In this document: in pieces, positions 1-64,000 of the stretch
Layout: every line of letters begins with the position of its first letter
Position numbering within the stretch: position 1 is the stretch's first letter
Source of the DNA: Diprion similis
Taxonomy: Eukaryota > Arthropoda > Insecta > Hymenoptera > Diprionidae
Assembly (NCBI RefSeq): GCF_021155765.1
Contig: NC_060105.1
Location: 16,339,001-16,403,000, forward strand
Reading direction: 5' to 3'
DNA: 64,000 nucleotides
Translations under genes and position numbers: made by a program
Notes under the pieces: generated by a model
Told to the model about the DNA's origin: nothing
Databases searched by the model: none
What the model saw: the letters and a program-made list of their open reading frames with translations, nothing else

Positions 1-1029
1 TCATTTATGTCTGTAACGCCTTTGTTTGCGATTGAAATACTCGTGGAACAAACGGTACAAAACGCTTCCCAGTCATATTTTCCTTTTTTTAACATCGGAA
101 ACTTAGTTTGTAAATCACTGTTAAATAAGCATTTACGCTTAGACATTTTGGTATCTAATCTGAAAAGTATAAAAAAAGTAAGAATATTGTGAGATTCGAA
201 TATCAGAGCGCCAGACTCGTCGATGGTTGGCCGATATCAGTGGAAGGTATAAGAACCTGGGTGTAATATACGAAACGAATTTTGAAGTGTATGTGTGCGA
301 CACGTTAAGGTTCACGGCCTATTGGCAGTCGGTCCATAGACGTCATACAGAGCACGACTATCAATTTTAAGCTTGACCAAGCAACCTCACGGTATAATCT
401 CGAGTGCACTCAACATTTAGTCAATCATCTACGAAAAACATTATAATCTTGACAATCCTGTTGGATTCCACATTTTTAATTAATAAAAATAATACGGACC
501 GACTCGACGACACAAGACGGTGACAAGAACGAAAGATAAGTTGTAACGAGACAAGGATTATTCCAATGAAACTGTGTCATTCTTTTAAAATCATTCATGT
601 TTCATTAAGTGTTGTTTTACATTATTTTTATGTGTGTGTGTGAATGATTTTATTTTTTATTTATATATATGATTTTTTATCTTTTTTACAATATATTTAA
701 TTTGATTGGCTGTTGCCCTTTTACATCGCGTCTCTGTCCTTTTTATTTCTATTTATTTATTCTTTTATTCATACATATATTTTCTTAATTATTGTAGATT
801 TGGCTTAACGTAATTATAATTTCAACGCACAAAAGCCGATAACAATAAATATCGTTACAATATAGTCACTAGAGAGTTTTCAAACAAGGGGTTAAATTAG
901 AACTATAATAATGACTAGCTGTGCGACTTTGTCATCAAAATAGCATACTTGAAAATCTGTAAAAGAATCGAAAACTCTAAGCAAGAATCTCCGTAAACTT
1001 TTCAAAAAGCAAAATGATACCGCATCTTG
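1..1029. other. AT-rich non-coding stretch
   Basis: I see no supportable gene here. The only open frame at the left edge is about 60 codons and matches nothing I recognise. The sequence is AT-rich with TG and TATA runs near 630-670. It may be decayed transposon DNA continuing from outside the window. Confidence 0.5.
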
Positions 1030-1196
1030 ACCTAATTTTCACCCCTCCATGATTATTTTTGAAAAAAAAGTAGCCTTTGTCCTTCTCTGGGATATGAACA
1101 TTATTTATGCCAAATTTCAGCCTAATCTGTTCGCGTAAAAAGGTTACAAACAGACAGAGTTACTTTCACACTTATAATGAAAGTGTGGATAGCTTT
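1030..1196 (+). repeat. 3' end remnant of an RTE-type LINE
   Basis: This stretch contains, in order, phrases typical of the 3' ends of insect RTE-type non-LTR retrotransposons: a block around TGCCAAATTTCAGCC (about 1108-1122), then AACAGACAGAGTTAC (about 1149-1163) and a terminal CTTATAATGAAAGTGTGG. No coding region of such an element precedes it, so it would be a 5'-truncated copy. The assignment rests on recalled family style, not on an alignment. Confidence 0.4.
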
Positions 1197-1329
1197 CAGA
1201 ATATTCAGATGAGCAGTGTCACACTACTGTACAGAATTACAACTACGATATGTAATAAAAATCTCGTCTACTGACCACGTGTACGTAGGTACACTCGCTC
1301 AACTGTAACGACGTCTATACTAATAACCG

Positions 1330-1605
1330 TCCTGCCACTCACTGCCAGTGGCGGCGAAGTCAAAGTGCACACCGTGGCAACTGGACGGGAGCGGCAGAGG
1401 GACGGTGAATTTGGCGATTCGGTTCGTCGGTTGATCACGGCGAGCGGGCACAGTGCGTGTGTCGCGGGCGGCCCAAGACTTTAAATTTTTAAACCCGGAC
1501 TACAAATGAAGCCCCGCCCGGACGCTCCCCGGATGCCCTCTAAACTAGGACAAATCCGGGGAAACCCGGACGGATGGCAACCCTACCCTCACCGCTAGCT
1601 AGTCG
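1330..1605. repeat. GC-rich repeat relic with hAT-like end
   Basis: A GC-rich island in AT-rich surroundings. Its right part reads CCCGGACGGATGGCAACCCT near 1567-1586, and repeats ACCCGGAC at about 1493 and 1565. The reverse complement, beginning AGGGTTGCCATCCG, has the look of a hAT-type terminal inverted repeat. No transposase is present. Assignment is weak. Confidence 0.3.
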
Positions 1606-2023
1606 GCTGTTCGTGTTTGTGCTTTCCCCTGCTATAGTTTCGCTTTGAGATTTGGTTGTGTGAGTTTGGTTCGCCGTCCGAGTCGGCGAACGAATGCTAT
1701 TGGACGGTAGATTCCGAATCTGGTAAGAGCATAGTCTCTTACGGCTTTCTCGAGCCTGGCGCCCAACACCTATTCTGCAGTGCCGTCAATCTTTGTTTTT
1801 TTCATCTTTCTATTGCCGTGTTGGTCAACGCCATTTTTGTAAACGAGCCTCTGTGCCGATCCCGCCTTCCCCCGGGTGAGGTAAAAAGCCCGTTACAGAA
1901 TAAATAGCTATTTTTCTTATGAATAAATGGATTAGTTTTTCTTATCAAAAAAAATTTTTTTTCCCCTTGTGACACAAAAACTACCAATGCAATCTTGATA
2001 TTATCCTAGTTCGCACGATAACT

Positions 2024-3126
2024 GAAGGGTGGCACGGCAGAACGGTGTAAGTGCCAAAATATCGAAATTACGTTTTTTTTTTAATACAATTTTCAAAAAT
2101 ACGTACGCACATCCTTGCAAAACGATATAGCTGACAAAAATTTATTTACGAAGTTATAAAAGGTTGGCACGGCAAAACGGTGTAAGTGCCAAGTGTGCCA
2201 TCTCGCGGTATATGAAGGGTGGCACGGCAGAATGGTGTAAGTCCATTAATAATGATTTTTCAGGAGAGCAAAAAAACTGTCCCAAAATTCAATGAAGTAA
2301 CTTAAAAAAGAAAATGAAAAATTACTTTGTAGAGTTTTTCGAGCTTTTTCAAATGGCGCGAACCCCGATTCAATACAGCAATCCGTCTTCGAGAAAATGG
2401 CTCGCGAAAATCGATTTTTTCCGTGCCAGTCCACGTTTCGTGCGCGATTATTATCATCTACAAATTTTTTCACGTCTCAATTTTTTTATAGGCGTGACGT
2501 TGAATGATTTGAAAAACTATGAACTAGCTAGAAGCAACACGAGTTCAGGGCTGACTGCTAAAAAAAAAGGACCTTACAGATATGCTCCGCTTCATGCCTC
2601 CACAGGCCAAACTCTACTATCAGAAATTACTTAAATAATACTGTTCTACCATTTTTTTAAAATAGAATTACACGATTTTGTAAGAAAGTTATGCTCGTTT
2701 TGGCACTTACACCGTTTCCGATCCCTCCCTCGTCCCTCATTTGGCCCCGTGACATTCGGAAATTTGTACGAATTTCAAAATCTATAACCGAATCTTGTTC
2801 ATTAAGGTTCACACTTTCGATCCGTATTTTTTTCATAATTTTAGCATCGCTATTACGTTCTGAATCAGCATCCAAAGTAAAAAAAAAAGTTGGCACGAAA
2901 CGCGGACTTATACTGTCACGAAAAAAATTGATTTTCGCGAGCCATTTTCTCGAAGACGGATTGCTGTATTGAATCGGGGTTTGCGCCATTTGAAAGAGCT
3001 CGAAGACTCTACAAAGTGCTTTTTCATTTTTTTTAAAAGTTACTTCGTTGAATTTTGGGACAGTTTTTTTGCTCTACTGAAAAATTATTGTTAATGGACT
3101 TACACCATTCTGCCGTGCCACCCTTC
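2024..3126. mobile_element. Non-autonomous DNA transposon with long inverted arms
   Basis: The outer ends are inverted copies of GAAGGGTGGCACGGCAGAA and are flanked by AACT on both sides (2020-2023 and 3127-3130), a likely 4-bp target duplication. The end motif recurs inside the left side near 2163 and 2214, and the copy at 2214 starts a ~215-bp arm (2214-2440) whose inverted counterpart is about 2890-3126. The arms translate into mirror-image short open frames, an artefact of the inverted repeat. No transposase is encoded, so an autonomous relative must have mobilised it. An alternative reading is a shorter 2214-3126 element inside older relics, but that version has no matching flanking duplication. 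Confidence 0.75.
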
Positions 3127-3316
3127 AACTAGGGTAAGTTCGGGGTAGATGGCCATAGTTTTTCCAAGGTTCAGTTAAAATAAAACTACATTTATATAGA
3201 CTGTAATTATTATTTGTATTTAAACTCTGAATATTATACTATAAATTGAATAACAAAAATCTAATAATTTCTAATAGGATCAACGTTAAAAACAATAAAA
3301 TTTGAAAATCACAACT

Positions 3317-3380
3317 GGCCATCTCTCCCGGCGCGTCCGGGAGAGATGGCCTTATTGTTAGTAGTACGGGAGAGTTGGCC
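3317..3380. promoter_or_regulatory. Left subterminal transposase-binding-like motifs
   Basis: Three copies of the terminal motif lie here: GGCCATCTCTCCCGG at 3317-3331, its inverse CCGGGAGAGATGGCC at 3337-3351 (together a near-perfect palindrome), and CGGGAGAGTTGGCC at 3367-3380. They repeat the inner part of the terminal inverted repeat and are likely binding sites for the transposase. Function is inferred. Confidence 0.6.
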
Positions 3381-3391
3381 AGTAAATACTT

Positions 3392-5434
3392 CTACTGTTT
3401 CTCCTTTTTCACCGTGCATTTTTTGAGTTTCAGTTCTCTTTTTTCACTTTGTCCGCATTTTGAACACATGTTGTCAAATTCAGTGCAATTGTCGTGCAAC
3501 CAAAGTTGGCAAATGATACACTGAAGCCAGTCTTCGATAAAATGTGTTTCGAAATAGTTCTCTCGAGAGCCCACACAGTTTTCTTTTTCTCTCCCTTCAC
3601 CCTTTTTGTCTGATGTATCGCATAGAACTGGCTGTTCTTCATCGCCGCTGCTGTCAGATATCATTCTTAAGGATTTTCTCTTTCGTGGGGCACTTTTCAC
3701 TGCTGTTTTTTTGTCTTTCTCGGTTTTGTTTTCTATTTTCTCTGTCTTGTTTTCTTTTTGTACATTCTTCTTGGCAATACTTTTCAGCGTTTTGGCATAC
3801 TTCATATCTTCTTTACATTTTCTCATTTGAATGTGTTCGTCTGATGTTAGGAGTGTGCCGACTTGCTTAGCCCGTTTACGTACTTCGAAAACTTTTTGTG
3901 GAACAGGAGATATTTCCATTAAAATTCGCGTTGGAGTTAAATCTGGGACGTCATTTTTATTTGGTGAAGTTCTTGAGGTCGACGACAGCATCGCGGCAAC
4001 TTGAGAACCACTGCTAATCATGTTCTCACTAGGACTTTTCTTCGGAAACATTTCAGGGTTTGCGTTTGAGATTCGGTGTTCCTCAGCACAAAAGGTTTGC
4101 TCAGCGACTGTAACAGACTCGCTTACTGGCTCTTCTGAAATTCGTGAAACTTGTTCCAGGTTTTTTGATATCGAATCTGTAATTGTAGCTGGGGAGTCTT
4201 TTTGAGAGGTCGATGTGAGTTCCCTTGGTTCTTGTGTAAAAGCATAGTCTGGGATTGCGCTTGGATTGAAAGGACTGACTCCTGTAGCTTTGAATCCTGC
4301 AATAGCATTCTCTGCAGAAGCTGCTTTTCCCCACGCTTTATTAAGCAATGTTCCGAACGACAGTCTTGTAATACGACGACCAGTATTTTGTTTCAGCCAC
4401 AGTCGGCATTGTTCGTAGAAATGGGTTTTCAATGACTTGAACACCGCACGATGCAACGGTTGAAGGTAGTGAGATGTGTGACTCGGCATTGATAGCAAAA
4501 CTATGTCATTTTTTTCTGCGTATTCCAACATTTCAACAGAATTGCAATGAGTTGAATGGTCGTCCAACAACAAAAGAACTTTTCCTGCAGGTTTCCTTGA
4601 GACGAAGTGCGTTTTCAACCATTCCAAAAATATGATCGAAGTTATGTATGCAGACTTCTGAGACATAAAAATCCTCGATCCAGGAGGCATTCCGTCCTCA
4701 AACTCAGCTTTTTTATTTTTACCCTTCATTATGCAAGCAGGTGGCAAAAAAGTTCCTTCAGCACTACAACAGGCTATAACAGTTATTGTCTCTCCTTTTT
4801 CAGTCGATGTAACTGTCGACACAGCTTTGGACCCCTTCTCAGCAAGTACATATCCAGGACGGTTATTCAATTGAAGTCCTGTCTCATCCATATTGAAGAT
4901 ATGACTTGATTCCAACATCACGTCGTCGACCGTCAAAACATTTTCCAGAAGCTTAAAATAAGCGTCCACCTCCGCCTTGTTCATAGCAGTCGATCGCGCT
5001 AAGGAAACACCTTCTGACTTCCTGATTGCAATATCAGGGTGCCTACTCAAAAACGATCGTACGAAATCGTAGCCTGCTTTTCCAGTTTCTTTATTGAATC
5101 TGTGATTTAAATTCAATTGTTCAGCCATCAGGTAAGCGACCTTTCTGACATCATCAATCGTTAAAGGAAAACCTTTCGCTTGCATGACTTTAATGTGGTT
5201 TGCGAGCTTCCTTTCATTTTCGTCGCCAAAAAAGCAAGTTGGTCCCATAGGTCCTTTTTTGTCGTTATTGTTTTTGAATCGCCTTTCTAAGGTTTTCCTT
5301 GGAATTTGATAGGCTTTGGCAGCTGCATAAACTGACATTCCACCATTTTTCAAAGCGTTTATTGCAGCCTTTGATGACTCTTCGGTCCAATTCCCTCGGG
5401 TAGCTAAAGCTTGTCTTTGGTATTTATTTGGCAT
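3392..5434 (-). CDS. Pogo/Tigger-family transposase with PHD-like C-terminus
   Basis: A 680-residue intact frame starting at ATG 5434. In order: an N-terminal psq-type helix-turn-helix (about residues 12-55, with AAAKAYQIPRKTLERRF); a CENP-B-type DNA-binding segment (about 70-140); a DDE-superfamily catalytic core (about 170-380) with FNMDETGLQL holding the first acidic residue and LLLLDDHSTHCN the second; and a long lysine/serine-rich tail. The tail ends with a cysteine/histidine cluster (CIICQLWLHDNC then CSKC) that resembles a PHD finger half. This matches Tigger/jerky-type proteins, which cut and paste DNA at TA sites in the nucleus. Length is greater than most pogo transposases because of the tail. 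No frameshift or stop, so the protein could be active. Confidence 0.93.
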   Translation of the reverse strand: MPNKYQRQALATRGNWTEESSKAAINALKNGGMSVYAAAKAYQIPRKTLERRFKNNNDKKGPMGPTCFFGDENERKLANHIKVMQAKGFPLTIDDVRKVAYLMAEQLNLNHRFNKETGKAGYDFVRSFLSRHPDIAIRKSEGVSLARSTAMNKAEVDAYFKLLENVLTVDDVMLESSHIFNMDETGLQLNNRPGYVLAEKGSKAVSTVTSTEKGETITVIACCSAEGTFLPPACIMKGKNKKAEFEDGMPPGSRIFMSQKSAYITSIIFLEWLKTHFVSRKPAGKVLLLLDDHSTHCNSVEMLEYAEKNDIVLLSMPSHTSHYLQPLHRAVFKSLKTHFYEQCRLWLKQNTGRRITRLSFGTLLNKAWGKAASAENAIAGFKATGVSPFNPSAIPDYAFTQEPRELTSTSQKDSPATITDSISKNLEQVSRISEEPVSESVTVAEQTFCAEEHRISNANPEMFPKKSPSENMISSGSQVAAMLSSTSRTSPNKNDVPDLTPTRILMEISPVPQKVFEVRKRAKQVGTLLTSDEHIQMRKCKEDMKYAKTLKSIAKKNVQKENKTEKIENKTEKDKKTAVKSAPRKRKSLRMISDSSGDEEQPVLCDTSDKKGEGREKENCVGSRENYFETHFIEDWLQCIICQLWLHDNCTEFDNMCSKCGQSEKRELKLKKCTVKKEKQ

Positions 5435-5520
5435 CTGAAATTAACGTAAACATGTTTTCTCAATTCAAAAATTATAAAAACATCGCTATTCATAGTAAGG
5501 CCATCACACCCTGACCGAAT

Positions 5521-5875
5521 GTGGCCATCTCTCCTAATTTTCGGGGAGAGATGGCCACACTAGCTACGAGATAAAATGTATGAGTTCTTGTGGTTATTTT
5601 GAGGTTATGTTCAAGCTCGACTCATGAGCCGTTCCGAAAACACTTGAAATTATATTATTTTTCAAAAGCTGCGCAACCAGAACTGGTAACATGAACTCCT
5701 TAACTAATTTTCACACGAGGCAAAAGAAAACAGGTGGATTTACTTACCTTTGGTCATTTATTCGCAAATATTTTTGCGCGCAGATCTTCGTACGCACGAC
5801 TTGAAGCGAACTGAGTGATAACTAGCGACACTAAGCGAGTGTTTATAGAATTTTTTTGAGTTGGCCATCTCTCCC
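5521..5875. promoter_or_regulatory. Right subterminal transposase-binding-like motifs
   Basis: Three copies of the same motif mirror the left side: GTGGCCATCTCTCC at 5521-5534 and its inverse at 5543-5558 (an inverted pair), then TTGGCCATCTCTCCC at 5861-5875 next to the terminal repeat. They also lie upstream of the transposase ATG and could bear on its expression. Confidence 0.6.
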
Positions 5876-5904
5876 TTAAGGCCATCTCCCCCGGACTTAC
5901 CCTA

Positions 5905-7653
5905 TAGCTATAATAATGATGCTGTAAAAATTTGAGCAGGATCAGTCTAGTGCTTTTTGAGATATCATGTCTACACTTTTTTACTGTATACTGTGTGAGT
6001 TCGCTATTTCTATACCTAATACAATACATGTTGTCACCTCGGCCATCGGACGGTCATCAGCTGTATCCGATAGGTATACTCTTCTTACCTTGGTATAGGC
6101 GTACCGAGCATTTCTCGTCCCACTCGTCCGGCAAGGCTTCGCCGAGCTAGTCACCTCTAAATTCGTGTCAAAATATCTATATAAACCAATTGTGCATCTA
6201 TACTCTTCAAACTTCGAAACACGAGAAGCAATTCACACCTCTAAGTCCAGGTACCTAATTTATTGTAATTTAGAATATTATCTCACTCCAGTATAAATCG
6301 ATCAAGCCCGATTTTATATAACTTTGTCATTATTAATTCAATAGGCGAGTGGGCCATCAATCTGCCATCATCCTGTCCAGTGATTCTGCCATACATTGTA
6401 AAAAACCATCCTTTCTGCATCCCGCTCTCAACTTGGTGAAGTTGAACAAGTTATTAAAGCTGTAACATATTCTATATCTTTTTTATAATTTATTCTACCC
6501 ATTTCCTCTCCTGCCTCGTCCCCGTTTATCGAAACTATATATATCAAAACGTTACAATACATACATTTCTATCGGGCACTAAACTTTGGGTTGTATTCAA
6601 TATTTTGTCGCCAAAAAATTCACAAGGTTTGTTCACGTGTCAATAAATATGATGTGAAAATTTTAATACAATTTATTTGAATGGTTTGTCTTAAACAAAA
6701 GATAGTCAAAAAACTTAGAAAAAACCAGTCGTCGTACTAGACTCGAGACTAGACTATCCACTTAATCCGAGCTTAATTCAGGTAAATTTCGTCACTCCAA
6801 CTTAATTAATTTCAATTTTTTTTCTTAATAATTCTCGATAATTCTCTTTAAGCCAAGTGAAATCAAAAAAAATCCAATTCATTCTTTTGTATTTCCTGTT
6901 AATTCTTATTAATTTTTTTAATTTAATTTTATTTCTATTTCTCTGGATTTAAAGAATTATCAAACGAATCCAAACTAATTCAGATCAACATAACTCAGAA
7001 TATAACATAATTTCCCATTATTTACTTACTTCTCAGTTAAGGGTCTAAGTCTTTGTAAATTGTATCTCGGAGATCTGTCTCAAATTTCATCAAGATCGGT
7101 TGAGTAGTACTCGAGAAATTTTGACAACCGATTTTGAAAACGCAGTTTTGAGAATGACGTCACAATGGCGGAATTTTCAATATTTTTTTCCAAAAATTTC
7201 AGGAGTCTTTCATAAAATGTGTATCTTTAACATGGTAAAAAGTTTGAATAAAATATTTCATTTATTATATTGAAAAGAAAAAAAAAAATTGAAAATAGGC
7301 CGTTTTTTCCTGGAGGAAACCCATGTAACCCCCGAAGTCTCATTTCTTTAGTGAATTTTTAGTAGTTTAACGAGTTATTTTGCATCAATCTAGATAATTC
7401 TCAAGAATACATGTAAATTAAAATTAATTCACAAACCTATTGGGGAAGATCTAGGAAAAATCGGCCAAGAATATACCTCAGATTTTCTAAAACGATTGCA
7501 ACTTGTTTCACATAGAATGAATGTGAAAAATGTCGATAGGTATTTTCTTGTTCGGCCGGAATATTATCTTTCGAAAATTATAAATTGAATTTTGTTGCAA
7601 AATTAGCGATTCGGTAACTTTAAGAATTAATGTCATTGGTTTTATTTATCACA
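5905..7653. other. Non-coding AT-rich spacer
   Basis: No gene seen. Around 7070-7150 there is a phrase (AATTTCATCAAGATCGG and following) like those in old non-LTR element 3' regions, but nothing else supports an element. A slightly GC-richer patch at 6035-6150 has no convincing frame. Confidence 0.5.
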
Positions 7654-7657
7654 TATA

Positions 7658-9970
7658 TGAGCGGATCCACGTCACTTCACTCAAAAAAAAACCGTCAAGT
7701 CACGGATCTTTGCGCCATTTGAAATATCCGTAGTACTATGTAAAAAAAAAAATACGATTTCAAGGATTTTGAATTTTTTTCAAAAATGGCCGAGTTCGAG
7801 CTATGTAAAGTTTTGTATACCACTGCTGCACTGCTATGTTTGAAAATTCATATCTCCGAAAGTATACATCGGAGCGGACTGATCCTGCAATCGTTCTGTT
7901 CGTAAAAGAATGCGCTTCGATAAAAAAAAATTTATTTGAAAAAAAAACATTTCTTTCAATATTTTTTTACCGTTTTTTTTTTTTGATTTTTCTGCCATTT
8001 CCGCGGGACTAACAACAATTCATGGAGATAATTTTTTTCGGATACCTGTATCCTTCCTTTTTAATCCTAAAAAAAAAAATTGATGGAGAAGTTGCCAGGG
8101 CTGGAGAAAAAAAATGAAACGTCTCGTCGCGCGTCACCGCGCGCGCCGGTCCACGTCAGCGCTACTCCGCGAACTCGGTGTGTTGTGTATATGTATATGT
8201 ATCGAAGTGAGGAGGTCAGTCACATTATTCCAGGTCAAAGAAGCTGCATAACCGTTGAAAGAAATGGTGAAAAAATATCGGTTCAGAAGCATCTGATGTT
8301 GAATAATTTGAGAGAATTGTATCGATTATTCCGTGATCGTTATCCGGGTAAAAAAATCGGTGTTTGTAAATTTGCAGAGTTGGTGAATTTTTAGTAGTAT
8401 GCGATTTCGATGAGAATTATGCATTTGTTGTACAAGATTCCACACAAGGATTTCACTAGACCAATAATCAGGTAACTATTCATCCAATCGTGGTTTACCA
8501 TAAAATTTACGCCGACGACCAGTTGAGACATTTTAGTTTTGTGATAATTTCAGAGCATCTGAAACATAATACAGTCGCGGTTCATTTATTTCAAAAAAAG
8601 TTGATCAACTTTATCAGAGAGAAGTTTCAAAATTCGATTCCTATAGAGAAAATAATTTATTTCTCCGATGGAGCAGCTTCCCAATATTAGAACAAAAAGA
8701 AATTTCATAAACATAACACATCACTTCGAAGACTTTCAATGCGAAGCCGAATGGTATTTTTTTGCTACATCACATGGAAAATGGCCGTGTGATGGTGTTG
8801 GTGGAACTGTTAAGAGATTAGCTTTGCGTACGAGTTTACAACTGATTGGCAATTCCGATCCTATCCAAACACCGCTGGATCTGTATAATTGGGCAGGTTC
8901 TTATTTTCGGAGCATATCTTTTGCGTACTGTACGTCTGCAGAATATCAAGCGGAAAAATCTATTTCACAAAATCGATTCGATAAAGCCTTGACAGTTCGT
9001 GGCACTCTAAAATTACATGTGGTTATTCCAGTATCTCATAAACTCATCAAAACAAAATTATTTTCCGCATCAGAAAAATTTGATTCAACGAAAATTATGA
9101 ATTAATTTCAAATAGAGGTTGGCTACTAAGCGTTATCCTGCGAATCATCGCTGAAAATATCGGCTCTTTTCAGAGCCACCAACATATTGCAAGATTATCT
9201 ATCAGTCACGTAACACAAACTGAGTGAAATAGAATTAAACCCAATTTCAGCACAGGAGTGCTCAACGAACCATAACCGTACTGGAATTCTCAGAACAGGT
9301 ATACAGTTCAACTCCAAGAAAGGATGACCAGTGGACGGATACTTGAGGGCTAGGGTGGTTAATATCTATTTCCGTAGAATGGATAGCCCGGGTGAGTGGA
9401 AGAGCATCAAATCAAATTGAATTCCACTTTATCGTATATAATATACGCAACACACCGAATTCGCGGGAGTAGCGCTGACGTGGATCGGCGCGCGCGGTGA
9501 CGCGCGACGAGACGTTTCATTTTTTTTCTCCGGCCCTGATAACTTCTCCATCAATTTTTTTTTTTTAGGATTAAAGAGGAAAGATACAGGTATCCGAAAA
9601 AAATTATCTTCATGAATTGTTGTTAGTCCCGCGGAAATGGCAGCGAAATCAAAAAAAGAAACGGTAAAAAAATATTTAAATTTTTTTTTTCCAAATAAAT
9701 TTTTTTTTATCGAAGCGCATTTTTTTACGAACAGAACGATTGCAGGATCAGTCCGCTCCGATGTATACTTTCGGAGATATGAATTTTCAAACATAGCAGT
9801 GCAACAGTGGTATACACAACTTTACATAGCTCGAACTCGGCCATTTTTGAAAAAAATTCAAAATCCTTGGAATTGTATTTTTTTTTACATAGTACTACGG
9901 ATATTTCAAATGGCGCAAAGATCCGTGACTTGACGGTTTTTTTTTGAGTGAAGTGACGTGGATCCGCTCA
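7658..9970 (+). mobile_element. DNA transposon with ~540-bp terminal inverted repeats
   Basis: Left arm about 7658-8195 and right arm about 9432-9970 are inverted copies starting TGAGCGGATCCACGTC. The flanks read TATA on both sides (7654-7657 and 9971-9974), a possible 4-bp target duplication (or TA, since the word is self-complementary). Between the arms lies a broken transposase-like gene in plus orientation. The superfamily is not clear to me: the long arms and short duplication fit several cut-and-paste groups. Confidence 0.85.
8206..9105 (+). pseudogene. Broken transposase of the FSDGAASQ family
   Basis: Three frame fragments read in order like a protein family known from many metazoan transposons and often annotated only as uncharacterised: a segment with VQKHLMLNNLRELYRLF and FAEL (about 8270-8390), then after a deletion CDFDENYAFVVQDSTQGFH (about 8400-8455), then IYFSDGAASQY (8655-8690) and FFATSHGKWPCDGVGGTVKR (about 8758-8817). 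The first and second fragments are separated by a stop and by missing sequence relative to family members, one TAG stands where the family usually has tryptophan (just after QGFH), and the frame shifts at about 8690. The acidic residues in SDGAAS and CDG are probable catalytic residues, by inference. Not functional. Confidence 0.75.
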
Positions 9971-9974
9971 TATA

Positions 9975-11300
9975 AAGATCTTGAGAGAGGTGAACCAGTG
10001 CTCTGTCGAAAAGTGCGAGATTAGCCTACAAGACAAACTTTTGGGAATTGTTAAAAATGAATGCCTCAAGTCACTGAAGCGCTGATTGTGCAACAAAATT
10101 CAATAACTTACGACTTCAAAAAAAAAAATATTTCGGATGAACAAAAGAAACCGTATTAACTTACTTTCATATCTGCCTCACGAAAAAAATTTCAATCGTT
10201 TTAAACAATGAGAGGTCAGGAAACATTCAAATCCAACCGATTTCTCCCGGACCTTTTTATTGTCAAATCATTTCAGCGAGATATTTCTCCCTCGCAGTCA
10301 TTTTATGAGTTTGCGAGATTACGGAATAAAATGCATAGCGAGAATTAACGATAATAATTATCATTTGCTACGGGCATTTATTTTCAAGCAACAAACGTTA
10401 TTCGAGAAAAAAAATATTCTAATAGATTCTTGATTAGAACGCACGTCGAATTCTGCATGGGCATAATTCGTTCTCAAATTCATTACCAACAAACGAAACA
10501 AAATATGAATTCAAGTAACAATTATATGTGTACTAACCGTGGTTGTAATTGTCCGTCAAATTCCTTCTTCTTCGAATTCTTACTCTGCTGTCTCGATCGT
10601 CTCGATCACACAACGGCGTTATTATTTATGTTTACATAGAAATTTCAGCGATTCACTTGTTTTCCCGGGCGTAAGACGAGCTGCGAGCCCGAGGCGAGCA
10701 CCAACAAATGCGGGTGAGGCGTTTTCGCACTCACTGCCGCCTCGATTGCCGCAGAAAAGATTGAAACGAGTATCGAAACATGACAAATCGAACTAATTCA
10801 GGAATTAGTTTGAAATCAGAGTAATTATGACACAAGTCCAGATTAATTTTGATTAATCCTGATCAATTCAGGAAAATTTTCGGTAATTCTGTTTAATTTG
10901 AAGTAATTCTATAGCCCGGTAATTTTAGTCATAAATATGGCTTCTGATCCGAATAAATCGGAGCTTCAATTTTTTTTTTTGACCGCTTTATTTTGACGTC
11001 TGAAAAACATATTAAAAATCGGTAACGCGATCGCGTTCGCGTTAATATAGTCAAAGTGCAAAAAGTTCGGGTTTTTGCGAATATCTCGCTTCCTATGGCT
11101 TGTAGGTCAATTAAGGATTAGATTGAAATTAAAGATAATGAAATTTCATATCGGAAAGGTAATCTTCATTTTTCACTTACCGTGGATTATCAACGAGGTA
11201 CAGAGCGACGAATGTCCATAGAACGTGCGTAGTCTCCGTTTCCGCACCAACTGGGAGGTGGGATACAAGGCGCTGTTTTTTTTACCTAGTTTCCCTAGTA
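9975..11300. other. Non-coding spacer
   Basis: No gene found. The stretch is AT-rich except for a GC-rich patch near 10660-10750 that codes for nothing recognisable. A block at about 10780-10920 repeats TTAATT-type words loosely. Confidence 0.5.
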
Positions 11301-11302
11301 AG

Positions 11303-11425
11303 GGAAAAATTATTATTATTATCATTACCATCATCATTATCACTATCTTCATCATTATCATTATCATTATCATTGTTATTATAATTATCGTTATCATTAT
11401 TATTATTATCAGTTTCATTATAATT
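11303..11425. repeat. ATT/ATC simple repeat; left target copy of the R1-like LINE
   Basis: An imperfect ATTATC/ATTATT array. Its last 47 bases (11379-11425) are identical to 18791-18837 on the other side of the R1-like LINE and are therefore read as the target-site duplication. Confidence 0.85.
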
Positions 11426-11552
11426 TTTTTATTTTTTTTTTTCCCCGAGGAGTTGCGGAATCCAAGTTACGGATTCACGTCAGTCATACGGGCTAGCGCG
11501 GATGTGGGACTCCAGGGTGACCTACCCACTAAACCGCCACCTCCTGTGCAAT

Positions 11553-11596
11553 GCCCCCAGCCAGGAACTATGGTGATATTGCTTCTAGCTGGGGGC
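11553..11596 (-). other. 3' UTR hairpin of the R1-like LINE
   Basis: GCCCCCAGC at 11553-11561 pairs perfectly with GCTGGGGGC at 11588-11596 across a 26-base loop, in the 3' UTR downstream of the ORF2 stop. LINE 3' UTR hairpins often serve as recognition structures for the element's own reverse transcriptase; that role is inferred here. Confidence 0.55.
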
Positions 11597-11663
11597 TCTG
11601 TCCGTGTATGTCTTGTCAGTCTGTCCGTCCGTTCAGTGCGGGCCGTCCGTCAGTCATGTTACG

Positions 11664-14645
11664 TCAGGCAGCCGTACGCATTCTTACGTCGTAAAATGTC
11701 TCTGTATAGGTGGCAACGAGTTGCCACCTTTCCGTACTGTGGAGCATCGCCCCGACAATGTTGCCGGGAGTAATGCCTCCCACGACCGTCTCAAGTCTCT
11801 GTCGCTGTTCTGTCCAGCGGTCACATTCAAAGAACGTGTGTTCCGCGTCGTCTCGTCCGTGTCCGCAGTACGTACAGTTGGGCGTCCGTACTCGGTTCAT
11901 GTTATGTAAGTACCGTCTGAAGTAACCGTGGCCCGTCAGAAGCTGGGTGACGTAAAAATTCACATCCCCGAACCCGCTCTGGATCCACGGTCTGAGGTCC
12001 TTAATAAGTCGTCTCGTCCAGTTTCCCGTCGTTTCGTCCGTCCAACGTTCTTGCCACGTCTGTATCGTCGCGTCTCTTTCCGTCGTTGCCGCGTCCCGTC
12101 GGGTCACGTCCGCGTCTCTTCCGTAGACCCTCCTACGCTCGAACGCAAGAAGGTCTATGGGAATCACGCCCGCCACCACCAGAACAGCCTCTGCTGAGAC
12201 CGTCCGATAGGAGCAAGCGATCCTCAACGCGCTCCGTCTCTGTACCGTCGTCATCGCGTGACAGTATTTCTTAGTCTTTAGGGAATCTGCCCAGATCTCC
12301 GCACCGTAAAGCAGAATCGAGTGTGTGGTGGACATTAAAAGTCTCCGTTTCCCCGGTCTCGGTCCGTTCGTGTTTGCCATCAGGCGGCTTAGGGATGCTA
12401 TCCTTTCGGCCGCCCTCTGAGCTGTCCGTTGTATGTGAGGCCAGAAGGTCATCTTCGTATCCAGGGTCACCCCCAGGTACTTGACTTCCCCTCTGGTCTC
12501 GATCTTGTCCGTCCCGACCGTCATGCGTAGTGTGGTCGGTATGCGTCTTCTGGTGAGAAGCACCAGTTCTGTCTTTTCCGTCGCGAGTTGTAGTCCGTGG
12601 TCAGTCATCCACCGCCCGACTCGTCTCATCGTCTGGTTTAATACGTATTGTGCCAAGTCTGGAGTGCGCTCGACTATCACCGCCACCACGTCGTCAGCGT
12701 AAGCGACTAGGCGAACGCCGAGCAAGAGCTCTAGTCTCAGCAGGCTGTCATAGATCCCGTTCCAAAAGTCAGGTCCCAGTATGGATCCTTGGACCCCCGC
12801 GGTGATCTGTCGCGTCACTTGACCTTCGGTCGTTCCGTACGTCAGTCGTCTGTTCCAAAGGTAGTCTTCCACAACCCGGAGCAGGTAAGGCGGGACCCCG
12901 GACTCGCCTCTCAGCGACTCCAAGATGTCCACCCACCTGGCCGAGTTGAAGGCGTTCCTGACGTCCAATGTCGCCAGCAGCACGATAGGTCGTGCTGCGT
13001 GGCAGTGTGTGTCTGTCTCCCGGAAGGAGTCGACCACCTCCTGGATCGCTCCGATCGTCGATCGACCCCTCCGGAAGCCAAACTGTCGGTCTGATAGTCC
13101 TCCTCCTTTCTGTATTGCGTCCGTCAGTCGTGGTCGCAGTAACTGTTCGAAAAGTTTCCCCGCCGTGTCTAGTAAGCTCAACGGCCGGTAGGCTGACGGT
13201 GCGCTGGGGTCACCCTTACCCTTAGAGATAAGGACCAGCTTTGCCGTCTTCCACCGGTCGCTGAAAGTCCCTGTTGTGAGGCACGTGTTGTAAAGGTCGA
13301 GAAGTATCTCCGGCCTCAGGCTTGCCATCAGCCGAAGAACCTCCGCCAGTACCCCGTCCGGTCCTGGCGCCTTACCCATCTTCATTTCCTTGGCCGCTCC
13401 GACGAGCTCCTCAGCAGTAAAGACAGGGGGCGGCGCCGTCTCGTCGTTGTTCGTCGCGTCTGTCCGCGTCGGGTGCGTCGGAAACAGTCCGTCTACGATC
13501 CGTCGTGCGGTTTCAGCGTCCTTGAGTTCTGGCGGGATCCGGGCCCCCAGCCTACCAGTCACAATCTTGTAACCGGCACCCCAGGGGTCGCGGTCCACCT
13601 CCTCGCAGAGCTTCTTCCAGCATCGCGTCTTACTGTCCCTGATGGCGTCCGTCAGTTGTTTCCGTGCCGTCTTGTACTCGGTCTGGCGGTTTCCCCTTTC
13701 GGGTCTCCCGCCAGCCCTAGTCACCCGTCTTCGTTTCGCCAAGCAGCTCTTCTGCAGCTCGGCTATTTCGTCGGTCCACCAGTACTGTGGCTGTCTGTTA
13801 CGTCCGTACCGTCGTTTCGGCATTGTGCTATTGCACAGCTGTGTCGTCAGTTTGGCCGTCTCGTCTGCCAGTCTTTCCGCCCTTTGCCGACCAGTCAGCT
13901 CTGGGGGAACGTCGGTGATCGGGGCCGGCGCTTTCGCCAGTTCCACCGAAAGCTTGTGCGCGTCGAGTTTGTCTACGTTCCACCGCGGGGGGTGCTGGAT
14001 CCTCGTCCGTGTCGTCGTCGTCTCTCCTGCCACTTCGAAGACGATGTACTGATGATCGCTGGCCGTGTAGCCCTCGAACACCCGCCACCGCCCTACCCGT
14101 GGCAGGATCCTGTCCGTCGTCATCGTAACGTCCGGGATGGAGTCTCCAAATCCCGGTCGTCTGTACGTCGGTACGTTTCCCGTGTTTGCCACTACCAGGT
14201 CCAGCCTTGCGGCCATCTCCAGCAGCAGCCGTCCGCGTCTGTTCGTCTCAGTCATGCCCCACTCGATCGCCCTCGCGTTAAAGTCCCCCGCGACCACGAG
14301 GTCCCCGGGCAGGTCCCTGAGTCCGTCTTCAAGGAGCGCAACCTTTGCCACGAACTCCGCCGCAGCGCAGTTTGGGGTCAGGTAGACGCTGACGTAAGTG
14401 ACAGCGCCCACCCTAGCCCAGACGTAGTCGTCTCCTACTCCACGAGCGGCTGTCCGGGCTCGGGCGGCGCCCCTCACCCAGATAGCTGCTGTCTCAGTCT
14501 CGTTCGTAATCCAATCCTGTGTTCGTCGTACCCTGTACGGCTCGCACAGGATCAGAATGTCGGCGTCATGTTCGTCCGCTATCTGTGGTAGTAGCATGTC
14601 TGCTGTCCTACTGCGGTTCAGGTTGCCCTGAACTATCTTGTCCAT
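11664..14645 (-). CDS. R1-like ORF2: endonuclease-reverse transcriptase
   Basis: An intact frame of about 993 residues from ATG 14645; the frame is open a little further up but without an ATG. The N-terminal ~220 residues form an apurinic-like endonuclease: GNLNRSRTA, LILCEPYR, VAGDFNARAIEWG and SDHQYIV hold the usual catalytic Asn, Glu, Asp and His positions. The central part is a reverse transcriptase with SAYRPLSLLD, LDVRNAFNSARW, GVQGSILGP and the catalytic AYADDVVAVI. A CCHC-type cluster (CTYCGHGRDDAEHTFFEC) lies near the C-terminus, as usual in R1-clade proteins. The enzyme would nick target DNA and copy the element RNA in place. It overlaps the end of ORF1 by about 13 bases, suggesting translational coupling. 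No disabling change is visible. Confidence 0.95.
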   Translation of the reverse strand: MDKIVQGNLNRSRTADMLLPQIADEHDADILILCEPYRVRRTQDWITNETETAAIWVRGAARARTAARGVGDDYVWARVGAVTYVSVYLTPNCAAAEFVAKVALLEDGLRDLPGDLVVAGDFNARAIEWGMTETNRRGRLLLEMAARLDLVVANTGNVPTYRRPGFGDSIPDVTMTTDRILPRVGRWRVFEGYTASDHQYIVFEVAGETTTTRTRIQHPPRWNVDKLDAHKLSVELAKAPAPITDVPPELTGRQRAERLADETAKLTTQLCNSTMPKRRYGRNRQPQYWWTDEIAELQKSCLAKRRRVTRAGGRPERGNRQTEYKTARKQLTDAIRDSKTRCWKKLCEEVDRDPWGAGYKIVTGRLGARIPPELKDAETARRIVDGLFPTHPTRTDATNNDETAPPPVFTAEELVGAAKEMKMGKAPGPDGVLAEVLRLMASLRPEILLDLYNTCLTTGTFSDRWKTAKLVLISKGKGDPSAPSAYRPLSLLDTAGKLFEQLLRPRLTDAIQKGGGLSDRQFGFRRGRSTIGAIQEVVDSFRETDTHCHAARPIVLLATLDVRNAFNSARWVDILESLRGESGVPPYLLRVVEDYLWNRRLTYGTTEGQVTRQITAGVQGSILGPDFWNGIYDSLLRLELLLGVRLVAYADDVVAVIVERTPDLAQYVLNQTMRRVGRWMTDHGLQLATEKTELVLLTRRRIPTTLRMTVGTDKIETRGEVKYLGVTLDTKMTFWPHIQRTAQRAAERIASLSRLMANTNGPRPGKRRLLMSTTHSILLYGAEIWADSLKTKKYCHAMTTVQRRSALRIACSYRTVSAEAVLVVAGVIPIDLLAFERRRVYGRDADVTRRDAATTERDATIQTWQERWTDETTGNWTRRLIKDLRPWIQSGFGDVNFYVTQLLTGHGYFRRYLHNMNRVRTPNCTYCGHGRDDAEHTFFECDRWTEQRQRLETVVGGITPGNIVGAMLHSTERWQLVATYTETFYDVRMRTAA

Positions 14646-15765
14646 CGTCCGGCCTGCTTCCTGCACTCCTCCAGCGCAACCCGGTACACAGCACACCTTC
14701 CGGAGCCCGAAAAGTGCGCCGCATCCCCGTGTCCCGCCTTGGAGCACAGTGAGCAGTTTGGTCTGTTCTTACAGTCCGTCGCGAAGTGTCCCGTCTGGCC
14801 GCACTTTCTGCAGCACTTAGTCCTGTCCTCGTCCGTGCAGTTTGCCCTCGTGTGGCCGTAGCCAAGGCACTTGTGGCATTTCGTCACGTTCAGTCTTTGT
14901 CGAACGCGGCAACCCACCCATCCAATCCCGATCCGTCCCTTGTTAAGCAGCGCCTTGGCTTCGTGCGATTCAAGGTCGCAGACAGCCATGTACTGCTCGG
15001 CTCGGTTCGGACCAAAGATGTGGACCCCGAAGTCCGCGTCTCGTCCCGTCTCTCGTCGCAGTGTCTGTATCACGTCGTCTCTGGTCGTGACACAGTCAAG
15101 GTCCATGATCTCCAGTTGTACTCTGGAGACCCCGGCCCGGACGTTGCCTGCGTCGCCGACCGCGTCCTGTAGGACGCGTCGGAAATCGTCTCGTCCGTTG
15201 GCATCTGTCTTTATCTTCAAAAGACACAGACCATTCTTCGTCTTCCTGAGGGTCGTCACTTTTACGTGACTCCTCGCAGAATCGACCGTGGCCCGTATCC
15301 TGCTAACGATGTCGGAGTACGTCTTGTCTTTTCCGGGTCTGACGAGCACAGCCGTCCCCCATTGCTGGGGAGCCGCTCTGCGCCCTTCAGCCCCGGTCGT
15401 CGCGTCCGTCGTCGGGTTCGTTCCGTCCGTCCGCGTCTTCCGTTTCGTTTTGGTCGTTTTTTTCGTCACCGTTTGCCAGTCGGCGGCCGATTCCACCGCC
15501 GTTGGCCTCTTTTGGGAGGTCTCCGGAGTGGTTCCAGTCGCTTCCCGTTTTCGTTTCGTCCGTGGAGTGTTTTGCGTCCGCTGTTCCGTCTGAGCGTCCG
15601 TTTCCGTCGTCTCGTTGTCCGTTTTGTTTTCCGTCGAGACTGCTCTGTTGCGCCTATTCAGCGCAACGTCGGCAGCCTCGAGGATCGTCTTTATGCCGCG
15701 TTTCACGGTCATATTCATGTTTTTTTGGATGGCCGCCGCTTCGGCCATCCCTGTCGCTGTCCTGT
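14633..15765 (-). CDS. R1-like ORF1, C-terminal part (zinc knuckles)
   Basis: The larger part of ORF1, reading without a stop to 14633. It is basic and threonine-rich, then has a region of Gag-like fold (about 15000-15350) and three zinc knuckles near the end: CHKCLGYGHTRANC, CRKCGQTGHFATDC and CSLCSKAGHGDAAH. The protein binds element RNA and forms the retrotransposition particle. It is separated from its N-terminal part (18237-18585 or further) by the nested LINE; the two parts are in the same frame across the insertion site once the 6-bp target duplication is counted once. Confidence 0.92.
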
Positions 15766-16717
15766 CGCTGTCCTCCTATTCTCTTGAAGTAGTAAGACGT
15801 GTCAAAGTGAGCTCCGTATCTAATCCCACATATAAAACAAACCGAATATCGGAAAACGTCGGGAGTGGAATCATCAGGTGGAGGAGGACAGTGTGCATCA
15901 GCTACCGCGATATCTCGTCACTGAGCAGTGCAGTTTTAAAGATTCCTGCACTTGAACATTTTGTATAATCTTGCGTGGTATCTCGGCAGACCGTTGGGTT
16001 TGACACGACGGTGTATTATCCGTGTGAGTGTATATACGGTAGATATTTCGATACAGCTGTGTTTTGATTTGCTATCACGCCAACTACCAGGGGGCCAGCG
16101 CGTATGTGGGTTCAAATCGCCGTGGTGTTTGTGCATCGGTCGGTGCCTGTCATTAGCTACACACCCACACACAATCAGACATTATTTGAATTTTAACTCT
16201 ATTACATACAATAGAGTGTGTGCACAACATCTATCCGGTATAGAGGGTTATAGCTTAATGCCCGCTCTCTCCCGCCACGACTATCAAACTGTATACATGA
16301 TAAGCCTCCTCTCGCTAGTGTAGAGCGTCGCGGGTGTGCAAATCTGACACGTGTGTGTGCGTACACACCTGTACGGTGTCTCTATAAATGTGAATCCGTT
16401 GGCGAACATATCGCACCTCCCTCTCCATCGCGTCTAATCTTCCTCACAACACGAACCAGAATATACACTCTCTATATTCTTATCCCCTCTCTCAGCTGTA
16501 ACGTTCGCCCTCTCTCTCTCGCTACGTCTATCACTTCGGAAAAACGACAAGCTCTCTCTCTCCAGCGTAAAGCGAGACGGGTGGGGCACTCTGATCTGTT
16601 GGGTGCGTGTGTACACACACCTATACGGCGCTTCTACAACAGTGAACCCGCTAGCAATACTTATCGTCTGCTCTCTCTCTCCCACTGCGCCTGTTTCGGA
16701 CAGACGAAAAGCTCACA

Positions 16718-17815
16718 ATGCCAGCAGTAAATTGCGGGATCTGCTCGAAGTTTATTGCATCGGATGATATACTGCGCTTATGCGGGGTGGAGGTACATGG
16801 CTTCCATAGGGCCTGCGTTAAAAACAAGCTGGGTGTCTCGTCAATGGCTCAACTGCCTACGAGCTTACACGTGGACTGTTTCTCTTGTCGCAAACGCTCG
16901 GCTAGCTCTATGGGTGCATCAAATACAGCACAAAATAGCCAAAGCGCGCCTGTGGACATCTCGCAGGCCTCACTATCCACGCAACTAGCGGGTTTCTCCC
17001 AACTTATCACGGCTCTCACGGCTAAGATAGATGGATTTGATGCTACCATAGGCACAATCCCATCACTCTCCGACAAACTCGACAAACTCGATGGTGTATG
17101 CGACGGCATAAACGAGCAAGTTGCAGGCCTTGACGATCTTCGCACTGACGTTCGGGACTGTCTCTCCCGGTTGGACTCTGTTTCCACGAGGCTGGACAAT
17201 ATTGAAATCACCACTGCATCGCTGTCCGAGTCGCTGGGCACTCTCTCCCGACGAGTTGATGTACTAGAACAACGTCCCCCCACCACCACCGGAGCTTCGA
17301 CTGATTCTCGCATTTTTGACCGCGTAAACCAGCTAGAGTACGCACAACATGTGACAGATCTCGTCATTGCTGGGCTCCCGGAATCAGAGGTAGACGACCA
17401 TGATAATGTCATCGGTCTCTGCGGCGTGTTAAATGTGCATATCGACCGCTCCCAAATCACCGCAATCAGGCGTATGCGGTCAAAAAACAGCACAAACAGC
17501 ACAAACAAACCACGCTTACTTTTCCTCTCAGTTTGCTCGGGTACATTGCGGAACTTGATTCTTAACGCCAAGCGATCTAAGGGGCAAATCAACGCGAAAT
17601 GTATCAACGCGGCCTTCTCGGAAACACAAATTATCTACATTAATGAATTTCTCCCCCCGCAGCTACACACTCTTCTAAAACGAGCAAAGGTCGTTGCAAA
17701 AGCCAAAAAATACCAGCACGCTTGGGTCCGCGACGGGGCAGTCAATATTAAAAAGACGCAAAATGCACCGATTATACGCATCATCCACGAAGACCAGCTT
17801 GAGGCCCTACCATGA
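16718..17815 (+). CDS. CR1-type ORF1 protein with PHD-like finger
   Basis: An intact frame of 365 residues from ATG 16718. Residues about 3-60 hold a PHD/ZZ-like zinc finger (CGICSKF, then CGVEVHGFHRAC, then CFSCRK). Residues about 80-200 are a coiled coil of repeated LDxLDx-type heptads. The C-terminal ~150 residues resemble the RNA-binding-plus-C-terminal module of LINE ORF1 proteins (LVIAGLPESE ... HAWVRDGAVNIKK). The same closing motif occurs in the decayed CR1-like LINE at 22938-23531 (HIWISDGAVFLRK), so the two are related families. Role: RNA chaperone and particle protein of a LINE. Confidence 0.88.
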   Translation: MPAVNCGICSKFIASDDILRLCGVEVHGFHRACVKNKLGVSSMAQLPTSLHVDCFSCRKRSASSMGASNTAQNSQSAPVDISQASLSTQLAGFSQLITALTAKIDGFDATIGTIPSLSDKLDKLDGVCDGINEQVAGLDDLRTDVRDCLSRLDSVSTRLDNIEITTASLSESLGTLSRRVDVLEQRPPTTTGASTDSRIFDRVNQLEYAQHVTDLVIAGLPESEVDDHDNVIGLCGVLNVHIDRSQITAIRRMRSKNSTNSTNKPRLLFLSVCSGTLRNLILNAKRSKGQINAKCINAAFSETQIIYINEFLPPQLHTLLKRAKVVAKAKKYQHAWVRDGAVNIKKTQNAPIIRIIHEDQLEALP

Positions 17816-18230
17816 CTCGATGGAGCCCCCCCGCCGCCCATTGCCACCGACTCTACCCTGCCTCGACTCCGAATTTGTCACCTCAATGCCTATACTATTT
17901 TATCTCTACTAAATCTCATCACCTGGCTGAAAAATGGCCTCGCAATAATGCTACACTTTCTCTACACTCCTACACTCTCACACTCACATACTCAAACACT
18001 GATACTACCTCACTCGTCTAACCACTATACTCGCCTAACAACTACACTCGTCTTACGCTACCAAACTCGTCTATGCAGGAAAAGGAAATAAGCATATGAG
18101 TAAACAAACAAATACCACAAATTAGACTTAAGTTAATCATAAGTAAACCTGTCTTCTCACAATGAATTGCTGTTTATACCAACGGATATTTATCCTAGTA
18201 TAATAAAAACATGTTCAATCAATCAATCAA
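17816..18230 (+). pseudogene. ORF2 start remnant and 3' UTR of CR1-like LINE
   Basis: Shortly after the ORF1 stop, a frame reads RICHLNAYTILSLLN (about 17868-17915), which is how CR1-group ORF2 endonucleases begin (usually R.CHLNARSL). It then dissolves into CACTC/ACTAC-type low-complexity sequence with stops and runs into the 3' tail. The rest of ORF2 is missing. Confidence 0.7.
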
Positions 18231-18236
18231 TCCTGT

Positions 18237-18585
18237 GTATCAAAGACAGTATGTCCGTCAGGTCCATCTCGTCCGTGATTCGCGTTTCCGTGCCGACCAT
18301 GGATGCAGCGGAAACGCAACTCGCTCCGCTGCCTGTGCTCGACACGCTGTCCGTCCTGTCTCGTCGTGGTTGTCCCAGTGTCGTTCTGTCCGCTTTGCCA
18401 GTTTTCGTGTCAGTCGTCTTCGTCGCAGTGTTTGTCGCCAGGTCATTGCACAGTTTGCGGCCCCCAGAATCCATGCCGCTGCCATGGGCCACCGGGGCTT
18501 TCACCCGATCGGAACCCAGGGTGGATTTCCCCTGTGCAGGGGCTGCCACCTGAGGTATAGCGTTTTTACCCTTGTGCATATCCAT
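18237..18585 (-). CDS. R1-like ORF1, N-terminal part
   Basis: Low-complexity, Thr/Gly/Arg-rich N-terminal region of ORF1. The first in-frame ATG is at 18585; the frame is open up to 18774 but only with a GTG there, after an in-frame stop. The fragment ends at the nested LINE boundary in DLTDILSLIH and would continue in frame at 15765. From ATG 18585 the undisturbed protein would have about 493 residues. No domain is recognisable in this part, which is usual for ORF1 N-termini. Confidence 0.75.
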
Positions 18586-18790
18586 AAATGTTCCGTAATG
18601 CTCGGGTCTCTCGGGGGTGCGAGTCCCCGTACCGTGCCGGAACGTCACACGGCCCCTGAGGTCGCCTCCGGGGCCATCCGTCGGTCCTGTGCCGACTTCA
18701 GTCCCCTTCGGCTTACTCCGTGTACGCAGGGTCGTCACTCCCCGAGTGAGAGGGTTTTGAGGCCCGCCCACCACCTAAGTATAGATTCGT

Positions 18791-18866
18791 TATAATTATC
18801 GTTATCATTATTATTATTATCAGTTTCATTATAATTATCATTATCACTATCATTATTAATTAAGAC
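18791..18866. repeat. ATT/ATC simple repeat; right target copy of the R1-like LINE
   Basis: Contains the second copy (18791-18837) of the 47-bp target duplication, continuing into more ATTATC repeat. Confidence 0.85.
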
Positions 18867-19080
18867 CAATTAATATTAATATCAACGCTATTTTCAATGT
18901 TAACGATTATGCTAGTTTTAAGTTTAAAATATGTACACTCTGTACACCTTTTTCTTTTTTGTTTTTTGGGCTTTTGGCCGTTAGAGGACTTTGTCCTACG
19001 GCCTGGATAATAAATTACAATTACAATTACAATCATTATAATTATCATTATCAATATCATTATCGTTCTCACTATCGAGT
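18867..19080 (+). repeat. Short retroposon-like unit with simple-repeat tail, plus copy
   Basis: A unit of about 150 bases starting AGACCAAT and ending in GTTAGAGGACTTTGTCCTAC, which contains a small hairpin (AGGAC/GTCCT), followed by AATAAA and a TTACAA repeat tail that runs into ATTATC repeats. A second copy lies inverted at 19300-19493. The tail and terminal hairpin suggest a LINE 3' end or a SINE-like unit. Confidence 0.7.
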
Positions 19081-19299
19081 TACTATAATTATCATTATTA
19101 TCATTATTATTATGATTTATTATGATAAAATACGTATATTTAATTCCTTTGTTAACTAGTTATCCCAAATGTTTCTTTTTGGCCGTCAACATGGCGTGGC
19201 CTTCCCTCTTGAGAAAAAAAAATTACATTTTGTCTTCGTCGTCGTCAATATCTTGCATTTGCTTTCGTTGTCAGTGATAATGATAATTATAATGATGAT

Positions 19300-19493
19300 G
19301 ATAGTTATAATGTAATGTAATGTGATGTAATGTAATGTAATTTATTATCGAGACCGTAGGACAAAGTCCTCTAACGGCCAAGAGCCCAAAAAAACGAAAA
19401 AGGTATACAGAGTGTACATGTTTTAAACTTAAAACTAGCACAATGTTAACATTGAAAATAGCGTTGATGTTAATATTGATATTGATTGGTCTC
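19300..19493 (-). repeat. Short retroposon-like unit with simple-repeat tail, minus copy
   Basis: Inverted copy of the unit at 18867-19012, with the same start (AGACCAAT, at the right end here), the same terminal hairpin, and a TTACA-type tail (about 19300-19345) on the left. The two copies face each other tail to tail across simple repeats. Confidence 0.7.
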
Positions 19494-19499
19494 ACAACG

Positions 19500-19920
19500 T
19501 CATTTTTGCTACGAGAGAAAGCCAGAGAACAATAGAATATATGATAAAATAAACATGAAAATAAAAAAAAATAAAAATAAATAAAAAAATAAATATATAT
19601 ATAAGATCTATTTCTATGGGGTTAGGGAAATCAACCCGTGAATAATACGACGTTGCGTTGCTCTGAAAACAAAGTGTTTATTTGATTATTTTAATGTCTT
19701 ATTTACACTATGTACAGTAACTCTTACCTGAAAGCAAAGAAACGACAATTAACGTTTATTATTCAACCAATCGATCCCTTTTTTCAGATTATGTTTATGT
19801 TTTTCTCTTTGTCTCTCTTGGCTTTCCTTTTTAGACCATGTGCTCTTCTTTTATCTTTGACACTTCTCTCCCCCGTAAAGGACGGTCTCTACCTTACCCG
19901 CAGAGGAGCGCGGCATCATA
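19500..19920. other. Non-coding, AT-rich
   Basis: No gene. Contains A-rich runs near 19555-19600 and probably the 3' UTR of the LINE to its right. Confidence 0.45.
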
Positions 19921-19924
19921 CAAA

Positions 19925-22900
19925 TTAAAGAAATACATTTTCTTTACATATATAATAAATAAAAATAAAAAGAAGATAATTGCACTGACTCCACAAGCGT
20001 CTTCTCAAACAGCCAGCTAGCAACCAAGACAACGCACTCACTACTTCGGCACGCTCAATAGTCAGCAAATAATTGTAGCAACTCGTCTTGAACACTTCTG
20101 GAGATGAAGCGGTCGTGATAGCCGGCGGCAAAGAATTCCAGAAAAAAGTGTCCAAAACAAGAAAAGAGCGCTGGAAGGTGGATGTGCGCGGAACTGGTGC
20201 AATGAGCGTATCAGTACGATTATTGTCTCTATGCCTGGCTATGTTGTGGTTCATTCTTAGACGCTCACATAAGAGAGCATTCTTAGACGCTCACATAAGA
20301 GAGCATTCTTATTCATGGCCAGCATTCCGTAATAGATGCAGCCCAAAAGATACAGCCGACGATTGTGCGGCGCGAGCCAACCCAGGTCAAGCCTGGGCCC
20401 GCTGACGTGCACCCCAAGTGGCTTGCGCAGTATAAACCTCACACAGTTATTCAGTGCAACTGTCAGTTTCTTCTCAAGGTTTAAGTTTAGGTTAGTAAGG
20501 GCAGCTGCACAGTAGTCGAAGACAGGAAGAACTAAACTAGTAACAAGTTGCCGCTTCAGAGGGATATTTAAGTCATTGACGGAATGACGAAGGCGATACA
20601 ATATTCTCGACGCCGAGCTGCACGTCTTCGCAACCTGGCCTGTCCACGACAACCTTGGGTCAAGCATAACTCCGAGGTACTTGAAGCTGACCACGTACTC
20701 AATCACTTTACCGTCTAAAATAAGTCTTGGGATCTGATCAAGCCCAACTGAGTTCACATTGAATGCACTGTCCAAGATCATGGCCTTAGTCTTCCCAGCA
20801 TTAATCTTCAGCTTGTTACGCTGACACCACATAGTCACAGCCACAAGATCTTCATTCATCCTTTCGATACCGCTATTTAGCTCAGTGAGCTTACACGTAA
20901 GGTAAATAGCGCCATCATCAGCATAGAAAAGATGACTGCAATACCTTAAACACTTGGGGAGATCATTTATAAACAATGAGAAAAGCAACGGGCCAAGTAC
21001 ACTACCTTGGGGTACACCAGTGGAGCACTCACGCCATGTGGAAACATTATCACCATCTCTCACTGCATGCCTTCTTCCCGATAGATAAAGGTACATCCAA
21101 CTTCATACGCGAAACCAAATGCATGAAGCTTACGCAGCAAGAGCAGATGATCAACAGAATCAAACGCTTTCGTCAAGTCAATAAACACAGCCAACGTAAC
21201 TAACTGTTCATCTATGCCACACCGCACGTCATCAACAAACTTAATCACAGCAGTCTGCGTACCCATACCAGGCCGAAAGCCCGTTTGACACCGATCCAGC
21301 ACATCATGGTCATTAAGAAAACGAATAATCTGATCCAGCACAACGCGCTCACAGACCTTAGACATTGCACATAGTATCGATATCGGACGCATATCAGCTA
21401 CAGTCTGCGGGCTGCGAGCTTTGGGTATCGGCGTAATAAGCGACGATCGCCAAAGCGTCGGGTAGCACCCTCTGTGCAACGATGAATTAATTAGATCTGT
21501 GATCAGCGGCCCAAACAGAACCTTGAATGTCTTCAGCACATGAGCTGAGATGCCATCAACACCTTCAGCCCGCGAAGTCCCAAGTGAAATGCACTTCGCA
21601 ACCTCACGAGCGTCAACACGAGCAAATGAGAACAGAACACCGCCCCCTGGCCTCGCCAAGCCTGCTATCACTTCGTCTAGCGACGGAAGCTTACGGCCTC
21701 CAGTTATTGTAGCATAATAGTCATTTAAATCCTCAACACTAAAACGCAAGGCATCACGCAACTTAGCAGACGTTGCTGTCAACCCAAGCCTGTCCATTTC
21801 AACCCAAAACTGCTTCGTATGCCCAGCACGATTGAACATTGATTGAAGATAACTTGCTTGACACTTTTTCCAGAGCGACTGAGCCTGACGCCGCGATGTA
21901 ACATAGTCTTCCCAAGCCTGACGATGACGACTTCTCTTAAATCGCCGGTAGCACCTATCACGATCTCTGCGAATGTCTCTTAGCTCCTGCGTAATCCATG
22001 GAGCCGGGCTACGCTTAGCAACGAACTCACGCACAGGAACGCACTGATCAACAACATTTTTAAATAAATTATTCAGCTTAATGAGACGTGAGTCTAAAGA
22101 TCGCAGTGTACCACCAACATACTCGTCTAGCTCATGCAGTCTCGAGTTAACCATCTCCGCCGCGGCAGCAAAATCAGCTTCCTTCCACGATAAACACTTC
22201 ACAAGCCGTCTAACGGGCTTTGGATGTTTATACTTGAGACAGAAGTAAATCAGGTCATGCGAGGAAAGAAAGGGCTAACCTGACTGGCCCCACGATTCAA
22301 GAGCAGCAAGATGACTAACTGCGCAAACATCATTCCAGGTGTTTGCATCGACAGTGTGATTAGTTGGCTGCAAAGGCACAATACTCATACCAGTTCTCAC
22401 AAAAAAGTCTCGTAATCTAACTGCCTTATCGTTGTTGACTAAGAGATCAGCATTGAAGTCGCCAAGAACACAAGCAAACTTATAGTTGACCATCCTAGCT
22501 ATATAGTCATCCTCAAACGTACACATGTAGCCTGCTTTTGGCGGTCGATAAACAATAGCAATTAAGATCTTATGCTGAGATGGGCCCCAAACTTCTGCGA
22601 TGAGGTACTCTGGCAATATCGCATCTCCAGCTCCAATTGACGAACTAAGAAGACGAGCATTGAGCTCCTTTCGTACAAAGACTGCGACTCCGCCTCCACG
22701 CTTGCTATGCCGATCAACACGCAGCAGCACATATACTGGCAACACAACTTGGTGATCAGGGATCGCATCACAAAGCCAAGTCTCGACGACTCCAATTACG
22801 TGGTACGGGTTGACTCTAAAAAATTCTTTAAATTCGCAGAAATGCGCCATTAGAGACTGAGCATTAAGTGAGCAGACGTTGAGAACAGCAAATTCTGTAT

Positions 22901-22935
22901 TATTAACAGCAAGTAACGTTGTAGGAGACCCAAAT
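19925..22935 (-). pseudogene. CR1-like ORF2 (endonuclease-RT), damaged
   Basis: Reading leftward: an endonuclease from about 22935 (LNVCSLNAQSL, VIGVVETWL, RGGGVAVFV, GDFNADL); an in-frame TAG at about 22275; a linker and the first RT blocks (MRPISILCAMSKV, GFRPGMGTQTAV, FIDLTKAFDSVDHL) down to about 21090; a frameshift near 21090; GVPQGSVLGPLLFSLF and the catalytic FYADDGAIYL; then a 26-bp tandem duplication (20253-20304) that shifts the frame; and a C-terminal part ending with FWNSLPPAI, typical of CR1-group ORF2. At least three lesions make it inactive, though the sequence is otherwise well preserved. Confidence 0.9.
20253..20304. repeat. 26-bp perfect tandem duplication
   Basis: Unit starting ATTCTTAGACGC occurs twice head to tail (20253-20278, 20279-20304). 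As 26 is not a multiple of three it breaks the surrounding LINE ORF2 frame. Confidence 0.9.
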
Positions 22936-22937
22936 AG

Positions 22938-23663
22938 TTAAATGGCTAGTCGTTTCAGGTCCGTGGACGGCGAAATTCTAACCGGCCGATCAGCTTGCGA
23001 CTTCCTAAGGAAAACAGCACCATCGGATATCCAAATGTGCTTGCGGTCTACACGCGGAAATGCTTTTATGACACGATCCTTAAGCTGGTGAAGTTGGGCA
23101 GGTTGACGAAGGTTACCATATACCTTGACGTCAGGCAAAGATTGATCCACCTGCTTAGCATTAAAGTCGCGCTGTCCCTTCTTGGCATCAATAACCTTCC
23201 TGCAAGCATCCTTACTCTTCATAGCAACAACAATTGTGCGCGGCCCAGCTAGACCGCTACGACGAGATCCTGCAGCACGACGCCTCTTACCGATCCTGAG
23301 AGCATCAACAAGCTCATCCTCATCCAGCGTGACACCAAGCGCTCCGATGAGAGATCTAGAAAGCGATTTAATATCTTCTCCTTCAACTTCAGGCAAACCG
23401 CTGACGACCAGTTGATTGGACACTTGCTCGCAAGCTGCGCGTAATAGAACAGCTTCATCAGCCGCAGACAGCTTAGCTTCAGCTGGCTTTGACTCAACAG
23501 CAACAAGCCGATGTTGAAGATCATCTACCACCGCTTCAACAGCATCAACTTTAAGATTAGTTGCTTCCTGAGCAGTGTTGAGCGCCTCAAAATCTACACA
23601 AAGCGAAGCAACCTCAGCAGTAACCTTTTAAAGCTGCTCTCCAAATCCATCCAGCTTCGCGTT
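22938..23663 (-). pseudogene. CR1-like ORF1, 5'-truncated
   Basis: The intact downstream part (from about 23531) contains a coiled-coil end, an RRM-like segment (LVVSGLPEVEGED) and the closing motif HIWISDGAVFLRK found in LINE ORF1 proteins. Further upstream, toward 23663, the frame holds a stop at about 23625 and then runs into the gypsy LTR. It ends 3 bases before the ORF2 frame opens. Role before decay: LINE RNA-binding protein. Confidence 0.8.
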
Positions 23664-23667
23664 AATA

Positions 23668-23951
23668 GTGTTACACTTTTTAGCGTAACGAGTAAAACGA
23701 GGGTAAGAAGCTTAGTTAGGTGAGCAATTAAAAGGCGCTAAATGAGAAATATGCTTTGAGAAAAATGTATTTGGGGTAAAGAACGTGTTATCAGCTCAAA
23801 GTCTGAAACAGATCTGTTTTTACAATAATAGCGGTTGACGCAGCAACCTTATTCATTTGATGACATAAGAAGACTTAGTTTTCTTGCGTCACATGCCGAC
23901 TACTAGATCATTAGAAAAGGGGGTAAAGCGGGTGATTTTACCCTTTGTAAC
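23668..23951 (-). repeat. 3' LTR of gypsy copy 1
   Basis: 284 bp, in plus orientation GTGTTAC...GTAAC, with short terminal inverted repeats. It differs from the other LTR by one base in the word AATTAAAAGG (about 23730). Preceded by AATA. Confidence 0.95.
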
Positions 23952-23964
23952 ACTACTCCCCTCT
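23952..23964 (-). promoter_or_regulatory. Polypurine tract
   Basis: On the minus strand AGAGGGGAGTAGT directly precedes the 3' LTR. It is conserved at the same place in copy 2. Such a tract primes plus-strand DNA synthesis. Confidence 0.75.
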
Positions 23965-24818
23965 GAGGAAAAGAGTCGTCCCGACTCGAACAAATTGAAA
24001 CAATAATGATCTTGATCTAGCATACGACGCTCGAAGGTGAGTCGGAGCTGTGGCTCTAAAAATTCAAAGACTCCCTTTCTGCTATCTGGCATTTGCCCAC
24101 AGTCTCAAGGTAAACCACAGAAAACCTTGAGCAGATAGTCGAGCATTGAACTGAATTTTCAAAATTTTATGTGCCGTGTTTTCACAAAGGTCAGAGTAAA
24201 AAGTGTGTAGTGTATAGCTTCGTGTAAAATCCGAAGGAGCGGCCAGTTTCAAATTCCGGAAATCAGGAAAATCCAAATTTGGTCAAAATGATTCGGGAAA
24301 AGGACCACGGGAACAGGAGAGGAAAAGGAGGCGAGCCGGTCCCGAATTCTTTCGGAAACTGCACACCCTAGATTGGGAGGACAAACGTGAGTGAAGGCAG
24401 ACCAATCCGAATTCGCTAAGCGAATTTGAGAAAAGCACGGATCGTATAAATTTTATTATTTTTAAAAGAGAAAATAAACGATCTTATCTGGATTATCGTT
24501 GAGTGTTTCTTTAAAATTGGGGCCTTCAGTCATCCTCAAATACCAGGAGAAGGTAAAGGAAAATCAGGTTACGTCATAAAACAACCTGAAAAAGTGCTGA
24601 CAAAAACTGACACATGGGTTAGAAAAATGTGAAAATCAAATAATCGCTTATCGACCATGAAAAATAACAATCGCGGCTCTGTTCAAACCACAAAGAAATC
24701 AGAGCCAATCTGATACAAAACTCGATTTATGAGAAGAATCTTCTAGAAGAAGACAAAAACCGACGCGAGAACAAAAGCTTCTTCAAAACAGAACTTGAAT
24801 CCTCCAGTCTGCCGAAAA
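23965..24818. other. Non-coding 3' region of gypsy copy 1
   Basis: No supportable gene. Much of it (to about 24750) is conserved in copy 2 (50330-51200), so it belongs to the element. Copy 2 has an extra ~80 bases around 50690-50765 not found here. Confidence 0.6.
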
Positions 24819-25289
24819 ATGTCGAGACATAATTTCATTAACGCCGCTATTTTAGTAAAAAAGTTTTTAATTTCCGATTTCAACGAAATTTCTGCTGAGA
24901 TTATAGAAACCAAATTCGCAGAAGAATGGGCTAAATTAAAATGTGGGCAACTAAATGCTTTTCATGTTCGGAGGGAATGCGGCATAAGGTGTCGACGCTG
25001 CTTATTAAGATTGTAAGTCTTGAAGACAAATTCTCGAAAGAATAAGGATTCTTCATCTTTCAATACTTCGAATTTTTTTTTTTATAGTTTCCATTTCGAA
25101 GTTCCAATAGAAGAAATTAAAGAACTATGTATTCATATCACTTTTGGAGGAGATGGACCAAAATGTATGGATTGTGATGAGGAACTAATCACCTTGGAAA
25201 GAAATACTAACATTTGTGAATCTTGTGAGGAGGTTAAAGATTCGATAAAAAAAATCATGGAATTATCCCATATTTTAAAAAATCTTTGA
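24819..25289 (+). CDS. Two-exon antisense gene for small Cys-rich protein
   Basis: Exon 1 (24819-25012, ATG at 24819) ends at GTAAGT; the 75-base intron (25013-25087) ends in a T-run and TATAG; exon 2 (25088-25289) continues in frame to a stop. The product would have 131 residues. Its middle has CGIRCRRC and its C-terminal half CMDC...CESC, a likely zinc ribbon-like pair. AATAAA overlaps the stop region (25286-25295), so start, intron, stop and poly(A) signal all fit a real transcript running against the retrotransposon. I do not recognise the family. It is convergent with the kinase gene, 44 bases apart. Copy 2 lacks this stretch through a deletion, so family-wide presence is untested. More upstream exons are possible. 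Confidence 0.6.
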
Positions 25290-25333
25290 ATAAAATAAAA
25301 TAAAATTTCATATGTTCTTTGTTATTGTGTTAA

Positions 25334-26011
25334 TTAGTAGAGATTGGAGAGTAGTCTTTCTGTAAAATCTAAATAGATCTGTTCAGTCGTATTTTCTGCA
25401 TCGATAACTATCACGGGGGCAGGTAAGGAAGAAAAAATGCCTCTAATTAACCAATCTTCATGAACTTCTTGAATAGTTCTAAGCAATTGCAGAGGAATCT
25501 CTGTTTCTTCCTTGCGTGCACGAGAATTAATCCGAACAAAAGAGGTTTCTGAGGAAACTCGCAAATAAACTATTAAATCTACTCCGAGTTGGAACGCTTG
25601 AATGAGAAGAGCGGAATTTTTTCTGAGTAGATGAGCCTCGAAATCTCGAAGATTTCCTAACCTGCGATGAGTTTCGATAAAACAATCGCCGCTAAACATC
25701 GACCTTTTCATAATTTTGACAGGCCGAGAGGTTAAAAGAAGATGTCTATCGTACATAACTTGTTGAACGTAATGCTGGAACTGGTAGCAATATCTATTTG
25801 GGTCTTCATACATCAATTGTAATAAGTTGACTCCGGCAACATCACGGTACTGATCGAGGGGTTCTAATAGGGTGCAAACCTGAGGGTCCGACAAGAATCT
25901 TTTAGTAAAGGTTGTCTTCCCGCATCCGATATTCCCTTCGATGATAATAGAAAGTGACTTCTTCTTATGGAGTGAAATTCCGAAGGGAAGGTTATGTTCC
26001 CAATCAATCAA
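25334..26011 (-). CDS. Deoxynucleoside kinase carried by gypsy element
   Basis: A 225-residue frame that aligns by eye along its whole length with insect deoxynucleoside kinases (usual length ~250). Seen: P-loop EGNIGCGKTT (25-34); EPLDQYRDVAG with the catalytic Glu at 50; GVNLLQLMYEDP (60-71); the substrate-site motif KRS at 102-104, where the family has ERS; and the LID arginines in RARKEE (164-169); HEDWLI (184-189). The family phosphorylates deoxynucleosides, the first step of dNTP salvage. The frame has no ATG at its start: an in-frame TAG lies just upstream and the first codon is a TTG, but a good splice acceptor (CTTGTTTTCTAG) ends at 26015, so an upstream exon probably supplies the start. 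It lies where env sits in errantiviruses, 40 bases after the integrase stop, and is intronless. Confidence 0.93.
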   Translation of the reverse strand: MIDWEHNLPFGISLHKKKSLSIIIEGNIGCGKTTFTKRFLSDPQVCTLLEPLDQYRDVAGVNLLQLMYEDPNRYCYQFQHYVQQVMYDRHLLLTSRPVKIMKRSMFSGDCFIETHRRLGNLRDFEAHLLRKNSALLIQAFQLGVDLIVYLRVSSETSFVRINSRARKEETEIPLQLLRTIQEVHEDWLIRGIFSSLPAPVIVIDAENTTEQIYLDFTERLLSNLY

Positions 26012-26014
26012 AGA

Positions 26015-26029
26015 CTAGAAAACAAGAAG
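26015..26029 (-). promoter_or_regulatory. Putative splice acceptor for the kinase mRNA
   Basis: Minus-strand CTTCTTGTTTTCTAG directly before the kinase frame: a pyrimidine tract plus AG. The same sequence with one change (CTTCCTGTTTTCTAG) stands at the same place in copy 2 (51629-51643). It suggests a spliced subgenomic mRNA, as for env. No matching donor was proven; a GTGAGT lies in the leader near 30997-31002. Confidence 0.6.
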
Positions 26030-26051
26030 ACTCGAAGTTTCTTTACTTTTC

Positions 26052-29000
26052 TCAGGGTTGATTCAAAGGTGGTCTAACCTGGGAGGATGTTCCAGGTCCG
26101 GGTGATTCCGTTCGAGTGTGTTCCTCGAACGAAGCTAGACGGTCCAGGTGTACGACCTTTTCTTTAGAGTGAGGCGTTTTTCGGATCCTGTAAACGACAT
26201 CGTTGATCCGGTTAAATATTAAATATGGACCTTCCCAGTTTCGTTGGAGTTTTGGACATTTTCCTTTCTGTCTTCTAGGTTGGAAAAGCCAGACAGAATC
26301 TCCGGGATTAAATTTTAAATCTCTAGCTCGTATATCGTAGCGAGCTTTTAATTTATCTGAAGCCATAGAAATTCTTTCTCTTGCAAAATTATGAATTTCT
26401 TCTGGGCGTTGTTGTAAATCAGAGGCATAATCTGTCTGAGGTTGAGTTTGCACGGGAACAGGGCCTTTCTCTAAATCTGACGGGAGTCGAAGATTTCTCC
26501 CCGTAAGCATACAAGCGGGCGTCTGTTTTGTCGTCTCGTGAATCGCAGATCTATAAGACAGGAGGAAAAAAGGAATCCAGGTGTCCCAATCTCTCTGATT
26601 CTGCTCTACGAAGGACGACAAATATTGGAGTAAAGTTCTATTCAGACGTTCTATCATGCCGTCAGACTGAGGATGGAGGGGAGTAGTACGAGTTTTTCTA
26701 ACCCCTAAAATTTGAGTAACTTCTTTCATTAGGCTTGACTCAAAATTTCGGCCCTGATCGGTGTGTATTTCTAGAGGTACTCCGTGTCTACAGATAAATT
26801 CTTTTACGAACGCCTGAGCTACGGTAGAGGCTTCCTGACTGGCGAGTGGAATTACTTCGGGCCACTTGGTAAAATAATCAGCGATGACTAAGGCGTATTT
26901 ATTCCCACTGTAGGTTATAGGAAGAGGACCGAGGATATCCATTGCTACCCTCTCGAAAGGAGCTCCCACGTTGTAAACTTGAGGAGAGCTTTGTCCTTCA
27001 TCTCGAGGTCCTTTCTTCGACGTGCAGACTTGACATCTCCGACACCAGTCTTCTACTTCGGCACGACATCGTGGCCAAAAATAACGATCGCGTATCTTGC
27101 CTAAAGTTTTATTCGAGGCAAAGTGTCCACCTGCAGGAGAATCGTGGTAAAGAGCAAGAATCTCTGGAACTCGATTTCTGGGAACCAAAAATTGCCACTT
27201 GATCTCTTTCAAGTCCGCGGATTCCCATTTGCGGTATAATATTCCGTCTATTAAAAGAATGGAGTCCCATTGAGCCTAGTAAATTTTGACGTCAGACTCA
27301 GCTAAGGATATTTCTTGCCAGTCTGGGCGAGTTTCTGCTTCTTTCTAAGATTTAACCTGAGACAGAGTAGAATCTTCTTGTTGAGATCTTTTCCAATCTT
27401 CGAGGTTTTCTCTAAAAGAAATCTTCCGTATTGTAGGAGGAGGATCTCTGTATTTTTTAAGGCGAGTACATTGCCTACAATCTGTCGTTTTTTCGCAGGG
27501 TCTTCGAGAAAGAGCGTCAGCGTTTCCATGTTGTAAACCTGCTCGATGAAGAATTTCGAAATCGTACTGTCCGAGCCTCTCAATCCATCTAGCTACCTGA
27601 CCTTCGGGGGATTTAAACGAAAGTAACCACCTTAAAGAAGCATGGTCTGTTCTCATCAAGAATTTCCTCCCGTACAAATAATGATGAAAGTGGACTACGG
27701 TTTTAACAACAGCTAAGAGTTCTCTTCGAGTTACACAATAGTTCCTCTCGGTTTTACTAAGGACTCTGCTGTAATAGCTAATCGCTCTCTCCTGACCTTC
27801 CTGAATCTGTGACAAGGCTCCACCTATCCCTGACAAATAGGCGTCTGTATCTAAAATAAAAGGAAATTCGACCTCTGGATAGGCTAAAATCGGGGAAGAA
27901 GTAAGATTTTCTTTCAATTTCTTGAAGGCTTCTTCGCATTCCGGAGTCCAGTCGAATGGAATCTTGATTCCTGTGAGACAATGGAGGGGTTTGGCTATCG
28001 TGGCGAAACCTTTTACAAATCGTCTGTAGTAGGTACAGAGACCCAAAAAGCTCTGAACTTGCTCTTTGTTCGTCGGTGTCGGCCAAGCAGAGACCTTCTC
28101 GATCTTGGAGGGATCGGTCTTCACTCCTTCAGCGGAGACTATGTGACCGAGGAAGCTGACTTCTTTCTGGAACAGATGGCATTTCTTTGGACTCATCTTT
28201 AGCCCTGCTTGTTTTAACCTGGAGAAGACTTGTTTGAGGTGGTACACTTCTTCAAAGTCTTTCCCGAAAACGATTATGTCGTCCAAATAAACGAGGCAAA
28301 TTTTTCCTGTGAGTCCTTGGAGGACAGTCTCCATCATCCGTTCAAAGGTAGCCGGGGCGTTACTTAAGCCAAAAGGCATTACCTTAAATTGCCATAATCC
28401 TCCTAGTCCTGTGACGAAAGCTGTCTTTTCCTTGTCCAGGGGATCCATCTCAACCTGCCAATAGCCACTCTGAAGATCAATGGTACTGAACCAGGTCGCG
28501 CCAGCAATCAGATCGAGCGTTTCGTCGATTCTGGGGAGAGGATAGGAGTCCTTCTTGGTTATGTCGTTCAGCTTCCTGTAGTCTATGCAAAATCGCTTGG
28601 AGCCGTCCTTTTTGTTGACCAGGACGATCGGAGAAGCCCAGGGACTGGAAGAAGGCTCGATTACGTCGTTGGCCAGCATATCTTCAACGAGTTTCTTCAC
28701 CTCTTCTCTGCCGTTGAGAGCGAGTCTCCGGGGAGCTTGTTTAATTGGAGGATTGTTTCCGACGTCGATTTTGTGTTTTACCGACGTACATCTCCCCTTG
28801 TCTCCGCTGTTTACTGCAAAAGAATCTGCGTACTTAAATAAAACAGATTGAAAGGATTCCTTCTGTTGTAAATCCAGCGTGGTCGACGATTTTTCAAAAA
28901 GATTTTCTAGATGTGAAGGGAGCAGATTTTGATGATTGTCTTCGGAGAGTTCTACTTCTCGTATTCTTGGAGGAGTCCAGTACACTCTTCTTTTCTTCGA

Positions 29001-29440
29001 GCAGAGAGGGATTTCGCGGCTGTTAGACGTCAGAGAATTACTCTTGGTGGAAATCACGCAATCGTGAGCTGTGAGGAAATCTAAACCCAAAATACCTTCA
29101 TCCTCGATATCTGCGACAAAAACCTTGTGTGGAGAGTCGATACATCCGAAAAGGTTAATCTGCACGATAATCTCTCCCAAAACCGGGGTCGTCTCTCCAG
29201 TGGCTGTTCGCAAAGATAAAGAGGGAACAGTCTGGTCGTCAGATTTTAAAAGATCCGACCGAACAACGGTTACCTCTGCTCCGGTATCAATTATCCAGAG
29301 GCAGTCAACGCCATTGACAGTTCCGCGTGCGTAAAGACCAGACTGTCTTAAACTCCTTAGTAAAAACTGAGTCGCAAAAGGGCTTTCTACTCTAACAACC
29401 TGCGATGATTTTCGCCCTCCTAAATCATCTGAATCTAGTT
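26052..29440 (-). CDS. Gypsy pol: protease, RT, RNase H, integrase (two TAG stops)
   Basis: One reading frame of about 1,130 codons entered by -1 frameshift at 29438-29444. Protease: CLWIIDTGAEVTVV (about 29285-29245). Reverse transcriptase: FCIDYRKLNDITKKDSYPLP, FSTIDLQSGYWQVEM and the catalytic VYLDDIIVFG. RNase H: FILDTDAYLSGIGG and TDHASLRWLL. Integrase: an HHCC zinc module (RCRRCQVC end), then the DDE core with MDILGPLPI, HTDQGRNFES and PLHPQSDGMIERLN, and a C-terminal GDSVWLFQPRRQKGK. Two in-frame TAG codons lie between RNase H and integrase (27345-27347 and 27276-27278); copy 2 has TGG at both places. Without them the polyprotein would be complete. Order PR-RT-RH-IN is that of Ty3/gypsy. 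Confidence 0.95.
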
Positions 29441-30972
29441 TTTTGAGATAGCCATGGTCGAGGTGCCGGGATTAGAATTCTGATGACTATCTTCCCTGGC
29501 TACTTTACTATTTCGCCAATTATTAGCGTTTGAATTTGAGCTTTGCGTCTGAGACTCTGCTTTGCGTTTTAACGCGAAACAGTGATTGGCGTCATGGCCT
29601 TTTTGGTTGCAAAACAAGCAAGTGAGGGTAGTAAACCTATTGTCTACTCTCTCATTGACGTACTGAGGTCTTCTAATGTGGCTCTGAGAAGAACCGCGAC
29701 TATTCTTATCTTTAAAATTTCTATTATTATTGTAATTTTTATTATATTTCAGGTTATGAGACTTGGTCTCTTCCGAGCGACCACCCCCTTTTCTATAGAG
29801 GTGTTATCATCCACCTGTACTTGGCGGAGTTTGCCCGCTCCAAAATATTGTTTTCGCATGGCCTCCACCTCGAGAGCTTTGGCCATTGCCTCTCGTAAGG
29901 AAGTTAAACCCGACGTTCCAACGGCCATTTTAACTTCCGGGTCGTTAATAGCGTTTAAAAATGCTTGTGTCGCTAAAATATTACGTGACGGTTCGTGGTC
30001 TGGCAAAGCTATTCGCGACAGTCGCTCTATGTCTTGTCCGAGAGAGGCAAGGTCTTCGTCTCGTCCTTGTCTCCTAGTTTGTAATTGAGCAGTATATAAT
30101 TTTGTCAAATGATCATTACCGTATCTTAATTTTAACGCGGAGCTGAGCTTTTCGAAGTCAGAAATTTCTTCTTCTGACAAAGCTGTCAATACGTTCAAAG
30201 CTGGCGTTCTAAGACAAGAGGCAAGGCTATGAGCTTTCATGGCGGAGTCCCATTGATTATGTCTAGCAATTGTATTGAACTGTCTTTCATATTCAGCCCA
30301 CGGAATTTTTCCGTCAAAAATAGGCGGTTTTAACGCACAGATAGGTTTTTCACATGTTTGAGAGGGGACTCGGAATACTCTCTGATTATCTAATTGATTT
30401 GATTGTGGGAAATGAGGTTGAGCATTTGATGGTGGCTCGGGAAAGTAGGTCTCGGTTATTATTCTAGGTCTCGAAATCGGAGAACAGTCAAGTTCTCTAA
30501 TAAAAGGGACAGACCTTGAATCCTGGGGAGCCTGATCCGAAAAGACCTGGCGAGGAGAAGGATGAGGCGTGAGGACAGGAGAATTTTGAGGTGTGGCTGC
30601 AGACTGGTGTAACGACTGGAAGGTGGACATCGTCGTAGTAAATAGATCATGGAACCGTTCTTCCGAACGTGTCTGAGCCTCTTGTTGTCCCCGTAGAACA
30701 TCCATCAGATGCTGCTGATGACATTCAGCTGCTTCACGTTGTCGTTCAGCGGCTTCTCGTTGTCTCTCAGCTGCTTCCTGTTGAGCCTGAAGGACCTTCA
30801 GAAGGTCTAAAGCGGTGACGGTGGACGTCGAAGGTGTTGTAACAGGGGTCACCGTCGGTGCAGCTTCTGGAGCCGCAAAAGTTGGCTCGGGAACTTGTAG
30901 GTCTTCTCTCAGTGAGGGGCTATCTCCACAACTTTCCCGGCGGCGTGAGCGGGTCGAACGACTGACACTCAT
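29435..30972 (-). CDS. Gypsy gag (one frameshift)
   Basis: Starts at ATG 30972, about 60 bases below the LTR. The N-terminal part is Pro/Thr-rich, with a charged repeat EAAERQREAAERQREA (about 30760-30710). The capsid-like region follows (about 30330-29850, PPIFDGKIPWAEYERQF ... NAINDPEVKMAVGTSGL). A one-base shift in a G run (29784-29792) breaks the frame; in the next frame comes the nucleocapsid zinc knuckle CLFCNQKGHDANHC and the stop at 29435. The frame is short enough to be a simple capsid-nucleocapsid gag. Copy 2 has the same parts. Confidence 0.9.
29438..29444 (-). promoter_or_regulatory. -1 ribosomal frameshift heptamer A AAA AAC
   Basis: On the minus strand, the gag frame reads TCA AAA AAC TAG. 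Slipping back one base at A AAA AAC gives the pol frame, which then stays open. The heptamer followed by TAG is conserved in copy 2 (55005-55011). This is the canonical retroviral/gypsy slippery sequence. Confidence 0.9.
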
Positions 30973-31018
30973 CTTCAAATTCGCGCACTGAATTGACTCA
31001 CGAAAGAAAAGCTTTAAA

Positions 31019-31035
31019 TCCCGATTCTGACACCA
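31019..31035 (-). promoter_or_regulatory. Primer binding site, tRNA-Leu type
   Basis: Minus strand TGGTGTCAGAATCGGGA starts directly after the 5' LTR. It is complementary to a tRNA 3' end reading TCTGACACCA, which fits leucine tRNAs. Its immediate contact with the LTR supports the chosen LTR boundary. Confidence 0.75.
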
Positions 31036-31319
31036 GTGTTACACTTTTTAGCGTAACGAGTAAAACGAGGGTAAGAAGCTTAGTTAGGTGAGCAATTGAA
31101 AGGCGCTAAATGAGAAATATGCTTTGAGAAAAATGTATTTGGGGTAAAGAACGTGTTATCAGCTCAAAGTCTGAAACAGATCTGTTTTTACAATAATAGC
31201 GGTTGACGCAGCAACCTTATTCATTTGATGACATAAGAAGACTTAGTTTTCTTGCGTCACATGCCGACTACTAGATCATTAGAAAAGGGGGTAAAGCGGG
31301 TGATTTTACCCTTTGTAAC
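31036..31319 (-). repeat. 5' LTR of gypsy copy 1
   Basis: 284 bp, identical to the LTR at 23668-23951 except for one base (G in AATTGAAAGG). Followed by the second AATA. It should contain the element promoter and, in the other LTR, the poly(A) site. Confidence 0.95.
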
Positions 31320-31323
31320 AATA

Positions 31324-32074
31324 TGATATATAACTTCAAACTTTATCCTCGTTGTATAATATACGTTTTCGTCGAGGTTTTAGGTATTCTATTATAGAAA
31401 TATGAAAAATTGAAACGAAAATCTATCACAGTGCCTTAGAAAATGTGTTTGGAACATTGTATCGTGAATACGATCATGGAATCTGAATATTCTAAGTTGA
31501 GATTTTTGGCCGGCTCAAATCGATTTCGCAACACTGTGCGTCGTTAGCTACTTTTAAAAACAAGTAAAAATCAGTTTTTCCCTGTTATTCTTATGGAGAA
31601 TCGAACAGTGCGATGCGGAACCTCTTAATGTTAATATCAAGAGCTGAAATTATAACGGGAGTATTTGTATGCTTAAATTAAACTTTGGAAACTGTTTCGA
31701 AGAATTTGTTTTTTTCACGGATGGTCCTTATTTATGGTGTTTACGATTTTTTTCCTAATTTTTAAAGATTCTAAATCATTATTGTTAAAATGTAAAGGTT
31801 GCGGATATGGTGGAAGGTTTCTTTTCAACTACACCACACTGTATATTTTATATATATGATTATTATACTTTATTTATAATATTAGATTTAGTGACAACGT
31901 AATGGCTTTCCTGTTTGCCATGCGGTGCTTCGTACGAGAGTGACTCGATTTTGCAGTCACCTCTTCGTATCGCTGTATCGAACTATCGAACGCTGTACTA
32001 GAACATTGTCACACTTCTTTCTGTAACATATGCTGCAAGCTCTTATGGGTTAACCCCCAGAGCTAAATATACGA
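31324..32074. other. Non-coding AT-rich spacer
   Basis: No gene or clear repeat seen. Confidence 0.5.
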
Positions 32075-32278
32075 ATCTATCTATCCATCTATCCATCTAT
32101 CCATCTATCCATCTATCCATCTATCCATCTATCCATCTATCCATCTATCCATCTATCCATCTATCCATCTATCCATCTATCCATCTATCCATCTATCCAT
32201 CTATCCATCTATCCATCTATCCATCTATCCATCTATCCATCTATCCATCTATCCATCTATCCATCTATCCATCTATCC

Positions 32279-32317
<39 letters not shown>
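32075..32317. repeat. CTATCCAT octamer array grading into CTAT
   Basis: About 240 bases of CTATCCAT repeated some 25 times, very regular, ending in about nine CTAT units. The octamer is a derived form of the CTAT tetramer. Expected to vary in length between individuals. Confidence 0.98.
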
Positions 32318-33535
32318 GCTCATAAAAACATGGTAATATGTAAACATAACAGTACTCATAGATAATCCGACAGGTACGGATCTAGACTTATTTCAACAAT
32401 TATCATCATTGCTATCATAAATCACTATAATAATCATAATCATGATTATAATAATTCGTGGTTTTAGTTACATGTACAATGATAATTCCGAAGATAATTC
32501 GAAATGAAAAATTGAATTGAAATTGTACTTAAAGGAACTGTGTTATATGAACATAGCATAAGAAAATGTTATCAATAATGATTGTATTATTATGTTATAC
32601 AATTTTTTGCACTTGACTGCGTAAAATTGAGATGAAAATGAATTAACTATTGAAAAAATCCAATGATAATAGATTTCATTGAATTTTTGATGATGATTGT
32701 TTGAAAATTTACGCGGCAAAAAAATTAGAAAAAAAAAATGCGTCATAATTGGGTAAATGATTGATTTGCGATTTCAATTCGCGTAACGCACAGTCGGAAA
32801 TTGGTGGTAACTTTACGAAATTTAGAATTGTCAATTAGAAAAAAAATAATTACATACGGTTGATTCATTAGTAGAAAAAATGGTTTGAATGGAAATTAGT
32901 GTTATGATGGCATAATTGGCAAAAATGACCAACGAAAAAGTTGAAACATGTGAGATGGCGATAAACGCCTATTTAAGAGGTAGGTAAATTTATTAATCTC
33001 GCAGTAAGTAGTCTCGTTAATAATGACAATACCATTTAACGCTGTCCTACCGCTGACATTACGTGCTTAGGGTATTTTCGTCTGCTAAGCATGCCTGTAC
33101 TTCGTTCGGGTTGAAGTTTCCGCTAGTTGGCGCGTCGGAATGAGCATGGAATGAGCATAGATTCGCAATTTTTCACCACACATTGGTACTAGCTGTGGTG
33201 CGCGGGTGTTTACGGGGCTAAGCATTGGCGTAGCAAAAGCGTGAAATGCTAACGCTAGCGCTACTTGCGTTAACCAGTTACAGAATCGCTCTGTTTTGGT
33301 GCCAACGACGAAAGGACGAACATCATGCAACATCTAGCGGTGATCGTCGAAAACGTACGACCACGTCATAGCCGATGTTCGCGACAGAGGGATGACCTAA
33401 TTGTGGTGGGGAACAAACGACCAATCACAGGGAAGAAGAATCACATGACGACAACGGCGAGGTGTGTCATCCGGACTCAGCCCATTCTACGCTCAACTCG
33501 CCAAAAGACAGCTTTGCTAACACCTCCATCGCTTG
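32318..33535. other. Non-coding spacer
   Basis: AT-rich to about 33000. From 33070 to 33500 the composition becomes GC-richer (GCTAGTTGGCGCG, CATCTAGCGGTGATCG), but no frame or motif is convincing. Confidence 0.45.
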
Positions 33536-33538
33536 ATT

Positions 33539-34045
33539 TACGGAAAATTCGGCGAAAACAATTCATCGAAAACACAATTCATCGAAAGCACAATTCGTCG
33601 AAAACAATTCATCGAAAACACAATTCATCGAAAACACAATTTGTCGAAAACAATTCGTCGAATCACAATTCGTCGAAACACAATTCGTCGAAAATTTTTT
33701 CTTCCAGTTTTTAATGTCAATGTGCTCAAAATGCCGAAGTTATTCGAGCCTTTCAGGTAGCACAAGTTATTCTAACCTTTCGGGTGCCACTGACACCTTC
33801 CGCGTTGTTCGTACCCTCGTGTGTGTTGTGGTTTCGGGGTAGCCGAAGTTATTCTAACCTTTCGGGTAGCCGAAGTTATTCTAGCCTTTCCGGTAGCCCA
33901 AGTTATTCCAACGAATTGTGATTTGACAAATTGTGCTCGACAAATTGTGTTTTCGACGAAATGTGATTCGACGAATTGTGTTTTCGATGAATTGTTCTCG
34001 ACGAATTGCTTTTCGATGAATTGTTTTCAACGAATTTTCCGCAGA
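33539..34045. repeat. Fold-back repeat built of AATTCGTCGAAAACAC units
   Basis: The left arm (33539-33700) is a run of 14-18-base units of the type AATTCRTCGAAAACAC; the right arm (about 33915-34045) carries the same units inverted (GTGTTTTCGACGAATT). Both arms end outward in CGGAAAATTCG. The ~210-base centre has its own direct repeats (GGTAGCCGAAGTTATTCTA at about 33838 and 33869 and relatives). The structure could form a large hairpin. Likely a fold-back type DNA transposon or a repeat-derived palindrome. Confidence 0.85.
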
Positions 34046-35340
34046 CGCCATCGCTTGTTACGCCGAGAGATTTCCCTTCACTGATTTTCCTTGACCTTCT
34101 TCCTCACCGCTATCGTACTATCGCTATCGTTTGTTCTAGCGCTACCGTTTAATTTCTTTTCCCTCTATCGTTTTGCTCTACCGTGAGCTTCTTCCTTTCC
34201 TTCAACTTCCATCACCTTCTTTCTCGCTTTTCTGTGCTATCGCTTAGTTTCTTTTAATTTAAAATCAGTGCTTGTTCGCTGACGTCGCCGCCGAAGGTAA
34301 GGCTTCTTAATTATCGTTTTCGGTTGCATCGAGTGATGCCAGTTTCTTTGTGAGTCATGTTCCACGAACATCGAGTTGCTGTGAGCTGTCGTGTGACTGC
34401 ATGATTTCGTTGAATAAGTAATTTCGTTGAATAAGTAATTTCGTAAAAATTATCGTTGAGCAACCTCGTAGCTACCGAATTGATATCTTTTGTATTTCTG
34501 ATTTTTCTGATTTTCTAGCAATTTTATATTGAAACTGCTTCTGTGATTTTTTATCGTCTTTTGAATAAGGTTTTCAAAGAGTAGATGGCAGGTTATAAAT
34601 CGGAAGAAACTGAAGAATGAATTTGTGTGCGGACCGTCAAGAGAACCATTCATTCGAAATGATGGGACAAGGAAAAACGGGTGATGGAGATTGATTGATT
34701 GCGAGAGGAAGATGTTTCAATTGATATTCAGTAAATATTCACGTATGCCGTGAGTTTGTAAGTGGAAGAAAGTAACTCATTTCACTTCAATTTCTATTAT
34801 ATTTGCAATCACGTCCAGTTGATTGATTCTTCAGTATATGATTTTATTATTTATAAAAACTATTTAAAATATACTACTATCGTAATTCGTCAGTGAGTGG
34901 AGAGAGGTGTGACATTTTGAACGACTTCATTCCCTGCCGTTTTTTTCCAACCATTTCCGTATAATCAGTTTAGGGGCTGGTTATTTCTGTTTCCTCTTCT
35001 ACAGCGTGCCTGCAATGTCATGACCCTGACTCATTTGACGTAATTCTCGTTCATTTACCTCCGGCAAAAGAACTGCTTAAACCGCATCCGGAATGGGGTT
35101 CTCTCGGTCGTTTCATCTGCAATTATTTTGGAATAGATACGTGCGAGAAAAGACTTTGCGAGCCAATGAAGCTGTATGCAACATGGAGTAAGATAAATCG
35201 GATCGCTTCGGAAGAAGTTGGTTAGAATAGATTCGCACAGTCTCAAACAACGCTCTTCGGTACATTGTTTGAGAAATCGTTTCCATCTGAGAATCAGTCC
35301 ACTGTCTTATTACACTCGAGGCTATGTGATATTAGTGCGA
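34046..35340. other. Non-coding spacer
   Basis: No gene recognised. A small tandem duplication of AATTTCGTTGAATAAGT lies at about 34405-34440. The right end adjoins the 3' end of the receptor kinase gene. Confidence 0.5.
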
Positions 35341-35397
35341 TACAAATTGAAGAAGTACTTTATTGATTTGCAAGATACGCAAAACAAAATTACCGCT

Positions 35398-35562
35398 TTA
35401 ACTTAACTTTATCAAACAATATAATCGCTCACCTTGACTGGCATCCGTCGGTTCGATTGGATCCGGGGGGATCGGATCCTGATTCTCGGGGTCCCGTTTA
35501 TTCCGTAATTCCGTAATGCGAGCATACGCCCTTTCACGCCGAGTATACAATTGGACATAATG
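35398..35562 (-). CDS. Receptor kinase exon 14 (C-terminal tail)
   Basis: Acceptor ATGTTTCAG. Starts HYVQLYTRRERAYARI and has a Pro/Asp-rich end. Either it runs to the stop at 35398-35400, or it splices again at the good donor GTGAGC at 35427-35432. AATAAA on the minus strand at 35359-35364 supports a gene end here. Confidence 0.7.
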   Translation of the reverse strand, partial: HYVQLYTRRERAYARITELRNKRDPENQDPIPPDPIEPTDASQGERLYCLIKLS

Positions 35563-38500
35563 CTGAAACATTTACTCGTGTGAGAATCGGACATGTTTCC
35601 CGAGTCCGGTGATCATTCCGTTTTCCCATAACTTTCGAGTAGCGGGAAATAGAGTGTCACACGTGACCCAGTAGATCGTCGAGGGCTGATATACTTGTGC
35701 AACGTGACTTCAGAGACTATTTGCAGGTTTACAGAATCACGTGATGCGATGTGTAGTTGAAGGATATTGAACGTGTTGACCACAAGTTTTCGACTCACCA
35801 ATTTTACGTTCTCCTCCATCAAATTACCGATGCTGTGCTCAAGTTCCACAAACGTGGGTCGTTTTGACGGATTCGCTTCCCAGCATTGCAGCATCGTCCG
35901 ATAGCTGTGACAATCGTCGGGTTAAATGGTTTGAAAAGTGAATTCAGCAATGTTTGGTCGAACAGAAACAGAGATACTCACATAGTCTCGGGTGAGTACT
36001 TCGGCCGCTCCATTCGATAACCACCGACAAGTGTTTCGCACATGTCTTGGGGGTTAATTTCGGGGTAAGGAGTTTTGGCGAGCGAAAACAATTCCCATAA
36101 CAAGACTCCGTAAGACCAGACGTCAGATTTCACCGAAAATATCCCGTTTCTGAGGGATTCGATGGCCATCCACTTGACGGGAAGAGGATCGTTTCCCTCG
36201 TCCTTGTACTGGTCGTCCTCCTGGAGAGACTTGGACAGGCCAAAGTCACATATTTTTACGACGTTATCTTCCAAAAGCAATACGTTCCTCGCTGCCAAGT
36301 CACCGTGCAGCACCTGAAGAGGGTCAACGGGTCAAATTGTTTTCGGTGAAACTGAAAGGCAATAATCGTGTCGTGCAATAATCCCAGTCGTAAATTCCTG
36401 ACGTCAACCTTTTTGGCAGCAAGATATTGCATTCCGCGTGAAATCTGCCAAGCCCAAGACACCAAGTCTCGCGTGCGAACCGGATCCAACTCCGCATTCG
36501 TAAAATCACCCGGGTACTTGGTTGGTGGTTCAAGTTCCAGTAATTGTGACTTGTTTCCGGTGACCGAATCTCTCGCCCCTTCACCCGTACCCGGTTGATC
36601 GGCGCTATCACTCAAATGTTCCACTGCTAAAATGGCGTCTTCCCAACGCGATGCTGAGTTGGTACTACTCGAAGTTGAGACACTAGACAAGAGGAATTGT
36701 CTGCAGTCAGGACACAATCGATTCAAGCTACGGCCGCAACGCATGTATGCCTAAAAGTGATTGTTGAGAGTTCGCCTTAAGGAGCTGGTGTAACTCATTA
36801 TTGTAACGAAGTGCCCGTGACGAGAGAATTTAGGGCCAGGAGGTTCCAGAAAACCACTGTGATAATGAGTCACGTCCTCGATTTTTTTATAAACTCTGAC
36901 CAATGGCTATACAGTTCCACGATTCCAAGGTGATTCTTGGGTTCACTCGAGACTCAGCTACTTACGTGATAAAATAGCTCACCTACGGTTTCTGACGTCG
37001 ATCGGATCATCATCAGAGTTCGAATCAGGGATTTCTTTGGAGTCGGTACCCAGTTCGTCGACGAACTTTGACCTGCAGCGCCACAAATGGTCGTGCAGGT
37101 TCCCGAAGCGGCAAAATTCCACGATGACCAAGAGTTGGCCTGTCGGTGACGATGGTATTAATCAAGTTCACGAATCATCGCTAACGCGGGTCAGCAGGAT
37201 CGGGATAAAGAATTGATATACGTAGAAACACCTACCAAAATCAAGATTCTTAGTGCAGGCACCGAGGAGGCTGACGATGTTCGGATGGTGACCGAGATAG
37301 ACGAGAATTTTGAGTTCGCGAAGAAGAGCTTTCATGCAGCGCAGGCCGGCTGTCGGTCGGACCGTCTTGACTGCAACTACCGAAATCGCCTCGGGTCGAC
37401 GAATCGTTTTCGCCCTGGCTTTCCAGACTATTCCGAACGAGCCACTTCCCAGTTCCTCGTCTACAGGGTGGAAAGATTAAATGCTAGTCCATGCAATAAA
37501 CACAAAGCCCTCAAATGTGATCTGCGTCTCAGAAAAGCGCGACAGAGTTAAATACTCACTTCACAATACTCGAAATGGAGTTAAAGATATGAAAACACAT
37601 TTTCATCGTGAGTTTCAAATATAAAGGCGATTTTCCAAACCATAAATAAAACTGGAATAATTTTCTCAAATGTGTTTTTTGATACATGCAATTACCAAAC
37701 TTGAATAGAAAACTTTTTTTTATACTTTTTTGTATTCGGGAATTTCTTCAATTTTTTTCCGTAACAGATTATACGAATAACAAGTTTTTTAAAAACGAAC
37801 CTGTATCATACTACGGATATACCAACAACATTAAGAAATATGTGAAAGAAATCAAATGGAACGAATCGTCGTCCCTACTGTCGGTAATTACTACAAAGTT
37901 CCCTGTATAATCAACACCGCTGAAACTTTCCGCCAGTGTCACAACTTTAGACAACTATCTAGCATATGATAGATAATAATGGATAAAGATCATAATATTC
38001 GCCTCCGCTACGTAAAAACAGCTGAAATGATTCCTAAAATACAATTCAAATCTCGACATATCGATGCAAAGACATAATTCTGTGATTGTGCAAACGGTGG
38101 ACGTACGGCTGGTTGTTGTTCTTACACAGCAGCGATAGTTTATCGTATATCACATGCTAGATGTTTGTAAAAACTTGTGAAACAAGCGGAAGTTTTGAGA
38201 CATGTTTGCAATGATACAGAAAACTGTCTGGCAACTATTGAGGACAGTGACGGAGATTACTTCTACTTGGTTTATTTCAGATATTTTCGATTATTATTGG
38301 TACGTCCGTAGTAGATACGCATTTATTGTCAAAAAAATTATCATTTATGAGTATAATCTTCAATTACTGAAATAATATTAGTTCGTGTATGCACCAAACT
38401 TTCCGAAAAGACATCGGTTTTAAATTTCTCTCACGCAATATTTCATCAAATCGTGAGGATCTCGGAGCATGGAGGAGTATAAAAGATATTTATTGTTGAA

Positions 38501-41500
38501 ATTCGGTGACTGCATGTTTCGAAACAACGTTGATTGAAAATTCACTCGAGTTGCATTTATATTAAGGAAATTGGCTTTTGATTTGAAAATCGCGAGGAAA
38601 GTATATTTTCACTGCTTTTGCTCCCAATTATTCGACTACAAATCACTATTTGGTAATTTTTATTATCAGGAATGTGGAAAAAAAAAGAAAACGAAACAAA
38701 AAAACTCGAAAACCGTATAAAATCAAGAGCTCGAATTTGAGGTCAAGTATTTTCATCTGATACCAAAATGATCCCCAAAATAACGATAGAGAACTACGCA
38801 GGGGTAGATTCGGCATGCTCATCTGACTACGATATATTCTTAATCGTTACGGATTGAAACTTCTCCGTCATAGAGATAATAATATCGATAAATACCGAGT
38901 CTCAAAAGCTTTCGTGGAAATTCCCATTCCTTGTCGTAGGGCAATAAATCTGCCTGATCATTCATGGAAAGTTCCGGATTGAAAGAAGTCGGATTCTCGG
39001 TGTAGAAATATGCAAGTCGTTCTCTTAAAATCCTTCGCTTCTGAGCCTAAAACACAAGAGTATCAACAGTTTATTAGTCGTACGATTCGCAGAAAGATGC
39101 TGGTCATTTTCATCAAAACCTTCTTGTAAAAATGCCAGGCTCCTAGAATGGCGAGGAGAAAGGAAATTCCCGTAAGTGGTAGCCATACTTCAACTTGTGT
39201 CCCGGATTCCACTTCTGGAGAATAAATTCGTCAAAGTTTAGCGCATTTGTTGTGCAGTAAGAGTTTAATACAGATAGCAGAAAATTATTGCTCTTGCGAT
39301 ATTTTTACAATCATTTTAAATACGTACCTATGCTTTCTGTGAAAACTCCTCTCCGAACGTCACTCGAATAACAATCCGTACTCAATTCGTTGAAGCAGGC
39401 TCGTACTTCCAAGTTGTGACTGGTTGAAGGATAAAGTTGTTGAAAGTTGTAATAAGTTGCCGTAGTATAATTAGAATGAACAATTTCTGTTCCATCGTAC
39501 GTATAGTTGACTGATATACGGTACAGCTGTATGTGAGCGCGTAGCTCTTTTGGTAGGCTTGGCCATTCTATAATTATGGAATTTGTCGCCTTCGATGTCA
39601 CAGTGATGTTTGGAAAATATGTAAGGTCTGTGGAAGAAACAAATTTTTATTAACGGTACACACATCACAGGATGCTCCCTACAGATTCCATCGTGTCAAA
39701 CTAGACGAAATGATGGACATTTTTCCATTTTGTTGAGTTTCTTCGTCCCATTTCAGAGTCTCCGAATCAGTCAGGATGAACTTCATTTCGATATGCATCG
39801 CTTACATATGGTCCAAGCACTTACCTCTTTCCGCGGGCGTAATAAGTCCGGAGTAAGTGCTTGCGAGTCTTCTTCCCGCGCTGATCACAACAAGTTCGAA
39901 CCAATAGAAAGTGCCGCGTGTCAACTGCCTTATAACGTAGCCCTTATATTTCTTGCTCTCTTCACCTCGCACCGAGAATACATTTTCCCGTTCAAGAGAA
40001 TCGTTTTCTGAAAATCGTATCAGATGCGTGTCTCCTCGAGTTTTGTTGTCGAACCAGCGTAAATAAACGAGCTTCGACCCGATGACACTGGCGCTGAGTT
40101 GCAGTGGTGATTTGTTGGAGACTTCGAGTCGAACCAAACCTATCATACTCGGCAATCTGTAATTCATTGCCTCGCATCCGTATTTCCCATGAGGGTATGC
40201 GTTAGAGGTATCCGCAATATACAACATCATCCTCACGTGAGTCCTGTTAAGATTCGATGTAACGGGGACGCCGACTAATTCACGATTGTAGAGCGAGAAG
40301 GCGTCTCGCCACTCAAAGTTCGATCGTCCGTGTCCGAAGAAATCGCACAACAGCGCTGTCGGCTCGCTCGATTTCGCATACACGATTTCAACTCCTACAA
40401 TCAATTCTTCTGCGGGTGCTAGAATAAAAATACCGAATGGACACAGCGTCTCGAAATGTAACCCGGTATGTCCAGTAGTCTACATTATTTACACCAATCC
40501 ACAAGTTGTTTTGACTCAGAGAGTACAATTTACTGTGTCATTTTTTCCATGCAACTATCACAGAGTGGCTCTTACGTATCACCGTGACGAGCATTCTTCC
40601 ACCAGCGTGCGAATCCTTGATCATTTTCGCCACGCAGGTGTAATCGCGAGTGTTTCCATCCTCAGCATCTCCGACAATTATAGTCCAGTCGATCCCACCG
40701 TCATAATCACTGGAAGAAGTAACGCGTTCCCCTTTCGTCATCCACCAACCCTCGTATCCCTGAACACTGACGCTGCAAGTAAAGGAGGCTTCGCTGCCTA
40801 CTGTTGTATTTTCCGCATCTCGAGTTACGTTCATTGTCAGTACCGAAGACATCATGTCAAATTGCGGTTCTTGTCTCGCTCCCAAATGTTTTCCGCCAGC
40901 TGTGAAGTCGTATGGTTCAGGTTCATTGTCGAATTCTATACCGACATGACGTTGTAGGATATTTAATCTTCTAATTGCATTTTGGCCGTGATTGTTATAT
41001 AAAGAAATAGCGTAAAAATAGAATATTATGTAACGAGGGACGAAAGTTGCGATCATCAACTTTCGTTCCGTGTCACACACGATAGTTTTCATAACAAGTG
41101 CGTGAAGAGTGGTCGGGCCTTGCATGGTAGTTTTGCGGGACGCGAATGGCCAATTTCTTCTCCATTAGGGCGAAAGTGATATCCCAAGGGACGAACGTGA
41201 AGCAATTGTGAACTCCGCATGCGCGAATCCAACCTTACAATACTTGAATGAAATTGGCGACTACCGACCCGCTTTCTATGCCCGTGTGATGGAAAAAAAT
41301 GGTATTGCAACCTCACCACGTTATCATCGTCAGTCTTGGGAGCCGCCCAAAGAAAGAAACGTGAAGAAGAACTTATTGAATACACAAACATCCTACTCAT
41401 TTCCGACTAACAGAGCTGTGAAAGACAGAGAAGGAACAGAAATACGTAAAGTTCTCTTCGCTTAGATTTTCCAACTCTGCCACAGTTTACAGTGACTTGC

Positions 41501-44500
41501 AGATGTCTAATCACGGAGTGTCTGACTGGACGGGTAGGTACATTGACTCTGTTACATTTCGCACCGAGTTCCGCTTTCTCATTGTAGTTTAGTCATAATT
41601 TGAGGTTTACGCGAGGTTTATTGCTGTTGCTGTATAACGCCGTGTCCAAAAAATATAACCACTGTTCTCTAAATTTCGTCAACTGCTGGAACTGTCAATA
41701 CTCAGCCACGAATTTCAAGTTTAACAGATAATTCCGATTTGACCTTTCTCACATGAGAGTACGCACAAGAGTATATTGAGTAGCCTGTACGTGGAGCAGG
41801 CGATATCCAACGAGTGTGACGTTTAGTTACACGAGGCAGGTATCACCTTCCCGCACTAGCTAGACAAGCTATTTATTGTAACACATGCGTAGGAAAGTGT
41901 TATTTCTGAGGCAGACCAACGCCAGTCCGCAGTGGAAAATAGAGCGCATCGAATATAGGCATAGTCGAAAATGACATTTTCCAGGATGGTGTTACAAAAC
42001 TTCTCCTCACGTATTCATGCTACAGCTTGATTTGTGTGTTGGTGAGACGACGGTGAAAAGAAATCAATTCATCTAATCAGAAATCTCGAGGTCACTGATT
42101 ATGTAGACCATTCGGTTTGCTTCGAACAAAAGGACGTCGTGGCCGAGTGGACTGCGGACTGACTTCGTGATACTGTTTGACCTCGACTTTCCGATAAAAA
42201 ATGAATCATCGTCACAAGAGTTTCGATTACGAGGGATCTTCGACGAAGTTAACGCTGAAAAGAGATTCCAATGAAAATGTGCCAGTACCGCGTACCGGGT
42301 AAACTTTACCCAAGCGGTGCTTCGCGGCGAAACAACCGGAAAATCATTTGCGCGACGATTGCGAACCTCATTTCCGTCACGCGGAGTCTGAGAAGTGAAC
42401 TCGATCATTACCTGTGTCGTCGGTCGTCACTCCTTTCACGACGTCACTCGCACGTCGGTCGGGGCAGAAATCTCCGAAACAAGCTCGGACCACCAGATCG
42501 TAGCTGATCGAAGGCGAGAGGCGGACGATTGCTTCATCACCGTCCGCAGCCTTAAACTTCTGCCAGCGAAAATTTTTCTCCTTCTCGTTGCCGCTTTCCA
42601 CTGATATCAGGTAGGCATCGATGCTTTGCCGGAGCTCTGGCGGTGGCTGCGACCATTTAATCGTTACGGTGTCCATAGTTTTATTCACGATCCTCACGGT
42701 TGGAACATATTCCACGTCTATATAGGGATGATAGAATTTAGAACATTCTACGCGATGAATTTCATTGCGCTCATATTCTTAAAGCTTGACTTCCGGTAAC
42801 CAAATGTTAACAGATACTACCTGACCATTATGTACGTTCTTCGCATGCTGCATAAAAGTAAGACTCAATTGTGAAATGATTGCATGAAAAGTGTCCCGTT
42901 TTCGAACGTCGTAGTCTGCTTTGAATGAACTAAGGTTTTTCGGACGCTGTGAAATTGACGTTGGTACACCTCAACCTCGTTCTTGATTTGGTACGGAGCG
43001 CGATGTTTCAATTCCCTTGTTATACGTAGTGTCTTGAGGCCGCATCGATAGATAAATTGAAAATTCGGTCTGCTTGATGTCATTGATTTGTGCCACTTTC
43101 CATCTATTTGATCGTAAGTTTGGCATATCTATTACCGTAATTGCCACGTTCGCCAAAGATATTCGGGAGTTTCAAACAATATGAACGCAATTTGTTCCGA
43201 TTGCTCCGACCTTGAGAGAGACAAAATCAAATCCTCTGGCTCGAAGTCCGCTCGCTGCTACACGCACTTTACCCTTGACCTCTCAGATTGGGCGCCTGAT
43301 TTTATCTATGATTGTTCTCACGTTGAAATGCACTCAGTGTTTTTTCATCAAAATTTTAATTTTCTTCAATTTTTAGAAGCGATCCGATCAACCGACAAGA
43401 ATTAAAAATTTGAAAAACCTCTCAAAAATCCTATGTCGGATATGAAAATTTTCAAGCTTGGACCCCGAGTGGGCCCACCATTTTCCTTTCTTACTGTTCA
43501 CAAGCCATTTCCGAAAAAAAAACGCTGAACAAACTAGAAGCGGAAGTCATTTTACCATGGATGGTTGCTGAAACATTTCTATATGTTGATTCGGATTGTC
43601 GAAAATTTTCCAGATTTTTGAAACCATTTTTCATTTGCGATTTTTTCATCAGTAAAATGAGGAGGAAAAAAATTGTCTGGCGAAAAATCTGAACGAATTA
43701 CCAAACTTCAATATGACATATAAAAATGTTCAAGCAACCATCCGTAGTAAAATGACTCCCGCTTCTAAATTTTTTTTTTTCGGAAAAAGCATGAAGACAG
43801 TAGGCAGGTAAAATCCGCCCACACCGGGTCCAAGCTTGAAAATTTTGATATCTGTTATAGGATTTTTCAAAATTTCTAAAAATTTTTGACCTTGGTCGGT
43901 CGATGAAATCGTGTTTGAAAATTCTATAAAATTCATATCCAGGCGCGAGAAATAAAAAAAAAACGAGTACCTTTCAAAGTGAGAACAATCATAGATAAAA
44001 TCGGGCGCCCAATCTGAGAGGTCAAGGGTAAAACACAGGTCGAATTGGCGTGGAATGCCCCGTATGTACGCGTCGTACTTAAACACATTGGAACTCGCAA
44101 TCAGCGAATCGTCAGAATTCATTCCAGTGTGTTGAAGTACGACGCGTCGATCGTCGAGGTAAGTCGCGTTGATGCTCCGTTGGAGTACCCCGCCTTTATT
44201 ATTCACTTGTTTCCCGTCAATCATCTGCTTCAACCACCTCGATGAGGAGTTGTTACTTATTCCAATGCATTTGACGTGGAACACTTCAAATTTTCTCTCC
44301 GTGTATCACAAGCTGATCGGAGTTACTTCTCGCCGGGCATCTTTGGACACCAGAGTCGTCAGGTGTGACACTTCAATATTCTAGATTCATTAATACGTGA
44401 GTTTTGCTCTTCCTCCTGAACATTGACGGCAGTTTCGTTACAAAATCCACGTATTATTGGCTAAGTGAATCCTCTTGTTTTCTTACTATCACGTTACAAC

Positions 44501-47343
44501 GCAAAACTAACTGATACGATTTTGGTTGTCCCTATAACCTGTAGCAGATTTGTATAATTGACGCACAGAATGGATAGAAAACTTGATCTCGTATGACCTG
44601 ACCTACTCCTAGCGGAGAGAACCCCCGCAATAATTTTACGGAAATTGTGTTCAAGTGAAAAGGTCTGTATTTTTGATACGTCCTAGATCTTGGCTTTCTG
44701 AAAAAAAAGTCTGCACGGGCACGACCGTCTACTATGAATAGTTTCGGCTCTAGAGACCATCAAGCCTCAAAATGTTCATCACTGAAATGGCCATGTCCGT
44801 TTACATGCCTAACTTTTATTCATTCAAAATGATAATTTTCTTGGTAGTTTCTCTTGAACAAGGAAGTACCCAATAAAGGGCGAACATTGCGTTGAATTGT
44901 TGTAAACGTTTCTCAAACGTAAAGTTGAACGATATGTGGGTGAAAGTGATTGGGTAGATCTTTACCAGACGTCGTCACCCATCTTGAGAAAACCCGTCGA
45001 GCTGGTAAAACAAACCCCCCATCTGCAAGTGTAACGCCCTTGATTTCGTAGACGGTGCTAGGTTGCAACTGATTTATGCGAAAGGATCCTGCGTGAATAA
45101 TTTGCTCCGGAGAGGAAAGTCGAGGTGTCCGTAGCCATTCGTCCGTACCATTTTGCCTATACTCAATTTGGAATAACAAGGCATCACTTGCGATTCCTTC
45201 CATTTTCGAAAAACCGTACAATTCCCATTTTATATAAATGGATTCTGGTTCAAGCACTCCGACAGTCCAGATCCGATCAGTTTGGTATTCTACGAGCCTG
45301 AAGACATCATAAACGATGTGATTGAAATTCTTTTCTGCCGTACATCTGTAATTTCCATAGTTTTCGGGTCTGACGCTTGTAAAGTAAAGCTCCATCGTGC
45401 CGTGAGTTTCGTTAATCCACCTAGGATTGGCTGTAGAACTTTCCTCATCCGCGAGGACTGATGCTCCCTGCATTGTTTTCCACCATGTAAATTTTGTTAG
45501 GTTCCTACACGCAATGTTGCACGAAATGATTGCTGGTTTGTCCGGTGTTGCGAAAACTCGATAGCCGTCTGCAGCTATGTCATCGCGCCCTGAAAGAGAA
45601 AAAAAAAAGTTCAGCAGACCCGGTTGAGGTGAATACTTTAAATGGGGTAGCAAACCTTGATTCTTCTCTAGTCAACTGTAGAAAAATGCGAAACTTTGAA
45701 TTATTAATGTGAGTACTCGAAATCGTTGCCGTTTCTTTTTGTGCCGACTCGGAAGCATATATCTGCTATACAGGGCAGGTCGAAACGGAAATGGGGCCAA
45801 TTCGTTGCGTGAATTCGGGTTTGGGAATGTGAAAAATCTTCATTCCGCGCTGAGATACGCGGTTTCGGCGGATTGGTTGGAGGATGGAAAAATTAATTAT
45901 TGAAGAACGTTCAAGTCGATCGAATGATAAAACGTAATCGCCTGAAAGTGGAGTTCTATCGCAATTGTATGAAGGGCCTTTTCCGGCTTACCATATCCCT
46001 TTAAATAAAAACTTAACCCCACTTTACTGTCGGTATCAATAATTCTGAGTGGTTCTTGAAAAGGTCAGTTTTGAATTTCGACGGCGCACCCCCGAAATCA
46101 ACTTCAAATCATTCAAAAATAATTCCCTAATTTTCACAGACTCTTATTTCAACTCTGACCTCTGCCTCGAGGATCGTGGATTTCCCCATTCAAAATACAC
46201 GTATTTCGGGCACATTCCTAGCGTATATTTTATTGAAAGAGTAACAACGTTAAAAAAAAGTAACTGCAGGATTTCAGTGAGCATTGGTGTTACTATCTGA
46301 GACGAAATTCACATCATCATTCCACGTAATCTATACGAATTACTTACCCTAGAAATCTGACCTTTTTTGCATTCAGAGAAATTGCATATTGTCTAAATTA
46401 CCTCGTGTGCCGATGTGAATTTTCCCTCGGATAGTTGCACTAATGCCCGCTATAACCTTGCAGTTGTGGATTTTCTCAAAGATTGTTACTTTTGCAATAA
46501 AATATATGCTAAGAATGCATTCGAAACGCGTGCATTTTAACTGGGGACATCCACGATCCATGAGGCAGGGGTTAGAGTTGAGATAAAAGTCTCAGAAAAT
46601 TAGGGAACTATTTTACGATTATTTGAAGCCGATTTGGGGGGCAAGCCGATCGAAACTCAACTGACATTTTTGAGGACCACCCAAGCCGTATCATAATCGC
46701 CATGTTTATTACCGCTTTCTTCATTAAAAGCCTTTTACACCCGCTCAGCTCGCTTCCGGAGCCTTCTATTTTCCCGGTCTTCGTGCGAGGACCCGGCTGC
46801 ACTATTTTTTTCGGCATTTCTTAACTTTTGATCAGACACACGTGTTACGCTATCGGTCCACAAAAGAAGAACGACTAACGCGAGCAAAGAACGGACGCTC
46901 GTTAGTGAAAGTTTCAAACTTACAACATGCAGCATCATTGGGGCACAGCGGAGGTTGCGATATTGTACGCATTGCTACGCGTTTACATTTTGCCCACGTT
47001 TCAAATCGGTCTGGGTCCATTTCTTTCATTTTTAGCCCAAGCTGTGGATTGCAATTCTGCAGTAGAGGAACCTCAAAAGCTGAGTATCATGTGACGCGTT
47101 CGATACACCACACGGAAAGTTGGACAGCTGGAATTGGACTGAACTACTATACTTAATGAATGTCTAGGAATCAGTTCCGACAGCATCCCGCAAATTCAGT
47201 AGGTATTTGTCAAAAGATCAAGGCCTTTGTGCTGATGAATTTCTCTTATTTGTAGACAGATTAATGGAGGCTTATGTTCACTTACATCCTTGGCCACCGC
47301 CAACCGCGATACAACCAGCAAATAACAAAAGTATCAGCCACAT
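35398..47343 (-). CDS. Receptor tyrosine kinase, Pvr (PDGF/VEGF receptor)-like, Ig/FN3 ectodomain
   Basis: A 14-exon host gene; splice phases agree at every junction and give about 1,254 residues. Signal peptide (1-19), Ig plus fibronectin III (20-227), FN3 (228-329), Ig (330-449), Ig plus FN3 (450-647), FN3 (648-747), one transmembrane helix (about 757-777), juxtamembrane segment, and a tyrosine kinase domain (about 825-1195) split by a Ser-rich kinase insert (about 957-1030). Kinase motifs: GSGSFG, VAVKTV, LLRELKIL, HGDLAARN, KICDFGLSKS, PVKWMAIESL. Best fit by eye is the insect Pvr family (LLGACTKN, LLVIVEFCRFGNLHDHL, EEN-VKLHY tail); Torso is an alternative because it also has a split kinase. 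It would bind a secreted growth factor and signal at the plasma membrane. The N-terminal exon boundaries and the exon 11 start are the least certain. Confidence 0.85.
35799..35904 (-). CDS. Receptor kinase exon 13 (end of C-lobe)
   Basis: Encodes MLQCWEANPSKRPTFVELE, the last kinase motif, then NLMEENVKL. Donor GTGAGT; phase 0. Confidence 0.92.
35982..36313 (-). CDS. Receptor kinase exon 12 (catalytic and activation loops)
   Basis: Contains HGDLAARN (catalytic loop, with Gly where most kinases have Arg), KICDFGLSKS, the activation-loop tyrosine in DDQYKDEG, PVKWMAIESL and DVWSYGVLLWELFSL. Donor GTGAGT. Confidence 0.95.
36409..36700 (-). CDS. Receptor kinase exon 11 (insert and helix E)
   Basis: Ser/Thr-rich kinase insert followed by LVSWAWQISRGMQYLAAKK; the donor is GTTGAC after the last lysine codon. 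Two acceptors keep the phase: 36700 (after CCTGACTGCAG, preferred) or about 36734. An open frame continues up to 36750 but a phase-0 start there would not fit exon 10. Confidence 0.8.
36983..37139 (-). CDS. Receptor kinase exon 10 (hinge, start of insert)
   Basis: Encodes the hinge LLVIVEFCRFGNLHDHLW and the acidic start of the kinase insert. Ends in phase 2 at AG|GTGAGC. Confidence 0.88.
37236..37460 (-). CDS. Receptor kinase exon 9 (kinase N-lobe)
   Basis: Holds the glycine loop GSGSFG, the ATP-binding lysine in VAVKTV, the helix C glutamate in LLRELKIL, and HHPNIVSLLGACTKN. Donor GTAGGT. Confidence 0.93.
38896..39046 (-). CDS. Receptor kinase exon 8 (juxtamembrane)
   Basis: Encodes a basic stretch, then LLPYDKEWEFPRKLLRL, the segment that leads into the kinase domain in class III/V receptors. 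Acceptor TTGTGTTTTAG. Confidence 0.9.
39120..39214 (-). CDS. Receptor kinase exon 7 (transmembrane)
   Basis: Encodes VEVWLPLTGISFLLAILGAW followed by HFYKK: a single membrane-spanning helix with a basic stop-transfer end. Enters in phase 1, ends in phase 0. Confidence 0.88.
39328..39627 (-). CDS. Receptor kinase exon 6 (FN3)
   Basis: One FN3 domain (SIIIEWPSLPKELRAHI ... SHNLEVRACFNELS). Acceptor CTTCCACAG, donor GTACGT. Parallel to exon 3 (300 against 306 bases). Confidence 0.87.
39825..40418 (-). CDS. Receptor kinase exon 5 (Ig + FN3)
   Basis: Ig domain (ALLCDFFGHGRSNFEW ... HGKYGCEAMN) plus an FN3 domain (KLVYLRWFDNKTRGD ... TFYWFELVVISAGRRL). Phase 1 at both ends; donor GTAAGTG. Parallel to exon 2 in make-up and length (594 against 624 bases). 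Confidence 0.87.
40576..40935 (-). CDS. Receptor kinase exon 4 (Ig)
   Basis: An Ig domain (ASFTCSVSVQGYEGWWM ... TRDYTCVAKM) after an acidic spacer (EFDNEPEPYDF). Phase 1 at both ends; donor GTAAGAG. Confidence 0.85.
42412..42717 (-). CDS. Receptor kinase exon 3 (FN3)
   Basis: One fibronectin III domain (VTIKWSQPPPELRQ ... ISYDLVVRACFGDFC). Phase 1 at both ends; donor GTAATG. Resembles exon 6 in length and sequence (both have VRACF and a following SDV-(V/R)-(K/R)-GV). Confidence 0.85.
43262..44037. repeat. Long inverted repeat in receptor kinase intron 2
   Basis: Left arm about 43262-43588 and right arm about 43717-44037 are diverged inverted copies (outer words CCCTTGACCTCTCAGATTGG and its inverse), with a ~130-base centre. 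Likely a fold-back MITE. A long minus-strand frame across it (43730-44284) is explained by this repeat and not by an exon. Confidence 0.8.
44966..45589 (-). CDS. Receptor kinase exon 2 (Ig + FN3)
   Basis: Acceptor TCTCTTTCAG precedes it. Encodes an Ig domain (ISCNIACRN ... TWWK ... YGNYRC) and a fibronectin III domain ending STVYEIKGVTLADGG. Phase 1 at both ends, so it is a symmetric module. Confidence 0.85.
46062..46660. repeat. Inverted repeat in receptor kinase intron 1
   Basis: Left arm about 46062-46315 and right arm about 46405-46660 are inverted, diverged copies of ~250 bases (shared words such as TTCCCTAATTTTC and its inverse, and GGATCGTGGAT and its inverse). Unrelated to the repeat at 43262-44037 as far as I can see. 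Confidence 0.75.
46735..46938 (-). CDS. Possible small secreted protein or alternative first exon
   Basis: A 67-residue frame starting with two ATGs and a convincing signal-peptide-like stretch (SVRSLLALVVLLLW) followed by a charged, Arg/Glu-rich tail (RENRRLRKRAERV) and a stop. It lies in intron 1 of the receptor kinase gene on the same strand. It could be a tiny gene, an alternative first exon (a weak GTGTAA donor lies at its end), or chance. No family recognised. Confidence 0.25.
   Translation of the reverse strand: MMLHVVSLKLSLTSVRSLLALVVLLLWTDSVTRVSDQKLRNAEKNSAAGSSHEDRENRRLRKRAERV
47286..47343 (-). CDS. Receptor kinase exon 1 (signal peptide)
   Basis: ATG at 47343 begins MWLILLLFAGCIAVGGGQG, a typical signal peptide; donor GTAAGT follows. 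Phase 1 end joins exon 2 in frame. Too short to show as a long open frame, but fully consistent. Confidence 0.75.
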
Positions 47344-50039
47344 CTTCAGGGTCTATTTGATTTTTAGGATTCTCTAGCTCCGATTTGATCAGGCATCAAC
47401 TATTACGATTGAGTTGACGCTTGGTGGATCCTCGAAATCGCTGTTGATCGAAAATCACTCCATTTTCGACTCCTGCAAAGTGTTTCTTTTCAAAAGTAAA
47501 GATCGTTTCATAAATTGTTGGACTGGTTCTGCCTTAGCCGGAGGTCAATTTTATTCCAATTTTGTTTCCGTTGTTGCTGAACGATATATAACGGCAGCGT
47601 CTCGTGTGAAGCAACCGCAAGAAAAATGTAAGCCGATCTCTTGAGCTTTGTTCTAAAAATCGTGAAGAAAAACTTCCCGTCAAGTTGTACCCAATGTATA
47701 TCACATTTACATACCGCAACTACATCATCGAATCCATCGTCACTTTATTAGGCATTGCAGATTTTATTTATCTCGTTCTATATACAGGCTTGAGAAGATA
47801 TTCAAAATGGAAAGAATTGGCTGAACGTTGATTCTGTCTTAATCTGGAATTAGGTTGTTGTTGTTCGTGCCAACTATCAAATATTTCGAAAAACTTGTTT
47901 TTATCGACACTTAGATTTAAATACACTCTTATCAACATTTACGGTTTCTCTTAGTCGATTCTCAAGATTCAGGCTCACAATAGTTTTACTCACACATATA
48001 AGTCACTGTAAGAATCACGTTGACTATATTGAAGTTGGAAATTTCCGCATACGAGCCTTCCACAATTCTGCACTGCTCTGGATTTTCATGTGTTCTGAAT
48101 TGTCTGAAGTCTGAAATGGTTGTAATATCAGTTAATCTTCGTCTGATGTCTAATGTGATTCTGTGTTTTCTGCTGCAAGCTAGGGTTTGAATAAAAAATA
48201 AAAATCAGGAGGGATTGAAAAGATTGTAATTGGTGGACGGAGCTCTTAGATATGTCAGCGCGAGGCGATTGGTCGAGAAGCGCCAAGCGATAAAGTGCTG
48301 ACGGAAATCCTCTGTTTTCAGAATGCGGTTTTCCTGATTGTCAGCTGCTTATGCTATCTTTTCTAAACGATGCGAGTAATACCACCGCAACATGATAATC
48401 ATTGCGTCTTGGTAAATGTTTATCCGTAAATTCAACTGGAATCAGAGTACGTCATTTCTGACACTGACCGAAGTGCAAAATCATTCGATTTCAAACAGTT
48501 TTTGGGGTCTCTACTCTACCCGCATTTCTTTCGAAACTAAAGTCAACATTTACTCACGTGAATCGAAGTTGTAAATGAAAGAGCAGTTGTTGATCCCTTA
48601 AGCCGCTTGTGGATCATGGCTAGAGATGGTCCCACGAAATTTTGTGCAAGAACAAAAACGCCGCACGGTAGATAGTGCATGGATTGTTTCAGCCTGCGGA
48701 AAACAAAAAGAATTCTCTCTTTTTGCGTATCAGGAATCACGAAAATTTTGAGATTCAAGTTGCAGCATCGATTGAGTTTCAATAGCGAGTTGACACATGC
48801 ATACCTAGATATGTTACAACACTTCCCCGTCACGACGATGCAAGACCAGTGATGCCCTTCTTATCTAATACATAGAAAATGCTGTAATGAAAGGATTGAA
48901 TACATTAAAAAATACTTGCGTTATGTAGAAGCATCATTCACCACCCAGAAAATCGATCCGATCTGTTTGCAAAATTATAAGAAAATACAGAACCAACAGA
49001 AGCAACAAACGTGTGAACAAATAAATTGAAACCGACATTGGAAATAACGGACAGATCTGGTTTGTACGACCATTCTTATGGACGAAAGTAGGCATAATTC
49101 TAGTTCAGGTGAGAGTGGAAACGTATGCAGGTAATTTCAGGAAACTATGGGAACGGTAGAAACAATTGCATTCTTCTTTCACTTCACGTACGGTTGGAAA
49201 ATCATCCATCGTCGATGAAAGAGTCGGTCAGGTAATCGTACAGTGAAAATTCTCCGACACTCGGTAACATCACTTTGTACCACTAAATAACTTGCGACGC
49301 GTCTCCCTTTTTTTCTTTAGCCGTCGGATTCTCCACTTTTCGTGACTCACCTGCGTCATATTCGGATTTGGCGCGAGCCAGGAGGCAACCAGCCAGCATC
49401 AGATCCACCGTATCAATCTCTCCGGTCTGTTCTAAACTTCCAAATTGATATTTCTCCGATGATACGGTAAGGCAGTATTAATTGCAAATATCTACTTCTC
49501 GGATTTCATACACTTTTGTAGTTACACAATTAGCCCATCTTTAGGTTGTGCCGCGTGCTTTTCCTCGGAAATGAACCTCGTTTCCAGAACCACAAACGTC
49601 GTTGTATTTTGACGGACGTGACACTTTTCATGATTTCATTCCCGCCAGTGGCTTACAATATGCAACCGCAGGATTGTTTGTACGGAAATACCGCGTTTAG
49701 AATGAAATGATACGAGAATCGTGGTAGACGTATTTTTGTATTAAACGAAGTTCAAAACATCAACTTTTAAAAATTATAACCTTACAGATAAGTACTGAAT
49801 CAAATACCGTCCAGTAAAGTTCACATATTCCTGCCAAGTTATGAATTTATTCTACTGCTATTATTGGATGTTACACCAGATTGAAATTGATTTTATTTTT
49901 AAACTTCAATAATTCTAGTTCTTATTTCTAAGGTTTCAGTTGACAGTTCAGTCCACCAAACGTCCAATGGCATTCACCTCTGTTGTACTTTGCCGTATTG
50001 ATATTTGTAAATGTTATGCTGAGAATAAAATAATAATAT
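47344..50039. other. Intergenic spacer upstream of the receptor kinase gene
   Basis: No supportable gene. The part just above 47343 should hold the 5' UTR and promoter of the kinase gene, though no TATA box or initiator could be fixed. Short frames near 48.5-48.8 kb lack an ATG or a recognisable motif. Confidence 0.45.
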
Positions 50040-50316
50040 TGAAACGGACTCGCGTTTCAAATAAAATGTAGGTACGTGAGCTTAGTTAACGGAATCAATA
50101 AAAGGCGTGATGTGAAATATTTGGAGGAAAAATGCTTTAATGGCAATATGTGTTTCTCGTTTTAAGTCTAAAACAGGACTGTTTTTACAATAATAGCGGT
50201 TGACGCAGCAACCCTATTCATTTTATAACATGAGAACGTTTATACTTCTTGCGTCACAAGCCGACTACTAGATCGTTTGAATGGGGAGTAAAACGGGTGA
50301 TTTTACCCTTTGTAAC
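50040..50316 (-). repeat. 3' LTR of gypsy copy 2
   Basis: Its right part (from about 50180, CAATAATAGCGGTTGACGCA onward to GTAAC at 50312-50316) matches the copy 1 LTR closely; the left part is strongly diverged, so the outer boundary is approximate. The polypurine tract follows. Confidence 0.75.
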
Positions 50317-51211
50317 ACTACTCCCCCCTGAGGAAAAGAGTCGTCCCGACTCGTACAAATTGAAGCAATAGTGATCCTGATCTAGCAGACGGTGCTCGAA
50401 GGTGAGTCAGAGCTGTGGCTCTAAAAATTCAAAGACTCCTTTTCTCCTATCTGGCATTTGCCCACAGTCTCAAGGTAAACCACAAAAAACCTTGAGCAGA
50501 TAGTTGAGCATTGGACTGAATTTCAAAAATTTAATGTCCGTGTTTTCACAAAGGTCAGTGTAAAAGTGTGTAGTGTACAACTTCGTGTAAAATCCGAAGG
50601 AGCGGCCAGTTCCCAAATTCCGGAAATCTGGAAAATCCAAATTGGGTCAAGATGATCCGGGAAAAGGACCACGGGGACAGGAGAGGTTCCAATAGAAGTC
50701 CAAAATCGATGGTGTCCTTAGGAAGCTTTTGGGGTCTCTTCTCAACTTTCGGGAACGAGGGAGGGGAAAAGAGGCGAGCCAGTCCCGAATTCTTTCGGAA
50801 ACTGCACACCCTAGATTGGGAGGACAAACGTGAGTGAAGGCAGACAAATCCGGATTCGCTAAGCGAATTTGGGAAAAGCACAGATCGTATAGATTTTTTT
50901 TTTGTTTTTCATTTGAAGGAGAGAAAATAAACGATCTTATCTGGATTAATGTTGAGTGCTTCTTTAAAATCAGGTCCTTCAGTCATCCTCAGGTTCCAGG
51001 AGAAGGTAAAGGAAAATCGGGTTGTGCCATAAAGCAACCTGAAAAAGTGCTGACAAAACTGACACATGGGTTCGAAAAATGTGAAAATCAAATAATCGCT
51101 TATCGACCATGAAAAATAACAATCGCGGCTCTGTTCAGACCATAAAGAAATCAGAGCCAATTCGACACAAAACTCGATTTATGAGAAGAATCTTCTAGAA
51201 GAAACGAACGC

Positions 51212-51628
51212 TTGAACGAGAAGAGCAGAATTTTTTCTGAGTAAATGAGCCTCGAAATGTCGAAAATTTCCTAACCTGTGATGAGTCTCGATAAAACAAT
51301 AACCGCTAAACATCGACCTCTCCATAATTTTGACAGGCCGAGAGGTTAAAAGAAGATGCCTATCGTACATAACCTGTTGAACGTGATGCTGGAACTGGTA
51401 GCAGTATCTATCCGGGTCTTCATACATCAATTGTAGTAAGTTGACTCCGGCAACATCAGGGTACTGATCGAGGGGTTCTAACAGGGTGCAAACCCGGTGG
51501 TCCGACAAAAATCTCTTAGTAAAGGTTGTCTTCCCGCATCCGATGTTTCCTTCGACGATAATAGAAAGTGGCTTCTTCTTACGAAGTGAAATTCCGAAGG
51601 GGAGCTTATGCTCCCAATTAATTAAAGG
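51212..51628 (-). pseudogene. Truncated deoxynucleoside kinase of gypsy copy 2
   Basis: Matches about the first 140 residues of the copy 1 kinase: EGNIGCGKTTFTKRFLSD, LEPLDQYPDVAGVNLLQLMY, and the intact ERS motif in KIMERSMFSG. It breaks off where copy 1 reads LLIQAF, joining directly to sequence that in copy 1 lies some 840 bases further on. The lost piece covers the kinase C-terminus and the antisense gene. The same splice acceptor stands just upstream (51629-51643). Confidence 0.9.
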
Positions 51629-51644
51629 CTAGAAAACAGGAAGA

Positions 51645-52870
51645 CTTGAAGTTCATGTTACTTTTCTCAGGGCTGGTTCGAAGGTGATCTAACCTGGGAG
51701 GATGTTCCAGGTCCGGGTGATTCCGTTCGAGTTCGTTCTTCGAATGGAGCAAGACGGTCCAGGTGCACGACCTTTTCTCTGGAGTGAGGCGTTTTTCGGA
51801 TCCTGTAAACGACATTGTTGATCCGGTTAACCACCATATATGGCCCTCCCAGTTACTTTGAAATTTTGGACATCGTCCTCTCTGTCGTCGTGGTTGAAAG
51901 AGCCAGACAGAGTCTCCAGGGTTAAATGTAATATGTCTAGCTCGCAAATCATATCGCGCTTTCAGTTTATCTGAAGCTATAGAAATTCTTTCTCTCGCGA
52001 AATCGTGAATTTCTCCCAAGCGTTGTTGGAGGTTAAATGCGAAATCTGTTTGAGGCTGAGTTTGAGCAGGAACAGACAGGGCCTCTTTCTAAATCTGACG
52101 AGAGGCGAAGATTTCTTCCCGTAAGCATCATGGCTGGCATCTGTGTCGTCGTCTCGTGAATCGCAGACCTATACGTCCGGAGGAAAAAGGGGATCCAAGA
52201 GTCCTAGTCTCTGTGATTGCGGTCTACGAAGGACGAAAAATATTGTAACAATGTTCTGTTCAAACGTTTTACCATGCCATCAGATTGAGGATGCAAAGGA
52301 GTCGTACGAGTCTTTCTGATCCCTAATAACTGGGTAACCTCTTTCATTAGACTCGACTCAAAATTTCGGCCTTGATCTGTGTGAAGTTCTAGGGGAACTC
52401 CGTGCTTACAAACGAATTCTTTGACAAACGCTTGAGCTACAGTAAGAGCTTCTTGATTAGCGAGCGGGACCACTTCTGGCCACTTTATGAAATAATCAGC
52501 CATGACTAAAGTGTATCTATTTCCTGACTGAGTTACAGGGAGAGGGCCAAGGATGTCCATTGCCACTCTCTCGAACGGTGCTCCTACGTTGTAAATCTGA
52601 AGAGAACTCCGGCCTTTGTTTCTCGGACCTTTCTTTGCTGCGCAGACTTGACATCTTCGACACCGGTCTTCCACGTCAGCTCGACATCGTGGCCAAAAAT
52701 AATGCTCAAGAATTCTTCCGAGGGTTTTGTTTGAGGCGAAGTGACCTCCAGCAGGGGAATCGTAATGGAGAGCAAGAATTTCAGTAACTCGAGTTCTGGG
52801 GACCAGGAGTTGCCATCTAATCTCCCGTCAATCTGTAGATTCCCATTTCCGGTATAAAATTTCATCTGAT
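51645..52870 (-). pseudogene. Integrase of gypsy copy 2, broken
   Basis: HHCC zinc region end (CRRCQVC), DDE core (MDILGPLPV, HTDQGRNFES, PLHPQSDGM) and the C-terminal GDSVWLFQPRRQRG are recognisable, but a stop at about 52204, frameshifts near 52080 and 51840, and stops near 52860 and 52820 break it. Confidence 0.88.
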
Positions 52871-55007
52871 CAATGGATGGATTCCCATTGAGCCCAATAA
52901 ATCTTCAAAGTTGGTTCTGCTGGGGATACGTCTTGCCAGTCTGGGTGAGTTCCTGCGTTTTTCCACGTCTTGAGCAAGGCTAAGGCATCATCCTCTTGCA
53001 GAGACATCTTCCATTCCCCTAGGTTTTCTCCAAGAGAAATCTTCCGTATTGTAGGAGGAGGATCTCTGTATTTTTCAAGACGAGTACATTACCTACAATC
53101 TGTTGTTTCTTCGCAGGGTCTTCGAGAGAGAGCGTCAGCGTTTCTATGTTGTAAGCCTGCTTGATGACGAATTTCGAAATCGTACTGTCCGAGCCTCTCA
53201 ATCCACCTAGCTACCTGACTTTCGTGGGATTTAAACAAAAGTAACCACCTTAAAGAAGCATGGTCTGTTCTCATCAAAAATTTCCTCCCGTACAAGTTAT
53301 GATGAAAGTGGACTACGGTTTTAACAACAGCTAAGAGTTCTCTACGAGTAACACAATAGTTTCTCTCGGTTTTACTAAGGACTCTGCTGTAATAGCTAAT
53401 CACTCTCTCTTGACCTTCCTGTATCTATGACAAGACTCCACCTATCCCTGACAAAGAGGCGTCTGTATCTAAAATAAAAGGAAGTTCGACCTCTGGATAG
53501 GCTAAAATCGGGGAAGAAGTAAGATTTTCTTCCAATTTCTTAAAGGCTTCTTCGCATTCCGGAGTCCAGTCGAATGGAATCTTGATTCCTGTGAGACGAT
53601 GCAGGGGCTTGGCAATCGTGGCGAAACCTTTTACGAATCTTCTGTAATAGATGCAGAGACCCAAAAAGCTCTGAACCTGCACCTTGTTCGTCGGTGTCGG
53701 CCAAGCAGAGACCTTCTCGATCTTGAAGGGATCGGTCTTCACTCCTTCAGCGGAGACTATGTGGCCGAGGAAGCTGACTTCTTTCTGGAACAGATGGCAT
53801 TTCTTTGGACTCATCTTCAGGCCTGCCCGTTTTAACCTGGAGAAGACTTGTTCGAGGTGGTCCACTCCTTCTTCAAAGTCCTTCCCAGAGACGATTATGT
53901 CGTTCAAATAAATGAGGCAAATTTTCCCTGTGAGTCCTTGGAAAACAGTCTCCATCATCTGTTCAAAGGTAGCCGGGGCGTTACTTACGCCAAAAGGCAT
54001 TACCTTAAATTGCCATAATCCTCCTAGTCCCGTGACGAAGGCTGTCTTTTCCTTGTCCAGGGGACCCATCTCGACCTGCCAGTAACCGCTCTGAAGATGA
54101 ATGGTACTGAACCAGGTTGCGCCAGCAATCAGATCAAGCGCTTTGTCGATTCTGGGGAGAGGATAGGAGTCTTTCTTGGTTATGTCGTTCAGCTTTCTGT
54201 AATCAATGCAAAAACGCTTGGAGCCGTCCTTTTTGTTGACCAGGACGATCGGAGAAGCCCAGGGGCTGGAAGAAGGCTCGATTACGTCGTTGGTCAGCAT
54301 ATCTTCAACGAGTTTCTTCACATCCTTCCTGCCGTTGAGGGCGAGCCTCCGGGGAGTTTGTCTCCCCTTGTCTCTGCTGTTGACTGCAAAAGAATCTGCG
54401 TACTGAAATAATACAGATTTAACGGATTCCTTCTGTTGCAAATCCAGCGTGGCCGACGATCTATTAAAAAGATTTTCTGGATGCGAAGGGAGCAGATCTT
54501 GATGATTGTCTTCGGAGAGCTCCACTCCTCGTAATCTTGGAGGAGTCCAGTACACTCTTCTTCTCTTCGAGCAGAGAGGGATTTCGCAGCTGTTAGACGC
54601 CAGAGAATTCCTCTTGGTGGAAATCACGCAATCGTGAGCTGTGAGGAAATCTAAACCCAAAATACCTTCATCCTCGATATCCGCGACAAAAACCTTGTGT
54701 GGAGAGTCGATACATCCGAAGAGGTTAATCTGCACGATAACCTCTCCCAAAATTCGGGTCGTCTCTCCAGTGGCTGTTCGCAAAGACAAAGAGGGAACAG
54801 TCTGGTCATCGGATTTTAAGAGATCCGATCGAACAACAGTTACCTTCGCTCCGGTATCAATTACCCAGAGGCAGTCAATGCCATTGACAGTTCCACATGC
54901 GTAAAGACCAGACTGTCTTAAACTCCTTAATAAAAAGTGTGTTGCGAAACGGCTTTCTACTGTAACCTGCGATGATTTTCGCCCTCCCAAATCATCTGCA
55001 TCTAGTT
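52871..55007 (-). pseudogene. Protease, RT and RNase H of gypsy copy 2
   Basis: Protease (CLWVIDTGAKVTVV), RT (FCIDYRKLNDITKKDSYPLP; catalytic motif reads IYLNDIIVSG, with Asn in place of the first catalytic Asp), and RNase H (DTDASLSGIGG, TDHASLRWLL). An in-frame TAG at about 53433 replaces a glutamine codon of copy 1. The Asp-to-Asn change in the catalytic pair means the RT is dead even apart from the stop. Confidence 0.9.
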
Positions 55008-56046
55008 TTTTGTGGTATTTGACGAGGTACTTGCCTGAGGATTATTTTCCCTGGCTATCCTTTTATTTCACTAATTCTGAGTATCTGAATCCGAATTTTT
55101 CGGCGTATTTTCTGCTTTGCGTTTTAACGCGAAACAATGATTGGAATCGTGGCCTTTTCGTTTACAAAATAAGCAAGTGAGAGCGGACCTATTATCTACA
55201 CTTTCTCTGGCGTATTCCGATTTTCCGCCTTGTTGCTGAGAAGAGCCACGACTATTTTCATTATAATTTCTAAAATTTTGACTAACTTTTTGACTACCTT
55301 GTCTAGTCTTTCCTGAGATTTTTTGTGTCCGTTCGGTCAAGGTGTTTTCGATGACTTCACCTTGTCTGACTTTGGCTACACCTAGGTATTGTTTTCTTAA
55401 AGCTTCTATTTCAAGAGCTTTAATTATAGTTTCTCTAAGAGTAGAAACGCCTGAAGTACTGACGGCTAATTTGACTTCAGGGTTATTCATGGCTTTAACA
55501 AATGCTTCGACTGCTATGAAATCTCTTAAGGTTTCTCCATCTGGGATAGCCGTTCGTGCTAAACTTTCGATATCTTGGCCAAGTGTAGCCAAGTCTTCGT
55601 CTCGTATTTGTCGTCTGTTTTGTAGTTGGGTTAAATAGAGCTTCTTCAAATGCTAACAACCAAATCTAACCTGAGAGCTGAGCTCAATTTGTCATAGTTT
55701 AATCTCGCAGAAGGAGAAAGAGTTGACAAGACCGAAACTGCGGGACCTCGTGAACTGACAGCTAAATTATTTGCTGTTGCAGTAGAGTCCCAAAGATTAT
55801 GATTTGCCGCTGCTCAAAATTGGTTATCAAAATCGGTCCAAGACATTTGACCGTAAAAGGTGGGTGGTTTAATTGGAGCAGAAGGCCTAGAAGTAGAGAA
55901 ATGTGACATTTCTCTAACAGGGTTTGGAATAGCCTCGTAATGATGTCCAAGACCGCTCATAAAAGAGTCGTCAAAGTTAATTTGTGGGGCTACAGGACGA
56001 GGGGGAGGCACAGGAAAAGTGACTTTCTCTCGAATTCTTGGTCTAC
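55008..56046 (-). pseudogene. Gag of gypsy copy 2, truncated
   Basis: Nucleocapsid knuckle (CLFCKRKGHDSNHC), capsid part (NNPEVKLAVSTSGVSTLRE) and the PPTFYGQMSWTDFDNQF region align with copy 1. A stop at about 55650 breaks the frame. The frame runs into the hAT terminus at 56047 in the SCRPRI region, equal to ISRPRI of copy 1. The slippery heptamer is at 55005-55011. Confidence 0.85.
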
Positions 56047-56457
56047 AGGATGTCTAGTAAAATTTCAAATAAGAATCCAAGGACATTCCAAGGACATTCC
56101 AAGGACATTTTAAGGACTTTACAGGATTTTTCAAGGGCGTCTAAATAAGCTTTTTGGTCACATAGAATGGTACTCAAACGTTGATTCACGATACGCAAAG
56201 GGAAAAACGTACACAATAAAACACAATAAACATTTTTATCATTTATTGAAATCTATGATTCCTTAACTTTCAAATTTTCGTATACATATCTTTTACATTT
56301 ATCGGTATCACATCGTTACATTATTGCGGAGGTATATTATATATACCGATTACAATATATTATCTGACTCGACTAGTAACATTTTAATGAAAAATGTCTG
56401 CTTGAATAAAACTTTATTGAGATTCTCAAAATTTATCTTAATAATACGATAGGTATA

Positions 56458-58806
56458 TTATTTGGGATGCCGATAATTTTCTAACTCTTCGTCGATACGT
56501 GCCGATTCCTTCAATGCGTCCGCCATAATCTTCGCTCTCTTCACTTTCAATTCTTGTATGGCAGTCGCAGAACGTTTTTGTGCTGCCTTCTCTTTATCAC
56601 AGTTTTCCTTATCTCTTTTTGACTTCTGGCATGCTTCTTTAAACCACGAATGGGCGTTCCGTGCGTACTGAAGCATAGTCTTAGTTACCACGAAGTTTCT
56701 GAGACCCCCTCGAACGTTGACAGCGTCGATTATAGTCCTGTGTGCTATCAATGATGCCTCAAGCTGATTTTCAACTATGCATTGATTGTTTATCGAGAAC
56801 CCTCGTTCCAGTGCAGCATTTCCATGGGACAGGATAAGGATTTTTTTTATAAAGAGTAACAGGTTACTGTAATTCTCGGTACCGTGAGAAGAAAGAAGTT
56901 CGATCCAAAAATGATCCAATCGTGTTTCAGATCTGTTATAGTTTTCCATCTGGTCTTTAGTACTGTGCTGTGAACAGATGCGTTTAAACTCGATATCGAC
57001 TTTGTCTGCTACTGTACCAGAGATCTGTTTATTGTGTACCAATTTTTGTAAAGTGGTAGACAATCTCTTCTCTGCGATCCCATCTCCTTGAATAATTATT
57101 GAAGGTGCCAAACAGGAAAGTCCTTGGACAAGTTGAAATTTCAGTGGCGATTTATCGAGAAGCTTTACGACTATGGCGAGACCGCATTGACGACACTGTT
57201 CTTTAAATTGAACTTTTTCAAGGCTCGTTATATCTTTCGTTGCGTCAAGGGCGTTTTGAGTGCCGTATCCAATCTTGACCTTTTGTAGAGGTAGAAGATT
57301 TTTAGTATCTTTTACATCGAGAATAGTTATACTATTCTTACCTAAAACCTCGGATTTCCCGAATTTTTGCATTATACTATAGAGTAATGATAGTAAATCT
57401 TCGTATAAAAACGGCGCAAGAGAGTTGTTCGACTGAAATTCTCTAAGAAAAGGCTGAAGTTCAACCGCCAGTGATTCAAAAAACGCCAATTTTGGGAGAA
57501 GGAGCTTATCACGAACTGTCGACTCAACTAATTTAAAGCTGTTGCAAAGTGGTGCGATTTTATTTTTGTGTACGTAATCAACGTATTTTTTAATCTTTGG
57601 CAAAATATCACGAGCCGTTTGGACGACTGAAACGTTCTCGAGCCATCTGATTGCACAAAACTTTTTGGGGAAAATCTTGGAGCCTGAGCTCGTGTATAAT
57701 CCGCACGACGAGAAAGGACGTGTTTGAATAAGTTGTACAGCGCTCTTAAGAAACTTACGAGATCCCATCCTGTTATTTGAATACCAGTCTTGAATGCTCC
57801 ATGGACCGTATGCAAACCACACGTCCCCAAATCAAGCAGCGTTTTGTCGGTGAGATTTTCGTTTATCTCTACCTGAAAATCCTTTATGAGTTTCAAATTC
57901 ACATTTGGACCGTCCATCGAAATCTGTATAATTTTTGCCAATATATTCTCAGGTATATTACTTTTCAATGCGTCCAGTAAGTCGAGAGCAGTAGCTTTTC
58001 CGAGAAATGCCGATGTATAATACCGGGTTGTTACTTCATTTTTCACGTCATCCCAAAATCGTACTGCTATATCCATTTGGTTTTTTTGGCTAATCTTATT
58101 CAAACTCTCGTCAAAACCTAATACGATATCACTGGCGGTAGAAATCAATTCCTTAAGCTTTTTTTCGAACGTCTTGGCTATGCCATATACGATCGTGTAC
58201 GCCGCTTTGGCTCGACCCAATTTCATATTTTTCGCAATTTCGCTGTCTAGAAATGTGATTCTCGAAATAGCAATATTTTCTTCAACATCTCGTAAAGAAT
58301 GGTGGCACATTACTGCTTCAACAGACCATATTACTTCAGCTTTTGTTACTTCATCACTGATCAGATATTGATTTACGGTTTTTTTTTTTTACAAGAGTGA
58401 CTGCATTCGTTGCGCTTGCAGCAGTAACAGTATCTGTCTTACTGCAATGCACGTTACAAGTATTCGAACAACCAACAAGTGTCAAGCTTTGGTTTCGATC
58501 TGATGCCTCATTTTGTTTTACTGCGGATTCCCTTGACGTTATTTTTTTGCTTGTATCTTTGGTTGTAATGCCTTCAAATATCGGTCGAGAAGTTCGAATG
58601 CCTTGCATGACTTGAGTGTGTTTTTTCCCTCCTAAATGACTAGTAAGAGCTGCAAGTCCCATACTGCTTACAGAAAATGTGGATAGGCACAACGCGCAGA
58701 ACGCCGAGTACACATCTTGTTCAACTGGTCTCACCCATGAGAAGTTCGGAAGCTGAGACCAGAGGGCATTTAACTTGCTTTGGCGTTTAGCGTGGTGTCC
58801 TGGCAT
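56458..58806 (-). pseudogene. hAT transposase, two frameshifts
   Basis: Starts at ATG 58806. N-terminal ~150 residues hold a BED-like zinc finger (CALCLSTF ... LTSHLGGKKH). A shift in an A run (58379-58390) leads to the second frame, which reads FDESLNKISQKNQMDIAVRFW and MDGPNVNLKLIKDF (the RNase H-like catalytic fold of hAT), until a second shift near 57690. The last part, to 56458, includes FCAIRWLENV and the hAT C-terminal dimerisation motif GNAALERGFSINNQ. Length if unbroken, about 780 residues, is normal for this hAT group. The first shift lies in a homopolymer and might be a sequence error. Confidence 0.88.
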
Positions 58807-60780
58807 GACAAGGCTAGAATAAATAAATATGATTAAGAATTATGCATTTCACTAAAATATTACAGCACCATAATATCAACTATCCTGCTGCTTTTAACAT
58901 AGCATTTACTATCCTGCTGCTTTTAACATTTCTCATTTGAGAATGAGAAAAGTATTTTAAAAAGTTAATAAATATTTAATAAAAAGGCCCGAGCAAAATT
59001 TCAGATGAAATAATCATATTGTTATTTCATCCTTAAAATTATTATCTGCCAGCGTCCATATTTTTTTTGTTCTCCTATATTTTTGGATACTTTTTTTTGC
59101 AAGCCTCTGAGCAAATGCATCTCTCAGTGAAAAAAAAGTTTGTTATTTATTAAGCTGATGGTATAAGGGAAAATAAATATTGAAAGATATAAACAAATTT
59201 CGGATTTTATTTCAAGCATATTGACCCTAAAACGGTACATATGGGCCACGGGTACCTAAAAATCTTCTAACGAAAACCCGATTTTTCGGAATTTTTTCGA
59301 GTCGCCTGTTCTGCAACAACTTATAATTTGTTCATTAACCTGTAATAATCACTCTGGGCTAAAGTGATCCAATTTTTTTTTCAATCTAATATTTTTTTTA
59401 TCAATCATTTACCGAGGGCTTATTATAATCAAGTTTTGAATTATTTATAAATTTAGGATTATACATTTGGATATCAATTCATTTTCAAAATATATACGTT
59501 ATACTTGAAAATAAATATACTTTTTGAAAGATACCGTCCCAAACTGTGTTTTTTTTTTTATGAAAGTTCTATAACTCAAGAGTACCGTGCTAAATTTTTG
59601 CGAAAAAACATCGAAAATTGAAAAAGTTATGAATTCAATCGTTTTTTTTCTGCAGACGCTTTGTTCAGGAATTTTTTTCAGTACATAAAAATCAAAAATT
59701 TACATTTTCATCGACGAGAGTATATTTTTCAATGTTAAAATTATGTCTGAATTTTTATACGGAAATATAACGCGTCGGCTTGCTTCAGTAATCACTCAAA
59801 GTTGGCTCGGACCAAATTGTCCCGGTGTGACTATTACGATAGTCTACAGAGGTATGATTGATACGGGTTAAATATATCAAACTAATCTTTCAAAAACTTA
59901 TACGTGTGTAGTTTACAGTCTGACGTATCGAATTCACTGGTTTTAAAAGAAAAATAACGACAATAGGCCAGAATTATCGTGCATTTCGTCGCCTGGATAC
60001 TGCAGACGCCTGGGTTTACGGTAATAAAGGCAAAAAATATGTGTACCGTTCTAGGGTTAAATTCTGTTTGGTTGTAAAGAGTATCATTCGCAAACTAAAA
60101 TGAAAACGTAAAAAACATTATGTATAGTGATACATAACCATGCGAATTTACACGAAAGTTCATGAAGGGTAAAAGAGTGTAGGCGACAAGAATAGACCTA
60201 GTACAATACACCAGAATATACATTCATACAATATATATGAATACACCAAGTCATATATATTGTTCGAGCTAGATCATTATTTTCTTCAACAAAACGTATC
60301 TTATTGAAGACGATTTTTCATAACCTAAAAAATCGCCACGATATTATACAACATGCTCATGGTTATACCCATTTAATTTTGTATTTTTGATAACTCACTG
60401 TACTTACCTCGTAGATTGTTTGAAAAATGTTCACCAATATGTTTGTCGAAAAAGTACATGTTAAGGTTAGCTAGTACATGTAAACAATAACGGAAAGGCT
60501 GCCGTGTATCAGGCCGTTGACCGGTGTCGCGATAATTTATGGCGCGCGCACATCTCAGCGACGCATATAGCACTTGCCGTAATATATCAATATCATTGGC
60601 CGATGTTCGGCCAATGAGACGAAGCGCGTCAATCGGGTATACATTTCGAAATTCGTAATGCCCGATTGGTTTTCCTTTCTACATGCATAATAAAATTATT
60701 TAAAAAAATGCTTTTATAGAAAAACGAATTGAATGTGAACAAAAATTAACTCATAGAAAAATACAAGATCCTCCACAAAA
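58807..60780. other. 5' non-coding part of the hAT element
   Basis: AT-rich, no gene. A GC-richer block with CGCG and GGCCGATGTTCGGCC (a palindrome near 60597-60611) lies at 60510-60660, perhaps the transposase promoter region. Confidence 0.4.
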
Positions 60781-60862
60781 TACAAGAACATTTCAAGGAC
60801 ATTTCAAGGACAAACAAAATCCAAGAACAATTCAAGGACTTCAAGGACGGCTAGACACCCTG

Positions 60863-61950
60863 AAATACTACCGCACCTTTGTTTCTATCGCTTAGTATTG
60901 ATTTGCATTTCTTATTACCTTGTGATATTTTCTTGTTTCCCGAATATCGTATTTCTGTGTTATCTTAAGTTGCTTACTGTAAACAGGTGTATTTAGTGTT
61001 TTATTTTCATCCTGCGAACCCTTCTCTAAATCACTCAATCTCGCATAATTTTTGTATCCTCTTTCGTTATTGTAATTTAGAATTTTCTAGCTAATTAATA
61101 TCGTAATTTTGACCGTTGTAAATTATCGATTCACTCGCTGTGAATAATTCATTTGTAAAAGCTACCGATATTTGTGAATTGTATATCACTGTCAATCTCT
61201 CTTGCTAATTACCCAATAAACATTGCTGGTAAATCAATCGTAAGAAATTCGTCGACGAACAACGTTGTAAATAGTTAAATAATCGTTCAGCACATACGTT
61301 TTTTCTCGTGAAAAATGTCCGCCCTGATATAGGTTTTTTCGACTGTGCTCATCAACATTTTTTATTAGTAATAATGATCCAGATATTCTACGGTTAAAGG
61401 AAACGTCGAAATTACGGTTTCCAAAAACGTAATGAAACAAGTATAAAAGAACGCAATTTAAACGTTATCGTACACGTTTAATATACACCTGTTATAACCT
61501 CTATTTTTCGTTGTTCAAACACGTCTAATAAGCGTGTACATGGGCAAATTTTTAGTACAATATACACATAGTTAATGTGTGTTGATTTAACGTAGAAACG
61601 ATATCCGGAAGCAATTATTATATGCCTAATTGAATACACTTTAACGAATATCACGCGGTTCCGATAAACGTGTAACAATTAACTTGAGAATATGTTTTCA
61701 ATATAATTTTTTATGTACTATATATTATTACGTACACTGTTAGAAGCTTTTCGTACAGTCAACATGGACTCATCTCAAGAATTAGATGACACAGCAACGC
61801 TTACATTCTTAGCTTATTCAGCAATAGTTACTCGCACCAATTAAATTATTTTCACTATTTTATACCTAAACCTTCGTATTCCTGTGAGAATTTCGTACAA
61901 GACAAATGAATGAGATAATACACCTTTGCGAAACATGATATATATTTATT
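60863..61950. other. Non-coding AT-rich spacer
   Basis: No gene or clear repeat. The gag sequence interrupted by the hAT element does not resume here. Confidence 0.5.
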
Positions 61951-61963
61951 ATTTCACTTGAAA

Positions 61964-62500
61964 TAAAATAATCGTACAATGATCATACGACAATGAGAAA
62001 AATCGACATCTTTAATCTGCTCTGGACTTTGAATACAGATTAGAACACACACTCAACTTAAGTGGATATGAACAAACTAAAGCTTGTATCGGATACAGGT
62101 GATTTGATAACAATTGGAACAAAATCAAAAGTTTTACAATAGTTATATCAATGCTAATCCGTGAAAGTTGACTAGAATGTCATATACACACAGTCTTCAA
62201 CAAATACGTATACTTACAGTATATAGATATACTCACAAGAGTATTACAGCAAATAGTAAACTTAATTCAATATAAAAGAACAAAAACTCGTATCCAAAAC
62301 CAGTAGTTTGATAGCAAATGGAACACGATATAAAATAATCATACAATAATCATACAACAATCAGAAAAATCGTTCTTTTACCTACTCTGGACTTGAGTAT
62401 AAAAACACAACATACAGTAAACTGTAATAAATCTAGACAAACAAAAACTTTGATTGGATACGAGTGGACAAAGAATGAATCTGAAGGACAAAAATTGTTA
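61964..62500. repeat. Diverged direct repeat, two ~165-base copies
   Basis: About 61964-62125 and 62330-62500 share, in the same order, TAAAATAATC(G/A)TACAAT, TCATAC(G/A)ACAAT, a CTCTGGACTT word and GTATC/GATAC-GGATAC words. The copies are clearly diverged. No gene. Confidence 0.6.
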
Positions 62501-62592
62501 GCTTTTATCTTGGGCCCTGGAAAAGGTTCCAATCTAGGCGAAGTGAGTTAATGAAAAGCATTGGTACATTATTTTGAAAGAGAAGACAGATG

Positions 62593-62793
62593 CTATTGAT
62601 GGCGTCTTCTAGGCACGTAGGAGTCTCGGGATCGAGCGAGTTTCAACCAGTCTTTCACTGCAGCGGCTATATTTGCTTCCTTCACATCACTTACGAATTC
62701 TTTACCATAGAAAGTAGTTTTAACAGCATATAAAAAAAAAACAAAGTCACCAGAACGTAACATGAAAACTTGAACTGCAATGAATGTCAACAT
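62593..62793 (-). pseudogene. Possible mariner-like transposase C-terminal fragment
   Basis: A 66-residue frame whose second half (FVSDVKEANIAAAVKDWLKL then a basic end) loosely resembles the last helices of mariner-type transposases. There is no catalytic motif, and the similarity is weak. Confidence 0.2.
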
Positions 62794-63177
62794 GTATAAA
62801 TAAATATGAATTATTAGTGTGTCATTTACACAGTACGTACACTTGGTTTGTACAGGAATGAAAGTTTTTGTTCTATTTTTCTTTGACAGTACCGTATATT
62901 TAAAACCGAAAGTTTTAAGAAAAAAAAAAATATTTTTGAATTACCGTAAATCACTTGCATCACCAGTGTCTTTTGGAAAGCTATTTTATCCCTACCGGCC
63001 CAATTAAACCGCATGGCTAATTTGTTCGTAAGTAAAGACTTCAGAACAGCTAATACACATTGACGGCCACTTGTGCCTCCAATAGAGGATAGTTTTTGTG
63101 TCTACAAAGAAACTAAATAGTTACCCATCTCAATCAAGAAGTATCACGATATTATGACATGGCATTTTACACGCTGA

Positions 63178-63250
63178 CAGGGTGTCTAGCCATATCAGAC
63201 TTAAAAATTCCCGCATAATTCCCGTATATTCCCGGTTATTTTTTTCAAAA
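63178..63250 (+). repeat. hAT-like terminus of a second element
   Basis: CAGGGTGTCTAGCC at 63178 equals the end of the hAT element at 60862 (on the other strand). What follows, with CCCGTATATTCCC words, differs from that element. No partner end is seen in the window, so it is a solo end or a truncated relative. Confidence 0.5.
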
Positions 63251-64000
63251 CTCCCGTATATTCGTATTAAATGATTTTTACAGCGTTTCTGCGTTATCAT
63301 GATATAACCAACAATAAACACCGTCATATTCGATGTGTAAAACTGATGAATTCGTGTGAAGTCAAAAATGTAGAAAAACCAGAAAATGAATAGGTTACAA
63401 TATTAAATTTCGAAATACGCGAAAATTTATTTCATAGAATTTCGAAACGTAGAAAGCCGAAGTACGGAAAAGTCAAAACTAAAAGTAAAGTTTAGAAAAT
63501 CATAATATAAAGAACCGTCACAATGGTGTTGTTGGAGTATCGGGATTCCAGGGACCGGGGTATCAAATGAAAGACTTATCTTTTACACACAAACTCTATT
63601 ATTTATTTAATCAACTTTATATATCTATATATATTTTATATATCTAATTATATATCTCCACTATAACTCTGTAATCACAGCTGACAGGTGTTGTATGTAG
63701 TAAAACATTTTTTTATTTTGAATATAATATTCAGTTCAATTCAAACAAATTGTGTAAGTGAATAGATTTTTGTTTTCATTTTTCATCAGCAAAAAACATC
63801 CACGTACATACTTATTTCTCATCAATAATATATTATGAAATTTTATGAAAAAACATGAACATATTATACTTATACACGAAGAGGTAACGTACTTTGAAAA
63901 ATAAAAAACACATGGTAAAACGGCGTAAGTCGGGGACATTCCAACAAAATGTTGAAACCTGTGAGGGTCAAGCGTCCATCAACGAAAAAACTATGCCAAT
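63251..64000. other. Non-coding AT-rich end of window
   Basis: No gene. TATATAT-rich at 63610-63660. Near 63914 the phrase GGTAAAACGGCGTAAGTCGG recalls the end motif of the element at 2024-3126, but nothing else supports a copy. Confidence 0.4.

What the first reader, a model, noticed from the sequence alone, without database searches (positions are those of the whole stretch)
25334..26011. Deoxynucleoside kinase gene carried inside a Ty3/gypsy retrotransposon
Seen: a near-full-length kinase frame with P-loop, EP, substrate-site and LID motifs lies between integrase and the 3' LTR, in the sense of the element. A truncated but clear version lies in the same position in a second, diverged copy with different flanks (51212-51628). 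So the gene is part of the family. Known: this enzyme family makes dNMPs from deoxynucleosides, the limiting salvage step in non-dividing cells. Inference: the element carries its own dNTP supply for reverse transcription. I know of no described gypsy lineage with this cargo, but I cannot search.
Basis: partly seen in the sequence, partly recalled or inferred. Interest (0 to 1): 0.93.

Follow-up and report, generated by a model that had tools for sequence, protein, structure and literature searches.

The report
Retrotransposon that carries a nucleoside kinase
A family of jumping genes in what is probably an insect genome has captured a cell enzyme that makes DNA building blocks, appears to splice it onto the end of its own copying machinery, and has kept its sequence under selection, perhaps to supply its own raw material when it copies itself.

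Summary
Minus-strand frame 25334-26014 is a deoxynucleoside kinase (Pfam dNK, E 5.8e-40) between integrase (IN) and 3' LTR of a Ty3/gypsy-type element (LTRs 99.3% alike). It belongs to the family: of 88 kinase places in the genome (lower bound, fragments counted apart), 48 lie behind this family's IN, 31 behind its gag (deletion derivatives), 3 are exons of the host's dNK gene, 6 are unassigned. Fifteen element kinases form one clade; between-subfamily dN/dS is 0.10-0.23.

New here: the kinase is not a separate ORF. A 56-65-nt GT..AG intron ends the IN frame; its removal joins IN in frame to the kinase (20 of 22 kinase starts, many of them near-identical copies). Two copies of different subfamilies lack exactly this intron. 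So spliced full-length RNA probably makes a Pol-kinase fusion. dNTP supply for reverse transcription is the likely, untested, function. An antisense two-exon cysteine-rich gene lies downstream.

Not everything fits: about a dozen copies keep only a decayed kinase remnant, some kinases have damaged motifs, and the window copy is damaged. Ten open-access paper searches showed me no such element.

The parts
31035..31323 (-). 5' LTR (TG...CA ends at about 31320 and 31037)
   Evidence: 99.3% identical to 23667-23955 over 289 bp
31025..31035 (-). primer binding site TGGTGTCAGAA, tRNA-Leu-like (tRNA identity recalled, not tested)
   Evidence: sequence next to the 5' LTR
29435..31038 (-). gag with a CCHC knuckle; in this copy split into two overlapping frames (29749-31038, 29435-29803)
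   Evidence: one frame of 506-555 aa in 5 of the 20 fetched copies and in further places
27345..29471 (-). pol: protease, reverse transcriptase, RNase H, 708 codons
   Evidence: Pfam; one 1140-aa frame together with IN in 5 of the 20 fetched copies
26079..27275 (-). integrase (H2C2, rve, p58_C), coding part up to the splice donor; the unspliced frame ends in the intron at 26052
26015..26078 (-). 64-nt intron CAG^GTTAGA...TTTTCTAG^, phase 0 on both sides; holds the stop of the unspliced IN frame
   Evidence: precise absence in two copies; no RNA evidence
25334..26014 (-). deoxynucleoside kinase exon, 226 codons + stop
24819..25012 (+). antisense gene, exon 1 (ATG; donor GTAAGT at 25013)
25088..25289 (+). 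antisense gene, exon 2, cysteine-rich; stop 25287-25289, convergent with the kinase
23667..23955 (-). 3' LTR
51179..51628 (-). second copy: truncated kinase exon directly behind the same kind of acceptor; intron before it is 65 nt
50079..55652 (-). second, diverged and degraded copy of the element (one LTR found; no 5' LTR found)

Best explanation
This is a lineage of Ty3/gypsy-type LTR retrotransposons that once captured a processed animal dNK mRNA and placed it at the 3' end of pol. SHOWN by sequence: order LTR-gag-PR-RT-RH-IN-kinase-(antisense gene)-LTR; one clade of element kinases; purifying selection; a GT..AG intron between IN and kinase whose removal gives one frame; two copies that lack exactly that intron. 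INFERRED: unspliced genomic RNA makes Gag and Gag-Pol ending in IN; a spliced share of full-length RNA makes Gag-Pol-dNK, so kinase is carried with RT into the particle (free or as a fusion). LIKELY but untested: it phosphorylates deoxynucleosides (pyrimidines at least, as insect dNK does), raising dNTPs for reverse transcription in cells whose own synthesis is low.
For: Position: 46 of the 48 IN places at 62% identity or more (fragments counted apart; 54 of the 105 rows were used) have kinase sequence within 1.5 kb downstream; the 6 rows at 46-48% have none. Selection: NG86 dN/dS of the kinase 0.10-0.23 in 17 between-subfamily pairs that I chose (25 pairs run of 210 possible), IN 0.12-0.22 and RT 0.05-0.20 with two exceptions named in the report; a close pair of decayed copies gives about 1. 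Catalytic residues (Dm-dNK numbering) K33, E52, Y70, F114, R169, E172 in 15 of 15 element kinases aligned, R105 in 14, E104 in 13 (15 of 21 copies were put in). Intron: donor AG^GTTnGA and acceptor AG at 20 of 22 kinase starts, 56-65 nt, length modulo 3 = 0, 1 or 2, read-through stops in all 20. Intronless: a spliced-junction pattern finds 2 places in the genome against 0 for the reversed-pattern control; one keeps IN fused in frame to the kinase with RNase H sequence upstream. Element clade 15 of 15, support 100/99. Host dNK gene is split into exons; element kinases are not.
Against: No RNA, protein or enzyme data. About a dozen IN places are followed only by a kinase remnant (about aa 98-220 at most, 40-60% identity, with stops); one of these has an open 1137-aa pol frame, so the kinase is not needed in every copy, or is given in trans. 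Gag-only derivatives spread without it. In one search, 4 of 15 kinases have a changed P-loop Gly (L022, L023, L025, L028), 2 lack the ERS Glu (window, L021), 1 lacks the ERS Arg; several have stops. IN, RT and kinase distances disagree in some pairs, so modules have been exchanged. The 20 introns are not 20 independent cases: about half come from near-identical copies.
Confidence: 0.68

Rival explanations
1. The kinase is made as a separate protein from a short subgenomic mRNA, as errantiviral env is, by splicing an upstream donor to the acceptor before the kinase.
For: The acceptor is conserved and the kinase frame opens exactly behind it with no Met before the P-loop; env in insect Metaviridae comes from such RNAs (PMC12992720, passages read).
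Against: A matching donor lies 56-65 nt upstream in the same frame and phase at 20 of 22 starts, and the two intronless copies show that this donor was used; one of them keeps IN and RNase H sequence upstream. An extra upstream donor was not searched for and could coexist.
Confidence: 0.15
2. The kinase domain is kept for a non-catalytic role, for example as a C-terminal domain of integrase that binds nucleic acid or a host factor.
For: It is joined to IN, and all 15 element kinases aligned carry Tyr where the four dNK-family enzymes compared have Trp57; 4 of 15 have a changed P-loop Gly.
Against: Most P-loop, EP, ERS and LID residues are conserved across subfamilies as in active enzymes; a scaffold would not need them.
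Confidence: 0.1
3. The kinase is passenger DNA: a captured gene that spreads with the element and has no use.
For: Half-kinases in many gag-only derivatives; about a dozen copies with a decayed kinase, one of them with open pol; the window copy itself is damaged.
Against: Between-subfamily dN/dS 0.10-0.23, about as low as IN; intron boundaries and frame kept at kinase dS around 1.
Confidence: 0.05
4. Host gene segment or segmental duplication next to an ordinary gypsy element.
For: None found.
Against: Dozens of places on many contigs, ATAT on both sides of 5 of 11 copies printed, host dNK gene elsewhere without element DNA.
Confidence: 0.01

Closest known systems
dUTPase-bearing fungal Ty3/gypsy elements (PosPlaTy3-3, -4, -5; Phanerochaete; Tuber) (PMC2864245, passages read)
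   Same: A nucleotide-metabolism enzyme added to Pol, in PosPlaTy3-4 at the Pol C-terminus; the paper recalls the view that dUTPase lets viruses replicate in non-dividing cells
   Different: dUTPase, not a deoxynucleoside kinase; the passages mention no intron between Pol and the enzyme
Retroviral dUTPases (betaretroviruses; PMC2774666 passages; lentiviruses recalled)
   Same: Accessory enzyme acting on the dNTP pool
   Different: Other enzyme and other family; no kinase
Insect errantiviruses / iERVs (ZAM, gypsy) (PMC12992720, passages read)
   Same: Third gene between pol and 3' LTR, reached by splicing
   Different: That gene is env-F on a subgenomic RNA; here a kinase, joined to Pol by a 56-65-nt intron; I saw no env-sized extra frame in the window copy
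Insect multisubstrate dNK (Dm-dNK, PDB 1j90/1ot3; 6ybh)
   Same: Family and motifs; 37-41% identity in the 6 of 15 element kinases compared
   Different: Cellular enzyme; the host's own gene is split into exons; element kinases have Tyr at Trp57 and Gly, Ser or Asn at Ala110
Plant LTR elements with antisense ORFs (Grande, RIRE2, Retand) (PMC7264820 abstract and passages; PMC11963269 passages)
   Same: Antisense gene between pol and 3' LTR
   Different: Homology not tested; here cysteine-rich, with two exons, in a probable animal genome, next to a kinase

Membership tests
Ty3/gypsy (Metaviridae) LTR retrotransposons | LTRs, PBS, and pol order PR-RT-RH-IN | tested here: met
Ty3/gypsy (Metaviridae) LTR retrotransposons | RT phylogeny inside Metaviridae | not tested
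   no reference RT set was on hand; Pfam content only
Ty3/gypsy (Metaviridae) LTR retrotransposons | short target-site duplication (4 bp) | tested here: inconclusive
   ATAT on both sides in 5 of 11 copies whose ends were printed (L009, L012, L013, L014, L030), some inside AT runs; not exact in the window copy, L017 and L020; the end was not located in L010, L021 and L023
Deoxynucleoside kinase family (PF01712) | profile match above the gathering score | tested here: met
   137.7 bits against a cut-off of 27
Deoxynucleoside kinase family (PF01712) | P-loop, EP, ERS and LID residues | tested here: met
   met by the family as a whole (15 of 21 copies aligned); the ERS Glu is Lys in the window copy and L021, and 4 of 15 have a changed P-loop Gly
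Deoxynucleoside kinase family (PF01712) | phosphorylates deoxynucleosides | not testable with these tools
   needs an enzyme assay
Errantivirus / iERV | env-F gene between pol and 3' LTR | tested here: not met
   in the window copy that interval holds the kinase and an antisense gene and no other frame of 100 aa or more on the element strand; no env profile was run
dUTPase-bearing gypsy elements | dUTPase domain | tested here: not met
   no dUTPase among Pfam hits of the window element's frames

The most novel reading that the evidence does not exclude
A self-provisioning retrotransposon: the first retroelement known to encode a deoxynucleoside kinase, delivered into its particles as an optional C-terminal domain of Pol by a small intron, in a lineage that also encodes an antisense zinc-binding-like protein. 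Kinase-less and gag-only relatives live as parasites on it, so the kinase could be a shared good among elements.
Probability: 0.45. Interest if true: 0.9.

Novelty: new variant of a known kind. Interest (0 to 1): 0.82.

Why it matters
dNTP supply limits reverse transcription in resting cells; hosts exploit this and retroviruses answer in several ways (established knowledge, recalled). The retroelement-encoded enzyme of this sort that I met in the literature is dUTPase. A kinase, kept under selection and joined to Pol by an intron, would be a direct metabolic answer, can be tested with one enzyme assay and RNA data, and has a natural control in the same genome: relatives that lost it.

Tried and rejected
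Chance or a host segment: rejected. An own short kinase ORF with its own start: no Met before the P-loop in the copies printed. A second intron between RNase H and IN: rejected; in the window that gap is two in-frame stops, and in 5 of the 9 other copies printed the frame is open there. Editing-like G-to-A hypermutation of the window copy: no excess (7 G>A among 41 private changes). Structure of P0001 alone: mean pLDDT 35.8, discarded. Viral contigs: 4 pattern matches for the kinase, none a relative; none for IN. Pfam for the antisense exons: nothing above a cut-off. In one search the IN and RT values of L011 took in a neighbouring element; redid four L011 pairs on the right element and then stopped with an error, so L016 was not redone (no L016 pair is among the 17). 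Literature: ten searches in PMC open-access text; those pairing a kinase term with retrotransposon terms listed no paper whose title or shown abstract describes a dNK-bearing LTR element; one search matched 3,957 papers and showed 20, so it is weak. Subscription papers and Repbase were not searched. Other species could not be searched.

Full report
WHAT IS IN THE WINDOW. The frame 25334-26014 on the minus strand encodes 226 residues that match Pfam dNK at 137.7 bits (cut-off 27) and insect dNK structures at E about 1e-43. It lies in an element on the minus strand bounded by LTRs 23667-23955 and 31035-31323 (289 bp, 2 mismatches), with gag, protease-RT-RNase H and integrase (IN) in that order. 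A second copy at about 50079-55652 is 85% identical over 4.1 kb and carries a truncated kinase at 51179-51628. The window copy is damaged: two stops close the pol frame between RNase H and IN, gag is split over two frames, and a Lys stands at the ERS Glu of the kinase.

IT IS A FAMILY. The window's own assembly (269 Mb, 60 contigs) has 62 places for PF01712 and 88 for the protein itself; these are lower bounds, and pieces of one kinase count apart. Of the 88, 48 lie within 700 nt behind an IN place of this family, 31 lie within 1.5 kb behind a gag place (using 41 of the 100 gag rows), 3 are exons of one host gene, and 6 are not assigned by these rules. For the IN comparison I used 54 of the 105 rows (46% identity or more) and dropped the 51 rows at 33-38%. 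Of the 48 rows at 62% or more, 46 have kinase sequence downstream within 1.5 kb; the two without are truncated INs. The 6 rows at 46-48% have none. I fetched 20 of the 62 places with 9.8 kb each; IN aligns directly upstream of the kinase in 18 of 20 (L026 and L028 are the exceptions). Ten of the 20 have two LTR matches that are 95% or more alike (in L010, L019 and L022 only 149-157 nt could be compared), so the family was active in the recent past.

ONE CLADE, KEPT BY SELECTION. In a tree of 15 element kinases (of 21 available; near-identical and frame-shifted ones left out), two insect dNKs, the host dNK and human dCK, the elements form one clade (100/99). The tool warns of long branches, and no other donor candidates were at hand, so the donor is open. 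Six element kinases compared are 37-44% identical to insect or host dNK and 30-32% to human dCK. The host gene (L029) is split into three exon matches and has no LTR, gag, IN or 3'-region match; the element kinases are unbroken, so a processed mRNA was probably captured. That the host is an arthropod, probably an insect, is my inference from the host dNK (54% to Dm-dNK, 34% to human dCK). NG86 dN/dS in the 17 between-subfamily pairs I chose was 0.10-0.23 for the kinase. The locus L011 holds a second element that had entered its IN and RT values; four L011 pairs were redone on the right element, with kinase 0.12-0.23. With these, IN gives 0.12-0.22, apart from one 45-codon comparison at 0.35, and RT 0.05-0.20, apart from L021-L011 at 0.54 with dS only 0.05. 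The close decayed pair L023-L024 gave 0.97 (kinase) and 1.17 (IN), as dead copies should; the window copy against L012 gave 0.85 at dS 0.02. The pairs share sequences and are not independent. In L021-L011 the kinase dS is 1.2, IN 0.23 and RT 0.05, and L012-L022 also disagrees: modules have been exchanged between subfamilies.

THE INTRON. In the copies printed, the kinase frame begins directly behind a pyrimidine-rich stretch ending in AG, without a Met before the P-loop. Looking for an AGGTT-like donor 45-100 nt upstream, I found AG^GTTnGA at the end of IN at 20 of the 22 kinase starts (two in the window, 20 in L009-L028). The intron is 56-65 nt long, its length modulo 3 is 0, 1 or 2, both sides are phase 0, and reading through always meets a stop. 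So only splicing keeps IN and kinase in one frame in all subfamilies. About half of these copies are near-identical, so the independent cases are fewer. The two exceptions are L026, which lacks the IN region, and L028, in which the intron is exactly missing. A pattern for the joined exons finds two places in the genome, L028 and C8:9885364 (L039), against none for the reversed pattern. In L039 the IN frame runs straight into the kinase, with RNase H sequence upstream (that copy has stops elsewhere), so an RNA that kept pol but had lost just this intron was probably reverse transcribed. That is strong, though indirect, evidence that the splice occurs in the germ line.

HOW IT PROBABLY WORKS. 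Unspliced RNA gives Gag and, by a frame change (gag and pol are in different frames), Gag-Pol ending in IN; spliced full-length RNA gives Gag-Pol-kinase. Kinase would thus travel with RT. All 15 kinases aligned keep K33, E52, Y70, F114, R169 and E172 (Dm-dNK numbering), 14 keep R105 and 13 keep E104. Supply of dNMP for reverse transcription is the simplest use; it is inferred from the known role of the enzyme family. An open pol frame and a kinase frame open over the whole domain occur together in 4 of the 20 fetched copies.

AGAINST IT. About a dozen IN places are followed only by a decayed kinase remnant with stops; one of them has an open 1137-aa pol frame and an LTR 97.6% like the window's. 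A uniform group of gag-only derivatives (18 places with the remnant 391-395 nt behind gag) keeps the C-terminal half without a P-loop. Both could be served in trans. Four of 15 kinases have a changed P-loop Gly, and several have stops. There is no expression or enzyme evidence.

AN ANTISENSE GENE. Between kinase and 3' LTR, on the other strand, lies a two-exon gene (window 24819-25012 and 25088-25289) that converges on the kinase stop, with GTAAGT and a T-rich AG acceptor; joined exons stay in frame (read by eye). Similar exon pairs lie in the same place in other subfamilies at 27-46% identity; 8 of the 17 loci with a match show a stop in it. NG86 dN/dS is 0.07-0.21 in the 12 of 17 pairs run where dS could be estimated. 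It has several CxxC pairs and no Pfam match above cut-off. Exon-1-like places at 25-36% occur away from this family; the one I fetched (L037) lies beside a double-jelly-roll capsid gene. In L011, L021, L023 and L024 I saw no such gene by eye.

LITERATURE. Fungal gypsy elements with dUTPase in Pol are the nearest precedent (PMC2864245, passages); spliced env in insect Metaviridae is the nearest for expression (PMC12992720, passages); plant antisense ORFs for the third gene (PMC7264820, abstract and passages; PMC11963269, passages). PMC11952523 (a preprint, passages) describes sORF2 in Drosophila elements and has no mention of kinase in its main text. I found no dNK-bearing LTR element in my ten searches (listed with their limits under Tried and rejected).

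VERDICT. Real, and part of an element family under selection; expression as a Pol fusion by splicing is well supported by sequence; function is a good inference. New variant of a known kind. The mended counts changed none of the odds.

Noticed in passing
window 24819-25289 (+): Antisense two-exon cysteine-rich gene convergent with the kinase, low dN/dS between copies, no Pfam match above cut-off; stops in 8 of 17 loci matched.
   Followed up: partly
L037 (G000:C5:5721400-5728400), about 3227-3929 (-): A relative of the antisense gene's exons lies beside a double-jelly-roll capsid gene (PF21738), as in Polinton-like elements (recalled); a gene shared by retro- and DNA elements?
   Followed up: partly
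L030-L032 and further places: Non-autonomous derivatives, about 3.5 kb in L030: LTR, open gag, deletion of pol and the kinase N-half, LTR; LTRs of L030 99.65% alike.
   Followed up: yes
G000:C14:782160 and relatives (L034, L035): Copies with only a decayed kinase remnant behind IN; one has an open 1137-aa pol frame.
   Followed up: partly
L028: Besides lacking the intron, this copy has Ala, Arg and Asn at the sites of Val84, Met88 and Ala110 of Dm-dNK; from recall, changes at these sites shift dNK towards purines. The copy is degraded (ERS Arg and a P-loop Gly changed).
   Followed up: no
window 20257-23627 (-), 11664-14768 (-), 3392-5440 (-), 56458-58388 (-): Other mobile elements in the window: non-LTR RT frames and a DDE_1/psq transposase; a hAT-like frame at 56458-58388 by eye only, with no Pfam match for the part tested.
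   Followed up: no
window 32011-32370: An array of an 8-bp tandem unit just upstream of the element.
   Followed up: no
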